64,000 nucleotides of DNA from Scenedesmus sp. ARA3 (Eukaryota; Chlorophyta; Chlorophyceae; Sphaeropleales; Scenedesmaceae): NCBI GenBank assembly GCA_004335835.1, contig RWJK01000938.1:1-64000 (forward strand), written 5' to 3'. Shown here piece after piece: positions 1 through 64,000 of this stretch. A program made the translations under genes and the position numbers. The first letter of the stretch is position 1, and the number at the start of each line of letters is the position of its first letter. Under the pieces are notes generated by a model. It searched no databases. It had not been told where the DNA came from and saw only the letters and a program-made list of their open reading frames with translations.

Positions 1-3000
1 TGCAGCTCGAGTGAAGCTGGCTTGGGCAGCGGCGGCGGCGGCGCGCCTTGCAGCACAGACATGACTGCTGCAGCGCACTCGCCCACGAGACTGACAGTGA
101 TGACGTACAGGCAGCATGGACAGACACAGGCAGACAGACAGAGGGATAAGATGGATGTGAGACGGCGCCAATGGGTGTTGGACCATCGTGGCAGGCACAC
201 CAGGGAAGCTGGCGCTGCGTACAACAGTGATAATCAGCTATTCAAACCAACCCCACCACCTTGCGCCCGGCGTGCTGCTGCAGCCACACAAGGAAAGCTG
301 CCACCAGCCAATCAGCCTCCAAATAGCCGAACCTACCTGGGCACGTAACCGCCCTCCAGCACCGCTACAACCTTGCCGCCGGCGTGCTGCTGCAGCCGCT
401 GCGTCATGGCCGCAAAGCCAGCCGGGCTCACGCGGCACAGCCCCAGGAAGTCGCCATCAGCAGCATCAAAGCCCGCAGATATCAGCACCAGCTGATGGTG
501 TAGTTGCCACGTGCGCAGGCAGGCGGGCAGCAGCAGCGGACATGTCATGTTAAGCTGCTGAGACGCACTATTAGCCAACAGGTGTCAGCACCAGCTGCCG
601 TTTTAGCGACAGCAAGCAGCCAGGCAGCCAGACAGCCAGTCAGCCAGGCAGGCAGTGGTAGCAGCCGCCGGGCTCACGCAGCACAGCCCCAGGAAGTCGC
701 CATCAGCAGCATCAAAGCCCGCAGATATCACCAGCTGTTGTTGCGGTACACGCAGGCAGACAGGCAGCAGCAGCAGCAGCGCACATGTCAAGTGAGCTGC
801 TGAGACGCACTAGCAGCCGCTAGGTGTCAGCAGCCAGCTGTCATTTCAGCAACAGCCTGCAGGCGGGCAGCCAGTCAGGCAGTGGCAGCAGCAGATGTCA
901 GCTGCTTATGAGCTGCTAATGCGCGGCAGCCCCCGCCCCCCGCCCCCCAAGTCGTCACAGGGCCCAGGCACACCGAGATCCAGTGCGCGGCTACACCGGT
1001 GCTGTAACCCGCAGCTGCGCTGCTTGTAACCTATCAGCCAGTACCGCAGGATATGTAACTGTTGCAGTGGCTCATACAACTGAACCCACAACGCTCATGC
1101 CCCAGAGCACTGCGCACCTGCGGGTCAAACTGCTCGATGATGGGCTGCAGCAGCAGGTCAAAGGCTGCCATGTAGTCTGCGTCCCCCATGCCCTTGCTGC
1201 TCCAGGGCACATTCACGTTGAAGCCTCGCCCAGGGCCTGTGCCCACCTCCTCTGCAAACCCGCAGCCCTGCGGGGTGGAGCGGTGAAGCGAGGAAAAACA
1301 TAGGGTGCAGGGTGGGGCAGATGTAACGATGACTTGAACTTGGAATCAACAGTTGTGGAGGTGATGCACGGCAAAGAGCCGACGCAGACATGCAGAAGGA
1401 CTATCCCCGCAGCGCGTAGATACAGCTGCTCAGGGGGATGCAAGCAAGACAGGCATGTCGGGTCACACCGTGCATGGCATGGTGATCCCAGCTGCACAAT
1501 GCAGCATGTGCAAGCACCCGGCAGGGCAGCTGGAAAAACTGCGGCAGTCAGATGCTAGCAAACACGTGCAAGCTGGGATACCGCATGGCAGCAGCTGGCA
1601 TATACAGCAAGTACAGGAAGCGCAGCACGACTGGTTGCACCCTGGCAATGCTGTGCTGCATCACACCTCGGGATAAAAGTTGCCGTCCCTGCGGTGCAGC
1701 GATACAAACAGCACCCGAGGGTCCTGCAGGAAGATCTGCTGCGTGCCATTGCCGTGGTGGATCTGCGCAGGGCAATGCAGGGCAGCATGTGTGGCCAGGC
1801 ATCAGTAGGCATCAGCGTGACGAGCAGAGGGGCGGCTACTGATCATGGTGCACACAGCTTGCAGGAAGCATACTGGTATGCAGCGCTTTAGTGACTGCAA
1901 GTGCAGCGTCAACCAGCTGGCACTCTGGCAGATATAGCCTCAGGTCAGCTGGATGCTGTTCAAGCAAGTTTGGCTGAACAAGCAGGTGCAGCAGTTCGGG
2001 TGCTAGCGGGAAAGTTATGCACGCGTGCACTCACGTCCCAGTCAAGGATCAGCACTCGCTCCACCCCTGCAGAGCAGCAATAACAGCGCCTTCGTCAGTG
2101 CTTTTGGATCCCAGAGAGCAGGATCTGTCAGCTAGCAGGAGTGTCAGCAGCGCTACCCTCCTTACGCCAACAGCACGGAAAGGACACACGCGCTGCAGAC
2201 ATGACAGCTGCCGCTGATGCGCGCGTCACTACCCTTGCTAGCAGCCGGCTGCTGCCAAGCGCACCTGGCTGCTCCAGCGCAGCATGCGCCGCCACTGCCA
2301 CGTTATTGAAGAAGCAGAATCCCATCAGCTCCTGTGACTCTGCATGATGCCCTGGGGGCCGCACAATGGCAAAGGCGCTGCTGACCTGGCCTGACAGCAC
2401 AGCACACACCGCCTGCAAGGAGGTGAGAAGGTTAACGCGCATGCAGCAGCAGCACCTTAGTAAGGTCAGCCTGTTTATGCACAGCGCAACATTCCAGAAT
2501 ACCACAGATGTTGAGAACACAGAAAATGGTAGTGTTGTAGGCACAGAGTGTTGCAGGAACGTCGATGGGTGTAACAATGGGTCACACCAGCAAGGCACCG
2601 CCGCTGGCGCTGCACACCGTGACACGCCAACAGCCGGTCACACTGGCAGGGGACAACATGCACGCACAGCACGGTGTGAAGACCAACGAGAAGACAGAAG
2701 AGAAGCTCTGCTGTACCTGCACGCAGCAGCCTGCCGCACTCCTAGCAGCCATGCTGGTGTGCCTGTTGCAGTAGATGTCGCTGCTAATGATAAAGGTGTC
2801 ACCAACTTGCTCAGCTGGCTGGCCTTCGGTGGTCACTGGATTGCTGTAGAGCCCATCGACCTGTAACAAGCAGCAGCAGCAGCAGCAGCAGCAGCAACGG
2901 CAGCAGCAGCATGTGCCACGTGGAATGTTAGTCTGTGAGGTATTGCACAGTCGACTGACAGATGATGGCAGTGTCAGCGTGCATGGTCGTTTGAGGGTGC

Positions 3001-4138
3001 AGCTCTTGTTGCAAGCATACTTGTGAGGTGGCTGCAACTGCCAAGACCACGCTTGCATGCCTGTGACTGTTGCAAAGACCTTGCAGCTGCAGCACTCGTA
3101 TTCCTGATCATCCTGCAGCTGCACGTGTGAGGATCTGAAGCGCGGTGTTGCACACCAGCACAGGGCCCAACTTGCACACTTGCACAGTTTAGCACGTGCA
3201 CAACAACAAACATGTATGCACAGCACCTTGACCACCAAACCTCACCCTGTCAATGTGTGCCCTGCTGTGACATTTGAGCAGCTCTTCATCAGTTGCCTGC
3301 AGAAGAGAGAGCACACAAAAAGACAGTTTTATCTCCTCGTGCCGGCAGGTGGCATGCACCTGCTGTCTGACTCAAGACCCAACGCTGCAGAACCGCAGGA
3401 CCCAAAAGCTACGCCAAGGCGTTGCGTCAGCAGCAGCAGCAAAAGTCACGAGCTGCATGTGCAGAGGAGGTCAGATGACGAAGAGGGGCTGATAGGCTGA
3501 GGTCATCAACTGCTGCTGCAGCTGCTGCTGCTGTGCTGCGCATGCTCACCAGCTTGGGTGTCAGCCTGGTGCACTTGCTGAGCAACCCTTCCCGCTCCAG
3601 CCTGCTGCTGAGCTCCTTGATGCGGTTGGGGTGCTCAGGATGGCCTGCGCGCTTGCAGGAACAGGCGTATGTGTAAACTGGCTGCAGGAAGGGCATGTGT
3701 GGCTGTGCATGTGCAAAAGGCTGGAGCACGATGTGCACTGCTTCCATGTCCAGGTGCTGCTGCAGCTTGCCGAATTTACTTGCAGGAAACTAAGCTTGGC
3801 AAAGGCATGCTCACGTGCGCAACACTGCAACGTTTAAACACACCCAGAGGTCGAGAGTGGCAGCCTGTAAGCATGGCCCCACCTTCCCTCATGTGCAGCT
3901 CCATGACAGCATCATACACAACACCGCAAGAGCCCCTGGGGGCTGGCATGCTTGTGTTTTGAGCATCTGAAACAGTATGGGCTTGGCCCTGTCCTAGCTC
4001 TGGCAAAGCAGAGCTTGCATCATCCACATCAGCATGGATGCTGATGCAGCGCTGACTGCTCTTGCTGGGAGCGGCACTGCTGTGCACTTCATGTGGCTCC
4101 GAGCTGGATACGGGCTGTCCAAGAGTGTCAGCACTCAT
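1..4138 (-). CDS. Class II histone deacetylase, C-terminus beyond window
   Basis: Zinc-dependent deacetylase of the Rpd3/Hda1 superfamily that removes acetyl groups from histone or other protein lysines. Ten exons (minus strand): 4138-3883, 3644-3550, 3296-3246, 2860-2717, 2412-2265, 2066-2035, 1762-1667, 1267-1118, 491-337, 90-1; all phases join, giving 405 residues before the left edge. The family order is complete: HPEHPNRI near residue 87, the [11 protein letters not shown] segment, RPPGHHAE with the paired catalytic His 204/205, the DWDIHHGNG zinc site (Asp 242, His 244), GFDAADGD with the third ligand Asp 333, and EGGY with the catalytic Tyr 373, which is His in vertebrate class IIa enzymes. 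[10 protein letters not shown] and the MGDADY segment resemble HDAC6 and plant HDA5/15. ATG 4138 opens a non-conserved leader. Activity should be retained; the C-terminal tail is not visible. Confidence 0.9.
667..731 (-). repeat. Partial copy of deacetylase exon 9
   Basis: This intronic stretch is nearly identical to the 5' part of exon 9 (491 down to 421), acceptor included. It encodes [15 protein letters not shown] with one residue fewer, then diverges after VSPA into CAG-rich DNA. Using it would truncate the enzyme, so it is probably a decoy or dead exon. A second fragment, at 258-285, resembles the 3' part of exon 9 (368-395). Confidence 0.8.
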
Positions 4139-4704
4139 GATTTATCTACAGTAGACAGCTGGCTTGCTTTCCAACGGCAAGGCACTTGTAAGGCTGTTGC
4201 AGAGGCGCAAAGGCCAGGGCAACGGCAGCCCGCGCAGCCGGTACAAGCCCAACATAGCAGCAGCATAGCTTAAAACTGCAGTTGAATGCTCTTGCGCGCT
4301 GCTTGGGGCTAGTATTCTGTTGCCGGTGTCATTCAGGGTTAGTTAAGTTGTCACGGACATTTGAAGCGCCAGCGACAGCGCAACATAGCGACGCCTCGTC
4401 CGCAATGCAGGATAAAGATTCATGTCGTGTTGCGCTAGCTTGCAGCACAAGCCTCGCTTCACGATGCTGGTATGCTTGTGAGCAACAACAGTAACTGACA
4501 TGGCCACAACAATGCTCTGTGAGTACTTCCAGTCCTGCCACAACCCTGCACCATACACATGCTGAGCATACAATTTGAACTCCTATCAGCAGGCTTGGAT
4601 AGCAGGCTACAGAGGAGGCAACAACCGCAGCTGCAGTGGCAAGCAGCAAGCTTCCACTCCAAGGCTTGCAGGCAGTAGCAGGACACCCTGAGGTGCCTGC
4701 AGAC
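4139..4704. other. Divergent promoter region
   Basis: Gap between the divergent starts of the deacetylase and the Gln-rich gene. No clear TATA box was recognised. An in-frame TAG at 4600 bounds the first visible exon of the Gln-rich gene. The AG at 4604-4605 could be a 3' splice site, in which case an upstream exon of that gene lies in this gap. Confidence 0.4.
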
Positions 4705-6912
4705 ATGACAGCTGATGCAGCTGCTGACCATACAGGCCTGAACAGGCTTGACCAGCAGGGAGCAAGCAGCACTGAAAGCGGGAACATAAGCACCAACCCA
4801 TTGCTGGAACAAGATGCTAGCTGGGCTAGCACTTGTTCTGCTAGGTCTGCAGAAGGGTTGAGCTTTGCTGTCATGCGCAAGCCCAACCAGCAGCACCCAC
4901 GGTATGATGCTGCCGTGGCAGCTGCTGAGCAGCACGTGGCTTGCCAGCAAGGGCTGGCAGCGGGTGTGTATGCAGATGAATCAAATGCAGGTGCTGCTGC
5001 TCAGCAGCAGCAAGAGCAGGAACGCGCTGCTGTATCGCATTCAACACAGCAGCAGCAGCCGCAGCAGCACGATGCCAAACTGCATCCAGTACAACAGCAG
5101 CAGCAAGAGGAGGACGAAGCTGACATAGCGCATGTAGTACAGCAGCAGCAGCAGCAGACAGAGCCGCTGCTGCCGAACCAGCAGGTTGTGCAGGAGCTGC
5201 TGCTGTGCCAGCAGCTGCTGCAGCACCTGGCCTCTCATAACCAGCAGCTGCAGGAGTACCTAGCTGCTGCTCTGGAGGACAAATCTCAACTGCAGGTGAG
5301 CTCTACAGGCAGCGTCAACGCTGCTGCAACTGCAACAGAGTGTGACAGCAGGCCAGGTTGCAGCAGCTTGAGCTACGCAGTTCAATGCACCTGCACTTGC
5401 ACGCACACCTGACGTGCTCACTGCTGAATGCAGCGCACCTGCTTTCCCATGCAGCAGCTCGTACACACACTGGCTGGGCGCTCGCGCACACACACAACTG
5501 TGTTTTGATTTGTTTTGACATGGCGGTGGCTGCGTGGCGTTCCTGCTGTGTAGCTGGAGCACCTGCAGCTGCAGGTGCTGTGCGAGCACTTGCAGGAAAG
5601 AGCGGGAGTAGCCGTGCTTCAGCAGCAGCAGCAGCCACAGCAGCATGACCCACTGATGCTGCAGCAGCAAATCTTGGTAACCGCGCAGCAGGGGAATGCA
5701 CAGGCTGGTGCAGATGGCCCTGTCATGGGGCAGCAGGCCCCAGCACGACCACAGCAGCAGCAGCAGCAGCAAGGTGTGGCTTCTGTACCTGCACCTGTCA
5801 GTGATGCTGCAGCGATGTTGCCAGGCCCTGCACACGATGCGGCGTGTTGCCAGGTGAGGCTGTGACTGAGCTTCCTCATCCGCCTGTACTTAACCAGATA
5901 CAAGCAGCCTGCACAGCAGAAAAGATAAGCATGCCATAGGGGTGTTGTATGCAAGCTTTGCAGATCTGATAGGTGTGCTATGCCAAATGTTGAGCTGCAA
6001 ACCAGACTAGAACGTCATCTGCTGACAGCTTTGGTATGCACCGTCAAACAGAAATCCAGGTGCTTTGCTTGATGCTCTGCTGTTCTCTCAATGCTCTGCC
6101 TGTCCACGGTGCACACGTACAATGCAGACGGACGTAGACCAGCACCACAAGCAAAGCAAAGCAGCAGACAAAGCCCCCCACAAGCAGAAAGGGCAGCCGC
6201 AGTCGCGGCAGCAGCAGCCGCGGTTGCAGCACCAGGTGCAGCAAGTGCTGCAGCAGCAGCACGTGCATGACCAGCTGCCGCCGCTTATGCATGAGCTGCA
6301 GCAGCAGCACAGCAGCGTCATGGCTAAGCTCAAGCGGGTGCAGAAAGAGCAGTGCAGGCTGCTTGAGCGTAAGATTGAGTGTGACAGGTGCATCAACATG
6401 CTGCAGCAGCACTTGGCAAAGCAGCGGCACAGCAAGCAAGCAACTGCCATGCTGAATATGCAGCCAGGCCACGGGGCAGCAGCAGGTGCTGCCTCAGCAA
6501 GTTTGTCAGCAGCAGTCGCAGCTGCAATGCAAGCTGAGCGCAGCTGCGCCAGCACTGGCACGGGCAGCAGCTGCGCAGCTGAGAGCAGCAGCAGCAGTCT
6601 TGGCAGCACACTGAGGAGTGTGTTGGAGAGCAGCAGCAGCAGCAAAGTCATGTCGAGGCTGCTTGCAGGAGTCGGCAAGCAGCCGGTCAGCCAGCTGCTG
6701 CAGGCAATGACGCTTGAGCAGGCATCACAGCATGGCACGGATGCGCAGGTGAGGGCATGCTGGTTGTTCAAAACATCGCGCCAACTGTGCATGCACTGGA
6801 GCCTATGCTAAGGTGTACTTCCTGCAGTCCAGCAGCAGGCCTGCAAGGCGTCATACAAGTGCTGCATGCTCTGGCTGCATTCCTGACAGCGCAGCCGCCG
6901 CCGCTGCTTCAA

Positions 6913-6967
<55 letters not shown>

Positions 6968-8689
6968 ACACCACTGCAGGCCGTGGCTTTGGCAGGTGAG
7001 TGCCATTCCATGCAGGCGATGCAGCACTCTGGCGCAGCACAGCAGCAGCCAGCCAGGAGCGGGTGCCCGCAGCCAGCTGTATCAGTGCAACAGCCGCAGC
7101 AGCCAGCAGCCAGCAGCAGCTGTGTCACACCTGCCTCAGCTGGCACAGCAGCAGCAGCAGCCACACCAAACCCTGCAGCAGCACAGCCCGGCAGTCTAAA
7201 GGCTCGCAGGACCCTGCTGCGGCCACGCCCACCTAGTGCATCAGCTATTGAAGCTAGCGCGGTGCAAGCAAGCAGCAGCAGCATCACAAGCAGCGCTGCC
7301 AGCAGCAGCAGGGGCAGGCAGCCAGCCTCAATCACAGCAGCAGCAGCAGCAGCTGTGCCTGGTGTGCAGTGTTCAGGGCTGACAGGCACGAGCAAGGCGA
7401 TGCAACAGCAGTTGAGCATTGCGTGGCCGTTCGAGCTGCATTTGGGGGGGGTTGTTTGTGCAGAGCCAACTCAGCAGCAGGTTGAACAGGACAGCAGCAC
7501 AGAGCCTACTGGGGCAGTGAGCGTGCGTACATCCGAGCAGCAGCGGCAGGTGAGAGCCCTTGCAGCAGCTGGCAGAGCAGAAATGAGTAGCCTCGGAGCC
7601 AGCAGCAGCAGCCTGTGTGGCAAAGCAGCTGGCGCACCAGCAGCACACGCCCGCACGGCAGCAGCAGCAGCAGACGAAACTACAGTGACGGCCACGCCCA
7701 ATAGGCAGCAGCCACGTAACATGCGTTATGTAGGCAGCTCTGTCAGTGATGCTGCAGGACACAGCTGCGCAAGTGAGCTGCAACAGCACGGGCACACGCC
7801 AGTGCTCAGCAGCAGTAGGAGCAGGAGCAGCAGCCGCAACAGCTCTGGGCGCAGCAGGCGAGCAGCAGAGTGGGTTGCGCAGACACAGCAGGCAGCAGCT
7901 GCGACAGCAGGTGTGACAGCAGCTGCTGGGGCTGCTGCTGCTGATATGCACAGCCAGGGCATTGGCAGCCGCCGGCCTCCTTTGCCGTTTCCGCAGCAGG
8001 TCATGTTGCACCATGATGCTGACAGGGAAGACGATCTTGAGCAGCAGCAGCCCCAGCAGCAGCAGCAGCAGGCTGACAGCGGTGATGGGCTGGGCTGGCA
8101 CAGCCAGCGTCAGCAGCAGCTGCAAAGCATGCAGCAGCCAGCACAGTCACCAGCAGGCCGCCTGCTGGCTCCTGCCTTTGCTGGCATCAGCAATGACGCA
8201 CAGCAGTCCCCAGCGGGCCCTGTCACAGTAGAGTCACTCAAGCAGCTGGAGCAGCAGCAGGCAGCCGCAGAGCAGCAGCAGCAGCAGCAGCAGGATGGCC
8301 AGGAGATCTCTCAGCTGACATGGAGTGCCAGCTTCCGCAGCAGCCACTGCGGCAGTGACGGAGCCAGCACATACTTCTACTCGGTGCATACGGCTGCAAG
8401 CGAAATCGGCGGCAGCAGCGCACGCTACGCCAACATCTGGGATGGCTTAGGGCAGGATGGTAGCATGTCAGCAGGCTTGTTTGCAGCAATGGGTTCCGAG
8501 GACAGGAGTGCACTGCTTGCTGCAGCTGCAGCAGCAGGGCGCTGGAGGGGCAAGCGTAGGAGCAGTAGCGGCCAGCCAGCAGGGTATGATGCAGCAGCGC
8601 TGAAGGCGCTGCAGCAGGCAGCAGCAGCACTGCTGCAGGGCAGGGGCAGGGTGCCGCGGCCAAATGTGACGGGGACGGCACTGGAGTAG
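4705..8689 (+). CDS. Gln/Ala/Ser-rich coiled-coil protein, unknown function
   Basis: Not recognised. Four exons in consistent phase: 4705-5295 (open back to 4606), 5554-5853, 6128-6748 and 6980-8689, giving about 1,073 residues from ATG 4705. The sequence is dominated by Gln, Ala and Ser runs. Exon 1 ends with a Leu/Gln-rich helix (VVQELLLCQQLLQHL) that continues into exon 2. Around residues 350-400 a more charged helix (MAKLKRVQKEQCRLLERKI) is a likely coiled coil. The last exon is mostly low complexity, but its final 120 residues (FYSVHTAASEIGG, ANIWDGLGQDG) are less repetitive and end at TAG 8687-8689. The start is uncertain because an acceptor-like AG at 4604-4605 could join an unseen 5' exon. 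A scaffold or regulatory role would fit the composition but nothing shows it. Confidence 0.65.
6914..6967 (+). repeat. (CTG)n array before a 3' splice site
   Basis: About eighteen near-perfect CTG units end some 12 bases before the acceptor CAG of exon 4 of the Gln-rich gene. It is one of many intronic CTG arrays in this position and may act as the pyrimidine-containing tract. Confidence 0.9.
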
Positions 8690-9899
8690 TGGTGCAGTAA
8701 TACTCAAGAGGCTGTTGCTGGTATGCCGGAATGCAAGTGTGCAGGCAGGGCTAGACAGGACGTACGTGTGCCGGCAGGGCTGCTGGCAGGAATTGATAAA
8801 ATGTGATCAGCAGTTGTGATCAGGTTGATCAACTCATTTGTATTATACCCACTGTTTGATGGGCCACTATCAGCTGGTAATCAGCCACTGACGCAAGGGA
8901 TGACTCAGCAAATGTGCAGTCATGATCAGGGAGCAGTTCGTGCTGCAGCTGCAGCAGCTGGGCGGAACAGGCACATAGTACAGTGCAGCTGTATCCAGCC
9001 AGTTCAGGGGGTACAGCTGTCAGCAGCGCATCAAGCTGCCTTTGCGGAGAGCAGCAGTGTGGGCTAGCCGCGCTGAAGTTAAGTTGAGGTGCTTCACCTG
9101 ATGTGATCACGCCGTGGCACTGGGTGAGCTGAGGCAATTTTATAATCATTTTTTTCGTAACAGCGTTTTTAAATAGCAGATGATTCAGCAATCTAGTATG
9201 ATGGGATGCCAGCAACCAGCTTGGGGCGACAGGATCAGCAGGACCAGCAGGACGTTTGAACCAGCCTGACACCCTCAGGTGAAACTCAAATGCATGCTGG
9301 CAGCAGCACGTTGTTGCGTACCATCCAAATTCATTTGTTTACCGAGAGGAAAGGGAAGCATACGCTGGGAATGCTGTGGCAGCGCGTCAAGCCATCAAAT
9401 TCAAGGCAGAGCCCGCAGAGCCAGTGCCACGTGGACGCCATCCAGCCTGACCATCTAACGGACTTGGGCAGCTATTAACAACTATATTTGCATCCATTGA
9501 TTGTATTGTAGCACATGGAGCTGTGGATGACGCACCACACCAAAAGATGCTTTTCTTGATTCCCGATTCCTGTGTTACTTGAGCACCCCCAGCCGCAGTT
9601 AGTAAGACTATTCAAGACCTAGCGAGTAGGAAACTTCGCTCGTAGGCTCGTAGTGAGTGTTGCGCTTTGCCAGGGACTGATCCACTCACAAAAGGACGCA
9701 CTGCTGACACTCTTCTTTTGAGTTGCACCCATTGCGGTACCCGGCCTTGTGTGCTGGCCAAGTTGCTTGTCAAGTTTGACAGTGTGCTTTAGGACCACGA
9801 ACATCAGCCTGCGCTGTGTAATTGGGAAGCCAGGCTATTGAGTGATCGCTGAGCAGCCACCAGCAGCAGTTTCGGAAGCACGCTTGCCAGCTAGCAGTC
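8690..9899. other. Intergenic region upstream of phosphate transporter A
   Basis: Holds the 3' flank of the Gln-rich gene and the promoter side of transporter A. Clustered TGATCA palindromes lie at about 8803-8833. A TGTAA motif occurs at 9817-9821, close to the next start codon. A 147-codon minus-strand frame (8829-9272) shows no family signature and is treated as chance. Confidence 0.4.
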
Positions 9900-12800
9900 A
9901 TGGATAGAGACATCGATATGCAGGATCAGCACAAGCTGCGCCGTCTTTCAGCGCAGGATGCTGTTTACACCCACACACACAAGCAGGTAGGTGCTCAAAG
10001 GCTGGCAACCGGCTGGCATGCATTAAGGGGCGCCAGCAGCCTCTATCGTATCGTTCCGATGCTATTGCCGGTGCCACCAAACACTTTCACACCGTCAGAA
10101 TCTGCTGAAATAGTTGCCCGCTCTTTGTAGTCACGTGGTCACGTGTCTGTCGACATCATGGTTACTGGGGTTGTCAGTGAACACCTTCTTACTGTTCCTG
10201 GTGCTTCCCTGCAGCCCACCAGCATGCTGGCGAGCCTATGGAGCTGGTACATCAGCTGGGTGAGCTTCTTTGGGCCAGCAGCAACAGCAACAGGCTTAGC
10301 TCTGTGCAGACAGCGCAGCTCTCAGCACCTTGATTGACGGCATCGCCTGGGATCCCAGCAGCTTGCTTGCAGCTTGCATGCAGCTTGCGTGCTAGATTGT
10401 TACTTAGAGTCACGACAGCCTTTCAGCAGCTGCATAAAGCTTGCGCAGGTAGCATGTTGGCTGCTTTATTGCTGCAATGCTGCGCCGCAGCATGGTGGAT
10501 GATGGTGACGGTCACCATCATCACATGTACTCAATGCTGCGCCGCAGCATGGTGGATGATGGTGACGGTCACCATCATCACATGTACTCAATTGGCGCAA
10601 CTAACGTCACCACCATCTGTTGTTGTGTCCTGTGTATGTTCTTCTAATGACATGCAGGCCATTCCAGGCCTGGGCATGTTCAGCGAGGCTTACATAATCT
10701 TCTCACTCGGCCTCACCAAGCCACTGCAAAAGGCCATGTTCCCCACATGCTTCAAGACACACGACGCATGCCCAGAGGCCATCACACACGTGCAGAACTA
10801 CATCCAGCTGTGCGGTATCATTGCCGGTGCGTTGCCATCTCAGACAGCATGGTGCCAGCTGGCCACATATGCATGTGGCAGTTCCTGCAAGCAACTGGCC
10901 TTGGAAACACAGTGACAGCCTGGAGGCGCTGCATATGACGATTGCTCGCAGGGCTTACATGCCAGCATGTGCATGCTGCCACCTCAAAAAGTATCACATC
11001 TGTTTAATATTGATTGGTTCGCCATGAATATTGCTGTTTTCGTTGGTGTGGTCTGCAGGTATGCTTGCTTTTGGAGCGCTGGGCGATTACATGGGCCGCC
11101 GCTGGGGCAGCCGCATCGTAGCCAGCATCATGCTCAGCGGCACCATCCTGCTCACCTTCAGCCCGCTGGTGCCCAACCCAGCCACCTTCCTTAACTTCTA
11201 CATCTTCGCCGCCACCTGGTGCGTGTTGAACTGCTCAGCTTTCTTGCAGCAACCATCGCCGCCACATGTTGCGTAATGAATTGCTCAGCTTCCTTGCAGC
11301 AACTACATGTAGGGACCTAGTATTTCCAGCCAGCTGCAGCAGCAGCCGATGGCAGCACAGCCAGCTGCAGCAGCAGCCGATGGCAGCACAGCGGATGCCC
11401 TGGCTTTGACACACTTCTGCTTCTGCACTCATGAAGTCGCAACTCATGCCGACACATGCTTCACATCAACGATTCTCCTGCAGGTACGGCTTTGGCGTGG
11501 GTGGCGAGTACCCCATGGCGTCTGCGTCTGCTGCCGAGCGCAGCCAGAGCGACGAGGCGCTGCGCCACAGGCGCGGAGAGCAGGTCGTGCTCACCTTCTC
11601 GGGCCAGGGCATGGGCAACTTTGTCAACGGCTGTGTCATCTTGATCATGATGGCCTGGTTTGGCATGACTGGCCCAACCCTGGACCCCACCAAGGCCCGG
11701 GATGTGATCAGCATCCAGTTTGCTGTGGGCGCGGCGGTGTCTGTGTTCATGGTGCTGTGGAGGTGGTTCAAGCTGAAGGAGTCAGAGGTGAGCCTGCAAC
11801 ACAGCAGCAGCAGGATAGTAGCAGCAGCGACGGCAGCAGCACGACCCAACCTGTGTGTACAGCCATTCTGCACAAGCAGTATTCGGAGATGGGCAGGCTG
11901 GAGATGGGTGCGATGATGTGAGCTTGGGTGCCAAAGCCATGTTTCGCTTGTAAAACAGTGCTTGCATGCTGTCAAGACACTATCACCACCATCTCAGTGT
12001 CTCTGAGCACCCCTTGTGCTGCTGCTGCTGCTGCTTCAGGTGTGGGAGGCTGAGAAGCACGACTTTGACGAGATCACTGAGAATGAGCTGCACAAGGGCA
12101 AGCGCTACCTCACCCTCAACGCCTTTGCCAACTTCTGGTGAGTTTGACTTCCGTTTGACTTTTGTTTGGCTGCGGCCAAGCAGCTACATGCAGGGCCCTT
12201 GTGACGATTCAGCCGCAGCACACTGGATGTCTGGCCTGCTTTACCACCACCAGCCGCATTGCTGCTGTCCTTGCTCATCAGTTGTTTTGCCTATCCACAT
12301 TCAACTTGTTATTTCTGTGCAGGCCGCGGCTCACCGCCACCAGCATGGCCTGGGTGGCCAACGACTTTGCCTTCTACGGCAACAAGCTCTTCCAGAGCAC
12401 CTTCATCGCGCTGCTGTACCCTAAAGCCACAGAGTTTGAGCGCATGCAGTGGACCGTGCTGAACAGCGCAGTGTCACTGATGGGTTACTTCTGTGCAGCT
12501 GCACTGATCGACAAGAAGTGGTGAGTGCGGCTGTCTGTACAGCCCGATGGTGGAGCAATTTCTCCGAAACGCGTAGCCTAAGCTGTGACGAACCTGTCTG
12601 CAGAATTGCATGTGGCCTCTTTGCTGCCTTTGTAAGCTTGCTCAACCAGCTCGTAGAACACGGCACTATTGTTGCCTTTAGACTGATGTTAATCTTGCTC
12701 CTGCTGCTTGTGTGTGCGTGTTGCTGCGCGTGTGCAGGTATGGCCGCTGCCGCATGCAAAATGTGGGCTTCCTCATGATGTTTGTGCTGTTCCTCATCTG

Positions 12801-13723
12801 CGGAGTGGCTTTCCCCACCCTGACAGCCTCAGAGGCGGGCCTGCGCGCGTTCCAGTTCCTGTACTTTTTCAGCAGCTTCTGGAACCAGTTTGGGCCCAAC
12901 TGCACCACCTGGCTCGTGGCAGGTGAGAAAACACTGCTCCTGAGTCGCGCTGGGCTGTGCTGGGTTGCGTTTTCAGACACAAGCAGGCAGCAGAGTATCC
13001 TAAAAGTCAGCTCAGTTTCACCAAAATCAGCTCAGTTTACCAAGGATGTCTGTTCTGTGCTCTGACGCCGCTGGCTGTCCCTGCTGCCACCCTGCACTTC
13101 GCTATTTGCAGCCGAGGTCTTCCCCACTGATGTGCGCGGCACATTCCAAGGCATCTCTGCAGCAATGGGCAAAGTCGGCGCCATCATCGCCGACATTGTG
13201 TTCGGCTATGTCTCAACCCGGACCACATTCTACATGTCTGCTGCGTTTGGCCTGGCTGGCGCGCTGGTGACCTGGCTGTTCCTGCCCGACACGACCGGCC
13301 TGTCGCTTGATGAGCTGGATCGCATGGCCAAGTACATGCTGAGCAATGAGTTTGAGCACTACCATGGAGAGGCTGCGAACCCCAAGCACCTGTCGACATG
13401 GGAGCGGTGAGCGTTTGGCTTTAGCCTTCTGCTGTAAAGTTTGTAGCTGTTTTAATCGAGCCAGCATGCATCTGCAGCCGCACATCCCAGGCTCAAAATG
13501 CCGCACTGCATCCTGTAGTGAGTCATAATTCCTTCCTGGTCTGGTGTCTGACCCGCTGGGCTTGGTCTGTCTGTACTGCCTTTATCTGTACTGCAGGTAT
13601 GTGCTGAAGTGGCACAGGCACTACGACCCAGAGATGGACCGCAAGCACAAGGCAATACAGCTGGCCAAGTCAATGGGCAAGGAGCTGAGTGCACTGGAAA
13701 AGGAGGTGCTCAGCAAGTGCTAA
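9900..13723 (+). CDS. PHT1/PHO84-type phosphate transporter A
   Basis: Plasma-membrane H+/phosphate symporter of the major facilitator superfamily (PHS family). Ten exons: 9900-9986, 10215-10259, 10658-10826, 11059-11218, 11484-11787, 12040-12137, 12323-12520, 12738-12922, 13112-13406, 13597-13723; phases agree throughout, giving 555 residues, the usual family length. Conserved parts are AIPGLGMFSEAY in helix 1, GDYMGRRWGSR in the loop after helix 2, the GVGGEYPMA signature at about 158-166, the charged central loop (EKHDFDE), FWNQFGPNCTTW, and AEVFPTDVRGTFQG followed by DTTGLSLDELDR. The Asp of the plant GGDYP signature is Glu here. Transporter B lies 3.6 kb downstream in the same direction. 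A candidate TGTAA signal follows the stop by about 130 bases. Confidence 0.92.
10475..10588. repeat. 57-bp tandem duplication with near-perfect palindrome
   Basis: Two identical or near-identical 57-bp units in intron 2 of transporter A. Each contains GATGATGGTGAC and its inverse separated by one base (12-bp arms), plus a smaller TGCTGCGCCGCAGCA palindrome. Both could form hairpins. Confidence 0.9.
11228..11310 (+). repeat. Partial duplication of the exon 4 donor region
   Basis: A segment that includes the end of exon 4 (CATC..CGCCGCCAC) and the start of the intron (TGCTCAGCTT..TTGCAGCAAC) recurs in tandem just downstream of the real donor at 11219. The copy has mutated the donor GT context. 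Confidence 0.65.
11331..11391. repeat. About 30-bp tandem repeat, two copies
   Basis: Two direct copies containing CAGCAGCAGCCGATGGCAGC lie in intron 4 of transporter A. Only the repeat structure is evident. Confidence 0.85.
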
Positions 13724-13781
13724 GCAAGCAGCTGAGTGCCCTGGAAAAAAAGGTGCTCAGCAAGTGCGAAGCAAGCAGTGC
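13683..13781 (+). repeat. Tandem duplication across the stop codon of transporter A
   Basis: A unit of about 49 bp covering the last coding bases (GAGCTGAGTGC..GAAAA..GTGCTCAGCAAGTGC), the stop TAA and AGCAAGCA is repeated immediately downstream. In the second copy the stop is changed to CGA, but translation already ends in the first. Confidence 0.85.
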
Positions 13782-13855
13782 TCACACTACTAGGAATTTC
13801 CTGATGCAAAGCAGAGCACGACACAATTGCAGTGTGCACTTTCTTTGACAGCATG

Positions 13856-13860
13856 TGTAA
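13856..13860 (+). terminator. Candidate poly(A) signal TGTAA for transporter A
   Basis: TGTAA is the usual chlorophyte polyadenylation motif. This copy lies about 130 bases after the stop of transporter A. Confidence 0.45.
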
Positions 13861-14067
13861 AGAGTTGCATCGTTAGGGTGTGTTACAGGCGTGTCGGCTG
13901 GCAAAGGCTAGCCGAGTCAGAGACATGTGGTACCGTTGCATAAGGAAGCATGGGGGCTGTGGGCCCCATATAGCAGCAAGTGCTGAGTGGGGTGCTGAAG
14001 CAAGCACCGAGCAGCACTTGCTGCTGCAAAGAGCACAGCCCGCCAGCAGTTTGTGTTGCATTTTCTG

Positions 14068-14266
14068 CGATGCTGATGCAGCGTTGCTTGATACGTGCAG
14101 CCACATTGTTAGGCATGCTGCCATAGGCAGCTGGGTGGGTTGCTGCGTACGTTTGCAGCGCCAGTGCACTGAATGCTGGCCTGCGTGTGCTGTGATGCTG
14201 ATGCAGCGTTGTTTCATAAGCACAGACATATTGTTAGATATGGTGCCACAGGCAGCTTGGTGGGTT
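14068..14266. repeat. Degenerate tandem repeat, spacing about 124 bp
   Basis: Two diverged copies share TGATGCAGCGTTG, an ATTGTTAG core and GGCAGCT..GTGGGTTGCTG in the same order. They are non-coding on inspection. Confidence 0.7.
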
Positions 14267-15171
14267 GCTGCTGCAGAGCACGGGGTATGTAGAGCGAGAT
14301 GAAAGGGCCAGAAAGTGACAGGAAAGGCTTTGCTGCCGCTGTGAGTGGCTTTGTGTTGCAGCTTGTGGAATGCATTTTAGAGTTGTACAGCTGTTGTTCA
14401 GCCAGCCAGCAGTGCAGAGCATCGTATGACGTTACATCTTGTTTTCCCTTTCAAGGGTACCAGGCTCGTGGCATATGCGGTTGGCTGCAGGTTAAATTGA
14501 CAGCATGTTCTGCCTACTCTGTACCTACGTATTGATACATATGGCACCAGTGATTGCAACTCTGTTGGCACCTCAAAATGTGCGCTGTATGGCCGGCGGG
14601 GTGGATGCTATGCTGCCTGCATTGCTTTTGTGAAGCCCTGTACGTGTTTTGTTGTGCAAATATGTCCTTGCCTCGTGGCAATGGAGCTAGCCTCCTTTTT
14701 GCGTGCTGCAGCATACCTTTGGCTGGCTGCTGTCAGGCTGATGCTCAGAACAGCATCTTTCGTGATGCTGTGTTTGGTGTCAGCCGCACACAGATAGGAT
14801 TCGGCGGCTGTTGACACCCGCTGCTACGACAGTGGTATCTGAAACAGCTGTTCTGACTTGTATGGTGGTTTTGATTATATACGGTTTCTTGCTGTCGCAG
14901 CGGTCTGCAGTGCCATCAATTGCACCTGGTTATTGTGAACGGGCGGCTGCTGAAAGTGCACGAAAGTGCCGTATCTCAGCTGCCTGTGATGCCAGGCGTG
15001 CCTGCAACTGCACATGTGCTCATTTGTTACTAGCATGCAACCTGGGGCTAGCAGACAGTTGCCCTGGTTTTGACCCTGGGGCAAATGCTGGTTTCACCCT
15101 GATGAAGGTGCAGCTTTGCTGGCCTGATGCATTTTGGGGATTTGCTTCTGCTTTTGTTTCTTGCATAGTGT

Positions 15172-15245
15172 CTCCCCTATGAGCCTCTCGTTGGTTCCTG
15201 ACTGGGGTGTCCACTCCTCGTTGAGTGGAGCATGTAATGTAATGT
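15172..15245 (+). mobile_element. Dispersed repeat, copy 1, possible retroelement 3' end
   Basis: A segment of about 75 bp (CTCCCCTATGAGCCTCTCG to TGTAATGTAATG) recurs in the opposite orientation at 52127-52201 with few differences. A short tandem tail of TGTAA units is typical of the 3' end of some non-LTR retrotransposons and SINEs. No reverse transcriptase frame adjoins it, so this is at most a truncated copy. Confidence 0.5.
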
Positions 15246-16433
15246 CTCCTGTGGGGCTCCGCTGCAACAGCAGCTGCAGGTGAGGCTGCAGAACATGGCC
15301 TTAGTTTCTAATCTCCGCAGGTCCGCATCTCGCGCGTTGAAGGCTGGTTGCACAGAGACCATGCAGCACTGAGTATGCTGCTTGTGTGCGTTGGCTTACC
15401 ATATTCAATAAGCTTGTCCTGTCGCTTCGTGCATGTGTGGTACAATTTGTGTCTCGGCCGCTACGCCGTTTTGCGGGGTCCTGTTGCTGCTTGGCATGCC
15501 CCCGTCACCTCTCTAGCAGCTGTTTGGCTTTAGGTGGCTTGGGCTGTTGTGCCGTGGGCATGTGTTATTTGCTGATGCAGGCCTGGAGGAATGACAGCTT
15601 GTGCTGCATGCGAGGTTGGTGACTGCCACGCCTGCTGCAGATACAGCACAGACGATGTTAGCACAGCTGACAGCAGTGCAGTGTGTCGCACGCTACTCGC
15701 ACTGATGACAGTTTGGTTTGCTTGCAAAGCTGGCTGTTGCATGTTGCTGCTCCAGCTGGTCGTCTTGCTGCGTGCGTGCCACACGCCCGCGGGATGTTGT
15801 GCATTCCATCAGATGCTGCATGCACTACGGCTTGTGGTGCAAGGGTGTTGACTGATAGTTGGTGTGAATGTGGGGTGGCACCTTGGTGGGGTGCTTGTTG
15901 GCGTTGATTCTGCAGCAGCACACGCTGTTTTTGGCGCTGTCGTGCTGCTGCTGCTGCTGCTGTGCAGATGGCAGGGGTGTGTCTGATTTCCTCTGTCACG
16001 GCAAAAACTGTGGCCAGAAAAATGTGGTGGGTCGCCAGACAGGGGATGGTGTGTGAGAGAAGGTGGTCAACTCAATTTTCGACTGTCAACACGGCTGCTG
16101 CAGTCAGCTGCGAGGTGCACATGCCGCGCCGTGCTCTGTGAGGGCAGGCAGCCAGCAGTTGCACATATGCAAGGGCACACAGCCAGAGTTGCACATAGCG
16201 ATGTAAGTTTGTGCTGTTTACATGGTCTGCAGGCGGTAGTGCTGCAGCCCACGGTGCCCAGCAGCCTCAGCAGTGCCTTCTCAAATATGCTGGTCAAACA
16301 CGGTTCTCATCATTACGTCTGTGGTTTCCGTGTAACCTCTTGCGGTTGACTGAGCGCACACTTCAACAAATGTCGCCTGGATTGCAGCACTGTGCTCGTA
16401 GATGGCGAGAATATAATGTATTTCCTGCAAGGA

Positions 16434-16468
16434 TACTGTACAGTACTGTACTGTACAGTACTGTACAG
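16434..16468. repeat. TACTGTACAG palindromic array
   Basis: Overlapping, self-complementary GTACAGTAC units form a short hairpin-prone array between the two transporters. No function is evident. Confidence 0.85.
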
Positions 16469-17162
16469 ACATGTCGGTTGGCAGCAGTTAATGTACAGTC
16501 AGCGCCGATCCCACCCCCTGTATGTTCTAATTATCTTTCTCACACTGCTACGATAATAATATCAGCATTGGAAAGAAATAAACGCACACAATCGTGGAGT
16601 TGCCGCTTGTACAAGCAGCGTCCATCGCATGCCTGCACGTGGCACAGCAACATGGCGCAGCAGTTGAGGGCCCCAGTGCCGGGCACTGCCCGGATGGCAC
16701 AATATGTCAAGTAAAGAACAGCGGTCCTAGCGTGCCATGGCTCTCAGCATGTGAGCCAACTAATTAACCACTGTTCGTTTGCAGCATGCAGTCACTGCAA
16801 TGGTGGCTGGAAGTGACAAGTTGCGCCGTGTCCTGCCGTGCTTTACTGCTGCAGCTGCCTGCACTCCAGCCAGACCACGTGCACCCTCCCCATGGTGTAT
16901 TCGTGCTGTTCAATGTGCACACTGGTTTGATCTCGATCGTTCTGTCAAACGTCAGCAGCCAGGGCTGCTTGCTGGCTATCAGTGCGCTGATAGAACAACG
17001 TTGCGAAGCCCTAGCGTGCCATTACACCAGCGTTTCCGGGCATTTTCTATGCCGGTAATGTAGCAAATACAACTGAAAAGGCTCACGAAATACTTATGCT
17101 CTGCAGACGCTTAAGCCCTTGCCTTCACATCGCGGGGTGGTTACCGGGATACTGGTGTGAGA

Positions 17163-17170
17163 GAATATGC
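17163..17170. promoter_or_regulatory. GNATATNC motif upstream of phosphate transporter B
   Basis: GAATATGC fits GNATATNC, the site bound by plant PHR1 and related to algal PSR1 phosphate-starvation regulators. It lies about 190 bases before the ATG of a phosphate transporter. The motif is short enough to occur by chance. Confidence 0.25.
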
Positions 17171-17357
17171 CGCCCTAGCTCTCACCATTTGATAGCACAG
17201 ATTCGTAGGCACCGCAGTATCGTTAGTGAAACTCAAGGGAGGATTGATAAAAAGGGCCCTCCGTCTGCTGCACCAGTATCCCTGCTGCTCTCCGGTGAAC
17301 AGCATTTGTCAATCATCCCGGACAGCTTGATCGGCGTGGTTGCCGATCTTTGACGCA

Positions 17358-19208
17358 ATGGTCCACGAAGATGTGGATGTTCGGGATGTACATAAGCTGC
17401 GGCGCCTGAGCAGCATCACCACCACGGCGCAGTACTCACACCCACAGTGAGACCCAGCCTTCTTCTGCTGTTGCAGCTTCACTATAACATTTGCCAGCCT
17501 TGCTGCATGATGTAACCAACCCGATGAACACGCGGCAAGCACGTTCATAAGCATGGCAGGATTGTGCTAGGTGGTGCCATCATGCACAGCACAGAAGCGG
17601 TTAAATGCTGTTGAAATTTCACATGCATGGGTCTAGCTGTGTTTCTGAAGACAGCGACCTATACATTAGGTGTGGCTGCTGACAAAAATCTTTGACTATC
17701 TGATGGCTGCTGTAAGACACGGTGTCTTAGACACCTAGGTGTCTTAGACACCTTGCTGCTGGCAGGTGTCTTAGACACCTTAGGTGTCTTAGACACCTTG
17801 CTGCTGGCAAAACCCCCTCATACAGCTGAGACCAAACCCTGCTGCCCTGGGGGCGCTCTCTGCTAGTGTGTGTGCTCCTTTTGACACTTCCGCCGTCGAC
17901 TGAGCCTTGCTGTATACAAGTTTTGCCCAAGCCTGCATGGAGGTTGCTGCCGCCTAACATCACCGCAACATAAACCACCCACCACCTACCAAACCTCAAC
18001 CCTCCAAATGAGTCTCAGACCTGGTGAAACTGCTGTGCTGCATGCAATTGCGCTTGCAGGAAAAGGCGTGGCTCCTGCCTATCAGCATGGTGGCACTGGT
18101 ATCTGGCCTGGGCCATCCCAGGCCTGGGCATGTTCAGCGAGGCTTACATCATCTTCTCTTTAGGCCTCACCAAGCCACTGCAGACAGCTATGTTCCCCAC
18201 ATGCTTCAAGACACATGATGACTGCAAGGAGACCATCACGCATGTGCAGAACTACATCCAGATCGTGGGCATCATTGTGGGTGGGTGACTCCGCAGCAGT
18301 AGTAGCAGCAGATCAGCAGGCTGCATACAGCGAGGCGTCAACCGCAACTGCATCTGCAGCAGCAGCAGCTGTTAGCGGCTGTCAGGAAACAGAGCAGTTG
18401 CAGCGTCGGCTGTAGGATGATCGCTGAAGCTTTGCACCAGGCTGTTTGCGCAGCACATTTAAATCTTGCCTTGTTGTCACTTAGACAATTTGGGCGTGCT
18501 ATGGCCAGCTGAAACAGCGGCAGCCTGCAGCACAACATCGCATGTGCCAAACAGCAGCATGCCTGCCACACACGTACACATGGCTTCCTGCCATCACCTT
18601 TTTAACCTTTTGCAAACCACTGTTTCAAACCTGCTTGCCGCCACCTTCAGGCATGCTGCTGTTTGGTGCGCTGGTTCACATCATTGGCCGTCGCTGCCAC
18701 ATCTAACACTACCTGTTACTCCTTCATCATTGTTTCCGACTCAATCTTCATGTTCCAAAACTGCTGCTGTGTTTGATGTGTGTTTGCAGGCATGCTGCTG
18801 TTTGGTGCACTGGGTGACATTATCGGCCGCCGCTGGGGCAGCCGCATTGTGGCCAGCATCATGCTGAGTGGCACCATCCTGCTCACCTTCAGCCCCCTGG
18901 TGCCCAACCCAGCCACCTTTTTGAACCTGTACATCTTCGCCGCCACCTGGTGAGGCTTGCGGCAGCAGCAATCGCTGTGCTGCAATGCAATCACAATTCA
19001 TGCCTGCAGCAGTAGCCTTTGTTATCATCCATAGCTTGTATGCTGCAGTATGGTGCATGCCTTCAGGTATGGTGCTCAAGTCTTGCGTGCATGACAACAC
19101 TATGCAATCGGCAACCGATGCAGCCAGCAGGGCTGTACAGCAGTACACACAGCAGCAATACAGCAAGCGCCTGCACTGCCTGCACCTCTGCCTTTCACTG
19201 ACTACCCG

Positions 19209-19245
<37 letters not shown>

Positions 19246-20319
19246 TATGGCTTTGGCGTGGGTGGCGAGTACCCCATGGCGTCCGCATCTGCTGCGGAGC
19301 GCAGCCAGAGCGACGAGGCGCTGCGCCATAGGCGCGGAGAGCAGGTCGTGCTCACCTTCTCCGGCCAGGTGCGTGTGATGCTGTGGCGGCTGTAGGTGCA
19401 GTGTGTTGATACTTTGATTTGCGTGAGGGCGGAGAGCAGGTCGTGCTCACCTTCTCGGGCCAGGTGCGTGCATGCATGGAAGCTTGGTGCTGGGATGCAC
19501 TGCGTCAGATAGTGTGGACAGCAAGATGTGCTCACCTGTTCCGGCCAGATGAGAACAGGGAGTTGGCAGGGTCGATGCAGCTGGTTGCACTGTGTGACTG
19601 TTCATATGCGGCAGTTTTTGAGTTGTGGCCGGACACCGCAATTAACCTGGTGGAATCAATGCAGGCAGCTGGGAGGGCATACAGGCAACAAGCAGGAGTA
19701 GGTGCAAGTGCGCTCTGGCTGGCTACAGTACATGCTGCTGCTCCTGCTGCTGCTGCTGCTGCTGCTGCTGATGTGCCATCCGTGCTGCAACTACTGCTGC
19801 AGGGCATGGGCAACTTTGTCAACGGCTGTGTCATCTTGATTCTCATGGCGATGTTTGGCATGACCGGCACCACCTTGGACCCGATTGCCAGCCGCAACGT
19901 GGTCATGATCCAGTTTGCCGTTGCAGGAGCTGTGTCGCTGTTCATGGTGCTGTGGAGGTGGTTCAAGCTGAAGGAGTCAGAGGTGAGCCTGCAACACAGC
20001 TGCAGCAGCAGCAGCAGGATAGCAGCCGTGGCAGCTGCGGTACAGTGGAACAATAACATCATGCAAGGTGTTTGCACCATGCATGGCAGGTGGCGCAGCT
20101 GTGGAAGAGTTGAAGTGATGATTGTAAGAACAAGGAATAGTGTGTGCAGCTGGCACAACTTGCGGCCGTGAAGGATGTTAATCTGTTGCACCATACTGCA
20201 GTGCATTGCCTGTGTTGTGCTTGTGGTGCTTACGTTGTTTTTGTCTGTGCCGCCTGCAGGTGTGGAAGACTGAGAAGCATGACTTTGACGAGCTTGCAGG
20301 ACTTCTTGAACAACAACCG

Positions 20320-20367
<48 letters not shown>

Positions 20368-22743
20368 CAGGTGTGGAAGACTGAGAAGCACGACTTTGAT
20401 GAGCTCACAGAGCAGGAGGTGCACAAGGGAAAAACATACGAGGCACTCAACGCGCTCGCACACTTCTGGTAAGTTCTGCTTTGACTTTCGTCTGACTTAG
20501 TTTGACTGCGCTCAAGCAGCAAGTTGCTGGACCTGTGCCATCGTTGGGTCACAGCGCACATGGTATCTGGTCTGCTTTCACATTGCACTGCTGTCCTTAC
20601 TCATCTATTTTGAATCCACACTTCAACTGTTTGCAGGCCGCGGCTGACCGCCACCAGCATGGCCTGGGTGGCCAACGACTTTGCCTTCTACGGCAACAAG
20701 CTCTTCCAGAGCACCTTCATCGCGCTGCTGTACCCGGATGTGAGCTGCAGCTGCTGCAAACTGCGCCGGTAGCAGTTCTCGACATGCTTGCAAACCCGGG
20801 ACACAGCTGCTGTGCACATGTGTGCAGCTTCAGCAACTCTTGCTTCAGATACTTGCTGAATGCTGCTGCATTTGGCCAACAGGATCAGCAGGTTTTGCAG
20901 GCCAACAGCACGACCCAGTGCGCGTGTTGTCTGCACTGTTGTCATGCTTTCTTCTGCAGCAACGAACGCCTGCTGACATGGCATTTGTGTGCCTGTCTGT
21001 GCGTCATGCAGGCCACAGCGTTTGAGCGCATGCAGTGGACCGTGCTGAACAGTGCAGTGTCACTCACCGGCTATTTCTGCGCTGCAGCAGTTGTGGACAA
21101 GAGATGGTGAGGAAGACATATATGAACTCCACTGCACAGAACAGCATGTGGCATCTCCTGCTGTGTGTATCCTGCTGAGTTGTTCGGCAGCATTTGATGT
21201 AATGAGTGCATTGTGTAGGACAGCTTGCATGGTGTAGCATGGGGCTGCAGCAGTGTATCTGTCAAGTGCAGCCACCCACAGCTCATTTGTTCTGCTTGCG
21301 CAGCTCTTCACACTTCAACCTGCCGCTTACAACGGTGCTTTCACTGGTGAACTGAAACAACCTGCCTGTCTGCCCATTGCTGATGTGGTACAACAGGTAT
21401 GGCCGGCGCAGGATGCAAAATGTGGGCTTCCTCATGATGTTTGTGCTGTTCCTTATCTGCGGGGCGGCCTTCAAGACGCTCACTGCCAGCGCCACAGGCC
21501 TGCGCGCGTTCCAGTTCCTGTACTTTTTCAGCAGCTTCTGGAACCAGTTTGGGCCCAACTGCACCACCTGGCTCGTGGCAGGTGAGGAAACTCTGCTCTT
21601 TAAGTTGCTCTGGGCTGTGCTGGGTTGCGTTATAAGACACAAACAGGCTGGTGAGTGATGCACCACATGGTTTGTGGCAGGTGAGTAATGATGGTGGTTG
21701 GTGAATGTTGGTAGCAGGTGAGTAACGTACCACCCGCAGCGACGCAGATTTGGCTGCGCATAGGTCCACAGCACCGCTTGAGCATGTGCAATTGCCGTCA
21801 GCCACAACACCATGATATTTGCTGTGGCTGTCGTCATATTTGCCCTTCAGCCTTTGAAAGAAGCAGAGCTGCACCTTGCCACATTCTGCCTTTTGCCAAG
21901 CAATGCTATGCTGTCACAAGCTTGGCCACCTCAACAAATTGAGCTGCACGCACATGTGCTGTGCTTGAGCATAGTATGCTCAGCGTTCAGCAGCCAATTA
22001 CAGTGTGAGATGCCGCTGCATCCAAGGGTGCACGCAGGTGTGTTGCAATGGCGTCCTCATCTGCTGCAGCTTCTGCTTCTGCTGCTACTGCTGCTACTGC
22101 TGCTGCTGTGGGGTGCTGCTGCAGCCGAAGTGTTCCCAACGGATGTCCGCAGCACATTCCAAGGTTTCAGCGCAGCAATGGGCAAAGTCGGTGCTATCAT
22201 TGCCGACGTTGTCTTCGGCTACGTCAACCAGCAGACCACATTTTTCATGTCTGCTGCATTCGGCCTGGCGGGCGCGTTGGTCACGTGGCTGTTCCTGCCT
22301 GACACAACTGGTTTGTCGCTGGATGAGCTGGACCGCATGGCTAAGTACATGCTTGCTGGAGAGTTTGAGCACTATCATGGCGAAGGGGTCAACCCGAGAC
22401 ACCTGTCAACATACGAACGGTGAGCAGCGCATATTTTGTTAGGCAGCAGGTGATGTAGATATCATCTTTGCATATGCAGGGCAGAGGATGGGGAGCATGC
22501 AGTGCCTAGGGTACCTGCCTGCGATGCCTGCATTCTGCTTGCAATAACCCGTGTACAAATGCTGGTCTGCATCACTCACCACTGCTGTGCCGCCTGCGTA
22601 CCGCCTGTATCTATCTGTACTGCCTTTGTTGGGTGTAATGCAGCTGGGTGCTCAAATGGGACAGGCACTACGACCCAGACATGGATGACAGGCACAAGAC
22701 AGTGCAGCTGGCAAAGCTGCAGGAGCTGAAAGAAGGCGCATGA
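17358..22743 (+). CDS. PHT1/PHO84-type phosphate transporter B, tandem paralog
   Basis: Second phosphate symporter, strongly similar to transporter A. Eleven exons: 17358-17446, 18060-18280, 18790-18949, 19245-19368, 19803-19982, 20371-20468, 20637-20739, 21012-21106, 21397-21581, 22125-22419, 22644-22743; 549 residues. It keeps AIPGLGMFSEAY, GDIIGRRWGSR, GVGGEYPMA near 161-169, FWNQFGPNCTTW and AEVFPTDVRSTFQG. Compared with A it lacks the intron between WYISW and AIPGLG. It has two more introns, after TFSGQ and after LLYPD. Exon 2 must be read from 18060 in the frame giving WWHWYLAW, matching WSWYISW of A; the alternative frame (KAWLLPISM) is spurious. Introns carry partial copies of exon edges. 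The N-terminal leader differs from A, so the paralogs may be regulated or targeted differently. Confidence 0.92.
17721..17799. repeat. Four copies of a near-palindrome, AGGTGTCTTAGACACCT
   Basis: Intron 1 of transporter B holds two pairs of this 15-17 bp near-palindrome, each pair followed by TGCTGCTGGC. The arms are 7 bp and the central base pair is mismatched. It could fold as clustered hairpins or bind a dimeric protein. Confidence 0.85.
18650..18705 (+). repeat. Degenerate copy of transporter B exon 3 start
   Basis: The acceptor and first 50 or so bases of exon 3 (GCATGCTGCTGTTTGGTGC..) recur 140 bases upstream of the real exon at 18790. The copy has diverged (CTGGTTCACATCATTGGCCG) and runs out of frame. 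Confidence 0.8.
19421..19555 (+). repeat. Two copies of transporter B exon 4 3' end with donor
   Basis: The end of exon 4 (GAGAGCAGGTCGTGCTCACC..GGCCAG) with its GTGCGTG donor recurs at about 19430-19470. It recurs again, more diverged, at 19519-19553. Both lie inside the extra intron (19369-19802) that transporter A lacks. Confidence 0.85.
20260..20370 (+). repeat. Copy of transporter B exon 6 start plus (CTG)n
   Basis: The acceptor and 34 bases of exon 6 (GTGTGGAAGACTGAGAAGC..) occur first at 20260 and again, intact, at 20371, separated by a (CTG)n array at 20321-20364. The frame stays open from 20260 through the array into the real exon, so use of the upstream acceptor would insert a polycysteine run. 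Confidence 0.85.
21658..21726 (+). repeat. Copies of transporter B exon 9 donor region
   Basis: TGCACCACATGG..GTGGCAGGTGAGTAA and a shorter TAGCAGGTGAGTAA repeat the end of exon 9 (TGCACCACCTGG..GTGGCAGGTGAGG) in the downstream intron, each keeping a good GTGAGT donor. Confidence 0.75.
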
Positions 22744-24222
22744 AGCAGCACTGGCATGGCTGCGAGGAAGGTTGCTGCTGCACTGGGCTAACGCTGCAGT
22801 GAAGCAGCAACATATGTGTGACTTGCAACAAGATGTTCAGCTGCACCACTGCACTGAGAGGTCTTGCTGGATGCAACAGGGCAGCAGGCAGACATATACA
22901 TCCACGTATGGCGTGTGGTGCTGTGCTTGCTGCAGCTTTGTACGTGCGTGCAAGCGGCATAGCGGATGCGGTCACTGCATGAAGTTCTGCAGTCATGTCA
23001 GTCAGGCGGTGCAGATGCCTGGGGAGATGCTTAGCCATGGTTTATATCTGGGTGTTAGGCAAGTGCTGTACAGCACGCACAGTACTGGGATAAGGCAGCA
23101 GCCTGCAGTGCTTGCAGCTGAAGGAGTTGAACTCATCAAGTGACAATGCATTGCCAGATTGTGACCCAGATGCTTTACAAGATGTCTAACAACTTGCCCA
23201 AGAACCAGCGTGGCTGTTGGCCTCCAGTGTCTAACAGGAACGTGTGACATTTCAGACAGGAGATTCATGCCAGAGTCTCTGGCCCAAGATGTGCCTGGTT
23301 TCTGGAAGGTTCGCAAGGGTTGGTTCTGCTCTGTGCATTTCTTTTGTGGCACGTGCCTTATTTATCAATAGTTGCACATCATCAGCATAGCGTTATCAGC
23401 ACCCTTGAAATGCGGTACAATCACTTGGTTGCAGCACTGATGCAACAGATGCACAGCTGTTGGGCTCTTTCTGCATGGCGGATGTGAGCAGGTCTGGTGC
23501 CGTTGGTGTGTGCGGCGCAAGCTCACTGGTGTTGCTTAGCAGCAGCTGCTGCTTCCGGACATCGTGGTCAGACAGCCGCCGGTCTTTTTGAAGAAGAAAA
23601 AGGATGCTATGCCCCATTGCGTGTGCCAGATTGCAGACAGCAAGCTTGCGTAAGCTGTGCGTACGTTGGTCAAAGTCCGGGGCGATGCAGTGACCTGTTC
23701 CAGCACATGTGCTGCAGCATTTGCAAGGTTGCAGTCTGACACGATGCCAACAGCTTGCAGGTTGAACGAGACGTACACGGCACGCTGCGCAGGTTTGAGG
23801 TGCTGGTTGCTGCATGCTGTGAACAACAGCATTGGCCAGTCGCTGTTTCTTGTGAGTTTGGCACAATTGCATCATAAAACATCTTTCCAACCACACAGAG
23901 CTTGACACCTCCACAAAATTATGCCGTGCTCTTGGTCCTGATCAAAGGGAAGCCCAATGCATGCTTGCCCGGCGCTTGGATTTACTCATGCAGCAATCCA
24001 AGGGGTGTCATCATCAGGGCACAACCCTACACCCTCGCAGCGTCCGACAGCTTGCAGCACACACCCTACAAAGCTTTCTCGTTTTGAATGAGCGTTTGTG
24101 TGCGTCCAGGGATCCAAGGGTCGCATGTGCACGTGCAGCGAGTGTGTACTGCAGGGCTAGGGCAGTTCGACTGCTGCAGCTGACCTTGGCATGCCAGCTA
24201 GCAAATCGCTCCGTGTTTGCAG
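22744..24222. other. Region between transporter B and octanoyltransferase
   Basis: Contains the 3' flank of transporter B and the unresolved 5' part of the octanoyltransferase gene. A 172-codon minus-strand frame (23396-23914) has no recognised motif. One possible first coding exon of the octanoyltransferase starts at the ATG near 24087 with a phase-2 donor near 24164, but this rests only on phase. Confidence 0.35.
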
Positions 24223-25927
24223 TTTGACTCACAAGCTCGTTAGGTACCTGCCGTCAGTCGAGCTGCAAACTTTGCTCGAGCAGCATCGCAAAGAAGGCAC
24301 AGTTGGTGACACCCTGCTCGTCCTTCAGGTGCAATAGCTACAGGCTTGTGTGTAACGCTCTGAAACATTCTTCAGCTGGGTCTCACTGGCCATTGACTGT
24401 CTGCAGCATGCCCCGGTGTTCACAGTAGGCAAGCGTGGCAGTGCCCAGGACTTTCACACGGATCCTGAGGTGGGCTGACTTGATGCATCGGCTTCAGTCG
24501 TTATGCGTCTGCCAATAACTATTTGTCGATGCAAGTAGGCATCAAGCACTCGCCAACATCTTGATACTGCTTTAGCTGCTTGCTGTTGCTGCTACTGCTA
24601 CTGCTACTGCTACTGCTGCAACCCATGACATTTGTCAGGGCTAAGGTCTTCACACACCAATGCAGATCAACACTTTATAACCTTGTACTGAAAAAATACA
24701 ACTGCACCAGCACTGCATGTGCAGCCAGAGCCTCTGAGCCACCCGCCAGGCACCACACCGCCAGCTGCCAGGTCAACCCTTCATCAGCCACTGCCAGTCA
24801 AACCTCCCTCACTGCTTGCCTGCCCGATTACCCTGCAGGAGCTGCGCCGCACTGGCTTTGAAATTTACAGCGTGCCCCGTGGTGGGGAAACGACTTACCA
24901 TGGGCCCGGCCAGCTAGTGGCATACCCCATCATCAACTTGAGGCAGCTAGGGCTAGGGGCCAGGGCTTTTGTAGAGGGTCTGGAGGATGCTATGGTGCAG
25001 GCAGCCGGCTGCTTTGGCATCGAGGTAAGCTAGCACATCTGCATATGAGATGTATGCCGACTGGCTAGCTGCACTGGCGGTCACTGCCATTGCAGTTTTG
25101 TTGCGTGTGTGTGCCCTGCTGTGACATACGAGCGAGTGCCTCCGCTGCTGCAGCTGGCTGGCCGTGTGGTGCAGCGCAGGACACGCAGTAGTGTGTGGTA
25201 GGTTGTTTGCGAGTGCCAGTATGCAGCAGTGTATGTGGCTAGAAGCGGGACATGTGCTACTGTACATGCATTACGTGTCCTGCAAGCCGCAGGAGTTGCT
25301 TCAGCCGTTGTCCTGCAAGCAGCTGCGTCACACGGCAGCCGTCCTGCAAAGGCCCGGCTTTACACAGCGGTCATCTTACAAGCAGCTGCTTGCAGTTAGC
25401 ACGTCGGGAGTGAGATTGCTGGTCCTGCAGGCGTGCATGGCGCAGCTGCTGTGCGGTTTTGCATCCTGGCGCAGCTTAGCGTATGGAAGCAAATGGGCTG
25501 CAGCTCTTTTGAGGGTGTGAAGCTGACAGCTGCTCTGCAAGCACGCAGGAGGCGGCCCTCCTGCAAGTGCCAAGCGCAGCTGTCCTGCAAAGCCGCACGG
25601 GCAACGTTCCTGCAAGCACATGCAGCAGCTGTCCTGCAATCGTTCAATAGGCGCCCATCATGCAGCCCAACAGCTGGTTGCATGTGCTGAGGCTGTGCCA
25701 CAGGCCCTCAGCAACAGCACCGCACAGAATCAGTTCAGGGCTGCTTGCCGGCTAGCGCTGACAAACAGCATCTGCGAGTTCGAGCACTGGCCATGTCGCG
25801 ACACCATGCTGCTGAATTCTGTACTGCGCTGATGATGATGCCATTGTTGCCATTACCTGCGCTTCTGCTGGTGCTGCTGCAGGCGCGAGGGCGCGTGCCA
25901 GGCAAGACTGGTGTGTGGGTGGGTGAG

Positions 25928-25966
<39 letters not shown>

Positions 25967-26022
25967 ACGTGTTGCAGGCGCGAGGGCGCGTGCCAGGCAA
26001 GACTGGCGTGTGGGTGGGTGAG

Positions 26023-26073
<51 letters not shown>

Positions 26074-26130
26074 AACGTGTTGCAGGCTCGAGGGCGCGTG
26101 CCAGGCAAGACTGGCGTGTGGGTGGGTGAG

Positions 26131-26178
<48 letters not shown>

Positions 26179-27152
26179 AACGTGTTGCAGGCGCGAGGGC
26201 GCGTGCCAGGCAAGACTGGCGTGTGGGTGGGTGAGCGCAAGATAGGCGCTGTTGGTGTGCGCATCTCTCACGGCATCAGCAGCCATGGCGTCGCCCTCAA
26301 CGTGACAACAGACCTCAGCCATTACAGGTGGGCTGGGCAGCAGGCAGTTCCAAGCTGCATTATTGTCTTATGTAGAAATACTTGACATTACATTACAAAT
26401 ACACAGCTGCGCACCTGCAAGCAATGCTGGACCAAGAGAGCCCTGCCAATACTCTCCTGGTGTGTGGCTGCTATGTCGAGGGGGCGCTGATCCGCCTACT
26501 GCAGCTGAAACTCAGAACGCAGGGGTGGGTCTACAGGCATGGCTTAGCCAGCAACGGCAGCAGCAACAGTGCCAAAGCCATTTGCAGCTGGTGCTGCAAA
26601 AATTGGGTTGATGCCAGCATGCAGCTAGCTGTGTGGCAGGTTGTCAGCCGTGCATGCTCAGCAGGAGCTGCTGCCCTGCTGCTGCTGCAGCTGCAGTGCA
26701 CTGCTGCCTGCTTGCATGGCCCAGCAACACTAAATAGACATATTCTGTGCATCATAGTCAGTGGGTATTGCCTAGGCAGCAGTGCTAGCGTATGTTGCCT
26801 TTCGGCTGCTGGTGCGTGAGCTGGTGCGATGCGCAGAGCGCTCGCAAATCATTCACAGCGCCATCCTGTGTGTCACCTCTGTTTGTTGCTTTGCAGGCAC
26901 ATTGTGCCCTGTGGCACTCCAGACAAAGAGGTGACTTCAGTTCAGCGGGAGTTGCAGCAGGCTGGCACATATTTTGAAGCTGGTGGACAGGGCGGGGATG
27001 CTGCCAAAGATGACGCGCTGCTGCAGGACACTGGCACAAACCTGCTGAAAGAAGCAGAACAGCACCTGGTGCGCTGCATTGCCGGTGTATATGGCTACAC
27101 AGACGTGCAGGACATTGTGGAGGAGCAACTGCTGCCAACCACGGCACGCTAG
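24223..27152 (+). CDS. LIP2: Octanoyltransferase (LipB family), 5' exon unresolved
   Basis: Transfers octanoyl from acyl carrier protein to lipoyl domains, the first step of lipoate synthesis, in mitochondria or plastids. Visible exons are 24223-24328, 24407-24469, 24839-25024, 26191-26327 and 26897-27152; phases agree and give 248 residues. Family motifs in order: [42 protein letters not shown] with the conserved Lys, SHGVALNV, and [14 protein letters not shown] with the catalytic Cys. About 80 residues of less conserved tail follow. Exon 24223 starts with a split codon, so at least one upstream exon, presumably with the organelle transit peptide, is missing from the model. The intron before 26191 contains three partial copies of the next exon separated by CTG arrays. 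Confidence 0.88.
25883..26245 (+). repeat. Fourfold tandem repeat: exon start plus (CTG)n
   Basis: Units beginning at 25883, 25978, 26086 and 26191 each hold about 50 bases of exon sequence (encoding [16 protein letters not shown]), the first three followed by a CTG array of differing length and a TTGCAG acceptor. Only the last unit continues into the conserved KIGAVGVRI. Unit spacing is 95, 108 and 105 bp, so length varies with the CTG tract. Confidence 0.92.
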
Positions 27153-27158
27153 CGAAAT

Positions 27159-27163
27159 TGTAA
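27159..27163 (+). terminator. Candidate poly(A) signal TGTAA for octanoyltransferase
   Basis: TGTAA lies only about 7 bases after the stop codon. This is unusually close, so a later site may be the one used. Confidence 0.35.
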
Positions 27164-27810
27164 TTCAACGACTGCTGTGACTCACAAACCTTGGATCATA
27201 ATTTCCCAACAATGTGGTAGTATCGTCAACCAGAGCTCCTCTTTCTGATCGCTGCCGTACAGTTTAGATTATTGTTTGTTCTGTTTCTCTCATGAGTCGA
27301 GAGGTCTTTAGCGTAGTTTTGTTCGACCGCCAACCGGAAGAGTTTTGCCATACGCTCTTGTTCTTAGCGCAGATACGTCAGACGTAGACAGTAACGGCTT
27401 ATTATAGTTGCAAGAGGCTGCGATTTGGCGCAGACCAGGCACCGCTGTTGCTGCTTGCGTATTGAGCTCGACCCTTTTTCAGCCTTGTCTGGCTGTCCAG
27501 ACCTGCAACCCAATTGTTGGGGTCCTGGATCTGCTATTCGAGGTTGCACCCCTGAAGGGAAGCCCTGCTTCAGCTGTTTCAGGCGTCATCATCCATCAGG
27601 CAGTGCCGGGCCTGATCCACCTCTAGGTAGCGGAGTGGGCCTTGGAGCAGTGCCAGAAACGATCATTACTTAATCTCTAAGGGTGTGCAGTCGTTTGCAG
27701 CGCGGTTGCGCACAGGCAGCTGGCCAGCTGGTCGGTACAGTTGGCACGTACACGCCTGTTCGCACATCACGCTGGAGCTAACTGGCAGCGTCTTCAGCGA
27801 TGAGAGGTTC
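27164..27810. other. Intergenic and probable promoter region
   Basis: About 650 bp between the octanoyltransferase and the cyclin-like gene, with A/T-richer stretches at 27160-27380. The frame of the next gene is open upstream to about 27685 but lacks an ATG there. Confidence 0.4.
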
Positions 27811-30800
27811 ATGTACAGCCTAGGTTTGTCCTTCGACCCATCGCTTATGGCTAGTGGGAGTGCACCGTGGCAGTATCAGGCCTCGGACGCAGCACAGTTT
27901 TACGCGGCTGCCGATCAGCTGCCGGCAGGCTACAAGCGGCCGCATGGCAGTGAATTACAGGTTGCCTTGAGCGGTGAGTGGTGCAGCGGGTGTGGCAGGA
28001 TTGCTGCTGCATGGGCGGATCAGGGGCAGATTGATGCAGCAAGGGCTGAGGCAGTTGGACAGCAAGTCTCGGTCATCAGCTTGGTTTGCTGCAACATGCG
28101 CTGACACGCTGCACCACGCTGATCATTCCATGCTGTATCTTGCTGTATCGTGCTTTAACCATGGCCTTCTGCATCTTGTTGAGAGGCTGCTAGGTCCATG
28201 ATACCCAGACGTCACAGCATCTTGCATGGCTGCAGCAGCCGCATGTGGTCTCTCTGCATGCTAATCTTTCAGCCTCGGCTGGGCTGCAAAGATTGCTACA
28301 GTGTGTCCTGCAGCAACCAAGGTTTCTGTTCTCGCACAGCTGATGAAGGCCACCACCACTGCACTCACAATGCTGCCTCTCTGTTCCCCGCCTGCTCACA
28401 CACACGCCTTTCCTGCAGGCACCGGCATGCAGCATAGCCACCTGATTGACAACACCACCGGAGCTTCAGTCACCTCTGGCCTCGGCCGATCAGCATCCAA
28501 CTCCCCGCTTGAGTGGCAGGCGTCCTCAACCATCTACTCAGGCCCAGCAGCAGCAGCAGCAGTTGCCGTAGCCGGTCCTGCAAGCACTTTTGGCGCCCAG
28601 TGCCTCCCCAGCAGCAGCATCATAGATCAGAGCTGCCTCATGAGCCAGCATCAGCACCAGCAGCAGATGATGGGGCCAAACACCACCAACACCGGTAGCC
28701 AGGACGTCTCCCGCCTCTACAAGCAGTACCGCACTTCACAGGAGTATGGCGGCGCAGAGATGCACCCACGCAGCTTCAGCAGCCACACAGCAGCAGCAAC
28801 AGCAGCAGCAGATCCTGCAGCACAGCTGACCGCTGATGCCGTGCGTGTGCACCAGGAGCAGCACATGCTGCGCCAGCAGCGCCAGCTGCTGCTGCAGGCG
28901 CAGCAGGCAGAGGCAGCTGCGGCAGCAGCCAAGGCAGCCCAGCTGCAGCAGCTGCAGGTGCAGCACCAGCAGCAGCAAGCTGCGCTGGCTGCACGCGCTG
29001 CTGCAGCAGCAGCTGCGGCTGCATCCTTTGGTGGCAGCCAGGCCAGCACTCAGGCTGCGCAGCCAATGCCCCTGTATGGCCCATACAGGCCAGCCAAGGC
29101 GGCTCAGCAGCACTGGGACAGCAGCGCTGCAGCCATGACACACCCTTCCCGCCACACTGCAGCACCCCAGCCTGCAGCTGGCCTGCCACCCAGGCCTGCA
29201 GTTAACAGCAGCCAGCACCACCAGCACCTCCAGCAGCACCAGCAGCAGAGCCTGTTTGCTGCCGGCAGCAGCAGCAGCAGCGGCGCCAGCAGCAGGGGCA
29301 CCGTGGTGTTCCCGCGCAGCAGCGGCGGTGCCGCGGTTGCAGCTCCTGCGCCAGCTGCTGCACCAGCAGCAGCGCCTGCAGGCAGCGGCAGGCCCTTGGG
29401 TGCATGGTCAGGTGCTTATGCAGTGATGAGCAATGTAGTGCTTCCTGCAAGCCAGGAGAGTGAGCACACCAGTGGCTGCTTTGCGCTCGAGTGTGAGGAG
29501 GACCTATTCTCTGTGGGCACAGGGGAAGGCTACTATTACCAGCCAAAGGCAGGATCTAGCCTGCAGGAGCAGCAGCAGCACATGCAGGAGCAGCGCCGGC
29601 AGCAGCAGCAGCAGCTGTATGGCGGTAGCCGCTATGCTGCTGTGGATCTGCCTCAAGCAGAGGCAGATGAGCAGCTGGCAAGCCTGATTGAGGAGTCCGG
29701 CTCAACCCGGCCTGATGATGACTGTCCCTCATGTGACATGGATGAGGATCAGGCAGATCAGGATGATGCAGGCCCTGCAGGCGGCCCTGCTGACCAGGCT
29801 GGCTGGGGTTCAGGTTTTGGCGTAAAGTCAAACCTCGACAGCCTGATGGCACGTCAGCCGGAGGATGTGGATGCAGTGGCGCTTGTTGCTGCACAGGCAG
29901 CAGCGCTGGCGACGCAGCAGGCAGCCGAGCAGCAGCAGGGTGTGGTGCTGCAGGTGCTGGGGCGCGTGGCTTCACTGCGCAAGGGGCACGCAGTGCTCAC
30001 AGCTAGCCCACGGGCTGCTGTGGCTGCTGGTGCTGCGAGTGTGCGCAGCAGGCTGCTTATCACTGAGGTGTCGCTGTACACCAACAGGGCAGCAAACAGC
30101 CAGATGGCGCTTGACCAGTCAAACGTGCTCATCGGCAAGATGGCCATCCCAGGTGTGTGCTGTGTTTTTTACTAGCAGTTTTTTGTTTGTTGGATTCGTT
30201 TAATTGGTTCTGTCAGGCTGTCCTGCAAGCTGGTAGTTGGTTGTGTCGAGGCTGTCCTGCAAGCTGGTAGGCTGGACTCCGCAGTGTTTTTTGTCCTACA
30301 GGGCAAGCTGCGCTTTGTATGGTGCCGAATGATGTGACACAGCGGCATGGAGTTGACTGCGTGTAGTGCTACCTATGTTTTTTGTGCAGCCACAACGTCA
30401 CGCATGTGCTGCGTTCGCTTTGTTGATTGCTTTCCTGCAACTCTGCCCCTCCTACCTGTCCCTCTGCGCAGACAACATCAAGTACATGCCCGTGTCCCCC
30501 GACTCCTTCCTCTTCAAGGCTGGTGCTGCCTGGCAGTTCCCCGCGTTTGTCATCTGCCTCGGCAGCAGCTACCTGCAGCGCATGCTGGCACGCCTGCCGC
30601 AGCTGGCAGAGGCTGTGTTGGCATGCCCTGGCTTCGAGGAGTATGCAGCCTACCTGCCAGAGCTGGTGAGTGTTTGGTCAAACTTTGTTTGACTTTGACT
30701 TTGACAAGTTTGACTTTGACAAGTTTGACTTTGACTGGGTTATGGCTGTTTCAGCATCGAGTTGTCCTGCAAGCCAACATCATACTGTGCTGGGCGTTCC

Positions 30801-31418
30801 TGCAAGCAGGCAGCATGCAGCACCACTGTTATGTATCAGGGCTTGGCGTTTCTGGCAGCTGCAGCAGGCAGCGTTCCTGCAAGCCACCAGCGTGCAGCAA
30901 TCCTGCAAGCAGGCAGCATGCAGCACCACTGCTTATGTATCCAGCAGGACAGCATCTGCCTATTCTGCAAACACCAGCTGAACCTGACGTTTTCCTCTTC
31001 CGCCGCCGCTGCCACCACCTACCAACTCCTGCACCCCAATCATCCACCCCACCACCTTTCTACCCCACAGCCCCATGAGATGCCACCACGCCTGTCTGGC
31101 CCAGAGGCAGTTGCCACACTGGCCACGCTGCGCAGCGTGCAGTTCACTTGCCTCTTCCTTGCCACCAAGGTGGCAGACCAGGTGCACGCGCTGGGTCTGC
31201 TGCGCTTCATGCTCACCAACCTGAGCCACAACGGCGCAGTGGTGACGCTGCAGCAGGCTGCCAATGTGGAGGCTCGCTGCCTGGAGGCGCTGGAGTGGCG
31301 CCTGGGGCCTTTCTTCAGTGAGGATGAGCTGTCAGGCGATGATGAGGCTCTGTGGGCAGAGTGCATGGGCCACTGGGATTATGGCACACATGGGGACCAC
31401 TACCCGGAGACCTTCTAA
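27811..31418 (+). CDS. Low-complexity protein with C-terminal cyclin-like box
   Basis: Four exons in consistent phase: 27811-27973, 28419-30152, 30472-30665, 31071-31418; 812 residues from ATG 27811. The first 400 or so residues are rich in Gln, Ala, Ser and His runs, with an acidic patch near 500 (DDDCPSCDMDEDQADQDD). From about residue 633 the sequence looks like a PHO80/U-type cyclin fold: FPAFVICLGSSYLQRML matches the Y-x-x-R helix, SVQFTCLFLATKVADQ matches the lysine helix, and VEARCLEALEWRLGPFF matches the final helix with its Glu and Trp. Known cyclins of this type bind a CDK and are often linked to nutrient signalling; a phosphate link to the neighbouring transporters would be speculation. 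The assignment rests on pattern, not on a search. The start could lie upstream. Confidence 0.58.
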
Positions 31419-32889
31419 GGCGGTTTGAACCTAATTCCTGGAGGGTTGGGTGGATGTGTGGGTTTGTGGTTGTGAAGGCTTGCAGGAAAAGGCGTTTGGC
31501 GTTTTGAGGTGGTATGGTTGGAGTCCCTGCAGGTTGAGAGGTTGGGGGCTTGCAGGAAACAGCCCTGAGGAGGGCAGAGGGCTTGATGCCTTGCAGGAAA
31601 CAGGCCCAAGCATGCAGCGTGTGGAGCTCAAGCTGCCAGGGTTCGGCATGTCGCATGCTATGCGGCGGTCGGACAGCTGTATAATGATGGGATGGGAGGG
31701 TTTTGGCGTATGTGGTGTGCTGTGTGTCGTGGCTCAGGCAAGGATGGCCGTGAAAGAGATTAGCAGCCAGCTTTGGCGGGCAGCTGCGGCAAGCTGCAGT
31801 GCAGCAGCCTCAAGGTGTACGGAGTATGCATGTTGCCTGCAGTTGCTGGAGGTGGGTGTAGCGGCTGCAGTTTTGCAGGGGAGGCATGGTGCTGTCAGCA
31901 GTTGCTATGCTTCTGCATGGTTGCTGCCAAGGTGCCCCATGTTTTGTGCTCGCTGCTTAAGCAGAGTGGCAGCTGCTTAAGCAGATGAAGTGGACATGCC
32001 AGTGGACTGCTTGCAGGATTGTCAGCCAGGCTGTGCTGTTGCTGCATGGATTCTCGTGTTGGTGCAAGTGCGCAGTAGCTCAGTACAGCGCAGTACATAC
32101 AAAGTGTGGGATCCTTTTTGCCTCATCTTCTATGGGGAGCTAGACCCATTGCTGGTGCATTGTGGGCGGCTGTGTTGGAGCGGAAGGGAAGGGAAAAGCA
32201 GTGGTAAGGAAGGCTGATTCAGTGCCATGGGCGCTTGCATGGCTTCGGGCGTGCTTACACATGCATGGTTGCTGTGTGACGATGCTGTGTAGCATCCCTG
32301 GGGTGCACTGTGTTGTTCCATGCATCAAGGTATGTGGTTTTGGGGATGGGGTCGTGTGGGGTAAAAGCTTATGGTTGATGGGTTGCTTACTATATGGCCT
32401 GCCATGCCCTGAGTTTTCCTTCTCAGCAGCTCCTTGGGCATGGCACGGCGGCTGATGTGCTTTTATGTGTTGCAGGCACAGCATGCGTCAGCGTGCAAAC
32501 CGTAGTGAATTGAATCGCAAGGTAGAACTGGATAGATTTTGACCAAAATGGCAGGGGGTTGATGACAGGCTGCCAGTGCACAAGGCCTGCCAGCCACAGC
32601 ATTTCCGCTCCTGTGTGGAAATGTTGCGTGTTGCAGCTTTTCCCGTGCAGGAAACCCTCCCCTGCTGTGGCCATGGCGCAGGCTGCTTGGACTGTTGCAG
32701 TCTGCATGTTGCTTGTAGATGCAGCATAGCTCGGGGCTCCGTGACAGTCAGCTGTAGGAGTAGCTGTAGTCTCTGCTGCTGCACTTGTGCCTGGCATGCC
32801 ATAACGGAGCGGGTGCTACCTGCCCCGAGCGGCTGCTGGCGACAGGCTGTTGTTACCTGTCAGCGTGCCAGTTCAGCGGCTGTTTTGGA

Positions 32890-32981
32890 TGTGTTGCTGC
32901 TGCATGATCACGCTCTGCCTTCATGATCAACCAGCTGATGTATTAGACGTGTTGCTGCTGCATGACCGCGCTCTGCCTTCC
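32890..32981. repeat. Direct duplication, about 32-bp unit
   Basis: TGTTGCTGCTGCATGA and GCTCTGCCTTC occur together at about 32892-32921 and again at 32950-32980, with TCA/CCG changes between them. No coding role is seen. Confidence 0.75.
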
Positions 32982-35648
32982 CAGCAGCAGCGTGGTACAG
33001 CAACTTGCGATCGGCTAGCTGTACTGTTCTTCGTTCAGTGCAGTTATTGCGCGCAAGACAGGAGTGCAGCGCCAGAGCTGCTGAGCAATTGCTGCGGGTG
33101 TGCTTGCAGAGGCGCGCATACTGCCGGTGCTGCTGTGGTCACATGCTGTGGTTACATGTGCTGGCTTTGCCGCGCGCTGCAAGTAGCAGGGACAGGACAA
33201 TTTTGACTGGATTTGGCACGTTTGGCTGGTCAAAGCTTGCCTCGTATTGGGCAGGCAGTGCCCCTGGTTGTCTCCTGCAGTCTTGCTGGCTGTGCAATGT
33301 CCGTTTCGGATGCAATGTGGAGTGATGTTGCCGTGTCCTAGCCACGCTTGATGCTAGGAATCCTCTGCAAGGCAGCACCTGATAGGTCAGCAGCAGTTCT
33401 GCCATGCAGTCTAGCGTAGATATAATCTGTTTTCATCCGACCCGATGCCCTGCATTTTGTGCGTATTGGTGAATGCCTGCACATGCTGCTGTGTGCATGT
33501 GTTGTTGATGCGTGCACATGCTTCTGTGTGACATGCCAGCTGTTTTGCGATGCTCTACTGCACTGTTCTTGTCCTTTCTTGGATGCGGCACCTACTGTGA
33601 GATCTTGGCTGTGCAGTGCAGTGTCTGCATGTTGCTGGCTGCTGCAGCCACTTTTGCAGCATGCTATGCTCAACTGCAGACTTGCAAGTGCAGCTTCAGA
33701 CGGATTAGCGGTGCCGCAATGTTCATCTAATGGAGCCGGGTACCTCTTGCACATCTTGGCATCGACTGCTTGGGTTAGCGGGGTCTGTCAGGATCAGTCG
33801 ATTGTGAGGAGTATCTAAGCTGGTAGGTGCTTGAAGTGTGCTCCAGTGTTGTGTTGTGTGGCTTTGCAGCAGCACAACACCCTCTCTGCTTTTTTCCTAC
33901 GTAACAGGCCTGCCAGTGTAACCAGCCTGTTGTGCTATAAATATCAGTGGAGTTGTTTTAGTGTGGGATTCGCACAGCTGGCTCTGTTGCGAAGTGGGGT
34001 CAATGGTTGACAGGTGTGCCAAGGCAATGCATCAGGAATTGTGGTGTTGCAGGCTCGATTATGTGCGCGCCCCAGGCGCCGCACAGAGCATGCTTGCTAT
34101 TGCGGTTTGGCACATGCACATGTGAGCTTCGCTGGAAAGGTCATGTATTACACGATGTACAACGCAACCGCCCTCCTCGTTGCACGAACACAGGCACATT
34201 GTAGTGTGCTTGTGTGACGGCTTGTGCATGCAACTGCGCAACTGCACATCAGTCCTGACGCGTTGTCTGCTGCACATTTGTCAGGAATCATACAGGCAGT
34301 GTCTGCATTGCAGGTTAACCTTACTGCAGTAGCCTCTCCTTGATCGGATAGGTTGTCATGATGTCAGTCGATGATGTGAGTTTACGACTCCTGCTCCCGC
34401 GGCGTTCATAGTATCACCAGTATCACCTGCTGGTGCCATGCATGTGTGTCAGCGTGCTTGCATGTCTATGTATATTCCGTCATTTGTAACCATGTGTGTG
34501 TTGTGCCAGCAGCTAGCTGTGGTCCTCGCAGCCATGAGATGAAAGCCCCAGAGGGGCTGTGCTGGCTGTTGGCAGCGCACAACCTTGTTCATTTCAGCTG
34601 TTAGGCCTGCTCTTTTGCAGCGTAGTGTGCTGCAGCAATTTGCTGTTTTGGACGGGTGGTCAAGTAGCCTCCTGCGCTCGACTGTGCTACTTTAGCATTG
34701 CGTGTAGTGTGGTTTATTACAGGTGGGCATGTCGATGATGGAGGCATGCATCGCATTCAATCGCATCCGTTGGTTTTTGCGCCTCAGGCAGTTAGTAGGG
34801 TAGGTGGTGAACATGCAGTGCTGCTTGCAGTTGGGGTTTGCAGCTACGTCTCTGTATCTTGCGCCTTTTGGCAGCACTGCTGATGCGGAGCTGTTGGCAT
34901 AGCCGAGATTGGGACTTGGTCATGTCGGCAGCTTGAATGTTGTGTCAGGCGTGTCAGCTGTTAGGCTACTGCCTCGTTGTCACCCATCAAATCAAGTGTG
35001 GGTTCTCAATCGCCGGTGCCGTGTTCGTTTCGAGGGCGGTACAGAGCACCGTCGGAGGTTGGCGTATCGCTGAAGAGATGGACGATATGTGGAGCATTGA
35101 ACTAATGGTGTGTGTGTCTGTGTTTTGATGTGTGTCTGTGCGTAGCCGCAGGTGAAGAAGTTTGTAGCTGACTGCTAGCTAGCTGGCAGCGTTGGGAGTG
35201 GTGGCGGTGTTATGGCTAGGGTTTGCATGTGCAGTGTGTAGTGTGCTGCTGAATTGATGGTAGTGCCTTTGCTAGACTGCAGTCCTGCATGTCCTGTTTT
35301 AGACAATCCAGTCAGCATCAGTCTAGCAAGGGACTTGGGGAGTGTAGAAATGTGTGTGCGTGTTTTCTGTGTTGTGGTTTGCTCTTAGAGTTGGGCCCGA
35401 TTGCCAGATCCTGCAGATATGCTTTTGCCATGCAGCAGGTGCTAGCATATTGATCAGGAGTGTATGCAGCACAGGGCGCGAGTCGTGCAGCACATCAGTA
35501 GCAGTGGCTGCATTGCTTGGTAGTGGGCAGTACAGGCCATACATTGTTTCGGAAAAACTGCATTAGAGGGCGCATGGCCGGCTGTGGTTGCTTCCTGAGA
35601 CAGCACATGCCAGGCAGCTGATGGCTGGTCGTGAACTGATCAGATCCT

Positions 35649-35768
35649 TGCAGTGCAGGCAGTACATGCAGTACATGCATTTCAGGCAGTACATGCAGCG
35701 CAGGCAGTACATGCAGCGCAGGCAGTACATGCAGCTCAGGCAGTACATGCAGCTCAGGCAGTACATGC
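35649..35768. repeat. 15-bp minisatellite, GGCAGTACATGCAGC-type unit
   Basis: About eight units of GGCAGTACATGCAGC with small variations. Because 15 is a multiple of three, all six frames can run through: the plus strand reads AVHAAQAVHAAQ and the minus strand YCLSCMYCLRCM. Neither looks like a real protein. Confidence 0.92.
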
Positions 35769-38650
35769 TGAGCAAACATGTTGTGCTTTCAGCAGTGGCA
35801 CTTGCCATGTAGGCAGGGTTGCATGTGGCATGGTGTCTTTGTCAGGAAGTGCATGCACAGTCGCTTCATGCACACCCCAGGGCATTGTGCGTGTAGTGCG
35901 TGTGTTGGCCAAGACTCCGCTCATCAGCGCAGCAGGCTTGCTGCAGCAACCATTGCTGCAGGAAGGGACTTGCACAGACTAGTCTAGGGCCACTCTATTA
36001 GCACAATGCAGGCAGGCAGACTAGGCTCTGTAGCGAGCTGCATGTCGTTTTCGGTTTGCCAGGCTCTTCCGGGCTTGCTCCAGGCTAGCTATCTCGCCTT
36101 CATTGATTGATCAGGCAGGCTAGTCTGGGGCAGTGCTGGGTTGGTGTGGTGGTGTGTCTTGCCAGTCAAGGCCATTGGTTCAGCAGGTGTCTTCAGGCAG
36201 ACTAGCAGGGTCTTTCATGGAGGAGCGCGTGTGCCCACTGGCATTGCTACTGGCAGCCGCGCTTCAGCAGCAATGGTCAACGGCACAGCGGTTGCGGCAT
36301 GCTTGATGAATTGCAGCTGCTTTTGATAGTGTGTGGTGTGTTGGTACAGGGAATGCTGTAGCATTCATGCAGAGGGAGCAGAGAGAATGGATGTGCGCCA
36401 CAAAGCAGTCTGCGCTGCATGTGCAGTAGGGTTCTGGAGGCATTTGCTGGAGGTGTGTGATGAGCTATGTCTGCTGGCTGCGGCGTGTGTGTCATCATCA
36501 TGTTACCCATCATGCGCGTGTCTGTGTGCGGTGCTATGGTATCCTGTGGGCGGGGTGGGTGTGCATGCTACGGGTTGCATGCCATCTGCCTTGTGAAACA
36601 GGTCGTGGCGTAAGTGTTGTTGCGTATTAGTGTTGTCCTGCATACATGCATTGTCAGTTTGAAGGTCATGGCCAGTCAGCCATTTCATAGCTGTCTTGCT
36701 CTGTTCCTCTCTTTACTTAGTGCGCACCATTCCTGGACCTTCTCCCCCCGCAACATGAGTGCGTTAATTTGTACATGCACAATCTATCACCCTAGTTGTT
36801 GCGTGTGTGTGTGTGTATACATGTTGTGGCAGCGCTGAAGATGAACAGCATTGCGTGCAGTTGCTGCTGCATAGAACAGCAGTGCGAGCATCTTCTTCAG
36901 GTGGGGTTGTCCGTATGTTGTATCAGGTGCGGTTCTCTGTATGTTGTTATAACCTGAGCTGCCGTGCCGCACAGGGGGCGGGTTTGCAAGTGCCGGCGCG
37001 TTATGGGGGCCTTTTGGAGGTATCTGTTTGGATGTGGCGCCGTGTCTCCTTGCTGTCACAGTCAAAAATCCTTGAACGCGACAACGCTGTTGAGTTGTTG
37101 TGTATGCAAGGAGCCACGCCACAACATTATGATATGCGGCTGTAGCAGCAGCCAAGATCAGTCTGACATGCGAGATGTGGCACGGCGGCTGTGGAAAGTC
37201 CGTAATCGGCTGTGCATTGTACCAACAGCACTCGGTGATGCTGCTGTGAGCAGGCACCGTTTTGTAGCTTGCAGCAGGCATTGCTGTGCTTGCTGTGGCT
37301 GAGGCAAGGAGTTGCCATTGGGCTTGGTCCTTGGGAGGATTGCAGCAACGCTGCAATTGGCGGTTCTGCTGGGGTGCCTGTGCAAGGCAGTGTTGAATAA
37401 CACTATGCGCCGTGGTTGCTGCATGCGTGCGCAGTGTGTCAGCTGCGCACAGTTGCAGCCACGTGGCCGCAGAAATGGTAGTACATGACATTGGCTTTTG
37501 CGTGGTTATGGCTTTGGTTGGACAGCATGCTGTCTTTGCCAGAGGCCTACGCAGAGGTCCTGTGGTTTGCTGTGCACATTCTGCTGCTTGAAGCTGTTGT
37601 GTGGCTGCAGGATTGTGCTTTCACATCGAGATTCCTTCATTGTGTACACGTACATATGCTGGAAGCTTTGCTGGTGTTCCAGCTTTGCGTACATATGCTT
37701 TGGGGCATGCATGCATGCATGCTTGCGCATCATTTTTGCGGCCAGTGCCACAGTGCGTTAAGACTTGACTAGATCTGCCTGAAATGTGATAGCCATGCTG
37801 CTCAGCAGCGTGTCTTGCTGGTGCCATGCGCACTGTGTGCCTGCCTGTCTATGCTTGTGTGGCATGGGTGTGTGCTGTTCTCAATGAAAACCGCTCTCCT
37901 TTTGTTGAGATTGCATGTCTCTCAAGAGTGCTGCGACATTGTTGAACCAACTCTGGGTGTGGGACGCTGCAGTGTGCTTATGCAGGGATTCTCCTGCCAA
38001 TCACACCTGGGTGTCCTCCGCACTAGCTGCACTGCCTGCTGCTACAGTTGCTAGCTGTACAGCTAGACAATGTAGCTGAGATGATGCGTGCTGAATGCGC
38101 CAAGTGCTCAGCCTTGCAATCTTTTTGTTCCTAGCAGTTTTGCTACCTTCATTGCCACCCTCATCAGGACACACAGTTGACGCTGTTAGGATGTGCAGTT
38201 GAGCCTTTGACTTGTTTGCGCGGCAGGTTTTGGGCAACAGGAAGTGGGAAGGAGTGTTTGCATCTGTTTGAGGCTTTGCATTTTATACGTGCGTGGCTTT
38301 ACTGTGAAAGTGTTGCAGTTGACCTCAGGTAATAAAGAGTTGAAAAGCGCAGGACACACGAGCTGATTGCATCGCGCTTACGGGCTAGGCACCGCAGGAA
38401 ACCTTGCGAATGCAATCAACTTGTTGATTCACCTGCCAGTGCCACACAGGCGCTGCCTGAGCAAATGGAGAGGAGCATCGCCTTTTAGCATGCCTCGAAA
38501 CTGCACGGCTGTTGCCTGACTGCGCACAGTCAACCACACATGTGGCACCGTCTAAATACGCCCAGGGCCGGATGACAGTCACCCGGGCCTGCGCTGATTC
38601 CCCAGTCCCAACAGGATGCCATCAGTGCATGGGTAGCCTGAATCCCTGGC

Positions 38651-38655
38651 TTACA
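38651..38655 (-). terminator. Candidate poly(A) signal for the ankyrin gene
   Basis: TTACA on the plus strand is TGTAA in the direction of the ankyrin gene, about 345 bases beyond its stop codon. Confidence 0.3.
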
Positions 38656-38861
38656 TGGACTCTTGAAAGGCACCCTGGCACCCTGAAAGACATTATGACA
38701 AATGGTCTAATCATTATGTTGCAAGCTTGAAGCTCAGCGCACATGCAGTGTCAGCCACAAGATCAACAAGCCACAGCGCACTCAGGCCATCTGCCGGCCG
38801 CCATGCCTTGCTGATGCGGCGGCTACCGTTGCCAAGCCTGATCATTAGGCTTGGCATTAGG

Positions 38862-38912
38862 ACATCAGGACATGATGTCCAATGCACATCAGGACATGAT
38901 GTCCAATGCACA
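38862..38912. repeat. 24-bp tandem duplication with GGACATGATGTCC palindrome
   Basis: Two direct copies of CATCAGGACATGATGTCCAA plus GCA. Each contains a 13-bp palindrome. The repeat lies just downstream of the ankyrin gene stop. Confidence 0.85.
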
Positions 38913-38999
38913 TTTGGTTCCGTTGCAGTGTTCAAATATCAGCTCAACGAGCAGTGGCAGATTGTCTGCCAGCAGCCAGCTCACACAGTAGCTGCCGGC

Positions 39000-40425
39000 T
39001 CACAGCTCTGTATGGCCTCCGCCCGCCGCCACACCTTGCTGCTGCTGCTGCTGCCTTGCCTGCGCCATCTGCTGCATGCGCTGCTCCAGCAGCAGCGGGT
39101 CCTGCTGGTATGGCATAAGTCCGAAGCACCACATCACGCCCCACAGCACAAACACCATGCACATGATCTTCACAGCCTGCAGGTGAGCAAAATAACAGGC
39201 CAGCAGCAAGCAGCAGCGAGCAATGCAAAGTTTAGTGCAGCTGAAGACAGCAGCTTGCAAGACAATTACACGGTTGCTTACAAGCAATACGCGTGAGGAG
39301 CGTGCCGGACGGTGGTGAGTAGTTAGGAAATATCTTTGCATGCATGCGCCGCGGTCGCTTGCTGAGCCACTGACAGACATAACCCGGCGCACATGAACAG
39401 TCCATGGGAGTTCTGGCAGTTGCACGCAGTTTGTGAACACGGTGAACCCGTGCCGAAGCACCTTGCAGCCACCAGGCTTGCACCCGCTTCAGCATCTGTT
39501 GATCACATAGTACAGCTGTTCACTTTGCCACACCTGCTGGAAGCTGTTGAGCACTGCAAGCAAGAAGTGACGCTATCGATGCCTCTTCCCACCTGCTTGA
39601 AGCTGCCAAGCAGTACGACTCTGACAGTTGCGCCATGCAATGCAGCGGTCGTTCAAGTCTGCTCTTCCCACCTGCTTGAAGCTGTTGGCACTTCTTATCG
39701 CATGCACTCCCAAAAGCTCTCCTCAAGCGGCTTCAGGCCGCAGCGCACAATGTACAACAGGGACGCCATGCTGTGTACTTATCGCACCTGCTTGAAGCTG
39801 TAGATCTAATTGCATTGCATTTGCACCAGCCAGATGTCCTCCCACCTGCTAGGGCTTCCCAGTTTCTACCATAAGCAGTGCTGCCGTGCAATGCAGACTT
39901 CTGGATACCCTGCTGCCGCCCACCTGCTTGAAGCTGTTGAGCACTTCGTACCTCATGCGCTCCCAAAAGCTCATGTCGGTCACAACACACAAGGACACCG
40001 TGCAATTCAGCTGTGCTTATCAGCCCACCTGCTTGAAGCTGTTGAGCACTTCGTATCGCATGCGCTCCCAAAAGCTCATCTCCTCAAGCGGCTTGAGGCC
40101 GCGGCTGCGAGCAGCAGCAGCGGCTTCCGCTGCAGCAGCAGCCTGCGCCTGCTGCAGCTGCAGGTCCAAGTCCAGCTCAGCATCTGATTCAAGCAGCAGC
40201 AGCAGCAGCAGCAGCAGGAGCAACAGCAGCAACATCGTGCATCAAGCAGTGTGCGCAATGTTCTGTATGTGCAGCTGCAGGTCCGGGTCCAGCTCAGCAT
40301 CTGAATCGTGAAGCAACGCCAAGCAAAGCAGCAGCAGCAGCAGCAGCATGCATTGAGCAGTGTCTCAGAGGTTTGAATAATTGCAGCTGTAGGTCAAGGT
40401 CCAGCTCAGCATCTGGTTTGATTGT

Positions 40426-40480
<55 letters not shown>

Positions 40481-43400
40481 TAGCAACATCATGCATCAAA
40501 CAGTGCACGTGATGTTCTGTATGTGAAGCTGCAGGTTCAGATCCAGCTCAGCATCTGGTTTGTGAAACAGCAAAACAAACAGCAGCAGCAGCAGCAGCAG
40601 CAGCAAACTTCACACACACTGCCTGAAGGATCCAAGAAGTGCAGCTGCAGGTCCACGTCCAGCTCAGCATCTGTTTACGTGGAGCCAAGCCAAGCCAAGC
40701 AGCAGCAGCAGCATGCATTGAGCAGTGTCTAAGACGTTCACTAAGTGCAGCTGCATGTCCACGTCCAACTCAGCAAGTACTTTGATTCAGCAACGCAGCA
40801 GCAGCAGGCGGCAAGCAGCAAAAGCACGTGTTAAAGAGTGCGCAAAGAGAGCTGATCGAGTGTGATTGCGGGTTGAGGCACAGGTCACATCACCAGCTGA
40901 ATACACAGCAGGAGCAGCTGGAGCAGCAAAGTCACTGCGGTGGCCCAGTGGCTGTGGTTGCAGGCCGGCAGTGCGGTGCGCACTGTGATGCCAGCAGGGT
41001 ACTGCACATATATCAGCACAAAGCTGTACAGCTGCGCGGCAGCTGTGGGCGCAGCACCATCCGTATGCCAATAAGACAACAGGCAGGTACCAGACCATCC
41101 AGGTACACGCGACACACCCGGACGTATCCAGCACGGCGTAATCAAGCAAGTAAGCACGTTATAATGCGCACCTGCAGCATCGGCTGGCGCCGCAGGCTGG
41201 ATCTCTGCAGACGCTGCCGCACTTGTCTTCCTGCCCATGGCAGCATCACCTGCTGCAGCTGCCACAGCACCACCAGCAGCAGCACCAGCAGCGGGCGTTG
41301 CAGCCGGCCAACCCGCTATAGCTGCCACAGCAGCGCTGCGAGCTGCTGCGGCTGCTGCGGTCAAACCTTGGACCTGCTGTGCGTCCTGCTCCATGAGCTG
41401 TGCCAAGGTTTGACCAGGTTTGACCAGCACGTCCTGCAGGCCCAGGCGCATGCCGCACTCCTGCATCACTGAGTGGAACTTTTTGAGCTTGGCTGCGACT
41501 GCCATGATGTGGCGCTCGCCCTTGTACCTGCAGCAGCAGCAGCAGCAGCAGTAGCAGCCAAGGATGCAAATGATGTTGGCAATGGCGTGTGGAAGGTGTG
41601 GCGGTCAGTAAGCAACACTACAAACACAAGGGAGACCATCACACGCATGAACTTGTGCACAAAACTTGTTGCACCGACATGCAACCCACCCCATGCACTC
41701 ATCATCCCGCCAAGTGTAGCTGACGTACCAGCCAGGATGGTGCCCCCTTATGCATGCCACAGTGCAGCTTGATCCAGCATGCACCAACTCAAGCATCATC
41801 AGCAATCATCGTCAAAGTCTTTCGCAGCATTATGGAGCAGGCGACAGCAGCCAATCTGTTCTCATTGCACTAACTTTTTGACTGTTTGCCAGGGCCATCT
41901 CATGCAGCGCTGCCTGCACAGCAGGCTCGGAGGCATCCCCCTGGAATGACTCATGCACTAACAAATTTGCCGAGTCCAGGGGCAACGCGAGCCAGGGTGA
42001 TGCTTCATCAAGCCTGCAGCTGCCCAGGCTGACACAACACGCAACAGCCACAGCATTCTGTATCAAGTGCATGCGCAGCAGCCAACCACAGCCACGCAGC
42101 AGCCAACCACAGCCAACTAAAGCCTAGGCAGCCTACTCACTTTTCGAAGCTGTTGGCCAGGGCCATCTCATGCAGTGCTGCCTGCACAGCAGGCTCCGAG
42201 GCATCCTCCTGGAATGACTCATCGATGCGCAGCGCTGCCACAGCACGGTAGCAGGTCAGCAGCTGCTGCGCGCGGCGCACCTGCAGGACGGCAGTACGAT
42301 GCAACCAAACAGGTGTGAACTTGTATCAAGGGGAACGCGCACATGAGGGGCGCAAGCGGCATGTCTAGGTGTGAGTAACGCATGCACGCATGTGCTGGTA
42401 ACAGCTGCACGCTCAGGCGCTGCTGCTGTGCGACCTAACGTCCACATCCCAGCCCCTATACGGCCCAGTCACCTGCTCCAACTTGGCTGCCTTCCTCTGG
42501 GCCAGCAGGACACTAAAAAGACGCGTTTACTTCTTGAGTCAAATGTACCGATAGCCTGCTTGCATGCATCTGACTGTAAGCTCTCTGTCAACAAAGACTG
42601 ACAAAGCTCTCCCCACGGACTCTGACAGGCTCTCAAACACACACCTGGCTAATAGCCTGCCTTGCCTCTGCTGACAGGAAGTCTAACTGACCAAGCTCCT
42701 GCTCCGACATGCGCGCAAATGTATCCACTTTGCGGCCCTGCTCTGCCGCATTCAAGCCAGCAAACTGCACAGCGTACGCAGCAGTGGGGCTACTAGCTTC
42801 TGGCCTGGCAGCTGCTGCAGAGTCTGCACGTGCTCGAGCTGCTGCTGCTGCTGCATCCTTGCTGTTGGCAGCACTGCTGCTTGCAGGAACAACCCCAGCC
42901 TTCTTTGCATGGCTGCTGCTGCTGCCAGCAGCATCCTTCAGCTGCTGCCCAAGCTGCTGCTGCACTTCTGCTGTATCTGCTGCTGCCACCTGCCAAGGCA
43001 TCAAGCCCTGAGCACCTGCCAGGCCGGCATCTGCACCCTGCTGCAGCAGCAGCTGCACACAAGCAGCAGATCCAGCCATGGCAGCTGCATGCAGGGGCGT
43101 TGCTAAGTCGCCGTTGAGTGCATCGTTGATGAAAGCGCTGCTGCCAGGCTGCTGCAGCAGCAGCTGCAGCACATCTTTGTGGCCCATGCCAGCAGCGATG
43201 TGCAGTAGGGTGTACCTGCAGTGGCAGCAATGCACAAGCAGCCGCAGCAACAACACAAAATGTGTGGCATGCTGAGCTGTTGCTGTTTAGTGACAGCGAC
43301 AGGCGTAACAACGGTCAGACTGCTGTACGCCACTGCCCCCTGCTGTGCAGCCAGATTCCCCCTCTGCAACAGCGTCTGATACATGACATGTGTGCTTCCT

Positions 43401-43716
43401 AGTGCTTCGCTAGCCATCGTAAAGGAGCCTGACGCCACCCACCCTGCTGCTCTGCAGTTGGTATCAGCTCCAGCCTGCAGCAGCACCTCAGCTGCTGCAG
43501 TGTGCCCGCCAGCCACTGCCTCCCCTAGTGCGCTGAGGCCACGCTTGTTTGGGATGTTAGGCGAGGCGGCGCCAGCCAGCAGCAGCTTGATGCCTGGAGC
43601 CCAGCCACGCCTACGCAGCAGCAGCAGCAGCAGCAGTAGCACATGCGTCAGCAGTGCATTGGGCGAGGCGGCGCCAGCCAGCAGCAGCTTGATGCCAGGC
43701 GCCCAGCCACGCCTAC

Positions 43717-43785
<69 letters not shown>

Positions 43786-44875
43786 CATGCGCCAGCAGAG
43801 GCATTGGGCGAGGCAGCGCCAGCCAGCAGCAGCTTGATGCCAGGCGCCCAGCCACGCCTACGCAGCAGCAGCAGCAGCGGTGGCAGTCGCTGCTTGCCTG
43901 TGGAAAAGGCAACAGGGAGTGGCTGGTGTTCTCACCGCATGTGCGCCGCTGCCAACTTTTAAGTGACTCCCCTTCACATAGACAGGTTGCTGAGCAGCTA
44001 CAGAAAACCACCGCACATAAGCAGCGCATGTGCAAGCTGCAGTTCGCGCACCTGGCAGCCAGGTGCAATGCTGTGTCGTCTGCGCCGTCTGCTGCATCCA
44101 GCCAAGTTGACCGCTGAATTAGGAAGCGCAGGACTTCGATACTGCCGGAGACGACTGTAGCAGGGTACACACAGCAAGATAGTGCAGGTCAGGGGTCACT
44201 AGCATTGCTGGGTTGTGTTGTGGCTGGTGGCATGCACAGGTGGCAGGAGGAGCAGCAAAATGCATGTCGGAGCAAACTGCTGCATTCCCAAACCAAATAA
44301 GGCTCATCAAAACCATTGCTGAAATTGATACTGGGAGGCCTGGAGCTTATACACACCTGCATGGTGCAGGGGCATGCGCCCCTGAGGGTCCTCTGCCTCC
44401 AGATCAGCTCCTTTTGTGGCCAGGTACTGCAGCAAGTCCAGGTGGCCGTGTGCTGCTGCATAGTGCGCAGGCACAAGCCCCTGCTTGTCACGTACCTGGG
44501 GCTCTGCCCCGCGCGCAATCAGCTCAACTGCCTATTGTTGTTTGTTGATGGAGTTTGCAAGAATGCAGCAGGGCAGCAGCAGGGGAGGTTGGGAGGCAGG
44601 AGAGGTATGGACAGCAAGTGACGGTGCTGCTGGAGTTCTGGGGATGCAAGGATCGAGCAGGACTGACTGTTGCTTTGGCGTTAACGCTGGCAGAAACATG
44701 GCACTTGTTCTGCTGCACAAAGCATGTGTGTTTTCTTGTGACAGGTGCTGCTGCTGCTGCTTGCAGGGCATGTTATGCTGTGCTGAGGTATGGCGTTGCT
44801 TACATCGGCGAGCAGGCCTCGAGCAGCTGCCCAAATGAGCAGCTCGTTTTGCTCCGCCTGATCCTTTGCCTGCAT
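39000..44875 (-). CDS. Ankyrin-repeat protein with C-terminal membrane segment
   Basis: Ten exons on the minus strand: 44875-44804, 44531-44357, 44154-44052, 43610-43443, 43215-42645, 42496-42473, 42280-42141, 41527-41172, 40183-40029, 39176-39000; phases agree, 646 residues. Residues 10-260 form ankyrin repeats, for example GLVPAHYAAAHGHLDLLQYL, DDTALHLAAR, GLSALGEAVAGGHTAAAEVL, YTLLHIAAGMGHKDVLQLLL and ATPLHAAAMAGSAACVQLLL. An Ala/Ser-rich linker and helical segments follow (EQELGQLDFLSAEARQAIS, HIMAVAAKLKKFHSVMQEC). Near residue 590 a hydrophobic stretch, MCMVFVLWGVMWCFGL, precedes a polar 37-residue tail with six Gln, suggesting a C-terminally anchored membrane protein facing the cytosol. 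Ankyrin repeats bind proteins; the partner is unknown. The exon of 24 bases (42496-42473) is fitted by phase only. The start at 44875 overlaps an acceptor-like TGCAG, so an upstream exon is possible. Confidence 0.83.
39529..39976 (-). repeat. At least five partial copies of ankyrin-gene exon 9 3' end
   Basis: Segments matching the end of exon 9 and its donor (plus-strand CCCACCTGCTTGAAGCTGTT) recur at about 39529-39560, 39588-39608, 39666-39750, 39786-39803 and 39919-39976, in the intron downstream of the exon. The longest reproduce 55-80 bases. The intact exon ends at 40029. Confidence 0.85.
40240..40785 (-). repeat. About five copies of ankyrin-gene exon 9 5' end with CAG arrays
   Basis: Plus-strand GCAGCTGCAGGTCC..GTCCAGCTCAGCATCTG, the reverse of the exon 9 start and acceptor, recurs near 40268, 40387, 40527, 40640 and 40746, with (CAG)n between copies. 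These lie in the intron upstream of the intact exon (40183-40029). Confidence 0.88.
41889..41955 (-). repeat. Copy of ankyrin-gene exon 7 3' half
   Basis: GCCAGGGCCATCTCATGCAG and the following 45 bases nearly repeat 42153-42222 of exon 7. The copy lies in the downstream intron and loses the FEK ending and donor of the real exon. Confidence 0.85.
43652..43865 (-). repeat. Two extra copies of ankyrin-gene exon 4 5' end with CAG arrays
   Basis: The exon start encoding RRGWAPGIKLLLAGAASPN, with its CGTAG acceptor, occurs at about 43862-43797, 43717-43652 and, intact, from 43610. The copies are separated by (CAG)n on the plus strand (CTG in gene sense). Only the last copy continues into NIPNKRGLSALGEA. 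Confidence 0.9.
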
Positions 44876-45560
44876 GCAAGCAAACAGGCAGCAAGGGCAG
44901 CTGCTTCAGATGCAGCACCAGATGGCCTGCAGCACAACACCAGGGCTCGCGCTTCCCGCACGCAGAATGATCCAGAGCTTCTCAAGGCCTACTCCTCATT
45001 CAGCGCAAAAAGAGGTTGTAATGCATTCCGCTCAATGGCCAACTGACAACCGTGCAGTACAGAACACACCTCTTGCACAGCTGCGTCCATTGCTGGCAAT
45101 AAAGCACGTTGAACTCATAACCAGATGTTTGTTGATCGAACAGTGATACAGCAAGTGCCTATGGGCAACAACGCTGCACTCCAGAGCCTTTGTCACCAGC
45201 CAAGAACCCCAGTAGAGCCTGACATGAATCCCGCTTAAGTTGAAGAGACAAACAAATGTAAGAGACAAATAAATGTAATGTAATGTGGTGCAAGCGTAGG
45301 AAGCCTCCAAAGAGAAAAGAAGTGCGACCAGTCAGTGTGCACGCAAGCGAGGTTAGCAGGCTAGAGGCTGTCGCTCACGCCTAGTACAACATATGTAATC
45401 AAGCAATCACTACGGTTTCAGATGTTTTGCGAAGCTACTCTGGTCAGCGCATAACGCAGCACTACTCAACAGTGCATGTCAACTTGACACACTGCAAACT
45501 TAGATGCTGCATCTGCTATCGTAAAGTTGACTAAGACAGAAGCAGAGCAGCGGTTTCACA
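44876..45560. other. Divergent region between ankyrin and LRR genes
   Basis: About 680 bp between divergently transcribed genes. At 45249-45286 it has AATAAATGTAATGTAATG-type sequence resembling a retroelement tail, like the tail of the repeat at 15172. Otherwise no feature is seen. Confidence 0.4.
45249..45286 (+). mobile_element. ATGTAATGTAATG tail, possible retroelement remnant
   Basis: AGACAAACAAATGTAAGAG followed by ACAAATAAATGTAATGTAATG ends in the same short tandem unit as the dispersed repeat at 15172 and 52127. Only the tail is clearly shared, so a simple microsatellite is possible. Confidence 0.35.
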
Positions 45561-48500
45561 ATGCTGAAGGCCATAAAGGGCTACCGACAGTCCTCACGCC
45601 AACAGCTAGTAAGCAACTGGCTTGCAACAGCGCAGCACACTCTTGTGGACAATGATGACTGCATCACAAGCTTGCTGAAACCCACGTCAAGTCAGGCATA
45701 CCAATCCCATGCTGCATCTCTAGCCAGACAGCTATCAGGCGTGCTAGCCTTGCTCCGCATCTGGCAGTGCACACTTGCATCCAGTACCATCGCATGATGT
45801 GCACACAAGTGCAGCAATAATAGCCGCAGAGTTCAAGCAGATGAAGTTTCAACATTGCAGGGTGATGAAGAGGACCCAGACGAGCCAGAGGTGCAGATAG
45901 CAAGCGATCCAGACCTGGACTCCCCACCAACTGGCAAGGCCAGGATCAAGACAGCATTTCAGCAGCAGGCACCCCTCCCACCCCTTCCTGCAAGGCAGCC
46001 ATCTCAGCAGCGGCTGCCATCCGGAGGCAATCAATCTGCCTCGCGCTATGAGCAGCAGGCTGAGCAGGTCTACGGCTTTGCATGGAAGGTGCGTTGTGCA
46101 ACCTCACCAGTTGCAGTGCCCGCACCAGCATCAGAGGCCAATGCAGCTTGCAGGACAGCCCTGCAGCGGAGCGCTGCTGACAGCACCTGCTGCTGTGCCT
46201 GTGTTAGCACTGTTGCCAGGTTTCAGCAAAGCTTATGGCAGGTCAGGCAGCAGCATTGTCACAGCAGCTCGCAGGACAGCTTGCCCGCTACAATCGGCAG
46301 ACAATGGCATGCTCACCATGTTACAGCAGGTGCCTGCAAGCACACAATGATGTGCAGTACAGTAATTGCTGTAACAGCGGCAGAGAACAATGGTGACATG
46401 GAGGGATGTTCAGCAGCAGCAGGCTGCGCAATGCGCAGTTAAGAATTGGGCAAATCTGGCAGCTGCACAGGCTGCAGTTGAAATGTTTTCAGTGCGCTAA
46501 CCTCGGCGTACTGCACTGCAGGTGCTTATCAACGTGCTTATAATCTTCCCTTGGAGCTGTGTGCTGCTACTGTCATGGCTGGTGAACAAGTGGCAGCTGA
46601 TGTTCAGGCCAGTGGGAGCAGCCTTCTGGTGAGTAGCCCTGCAGCGCAGCTAGCTGTGCCGGCCAGCATCAGCACCTGCTGCAATGCAGCACACTCATTT
46701 GAGGAACAACGGACTGACGCAGCAAAGCTTAAGGAGCAGCTGGCATTGTTGAGCAATATGCCTGATGAGCCGCACTAGACGATTAGTTGATGCAGCAAAT
46801 GTGTGGCCAAGCAACAGGTGATCTTACTGCTCAACTGCATGCACTGCTGCTGCTGTTGCTGCTGCAGGTGGTGTGTTGACTACTTTGACCGGCGGCTGCC
46901 ATCTACTGTTGAATGGTTCCTGTGGGTGATCAGCCAGGTCAGCCTGATCCTCCATGTCATCACTGTGGGCATCAACCTGGGAGTAATCTGGGTGAGCATT
47001 GCCCTCTGGCCAGCAGCAGCAGCATTGTGCAGCGGGTGTATCGTTCCACCGATAATGCATGGAAGGCAGGCAACCAAACCAGGCATAACACTGGAGCTTC
47101 ACGTTGCTTGTTATTACCCTACAGCTGCGACTTGCCAAAATCACTTGAAACGTATCGCATACACACCAGCTATAGGCAGAGAGCGTTGATGGTGGCTGAG
47201 CGCGGTTCACCGCCGCTCACACCAGCACAGTTGCTCACAGCAACACATTGCTCTGTTGGCCGCCTGCTGTGCTGCTTGCCGACCAGATCATGTGGGACAA
47301 CGGCCATCATGCCTCGCCCATCTTTGTCATTGCCTTCTACGGCTTCTGCCACCTGTGCACGGCAGTCACCATGTTCAAGGAGCTGGACATGCGGGAGGCC
47401 GGCGACACTTACTTTGCGGTGAGCAGGGCTGTATGATAGGGCTGGCGATTGCGTCAGTTGCAGAGCAAGCTGCAGCAATTGCATGCGAAGGGGAGCTAGC
47501 TGGTGCACCATCTGAATACTCGCGCTGGTCACCACGCCCTGGTTCCGGCAGCACTGCAGCTGGCAAGTGCACGTGGCCCATCACTCAGGGTTGTTAACAG
47601 GCGGCATGGCAAACAACTCTCTAGAGAAGGGCAGTTGCACGCACCACACTGATCGCGTGTACTGCTGTTACTGTGACTGTACTGTGCTTGCTGCAGGATG
47701 TGCTGATGCTGTTCCAGCGCTGCCTGGACGTGCTGTTCTATGACATCCAGATGGTGGCCTCCGTGGTGCACAGCAACAGGATGCTGGAGGGCATGACGCA
47801 GGTGACAGCAGTGCACTGGTCAGCCAAGAACACGATAAGTTTTGGGCAGCAGCACAAATATTTGACTTCAACCTGTCATCCCCTGGTTGCGGTCTGTGGT
47901 TTTGTCCTGCAGCCTCCAGCTGCAACGCCTTGCACATAACAGCAATGCTCAATGCAAAGACATTCCAACATCAAGTGCTTATGTCCATAGTTTATACCTA
48001 TGCTCGATCCTCTGGCCTGTGCATGCAGGTCATGTTCAAGGGCTACGAGGAGGCGCGTGTGGCGCTATCTGCGCTGCTGTTCTCCATGCCCTGCTGCATC
48101 ATCATCGGCATCGAGTACGGCATCTTCATGGGAGGCAAGCTGAGGAAGGTGACCATTCCGAGTCGGATGGTACAACTGTTTGTGCTCAGTGCAGAGAAGC
48201 TGCCAGGGACTGAGATGTGCCGGCCTGTTCTCAACCACTGTGCGCTGTGCTGTAGACAGCTGAGCCAGCCTGTCGACAGCCGCAGCAGCTGCGTAAAAGA
48301 ATAATCCGTGCATGCCACACAGTCAGACAGGCGTTCATCAGGGTTGCAGCACAGATCTTGCAGCTTGCTGCATCAATGGAGCATAAAGTGCCCATGCTCT
48401 TGCCGCAACTCCTACAATGCTGCTGCTGCTGTTGCTGCTGCTGTTCACAGGATGTGCTCAACCTGGACATCCTGACCAGCTACCACGACCAGCTGTACGC

Positions 48501-51243
48501 AGCGGTGTGCTTCAGCGTCATCAACAGCGTGGAGAAGATGTTCCGGTGCGGCCAATTTTCAGATAGCGCCTCTGCTGGACACAACACACAGCCTGACCGC
48601 AAGGAACCTCCCTGTCGTATTTGGCACTTGCTCTTAGCTGACACATGCATGCAAGCATAAAGCAAATCGCCCACCCTTCCTGGTCCATCTCTTCCCACTG
48701 TCGGCAACTGGCCTGCTGTGCCACTTTCATTTCAACTTGCGCTGAACGCGTGCAGGTTCAGCGTCGTGGACCCCTGGATGCACGAGAAGAACGACGGCTT
48801 CCCGTTGCTGTACGTGCGCAGCCACGCTGCGCGCCTGCCCGGCAGTGTGGTGCGCGACTGGCTGGTGCGCTGCAAGGTGGCGCTGGCAGCCAGCCAGGGC
48901 CGGCTGGTGCTGAAGGTGCGCGGCTGATTGACTGAATGGAATGCCTGCAGCATAACGTGCGGGTCTGTAGGTCTGCTGCAACAAGGCACGTTTGAGTCAG
49001 CAGCGTGGCATTACTACGGGGGTGTTAGCCTGCTGCCGAGGCAGCCCCTTCGCAGCTGGTGCAGAATACCACTGCTGCCTGCGTGCGATTCAGGGATTCC
49101 TCACTGCTGCTGTTGCCCCATGCTGTCCCTTTTCCCTCACCCCTGCAGGAGCTTTACAGCCACTACAGCCAGCAGGTGAAGGACACCTCGCTCAGCCTGT
49201 CTGACCCGCACAAGGCCTACCTGCTGCGCAAGGCGGTGCACTACTTCAACACGCGGCTGCTGTACAGGCCCAACATCGACAACTACCCCACCAACAAGCC
49301 CATCATTCAGGTGCAGCGGCACCCGTTGGATTGTCACTTTCACTCGTGCGCAGCTCAGCTTGAGCTGACCCTAGCCGCATCTAGCATGACAAACTTGTGC
49401 TGCTGCTGGGTCTAAGCCACAACATGGAGTGCAAAAACTGGTATTGAGGTTCTTGCTGCTCTGTCGCTGCCCCTTGCAGGAGCTGATTGCAGATGACATC
49501 GCGCCCGGTGCGCAGCTGTCAGCCATGCTGCCGGACATCCTGGACGATGCCTCCAGCCTGACTACACTCAGCCTGGCTGGCAACGGCTTGGACGATGCTG
49601 CGCTGCGGGGCGTGATGCTGGCGCTGGCTGAGAACGTTGACGTGCAGCTGCAGCACCTGGACCTGAGCGGCAACCAGATGCTGCCAGCGGTGAGTTGGCA
49701 TGCTGAGTAGACTGTGCATTGGGCGAAGGGGAGCCAGGGTGGAGTGAACAGGAGCCCCCTGCACTGTGCTGTGCAGACTGCAGCAGACACCAGCACGGGT
49801 TCTTGTTTAGGCAAACCCTAATAATGTTCCTCTGTGTGTGCTGCCTCAGGGCGCTTCTGCAGTGGCGACAGTGCTGTGCAACGACCACAGCATATATAGC
49901 CTTTCGGGCTGACGTGGGACGCAGTACACTGCATTACTGACGACGCGCTGCTGTGTGTGCTGCCACAGGGAGCTGCTGCAGTGGCCACGGTGCTGTGCAA
50001 CAACCACAGCATCTATAGCCTGCGGCTGGCGGGCTGCCCTGTGCGTGATGAGGGCGCTGCAGCACTGGCGGAGGCACTGAAAAAGAACATCTCGCTGTAC
50101 AAGCTGGACCTCAGCAACTGCCAGGTGGGCAGTTTGGTACTGCAGTACTGATAGTACTACTATGATAGCAGCTCAAACTTTGAGCTTGAGCAGGTTCAAC
50201 CAGAATATCTTGTGAGTGCCGCAGTTGTGCGGCACCGCATAATGTGCCGCCGGCAATATGTGCATCAGGATGGCAGCAGCACAGGCACAGATAGCCTGGT
50301 GCATCATTCGCAGCAAGCCCTTCGGCCGTACATGTTTGTGTGTTTGTGGTTTACATCACCTGCAGATTGGCCCTGAGGGTGCGTTGGCGCTGGCTGATGC
50401 GCTGAAGGTCAACCCAGTGCTGTCGTCTCTGGACATGTCCAACACACGCATAGGTGAGCAACTGCACTGCAGTGTGATGCATGCACCGCAACGTACAGCC
50501 CGGAAGCATGCCTGTCATAACCATGGAACCTGGTGTACATTGCCAGTGCTGCTATCAGTGGTGCCTGTCCCAACTGGCTGCCTGTGTCGTCCACTGACGG
50601 CTGGCTTGGTGGATGCTTATCAGCACAGCTTCCATGCTCTTGTAAGACGGTGCTCTGCTGCTGCCGCTGCTGCGCAGGCTCTCTGGGCTGTGAGGCGCTG
50701 TGCAAGGCGTTCAAGGTGGCTGGCAGCAGCGGCCTGAAGGAGCTCAACCTGAGCCACCTGCCACTGGACGACCGCGCTGCTGCTGCTGTGGCTGGTCTGC
50801 TGGCCAGCAGCCGCGTGCTGGAGCGGCTGCTGATGACGCACAGCAACATTACAGACGCGGGGGCCCAGCTGATCTGCAACGCGCTGCAGGTGGGTGCGAC
50901 TCTGAGACAGCTGCAGTTGTTTTGTTTGTGTATCGTGGCAGCTCACTCGAGCTTGGCCTGTTTGGAGTTGCTGAACAGCTGCAGTGGCTACAACCAGTGG
51001 TGGCAGCAGCTCTGCTGTGATGGGCTCAGGTGTAGATTGTGCCTGGTTGGCAGGCAGGTGAACACTGTTTGATGGCACTGTCACATGTCAGCTTCTCTCA
51101 CCGGGCTGTTGCCTGCCTGCTGATGTTGTGTGCTGCAGAACAACGGCACGCTACAGTTCATTGACGTCAGTGAAGGCCACTGCATGGATGCCTCGTGGCA
51201 GAAGCTGCTGAACCACGTGGTGAAAGGCAAACCCAAGGCCTAG
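45561..51243 (+). CDS. Multi-pass membrane protein with C-terminal leucine-rich repeats
   Basis: Not assigned to a named family. Fifteen exons: 45561-45608, 45861-46088, 46522-46628, 46868-46991, 47287-47418, 47697-47801, 48029-48148, 48451-48545, 48756-48915, 49149-49310, 49480-49689, 49969-50124, 50366-50453, 50678-50889, 51139-51243; all phases fit, 683 residues. After an acidic, Gln/Pro-rich N-terminus come about four hydrophobic segments: VLINVLIIFPWSCVLLLSWL (93-112), WFLWVISQVSLILHVITVG (145-163), PIFVIAFYGFCHLCTAV (about 178-194) and LLFSMPCCIIIGIEYGIF (about 264-281). The middle, about 290-430, is soluble and charged. From about 430 to 650 ribonuclease-inhibitor-type leucine-rich repeats appear (LTTLSLAGNGLDDAALRGVM, LYKLDLSNCQ, LKELNLSHLPLDDRAAAAV). 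Such repeats usually bind proteins. The short first exon is fitted by phase and ATG only. Confidence 0.75.
49831..49913 (+). repeat. Partial copy of LRR-gene exon 12 start
   Basis: GCTGCCTCAGGGCGCTTCTG and the following bases repeat the acceptor and first 65 or so bases of exon 12 (49969) about 122 bases upstream, with several changes. Frame is lost at TGA 49909, so it is a decoy. Confidence 0.8.
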
Positions 51244-51516
51244 GCGGCTGGCTGCTGCAGCTGTGGTTTACTCCACAGCAGGTATCACCATGCAGCGGAG
51301 GCAGACGAGCGTCACTTGTAGGCTGGCGCGTCGAGATGCGCAGTGCACTGCTCCAAGCAACACGCCAGAGGGTTCGAGCTGGAAGGTTGCAGCAGCGGCT
51401 GCTCCCAGCAGCCTGTGGCAGCAGCCGCGCTGCGTTGCGCAACTTGTGTCCGACTCGGAGTCTGGCAGGTGTGCAGGTCAGTTTGTCATTGTTTGTAGTG
51501 TCAGGCTTCAGTGCAG

Positions 51517-51521
51517 TGTAA
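51517..51521 (+). terminator. Candidate poly(A) signal TGTAA for the LRR gene
   Basis: TGTAA in CAGTGTAAGTG about 275 bases after the stop codon, within the expected 3' UTR range for green algae. Confidence 0.4.
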
Positions 51522-52126
51522 GTGATGGCTGGAGTTGTGATTCAAGCATGTGCTGATGTGCAAGATATTTTGTGATCTGGAGGAGCGCATGCTTCCTTGC
51601 CTTTGGCAAAGTTACAGCAGCTGTGGCAGGAACTTCCTGTGCCAGGGAGTGCACTCACGTGAGGCTGAACAAGGCAGGGGCCACTGGTTCTTTTGAAATC
51701 AACACCGCCGACTTCATACCAAAAACATCAGCCATCCCACAGTATCACATAGCTGTTCCTGGTGGCACACAGGTATCCTCGCCCATCGATCAAGTGCACC
51801 AGGTGTGCAACAGCACCATGATGTGCATCAGTCAACGCATACATGCAGTACATACCCGCAGGGTGGTTGAGACCACCCCCGCCCAGATACAAGTGCCTGA
51901 CCCGCTCGCGCAAATCACAATAGCAACAGCTGTCAGACACGACCTAGGCCTGCTTCTCATCCACGTCACTGTGCTGTATCCATTGCACTGCTTCAGCACA
52001 TGCCACCCGTGCAATGCCAAAGACGCAAGGCATCCGCAACATGTGTGGCCAGCAACTTCTCAGCAATCTCTCCATACGCCGGCAAGAGTAGCACTGGCAG
52101 GTGCCTGTGCAGAGCAGCACAAATAT

Positions 52127-52201
52127 ACATTACATTACATGCTCCACTCAACGAGGAGTGGGAACCCCAGTCAGGAGCCAACGAGAGGCTCATAGGGGGA
52201 G
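52127..52201 (-). mobile_element. Dispersed repeat, copy 2, in the 3' flank of the PhlG-like gene
   Basis: Reverse-orientation copy of the 15172-15245 repeat. In the sense of the PhlG-like gene it ends in TGTAATGTAATGT, and thus supplies two TGTAA motifs about 250 bases after that gene's stop. It may therefore act as its poly(A) signal. Confidence 0.55.
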
Positions 52202-52388
52202 GAAACATCGAAGAACAACTCATCATCGTCCAAACCGTCAGATATAACCCACGCCGCCACTGCTGCTGCTGCTGCTGCTGCTGGTGATGCTGCGGTTGCT
52301 GATGATGCTCAGCTGTTGCGAGGCGGCGGGCGTGTTAAAATGCTCTTTGTTCTGCCATGGCTGCTGCTGCTGCTGCTGCGCGCTGCAC

Positions 52389-53742
52389 TCAACCGATCTG
52401 TGGCGGGCCCGGGCGCGGCGGGATGCTGTTGCAGTCGGGGAAGTACTTGCCAATGTCATATCCGTCAAACTTGGCGTCATCACAGCACTGCCTGAAGCCG
52501 TCCCAGTTGTCTGGATCTGTCATGTCATAGTCGTCTTGGTCGCACTGGTAGTCTGGTGCCTTGCCTGGCGTGGGTGCGGCAGTAGCAGGTGCTGGAGGTG
52601 GGGACGTTGTTATTTGACAATGCGCTGCCTGTCACAACGACGCATATCAGCTGGATGAGCTGTAATGCATGCAGGTTGTGAAAACAGACTGACTGTCCTT
52701 GCATCCTGAAATAAATCGACTTGTGCGCAGTATTCCATCACATAGATGGACACTACCAAACTTAGCAACATGACAAGATGCAGCGGCTCACTCAACCGAA
52801 CAGTGACTCCAATCAAGAAGCAGCTCTGTCAGTTCCACCCTCAAAGTGATCAACCTGCCACCGTAATCAACCTCCCACAGTAAACCCGTGAATCAAGCAT
52901 CACAGCAAGCTCCCAAACCACATCATATCCTCCTGTACCTCATAAAGCAGGCAGGCTGGCAGCAGTGCTGCACAGCTCTGCCAACAACTGTCTGTGTGGT
53001 AGTGCGACTTTCATCCCTGCTTGCCTGTCTCTGCCTTGTACACCTGTGGTAGCCACTGCGGCAACGCTGCCCACTCCTGCAGCGTGTGCATGACGTAGTA
53101 ATTCACAGCCCTGCAGCACAGCAGCAAGTACAGGCAGCAGCAGGGGTTGTGAGAGACTGATGCTGCGTGCTTTGGCCCATCACAGCAATCATTCGCGTTG
53201 CGGCTCTGCATTGTAGACACATAACACACTGCAAGACCTCTGTTTTGTCTAGCGCTGCTGTGCATGTTTCAAGCCCACAGGAGGGGCTTCACTCTGCCCA
53301 GAGCAACCAGGCGGCAATCAGGACAGGACTAGCATGCACACACGACTTAATCAGCTGCTGAGCTTCGACATCAGTGCTGGTCCTCCGCTGGACTGGCGTT
53401 GAATGCAAGGCTGCTTCATTGATGTGCAGATGTGATTCTGTCACTGTGCTGGCAGTTCAATGCAAATGCTTGTTACTCACAGCCTCCAGAGCTTGCCGCC
53501 TGGTGTGAAGCCAGCCCACAGCGGCTCCAGGTACGGCTCGTTGAAGATGACAGCCTGCAGACAAAAGTAACATGTCATGTCACACTGATGTAACACAGCC
53601 ACCTGCAGCAGGTTCATCTGGTAGCAACGATTTGTTCTGTCAGCTGCGCAGCAGAGTCCATTAAAACGCAGTGTCAGCAATAATGAGCACAACTTTAACG
53701 CCTAGTCCTATCAGCACTATACCAGGCACCAGCCGCAGGGTT

Positions 53743-53785
<43 letters not shown>

Positions 53786-55779
53786 GGTCGTAGGCACCAG
53801 AGCCAAACCAGATATAAGTGATTGCATGCTGTGACCAGGCTGCGCACTGCTGGACAATGTATAGCGCCTGGGTTGGTGTAGTGTGGCAATCTGCTGTGTC
53901 CATCTAGCGCAGCGGCGGCAGCTCACCACCCCATTAGGGTAGCCAACATTCCATGTGGTGATGACCCGCATCTCTGAGCCATTGCGGGGGTAGTACATGA
54001 CGTTGCGGAACTCAACAAAGGGCCGCCACAGGTCGACGGGTAAGCAGCCAGCATCTTTGATGTTGAAGAGGTACCTGCCGGGATGCAGCACAGCGGTGTC
54101 AGGGGGTGCAGCAAAGTAGCATACGGCAACAAGTCAGAGAGTTTGTTCATGCGGCCTGTATGCAGCTTTGATGGTGGTGTGTGTGTTAAGTTGACGCGTC
54201 ATGGCACACCATGCACTGAGCAATTCATGTGCTGTTGTCGGCGGCACTGCATCCAAGTACTCAAATCGCCCTTGTCCTGCAGCAGGCAATGGATGCGTAC
54301 TGTGTGCATGCCGCTGCCTGCAAGCCTAGCTGCATAGTGAGCAGTTGTTGCGTGCAAGAGGTGCTACCAGCAACGAAAGCCGCCACAACGCCACTGATCT
54401 TGCAATGCAATGCCACGCGGCATGCCTGCTGCCCTTGTGCAAACATCTCAAACGTTGACTCACTTCATGCTGATCGCCGATACTTCGAGGCCCCTCTCAT
54501 CTGTGTCACTCGTAATCTCTGCCATCATCGATATGTTGAGCGTGGCGATCTTTTTGAGCTGCGCTGCGGTGATGCTGTTGCAGGTGTAACCAGGCTGGTT
54601 GGCAGGGCACTCCACATATGTGCTGTTCACTTTGCAGCCGCTTGCAGGAACCTCGCTCCACACCCACTTTGTTGCATTGCCAGGTACCAAGTTGCCTTCC
54701 GCATCTGGTACCAGCAAGTTCAGGTCCTCTGAGCTCCATTTCACCCCCACGTGGTCCGAGGGATGCAAGAGTTGGAACATCTGCAAAGCAGCAGCAGCAG
54801 CAGTGGTGTAGCAGCATGGCTGTCACTGCGTGGTGCAGCGGCACCTGCAGTGTCAGCATCAGCGCGGACAGCTCTGTGCTGGTACCACAGCCAGCAGCTG
54901 CTGCAGCGGGCTGTGGGACTGCTTGCCTGGCCTGCACTGCACCAGCTTCACTGCGCTGGGGATATCACTGCACAGCGTTGCACACGATCATAACTTTGAG
55001 CGATATTTCAAGAGATGCCAACAACAATCTGCTGAACCACGCTTTACGAACCTCACCTGCCACTTCTTGCCGTCCCTGGGATCCGCCACTTGCTTATCCA
55101 TGTTGTTCCACATCCAGCGCACCATCTCAGGCGTAACGCCCTTGATAGGTGCATGGCGCAGCGTCCAGATCACTGCCTTGCCCTTACTGGCATCTTTGAC
55201 CGACGTTGCATAGGGCTTGTTCTTCACAAATGGGGGCCGCACCCATGCAGTGCCGTTCCAAACAGACAAGGTTAGGCTGCGTTCGTAGTTGTAGGGAGCT
55301 GGCCTGGAGCAAGGCAAGTCTGTGGGATTGTCCAGGGTCATCTTGGGTAGGTACTGACTGGCAGTAGCATGCGCACCACAAGCAGCAGCAGCAGCAGCAG
55401 GAGTGAACACAGTAGATGCGGGAGAAGACAGGGAGGCGGTCTGGAACTTCCAGCACATGCACAGCAGCAGCGAGTGGTGGCTGCAGCTGCCGGCCAGGCT
55501 TTACGATGTGCAGGACAGTCAGGTGTGCAGTGATGGACGCGAGGGCCAAGGACGCTGTTGAGACAATGCCGCATGGTGTTCCACGTGTGTTTGCTGGTGT
55601 TTGAAGCACCGAGTTGTGCAACTGCAGCACGTCCTGCAAGAGGAAACTGCTGCTCACCTGAAGTTGGAGCAGCTCTGCTGTATCAACACCTGCTCCAGCT
55701 CCACATCTGTAGGCGTGGCAGCCAAGCAAGATGCGGCAAACAGTACAAAAGCCAGCGATAACAGTATAATGCGACCCAT
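52389..55779 (-). CDS. Secreted protein resembling DAPG hydrolase (PhlG) family
   Basis: Exons on the minus strand: 55779-55658, 55357-55057, 54780-54464, 54074-53927, 53554-53481, one from 53110, and a last exon ending at stop 52389. The N-terminus MGRIILLSLAFVLFAASCLA is a clear signal peptide. The body has GVTPEMVRWMWNNMD, then LHPSDHVGVKW (His 147, His 151) and, later, YYVMHTLQEW (His 329-x3-Glu 333) before LPQVYKAE. This order resembles the metal-binding layout of PhlG, which cleaves a C-C bond in acylphloroglucinols; substrate here is unknown. The 3' end is ambiguous. Exon 6 may stop at TGA 53011 (353 residues), splice at 53044 (GT) to 52628, or splice at 53025 (GC-AG) to 52624. The last exon encodes a Pro-rich linker and an acidic four-Cys tail (YQCDQDDYDM..FRQCCDD..FPDCNSIPP) and looks genuinely coding. 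Confidence 0.55.
53744..53783 (-). repeat. (CAG)n array, CTG in gene sense
   Basis: Perfect trinucleotide array in intron 4 of the PhlG-like gene, about 190 bases before exon 5. Like most intronic arrays here, it reads CTG on the coding strand. Confidence 0.9.
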
Positions 55780-56745
55780 GATGAGGCCACTTGCAGCACG
55801 TGCAGCGAGCAGTGGTGCTGCTTTGGTGGATACGAGCGGGAGCTGGCTCGTAGGCGGCAGCACGTTATCAGCGGACGTTGCTGCTGAAGTAACCTCAGTG
55901 CACGTGTGTGCTTCAAGCTGAAGCAGCCACACAGCGAGTAAGCTGTTGTGACAAGTTCTGCGAACTTCTCTTCGGCGTCCACCGTCATGCGCCTCCTGTT
56001 CACCACAGTTATGTTGTCATGATTTTGGAAGGTTTGAAGCTGTACTGGTCGTACGCAAGTTCGCCTGTGCCGGGTGTCACCGCTCGCTGCGGTGAGAACC
56101 GGCCAGCATGGCTAGCCAGCGCTGGTGACAACACTGGAGCGTGCCTTGGGTGGCGACGCCAGCAGCAGGATACCCCTGCCTCCACAGACTTCGAAAAGCG
56201 GGCATATTCACAGTGTTCGGTGCCCTGTGTTCGAGGTGTAAGCACAGCACAAACAGGTCATGATGACACACTCACGGCCTGCGTTGACAACGTTGTGAGG
56301 CACATGCCATGTGCAACCATGATGGTTGCAGACGGGCTTGACAATGTCCTTCTCGTGGTACACACAGACTTGAAGGCCAATTCAACTGGTGGTGTTTGCT
56401 GTACGCTACATGAACTCATCAGCATGCAGAATGGTGCCGCAGCACATGCAGCATGTGACATGCTCAGCTGTACTATGCTGCTGGCTGCCCTCTTTTGTTC
56501 ATCCCACCAGCGGCACAGGCCATTCGTTTTAACTTTGCTATGCCCAGCACCCGGCTCATTACTGCCAGCAGGGGGCAGGCCGCCTGACCAACCTGGGCAA
56601 AACCCGGGCTGCCCACGTGGAGGTCTGTTGCTGCTGAGGCTGACGTGGGTGGCGGAAAAGCAGCAGCGTTTCCAGTATGTATGTGGGCTCCTCCACTGTG
56701 TTCTTGTTTAGTTCCGTTGGATTCTTCTGAACCGTTTCTGCAATC
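55780..56745. other. Divergent promoter region, PhlG-like gene and acyl-CoA oxidase
   Basis: 967 bp between divergent start codons. A 267-codon frame on the plus strand (55908-56711) fills most of it but starts with GTG and has no recognised motif or downstream partner exon. No clear promoter element was identified. Confidence 0.4.
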
Positions 56746-59700
56746 ATGGAGGCACAGCGGAGGCTGCAAATTATCTCGGGCCATTTGGTGCCTCATGGCG
56801 CATCTCGGCTCGATGTGCTGGCGCTGCAGAGGCTGCTAGATCACGACAATCTTGAGCTACGAGCTCGCATGAAGGACTTTTTCAAGGATGAGCTCTATGT
56901 GCCTCGGTAGGCAGCACCGGCATGGCTGCAGTAGCCAGCAGCAGCAACAGCTTTCGGCATGCTTAGTGCAGGCATGGCATCATGCCAGGAGTAAGATAAG
57001 CAATGAAACCGCATCATGTGGCATGTTCATTACCAGCTGGCAGTGGTTCGGGCCTGTAGCCTGCTGGAAAGGTAGTGCAGCAGCACTTGCAACAGCAGTA
57101 GCCATGCAGCACAGGCCTTCACTGCAGCAACATGATGGCGGAACTTTGGATCGTGCATCTTTGCTGTTGAAAACAGTAGCATGCACATCCACGGAGCAGA
57201 GGTCCTCTGGCTCATGCTCCCGTTATTTTGCATGAAGCCCTGGTGCATGCAGCATGCAAGAACCAAGGGCAATGGCTGCAGCTGTGCTTCTGCAGCAAAC
57301 AGGCAGGATGCTATAGCAGGCAGCATTCACCGCGGGGCCATTGCTGGTGGTTCGTATCAATCAACATCACCTCAATATCCTGCAACAGCAAACACCCAGC
57401 CGCTGTCCCCCACGTCTCTGTCCCCTGTCCTGCAAGCTCCCGCAGCTCTCCCGCAAGCTCGCCCCATTCCCTGCAAGGCTGCCTCATTTTCTGCAAATAT
57501 TTCCTGCAAACTTCCCATGCACTCCTGCAGGTACGACATGGACCTGCGCTACAGCCGAGAGCTGGCACTGCAGCGTCTGGCCAAGTTCTGCCGCGCTGGC
57601 TTTGTCAGCGTGACAGACTTCAGGCTGTCCCCGCTGAAGATCTTTGCTGCTCATGAGGTGGCGGCGCTGGTGGATCCAAGCATGGCGACAAAGATGACAG
57701 TGCAGTTCAACCTGTTTGGTGAGCTGCGTTGTAGTGAGCCCTGGCAGCAACAGCAGCAGCAGAAGCTAGATTGTATCGCTGGTTGGCCCCAGCATGGCGA
57801 CAAAGATGACGGTGCAGTTCAACCTGTTTTGTGAGGAACTTGGCAACTGATGCTGGCAGCAGCAGCAGCAGCAGGGTTGCCACATGTACGTCTGTGCAGG
57901 TTGACCTCTTTGGTGAGCTGCTTGGGGCTGCCTCAAACCTTAAGACCTTAAATCCCACTTTGCGCACAGCAGGTGCGCTGAAAGCAGACACTGCAGCACC
58001 TGCTGCAGCTTGAGCAGGCAGTCTACGCTGCAGACCTCCAGCAGCAGCAAGTCGACTGCGAGGTTTACGGCAGCAGCAATGGCTTGAGGCAGCACGCCAC
58101 ACAATGTACTTTCCCGGTGCTGTTGCGCTGAAGCTTGCAGCTGCTGCTGCTGCTGCTGCTGCTGCTCATTACTGCTGCTGCTGCTCATTGTTGCTGATTG
58201 CTGTGCAGGCGGTACTGTGCTCAAGCTGGGCACTGCGCGCCACCACCAGGGCCTGCTGCGGGGCATTGATAATGTGGACGCCATCGGCTGCTTCGCACTG
58301 ACTGAGCTGGGCTTCGGTGAGGAAACTATGCATTTGTATGTGCTGCCAGCTTGTAGGAAATCAAAATATCTTGATGCTTGCTGCACGAGAGTGGGCTGCC
58401 ATCGGCTGCTTTGCGCTTACGGAGCTGGGCTTTGGTGAGGAGGGTTCCATTTCATGCATTTATGCCGGCTTCTTGCGTGTTGGTGTGTGCTGACTGCTTG
58501 CTGCATGAGAGTGGGCCGCCATCGGCTGCTTTGCACTGACAGAGCTGGGCTTTGGTGAGGCTTGCATGGAGCTTGCCATCATTCGTGCGGGCTTCTCGGC
58601 TTGTTGGTGTGTGCTGGGTGCTTGCTGCATGACAGTGAGGTGCAATCGGCTGCTTCTGCACTGACAGAGCTGGGCTTTGGTGGGTGCCGAGCATGGACTG
58701 CATGTCTTTGGAGTGTCCTGCAGGCAAACGCGGCGCAGATGCAGACCACCGTCACTGACGGCTAGCCACAGGCACGTGTGGCAGCTTCAGCACATTACAC
58801 TGCTCTGTGTTTGTGCAACTGCTGGGCTTTGCAGGCAACAACGCGGACCAGATGCAGACCACCGCCACCTGGCAGCTGATAAGCAGCAGCTTCATCATCC
58901 ACAGCTGACTTTACTTATCACCTAGTGCCTGCTGCTTGTGTTTGCTGCAGGCAACAACGCGGTGGAGATGCAGACGACCGCCACCTGGCAGCCGGCCAGC
59001 GGCACTTTCATTATTCACAGCCCCAGCACACTCAGCCAGAAGTACTGGATCACCAACAGCGCGGTGCACGCTCAGTGGTGCGTTGTGTTTGCGCAGCTGC
59101 TGATGGGCGGCCAGAATCACGGCATCCACGGCTTCCTCGTGAGGTGCGGGGCTGTCATGCTGTTATGTGGCTGTTATGACAGTGTTACATTGCCATTTGT
59201 TTTCTTGTGATGATGAGCCTTGCTAACCACGGCATCCACGGCTTCCTCGTGAGGTGCGGGGCTGTTAAGCGGCTGTTATGACAGTGTTACATGGCTATTT
59301 GTCTACTTGCGATGATGAGCCTTGCCAACCACGGCATCCACGGCTTCGTGGCCATGTGCGTGGCTGTTATGCTGCGGTCAAACGCTCTGTTGCATGATTT
59401 TATTGTTACATAGGGAGGACACATGGGCTGTGACATGTTATTGTTGCGTCTCAACCGCTGCTGCTGCTGCCGCCGCAGGATCCGCAACGACGACATGGCG
59501 CCCTGCAAAGGTGTCACCATCCACGACATGGGACACAAGATGGGCTGCTCTGACCACCACCACTGCTGCTGCTGCTGCTGCTGCTGCAGGATCCGCAACG
59601 ACGACATGGCGCCCTGCAAAGGTGTCACCATCCACGACATGGGACACAAGATGGGCTGCTCTGACCACCACCACTGCTGCTGCTGCTGCTGCTGCTGCAG

Positions 59701-60917
59701 GATCCGCAATGACGACATGACGCCCTGCAAAGGTGTCACCATCCACGACATGGGACACAAGATGGGCTGCAACGGCGTGGACAACGGGCAGCTGTCTTTT
59801 GAGCAGTACTCGGTGCCGCGGGAGGCGCTGCTGAATGCATTCAGCGAGGTGGCAGCAGACGGCAGCTTCAGCAGCAGCATCCCCAAGGCGCGGGACAGGT
59901 TCCTCAAGGTGTGCTGCCATGTCACGGGCATTTGTTTACGTCAAGTTGTGCCAGCTGCACTCGTTCGCTGCCGCAAGCAACAACAGCTGCCATGAACAGT
60001 GATGCTGTTTAGTTTGGTTTGCTGGGCAGCAACCTGTCGCTTGCACTGCATGTGAGATGATGGTCCACACACATATCTTGGCGCCGCGTGACGCGCTGCT
60101 GATTGCATTATGCAAAGTGGCATCAGAGGGCAGCTTCAACAGCAGCATCCCCAAGGCACGGGACAGGTTCCTCAAGGTGTGTTACATGGCATGTTCCATT
60201 GACCGTCACATGACATGTGTTTTGTGCAAGTACCACCTTGCTTGCGGGGTGATGTTGTATTGTTATTCTGCGCAGCTTTCTTTCGTATCATGCCGAGCAT
60301 GTGAAGCGCTGGTATACAACACCGCTTAATGAAGATCACCTGCACTTATGGACTTTGAAAAACCCAGCATCACTTTGCCACCTCCTGCAGGTGGCAGACC
60401 AGCTGCTGTCGGGCCGCATCTGCATCGCCAGCTTGATGCAAAGCGTGAGCAAGCTCTCAATGTTTACTTGACACCCTAGGCTGGTCTGAACATCATTGTG
60501 TTGCTTCCTGCAGGTGGCAGACCAGCTGCTGTCGGGCCGCATTTGCATCGCCAGCATGATGCAGAGCGTGAGCAAGCTGTCCCTCACCATCGCGATGCGC
60601 TACGCGGGCAGTAGGCTGGCTGTAGGCCCCACGGGCCACAGCGACACGCCCATCCTGGACTACCAGCTGCAGCAGCGCGCGCTGCTGCCGCTGCTGGCAC
60701 GCACCGTGGCGCTGCAGGTGGGTGGGGTTGGTGCGCTTGGTGCGGCTTGCACTGCCGACTTTGTTGTGTGGCTGGTGCGGTGCAGACAGTGCCTGCTGTG
60801 GGTGTGTCAAGATGCTTTTAGTATCTAGTAACACATGCACATGCTGTGCGGTCACATGCTGCTGCTAGTAGCGGCAATTGATGGCATCGCGGAGGTTGGA
60901 ATTTAGCTCACGTCTTA

Positions 60918-60948
<31 letters not shown>

Positions 60949-63314
60949 ACCGCAGATCGGCCTCAACTATGTGAAGGACCGCTGGGCAGCCGCATCAGGC
61001 TTCGACGGCAAGCCAGTAGACCCCAAGGTGCGGCGTATAGAACCCTAGACCCTAGATGCTACACTCTAGCAAGTACAACTCTGGTTTTGTCCTGAGCTCC
61101 TGCAGCTATTAGGCCTGCAGCTCGCTTACCTGCTGTACGTGTTTGCATGCTGCTGTGCGCAGTTACCAGCACATAACTTTGTGGTACTGCTGCTGCTGCT
61201 GCTGCTGCAGGTTGGCCTGGAGGTTGTGGTGCTGTGCTGCGCCATCAAGCCGCTGTGTGCGTGGAACGCAGAGACATGCGCTACCACCAGCAGGTGAGCT
61301 GCTGTCACTGTATGCCTGCCTGCCTACCTGCCTGCCTGCCTGCTGCTTGCTGTCACTCTCTGCTCACGGTTGTGTCTTGTTGCTGCCTTGTTGTCTTGTC
61401 GCCTTGTGTGCTGCAGGGAGCGCTGCGGCGGGCAGGGCTACCTGAGCGTGAACCGCTTCCCGCTGTGTCGCACTGCTGCATAGTGCCCATGTCACACTGT
61501 GTCCTTGCTGCGGTGCGGTCTTGTTGCCTTGTGATGCAGGGAGCGCTGCGGGGGCCAGGGCTACCTGAGTGTGAACCGCTTCCCGCTGTGTCACACTGGT
61601 GCGGTTTGCATACATCACGATGTTGTTGTGTACATGTGTCACACTGCTGTCCCTGGTCTTGTTGCCTTGTGCTGCAGGGAGCGCTGCGGCGGGCAGGGAT
61701 ACCTGAGCGTGAACCGGTGCCTGCTGCGTCACACTGCTGCCGTTCACATGTATCACACTGCCGCTGTGTGTATTTTGATACCGGGATTGCATTTTGCAGT
61801 TAAGCCGGCGAGCGAAGTGGTCAGCAAATGATGTATCTGACCAGGATAGTGACGAATAACAGTTTTTTTTTTTGAAAAATTTTGTTGTTCTGCTTCGTGC
61901 TGCAGGGAGCGCTGCGGCGGGCAGGGCTACCTGAGCGTGAACCGCTTTGGGGAGCTCATCGGCTTTGCGCATGCGGGCATGACGGCAGAGGGAGACAACA
62001 GGTGACACGGCTGCCTGGCAGCCCCTGCCTTTGTTGTGAGTATTACAGTGCGTCTATCCTATACTTGCCAAGCCGCTGCTGAACATGCTGACTTAGGTGG
62101 CTGTTGCAGCACAGTTGCCAGAATGTAACCAACATGTTACCGTGTCATTTTTGTTTCTGCAGGGTGCTGATGCAAAAGGTGGCAAAGGAGCTGCTGGGCA
62201 TGCTGACCTGGCCAGGCATCGCAGCGCGCCTGGCAGCAGCAGAGCTAGCAACAGCGCCGCTGGCAGCAGGCAACCTGGCAGCGCTGCATGCAGCAGCGGC
62301 GGCGGCTGGCAGCAGCAGCAGCAGCAGCGGTGCAGGGCTGGACTTGGAAGTGCTGCGGAAGATGATGCAGGTGGGTGTCTGCGAGGGTGCAATTTCCGGA
62401 CTGCTGCTGTACCGGCGTGGTGCTGCTGCTGCTGCTTGATCAACCCAGCTGGTTGCTTGTTTGGTACTCGTGCTGCTCTGCCGTGTGCTGCACTGGCACC
62501 TGTTTGCCGCAGGTGCGCGAGATGCGGCTGCTGCGGCAGTTGGCAACTGTGATGCGTCGTGGCCTGCTGCTGTTTCAGTGCTGCTGCTTCACTACTGCTG
62601 CTGCAGCTGCGTATAATATCCGTACTGACTGTTACGTTGTGTCGCGCGTGCACTGGTGTTACATTTTTGCCGCAGGTGCGCGAGATGCGGCTGCTGCGGC
62701 AGCTGGCTAGTGTGATGCGGCAGGCCTCAGCGGCGGGCGGCTTCTTTGACGCATGGATGAAGCAGCAGAGCGACCTGGTGCAGGGCGCGGCACAGGCCTT
62801 TGCAGGTGCGCACATGTGACATGTCGTGCGCAGCAGTCGGTTGTGGTTGTGGCTGCAGCAGAGTGACCTCATGCAGGGCGCGGCGCAGGCCTTTGCAGGT
62901 GGGCATGCACACCGTTGTTTCTGCAGCAGTTGAGCTCAGGTAGATAACAGCAGTTTGGTCGGTTGTGGTTGTGGCTGCAGCAGAGCGACCTGGTGCAGGG
63001 TGCGGCGCAGGCCTGCACAGGTGGGCATGCACATGTTGTTTGGACAGCAGCTGCGCTTGTGTCTTCAATAGCATAGCAGCAGAGTGACCTCGTGCAGGGC
63101 GCAGCACAGACCTTTGCCGGTGGGCAGACACATTGTAGTCGCAGCAGTTGAGCTTGTGTTTGCATGACTGTGCGGCTGCATATCACCAGCACACTCACCA
63201 ACACTGCTGCTGCTGCTGCTGCTGCAGAGCGTGAGGTGCTGGAGGCCTGCCTGCGCTGCCTTGAGGGCCCCGGCATGACTTCCGGGCTGCATCTCAACAG
63301 CACACACATTAACA

Positions 63315-63370
<56 letters not shown>

Positions 63371-64000
63371 GCAGAGCGCGAGGTGCTGGAGGCCTGCCTG
63401 CGCTGCCTTGAGGGCCCCGGCATGACACCCGGGCTGCGCGAGCTGCTGGCGCCGCTGGTGGCGCTGTTTGCTGCTGCAGCGGTGGAGCGGGAGCTGGCGT
63501 GGTACCTGAGCCAGGAGGTGGTGCCGGCAAAGGTGAGGGGTGTGATTGCTGGATACGTGTTGTTGATGATAACGGCATTCGTTTGATTTATTTTCTATTT
63601 ACAAAAGGGAGCGGGAGCTGGCGTGGTACCTGAGCCTGGAGGTGGTACCGGCCAAGGTGAGGAACGTGTCTTGCTTTGTCACAGCAAACTAGCACCTTGC
63701 AAGTGTGTTTGCACTGTGTACACATCAGCTCGCTGCATGAGTGGCTGTTTGCCAGGCGTGAGTTTTGCAAGTGTATTGCGTTGCAACAGTGTCATGGCGC
63801 AACCGGTGCAGCTGTCACGCATGACTAGTGACTTTCTTCTGCGGCGGCCTTCGTGCCATGACACATGTTTTTTTGCATGTGCCTGTGCTGCATGCAGGTG
63901 GGGCAGCTGGTGCCGGACTATGTGCGGCAGCTGGTTGCTGCTGTTGCCCCCAATGGGCAGCAGCTGGTGGCGGCCTTTGGCATCCCTGACCACCTGGTGG
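56746..64000 (+). CDS. ACX: Acyl-CoA oxidase, C-terminus beyond window
   Basis: Flavin enzyme that oxidises acyl-CoA to trans-2-enoyl-CoA with release of H2O2, the first step of peroxisomal beta-oxidation. Thirteen exons: 56746-56906, 57531-57718, 58209-58316, 58951-59143, 59701-59908, 60514-60717, 60956-61027, 61211-61293, 61906-62001, 62163-62370, 62676-62805, 63375-63532, 63898 to the edge; phases agree, 637 residues so far against a usual 650-700. Landmarks are [28 protein letters not shown] (flavin contact region, about 144-155), [45 protein letters not shown], and [16 protein letters not shown] at 406-421, with the Glu and Cys-Gly-Gly motif of the active site. The peroxisomal targeting tail would lie beyond the window. 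Most introns contain partial copies of flanking exon edges, so automated gene calls here are likely to be wrong. Confidence 0.93.
57784..57920 (+). repeat. Two copies of acyl-CoA oxidase exon 2 3' end
   Basis: AGCATGGCGACAAAGATGAC with the next 25 bases recurs at 57791-57835, and a shorter GTTGACCTCTTTGGTGAGCTG at about 57899-57920, both after the real donor at 57719. Confidence 0.85.
58401..58682 (+). repeat. Three copies of acyl-CoA oxidase exon 3 3' end
   Basis: ATCGGCTGCTTTGC..GAGCTGGGCTTTGGTGAGG occurs at 58401-58440, 58521-58560 and 58645-58682, spaced about 120 bases. Two keep the donor GTGAGG; the third has TGGGTG. The true exon end is 58316. Confidence 0.92.
58723..58906 (+). repeat. 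Two copies of acyl-CoA oxidase exon 4 5' end
   Basis: TGCAGGCAAACGCGGCGCAG at about 58723 and GCAGGCAACAACGCGGACCA at 58834-58906 precede the intact exon at 58951. The second runs about 70 bases in frame and ends at TGA 58904. Confidence 0.9.
59227..59360 (+). repeat. Two copies of acyl-CoA oxidase exon 4 3' end
   Basis: CACGGCATCCACGGCTTCCT with GTGAGGTGCGGGG recurs at 59229-59265, and CACGGCATCCACGGCTTCGT at 59330-59349, following the true donor at 59144. Confidence 0.88.
59479..59700 (+). repeat. Two copies of acyl-CoA oxidase exon 5 5' end with CTG arrays
   Basis: Units starting at 59479 and 59590 encode [20 protein letters not shown] and then run into GACCACCACCACTG(CTG)n. The third, intact copy starts at 59701 ([11 protein letters not shown]). 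The frame is open across all three. Confidence 0.93.
60083..60182 (+). repeat. Copy of acyl-CoA oxidase exon 5 3' end
   Basis: About 100 bases resembling 59813-59912 (GACGCGCTGCTGATTGCATT .. CGGGACAGGTTCCTCAAGG), with its GTGTGTT donor, in the downstream intron. Confidence 0.88.
60391..60457 (+). repeat. Copy of acyl-CoA oxidase exon 6 5' end
   Basis: GTGGCAGACCAGCTGCTGTC through AGCGTGAGCAAGCTCTC precedes the intact exon at 60514, with a matching CCTGCAG acceptor. It ends in a stop (TGA 60468). Confidence 0.9.
61417..61724 (+). repeat. Three copies of acyl-CoA oxidase exon 9 5' end
   Basis: GGAGCGCTGCGG..GGGCTACCTGAG with acceptor CAG occurs at 61417, 61540 and 61678, before the intact exon at 61906. 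All include the active-site [12 protein letters not shown] region or a near version ([14 protein letters not shown]). Confidence 0.93.
62513..62549 (+). repeat. Copy of acyl-CoA oxidase exon 11 5' end
   Basis: GTGCGCGAGATGCGGCTGCT and the next bases recur upstream of the intact exon at 62676, with the same GCCGCAG acceptor. Confidence 0.9.
62863..63290 (+). repeat. Copies of exon 11 3' end and exon 12 5' end
   Basis: AGCAGAGTGACCTC..CAGGGCGCGGCGCAGGC recurs at 62863, 62983 and 63079 with GCAGGTGGGC-type donors (GCCGGTGGGC in the last). A copy of exon 12 start (AGCGTGAGGTGCTGGAGGCC) with CTG array lies at 63228, before the intact exon at 63375. Confidence 0.9.
63316..63370 (+). repeat. (CTG)n array before acyl-CoA oxidase exon 12
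   Basis: About seventeen CTG units run almost to the CCGCAG acceptor at 63374. Confidence 0.92.
63606..63659 (+). repeat. Copy of acyl-CoA oxidase exon 12 3' end
   Basis: GGGAGCGGGAGCTGGCGTGG through GTACCGGCCAAGGTGAGG repeats the end of exon 12 (63482-63538) with a good donor. Confidence 0.9.

Follow-up and report, generated by a model that had tools for sequence, protein, structure and literature searches.

Introduction

How the introns of a single enzyme gene come to hold partial copies of the edges of their neighbouring exons is the question raised by this locus, which is an acyl-CoA oxidase (ACX) gene of a Tetradesmus obliquus-like alga at the end of the window (the whole 64,000-nucleotide stretch of DNA analysed here). 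No description of exon-edge copies within introns was found in the open-licence literature. In this study, we propose, with a probability of about 0.5, that these stretches of intron are incomplete copies of exons, many in visible decay, made by a process acting on many genes, in which local duplication of the splice junction is succeeded by recombination between the intact exon and its copies.

Gene model of ACX

The T. obliquus protein P0001 served as template for the spliced alignment that defined the ACX exons. The alignment yielded one surplus "exon" at 61417-61464, a copy of the 5' end of exon 9, and while this segment is included in the public protein P0001, five other homologues (P0002-P0005 and P0007) are without it. 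The span 57531-63659 of the initial annotation lies inside the gene but is not its extent, since ACX starts at 56746 and exon 13 passes the window end. The 12 introns wholly inside the window serve as the intron denominator for ACX.

56746-56906, +, exon 1 (start codon at 56746 by homology; no copies)
57531-57718, +, exon 2
58209-58316, +, exon 3
58951-59143, +, exon 4
59701-59908, +, exon 5
60514-60717, +, exon 6
60956-61027, +, exon 7 (no copies)
61211-61293, +, exon 8 (no copies)
61906-62001, +, exon 9
62163-62370, +, exon 10 (zero copies counted)
62676-62805, +, exon 11
63375-63532, +, exon 12
63898-63999, +, exon 13 (runs to 64073, past the window, according to the gene finder)

Partial exon copies in ACX introns

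Exon-versus-intron BLAST, with matches kept at ≥25 nt and ≥75% identity, gave 32 matches in ACX, 21 of them in the intron adjoining the source exon; the remaining 11 paired exons 6 and 10 with CAG/CTG-rich stretches. Long low-identity self-alignments of the gene were set aside as chains produced by permissive scoring. In curation, the CTG-rich match 63205-63248 was removed and a decayed, sub-threshold copy at 59310-59355 (about 67-73% identity, depending on the method) was added, the total staying at 21. The claim that at least eight introns carry partial exon-edge copies was confirmed, with 21 copies across 8 of the 12 introns (introns 1, 6, 7 and 9 being empty) against a mean of 0.26 matches over all introns, and a maximum of 3, in 50 dinucleotide-shuffled intron sets. 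Counted as upstream/downstream of the source exon, they number 0/1 for exon 2, 0/3 for exon 3, 2/2 for exon 4, 2/1 for exon 5, 1/0 for exon 6, 3/0 for exon 9, 1/3 for exon 11 and 1/1 for exon 12.

57777-57830, +, copy of exon 2 3' end, then GTGAGG
58391-58434, +, copy 1 of exon 3 3' end, GTGAGG donor
58506-58554, +, copy 2 of exon 3 3' end, GTGAGG donor
58630-58679, +, copy 3 of exon 3 3' end, indels, GTGGGT donor
58724-58775, +, far copy of exon 4 5' end, decayed (indels, stop)
58835-58905, +, near copy of exon 4 5' end, TGCAG acceptor
59208-59253, +, copy 1 of exon 4 3' end, then GTGCGG donor
59310-59355, +, copy 2 of exon 4 3' end, decayed
59479-59548, +, far copy of exon 5 5' end, 111-nt unit
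59590-59659, +, near copy of exon 5 5' end, equal to the far copy over 70 bases plus the 35 spacer bases compared
60077-60176, +, copy of exon 5 3' end, 100 nt, 87%
60391-60458, +, copy of exon 6 5' end, 94%
61417-61458, +, far copy of exon 9 5' end, 100% over 42 nt; the extra exon (to 61464) in P0001
61540-61581, +, middle copy of exon 9 5' end, 93%, three differences, all three synonymous
61678-61716, +, near copy of exon 9 5' end, 97%
62513-62565, +, copy of exon 11 5' end
62855-62898, +, copy 1 of exon 11 3' end
62977-63020, +, copy 2 of exon 11 3' end
63075-63118, +, copy 3 of exon 11 3' end
63228-63290, +, copy of exon 12 5' end, 95%
63608-63656, +, copy of exon 12 3' end, 94%
64156-64233 and 64315-64392, two 3'-edge copies downstream of the exon 63898-64073, just outside the window

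All of the copies sit between exons of the gene model. According to BLAST, upstream copies begin at the first base of the exon (with one exception, at base 6) and downstream copies end ≤6 bases from its last base, the added decayed copy ending 8 short; the mirror-image placement described initially, with 5' ends upstream and 3' ends downstream, was thus borne out. The copies differ from one another at many sites, and the view that they are highly identical and recent holds for some of them but not for the rest, as per-copy identity spans about 67-100%.

Occurrence across the genome

The exon models used outside ACX, CCT1 and L011 are predictions of a self-trained gene finder, and the dataset is one genome, assembled in draft form into 1,567 contigs. 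In an arbitrary sample of 14 stretches, three of which were without a predicted gene above the score cut, 9 of the 20 predicted genes, and 18 of the 89 introns, contained copies, and at least 5 of 11 CCT/cpn60 contigs were matched at E≤0.001 by our reading of the match table, CCT1 having a denser set. The suggestion that such density in one gene is unusual was therefore not borne out, though the pattern was absent from six adaptin genes at the lower sensitivity of a profile search (six adaptin-like contigs were counted; eight others, with repeated matches in long open frames resembling other repeat proteins, were omitted). None of six aldehyde dehydrogenase contigs had copies either, 13 of 62 candidates having been scored, and thus the copy-generating process is uneven among genes. 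Copy arrays occupy about 13% of intron bases in the arbitrary sample and about 60% in CCT1, a gene picked for its copies.

Among 33 predicted genes in 235.8 kb, 251 exon-to-flank matches were recorded, compared with none in one shuffled flank set. Upstream matches lay at the 5' rather than the 3' edge by 74:5 and downstream matches at the 3' rather than the 5' edge by 79:4, while 38 of the 251 span whole predicted exons and 51 touch no edge. Upstream and downstream copies of one exon do overlap in some cases.

Edge-anchored copies have one exon edge only, hence one of the two splice sites, and the duplicated segments carry coding sequence together with a splice signal. The expectation of many decoy splice sites was supported: of 74 upstream copies 61 retain AG, and of 72 downstream copies 56 retain GT (the dinucleotide was lost in 29 of 146). 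Decay is evident, with a frameshift or stop in 40 of 153 copies and 34 of 39 indels not multiples of three. (CTG)4 occurred near the acceptor at 6 of the 45 copy-bearing edges, compared with 30 of the 171 copy-free ones, and CTG microsatellites were rejected as a trigger on this count.

Spacers and intron flanks

Each copy might simply be one contiguous duplication of an intron end plus exon edge that left one exon intact and then decayed neutrally. The placement rule agrees with such plain tandem duplication, as do the period and unit structure of several arrays (111 nt for the upstream unit of exon 5, 120 nt for the downstream array of exon 3), the 152 of 213 local duplicate pairs within gene spans that touch a predicted splice site, and an intron-side homology extension beyond the null across all copies (median 33 nt over 146 copies versus 9 nt in unrelated introns). 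In 32 of 51 pairs of neighbouring array units the spacers are homologous, so units have been duplicated again within arrays. However, the contiguous unit seen there is lacking for most outermost copies, where the spacer was homologous to the outer intron flank in 25 of 84, whereas 81 of 84 were detected in simulation for a co-duplicated spacer of the same age. In an ungapped comparison, positionwise identity is about 0.9 within the exon part but about 0.5 at intron positions -6 to -12, and at L039:6458-6525 a 68-nt copy identical to the exon gives way to unrelated intron. Exon-copy differences, moreover, have an N/S of 0.30 (CI 0.25-0.36), not the value of about 0.5 expected. The proposal of one tandem duplication per copy thus holds for inner spacers and falters at the outer flank; the outer-flank discordance and the synonymous excess strain this model, and we consider it rather unlikely.

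Outer flanks mostly unrelated and inner spacers mostly related would also be expected if staggered breaks over the splice junction had been rejoined with unrelated DNA between the copies (T-filler-T) and the unit then re-duplicated, and experiments have shown small tandem duplications to arise at breaks with 3' overhangs (PMC8355091). Two of the 146 spacers were searched against the genome, of which one was unique and the other had a short repeat matching 4 further places; neither was repeated as a whole, which is consistent with filler and leaves a transposon or introner unsupported. Telomere-like motifs in CCT1 spacers are in mirrored orientation, as expected of end-added telomere repeats, but the strong signal comes from CCT1 only, and telomere-repeat filler was dropped as a general cause. 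Random breaks should often leave long intron-side homology too, whereas the extension exceeded the 99% null level in 10% of 88 outermost copies, and filler-bearing repair is an unlikely explanation, a little behind plain duplication.

Substitution pattern

Partial purifying selection on the copies would equally give an N/S of 0.30, and selection was our first idea, the differences in the copies of exons 3 and 9 looking synonymous. If the copies were functional alternative exon ends under such selection, the third-position bias of changes private to the nearest copy (27, 40, 76; p about 1e-6), the mostly retained splice dinucleotides and the inclusion of part of a copy in the predicted isoform P0123 would follow. 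On the other hand, N/S is nearly the same in frame-broken and intact copies (0.35 vs 0.27), and since frame-broken copies share the pattern and most indels disrupt the frame, selection was demoted and present-day coding function is less likely as the main cause. The single splice site of edge-anchored copies also argues against it, as do P0121, P0122 and P0241, public proteins without the copies that their genes contain, making functional exon ends quite improbable. S-2N was 0.087 (CI 0.055-0.115), and 0.08-0.10 in each of three divergence bins, as would fit copies that started with an offset and then decayed neutrally; the slope test, a weak one, had a median of 1.5 (CI -0.1 to 4.6).

Copies in public proteins

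Copy-specific residues are present in P0001 and P0123. Three substitutions and a two-residue indel separate P0001 from the protein encoded in the window, and P0001 therefore probably derives from another assembly; it carries the exon 9 copy plus two codons of the adjacent intron. P0123 is a predicted CCT1 isoform with a 27-nt microexon drawn from a copy, its record lies on a 4.4-Mb contig, and the acceptor of its copy-derived sequence is present in only one CCT1 copy. P0122, without any CCT1 copy, has source contigs of ≤1,853 nt, far below gene size, and is thus apparently cDNA-derived. The suggestion that copies feed alternative splicing finds support at the annotation level, in the CCT1 isoform and the ACX model. 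Although the copies are short repeats within a draft assembly, an artefact of collapsed or looped repeats is highly improbable given these two independent-looking records, P0001 and P0123, and the many differences among copies.

Proposed mechanism and known systems

Under junction duplication followed by recombination, the reading preferred here, short local duplications with a spacing of typically 110-175 nt would span the splice junction and would persist only if one intact exon and a working splice site remained, and therefore 5' ends would accumulate upstream and 3' ends downstream. Copy-plus-spacer units would duplicate again into arrays of up to five, and later unequal exchange or gene conversion between exon and copies would renew the exon-homologous part while the flanking intron drifted past recognition. 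Exchange between diverged alleles would also account for the surplus synonymous differences. Filler-bearing break repair would give a contrast between inner and outer spacers similar to that of gene conversion, and in the six neighbouring-unit pairs with the closest spacers (93-100%) the exon part is conserved no better than the spacer, so its renewal is not visible in recent units. Copies would usually be removed with the intron, which lengthens, and occasionally one might gain a working splice site and become a microexon.

Small tandem duplications from break repair, with which the rice insertions of Vaughn and Bennetzen are reportedly grouped, are a plausible founding event for the algal copies. 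Those involving CST-Pol alpha primase (PMC8355091) are likewise short local direct duplications, but have insertions of <100 bp, whereas algal spacings are mostly >100, form multi-copy arrays and have homology often ending near the splice site. The ATP2A1 case (Hellsten et al.) and the potato RdRp case, as recounted in PMC4974935, resemble the algal one in the local tandem duplication of coding sequence with splice signals and in exon-derived sequence turning intronic, the intron-exon structure being duplicated in potato; no new intron was seen in the alga, where existing introns instead appear to enlarge, absorbing exon edges repeatedly in many genes. A duplicated segment with coding sequence and a splice signal, as in the AGGT model of intron gain, was found in the algal copies. 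Tandem exon duplication and mutually exclusive exons similarly repeat exon sequence in a neighbouring intron, but the algal copies are partial, have one of two splice sites and are in many cases decaying; full exon length with both splice sites was not found among counted copies, the CCT1 27-nt microexon with its own acceptor being the exception. Introners (PMC9860276) share genome-wide intron change, but the two algal spacers searched are not repeat families as a whole, and what is repeated in each gene is its own exon.

Introns of T. obliquus average 462 bp, whereas four other green algae have averages of 230-302 bp (PMC5966456, Table 1), and exon-edge copying may explain part of this difference. 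It is possible, though we put it forward tentatively, that introns grow largely by repeated exon-edge capture, that recombination with the parent exon keeps the pieces near coding quality as a renewable store releasing in-frame microexons, as in CCT1, and that the process adds substantially to the long introns of T. obliquus. Intron growth from a gene's own exons is visible here and possibly ongoing, coding pieces becoming intron and occasionally reappearing in predicted proteins. Each copy-bearing intron has a true site and near-identical decoys, and such introns therefore provide many natural tests of splice-site choice. The exon 9 copy explains an error-like repeat in the public gene model P0001, and P0123 suggests a route to microexons.

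Acyl-CoA oxidase locus and its exon-edge copies

The window lies on contig 654 of an 87.27 Mb assembly of 1,567 contigs, and its acyl-CoA oxidase (ACX) protein is 97% identical to the Tetradesmus obliquus acyl-CoA oxidase P0001 (UniProt A0A383WDA5, a public gene model) and is also matched by solved acyl-CoA oxidases. The public model carries an extra 16-residue piece, producing a repeated peptide, that proved to be an intron copy taken as exon; it is absent from the five other homologues compared (P0002-P0005, P0007).

56746 to beyond 63999: 13 real ACX exons with GT-AG introns, by spliced alignment
61417-61464: intron copy taken as exon in P0001
61770-61850: spacer before exon 9, part of which resembles four other genome places (79-86% identity over 50-67 nt) and is a short dispersed repeat within the exon 9 array

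Of the 32 matches between ACX exons and introns (at least 25 nt, at least 75% identity), 21 fall within an intron bordering the exon concerned and 11 map to CAG/CTG-rich sequence elsewhere. The shuffled control averaged 0.26 matches (50 shuffles), supporting the initial annotation in that ACX introns hold many copies of exon edges. The curated set, namely the adjacent-intron matches minus one and plus one, comprises 21 copies spread over eight of the 12 introns. Upstream copies start with the first exon base, except for a single copy that starts at base 6, and downstream copies extend to the last bases of the exon.

Occurrence across the genome

The training set for a simple gene finder came from the same genome and totalled 235.8 kb: the window with 10 kb added, the loci of two ACX paralogues, 14 stretches taken at regularly spaced contig numbers and one CCT gene, CCT1, picked because copies had already been seen in the CCT/cpn60 match table. 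The flanks of 245 exons yielded 251 matches, and a single control set of flanks shuffled as 2-mers yielded 0. Placement at exon edges was mirror-image (74 vs 5 upstream, 79 vs 4 downstream); among the others, 38 span whole predicted exons and 51 touch neither edge, many being low-complexity. With 22 predicted exons that are themselves copies excluded beforehand, the 14 arbitrary stretches showed copies in 9/20 genes, 22/178 exon edges and 18/89 introns, and 12.9% of intron bases lay within copy arrays. Copies occur at 17 of 22 exon edges in CCT1, at 13/34 in ACX (including gene-finder exons outside the curated model) and at 6/100 in the window's other eight genes. By our own reading of the match table, at least 5 of the CCT/cpn60 contigs with a match at E<=0.001 (11 in all) have overlapping partial matches; none were found in six adaptin contigs, nor in six aldehyde dehydrogenase contigs, a family for which 13 of the 62 candidates were scored. 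The pattern, whose density in ACX was initially called unusual, recurs across the genome, in arbitrary stretches as well as in CCT1. Other features of the window were:

18651-18696, 19429-19463, 20260-20299, 49850-49902: four single copies of exon edges, spread over two further predicted genes
25878-26238: 105-nt tandem array, 3.5 copies, resembling a small exon with surrounding CTG-repeat intron
39515-40928: long internally repeated region inside a minus-strand predicted gene, yielding several intron-only duplicate pairs

T. obliquus introns are long (mean 462 bp; excerpt of PMC5966456), as are those of core-Reinhardtinia algae, conspicuously so (medians 198-343 bp; excerpt of PMC8226300), and exon-edge copying may contribute to this length in T. 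obliquus. No description of the pattern was found in open-licence papers; its published relatives include intron gain by tandem duplication (excerpt of PMC4974935) and small tandem duplications at breaks (excerpt of PMC8355091).

Origin of the copies

At roughly even odds (about 0.5), the best fit is a local duplication across the splice junction, after which selection would keep one intact exon, copy units would be duplicated again and copies would later recombine with the exon. The closest rival is plain tandem duplication, with one simple event per copy as initially proposed. This stood in part: spacers of neighbouring copies are homologous in 32/51 cases, vs 25/84 for spacer and outer intron flank (p = 3e-4), and the outer flanks and the excess of synonymous differences count against it. 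Simulated spacers that were duplicated along with the exon part and had diverged as much as the exon copies at synonymous sites were detectable in 81/84 cases (75/84, 63/84 and 45/84 with harsher settings).

Break repair with filler is a further rival. Homology often stops close to the splice consensus: in ungapped comparison, identity per position is ~0.9 within the exon part and ~0.5 between intron positions -6 and -12, and one CCT1 copy matches its exon at 100% identity over 68 nt, followed by unrelated intron past GTGAG. Intron-side extension nevertheless exceeds the null overall (median 33 vs 9 nt); of 146 pairs, 41% have an adjacent intron scoring higher than the 95% null level, and the 99% level for extension is exceeded by 10% of the outermost copies (n=88) vs 41% of the inner ones (n=58). 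Where the spacers of a unit pair could be aligned (47 pairs), the exon part is conserved better than the spacer in 38; the six pairs whose spacers are most alike do not show this.

Exon-copy differences are synonymous beyond the expectation of a single duplication. The nonsynonymous/synonymous ratio (N/S) is 0.30 (CI 0.25-0.36) between exon and copy and 0.45 (0.32-0.58) between copies; by our reasoning, ~0.5 would be expected if a copy evolves neutrally next to an exon under constraint. ACX taken alone gives 0.36, with a CI (0.18-0.66) that takes in this expected value. S minus 2N was 0.08-0.10 in each of three divergence bins (overall 0.087, CI 0.055-0.115), which suggests an initial synonymous offset followed by neutral decay, the slope itself being poorly determined, and this is the outcome that exchange between diverged alleles would give. 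Selection on the copies, a less likely rival, could also lower N/S, which is 0.27 in intact and 0.35 in frame-broken copies. Decay affects many copies: 40/153 edge-anchored copies carry a frameshift or stop, and 34/39 indels have lengths not divisible by three. The splice dinucleotide is kept in 61/74 upstream and 56/72 downstream copies. Successive copies are spaced at quartiles of 112, 126.5 and 174.5 nt, and in arrays of at least two copies identity to the exon is flat over ranks 1-3 (90.4, 90.8, 91.4%) and lower at ranks 4-5 (85.4 and 84.0%; n=5 and 2 copies).

Copies in public proteins

Predicted CCT1 exons match the T. obliquus protein OEZ86_010546 (P0121, 547 aa) at 451/452 residues. 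Public protein P0122, apparently from cDNA because its source contigs are at most 1,853 nt, is, like P0121, without any CCT1 copy. P0123 (556 aa), a predicted isoform and second protein with the locus tag of P0121, has nine added residues, VLESGSVVP, encoded by 27 nt at 8823-8849 of the CCT1 locus (L039, C1492:1501-11500). The exon ending at 8310 has four edge-anchored copies downstream, and the segment lies in the third, the only one in which GCGAG precedes it and so supplies an AG acceptor. In P0241 the C-terminal stretch of another ACX gene appears a single time, and therefore a predicted 105-nt 'exon' of that gene, itself a copy, is missing from this public protein. The spacers of CCT1 downstream copies hold TTTAGGG-type telomere-like repeats (61 vs 4.4 in dinucleotide shuffles) and those of upstream copies CCCTAAA-type repeats (49 vs 2.3), in mirrored orientation, the signal being weak or absent at other loci.
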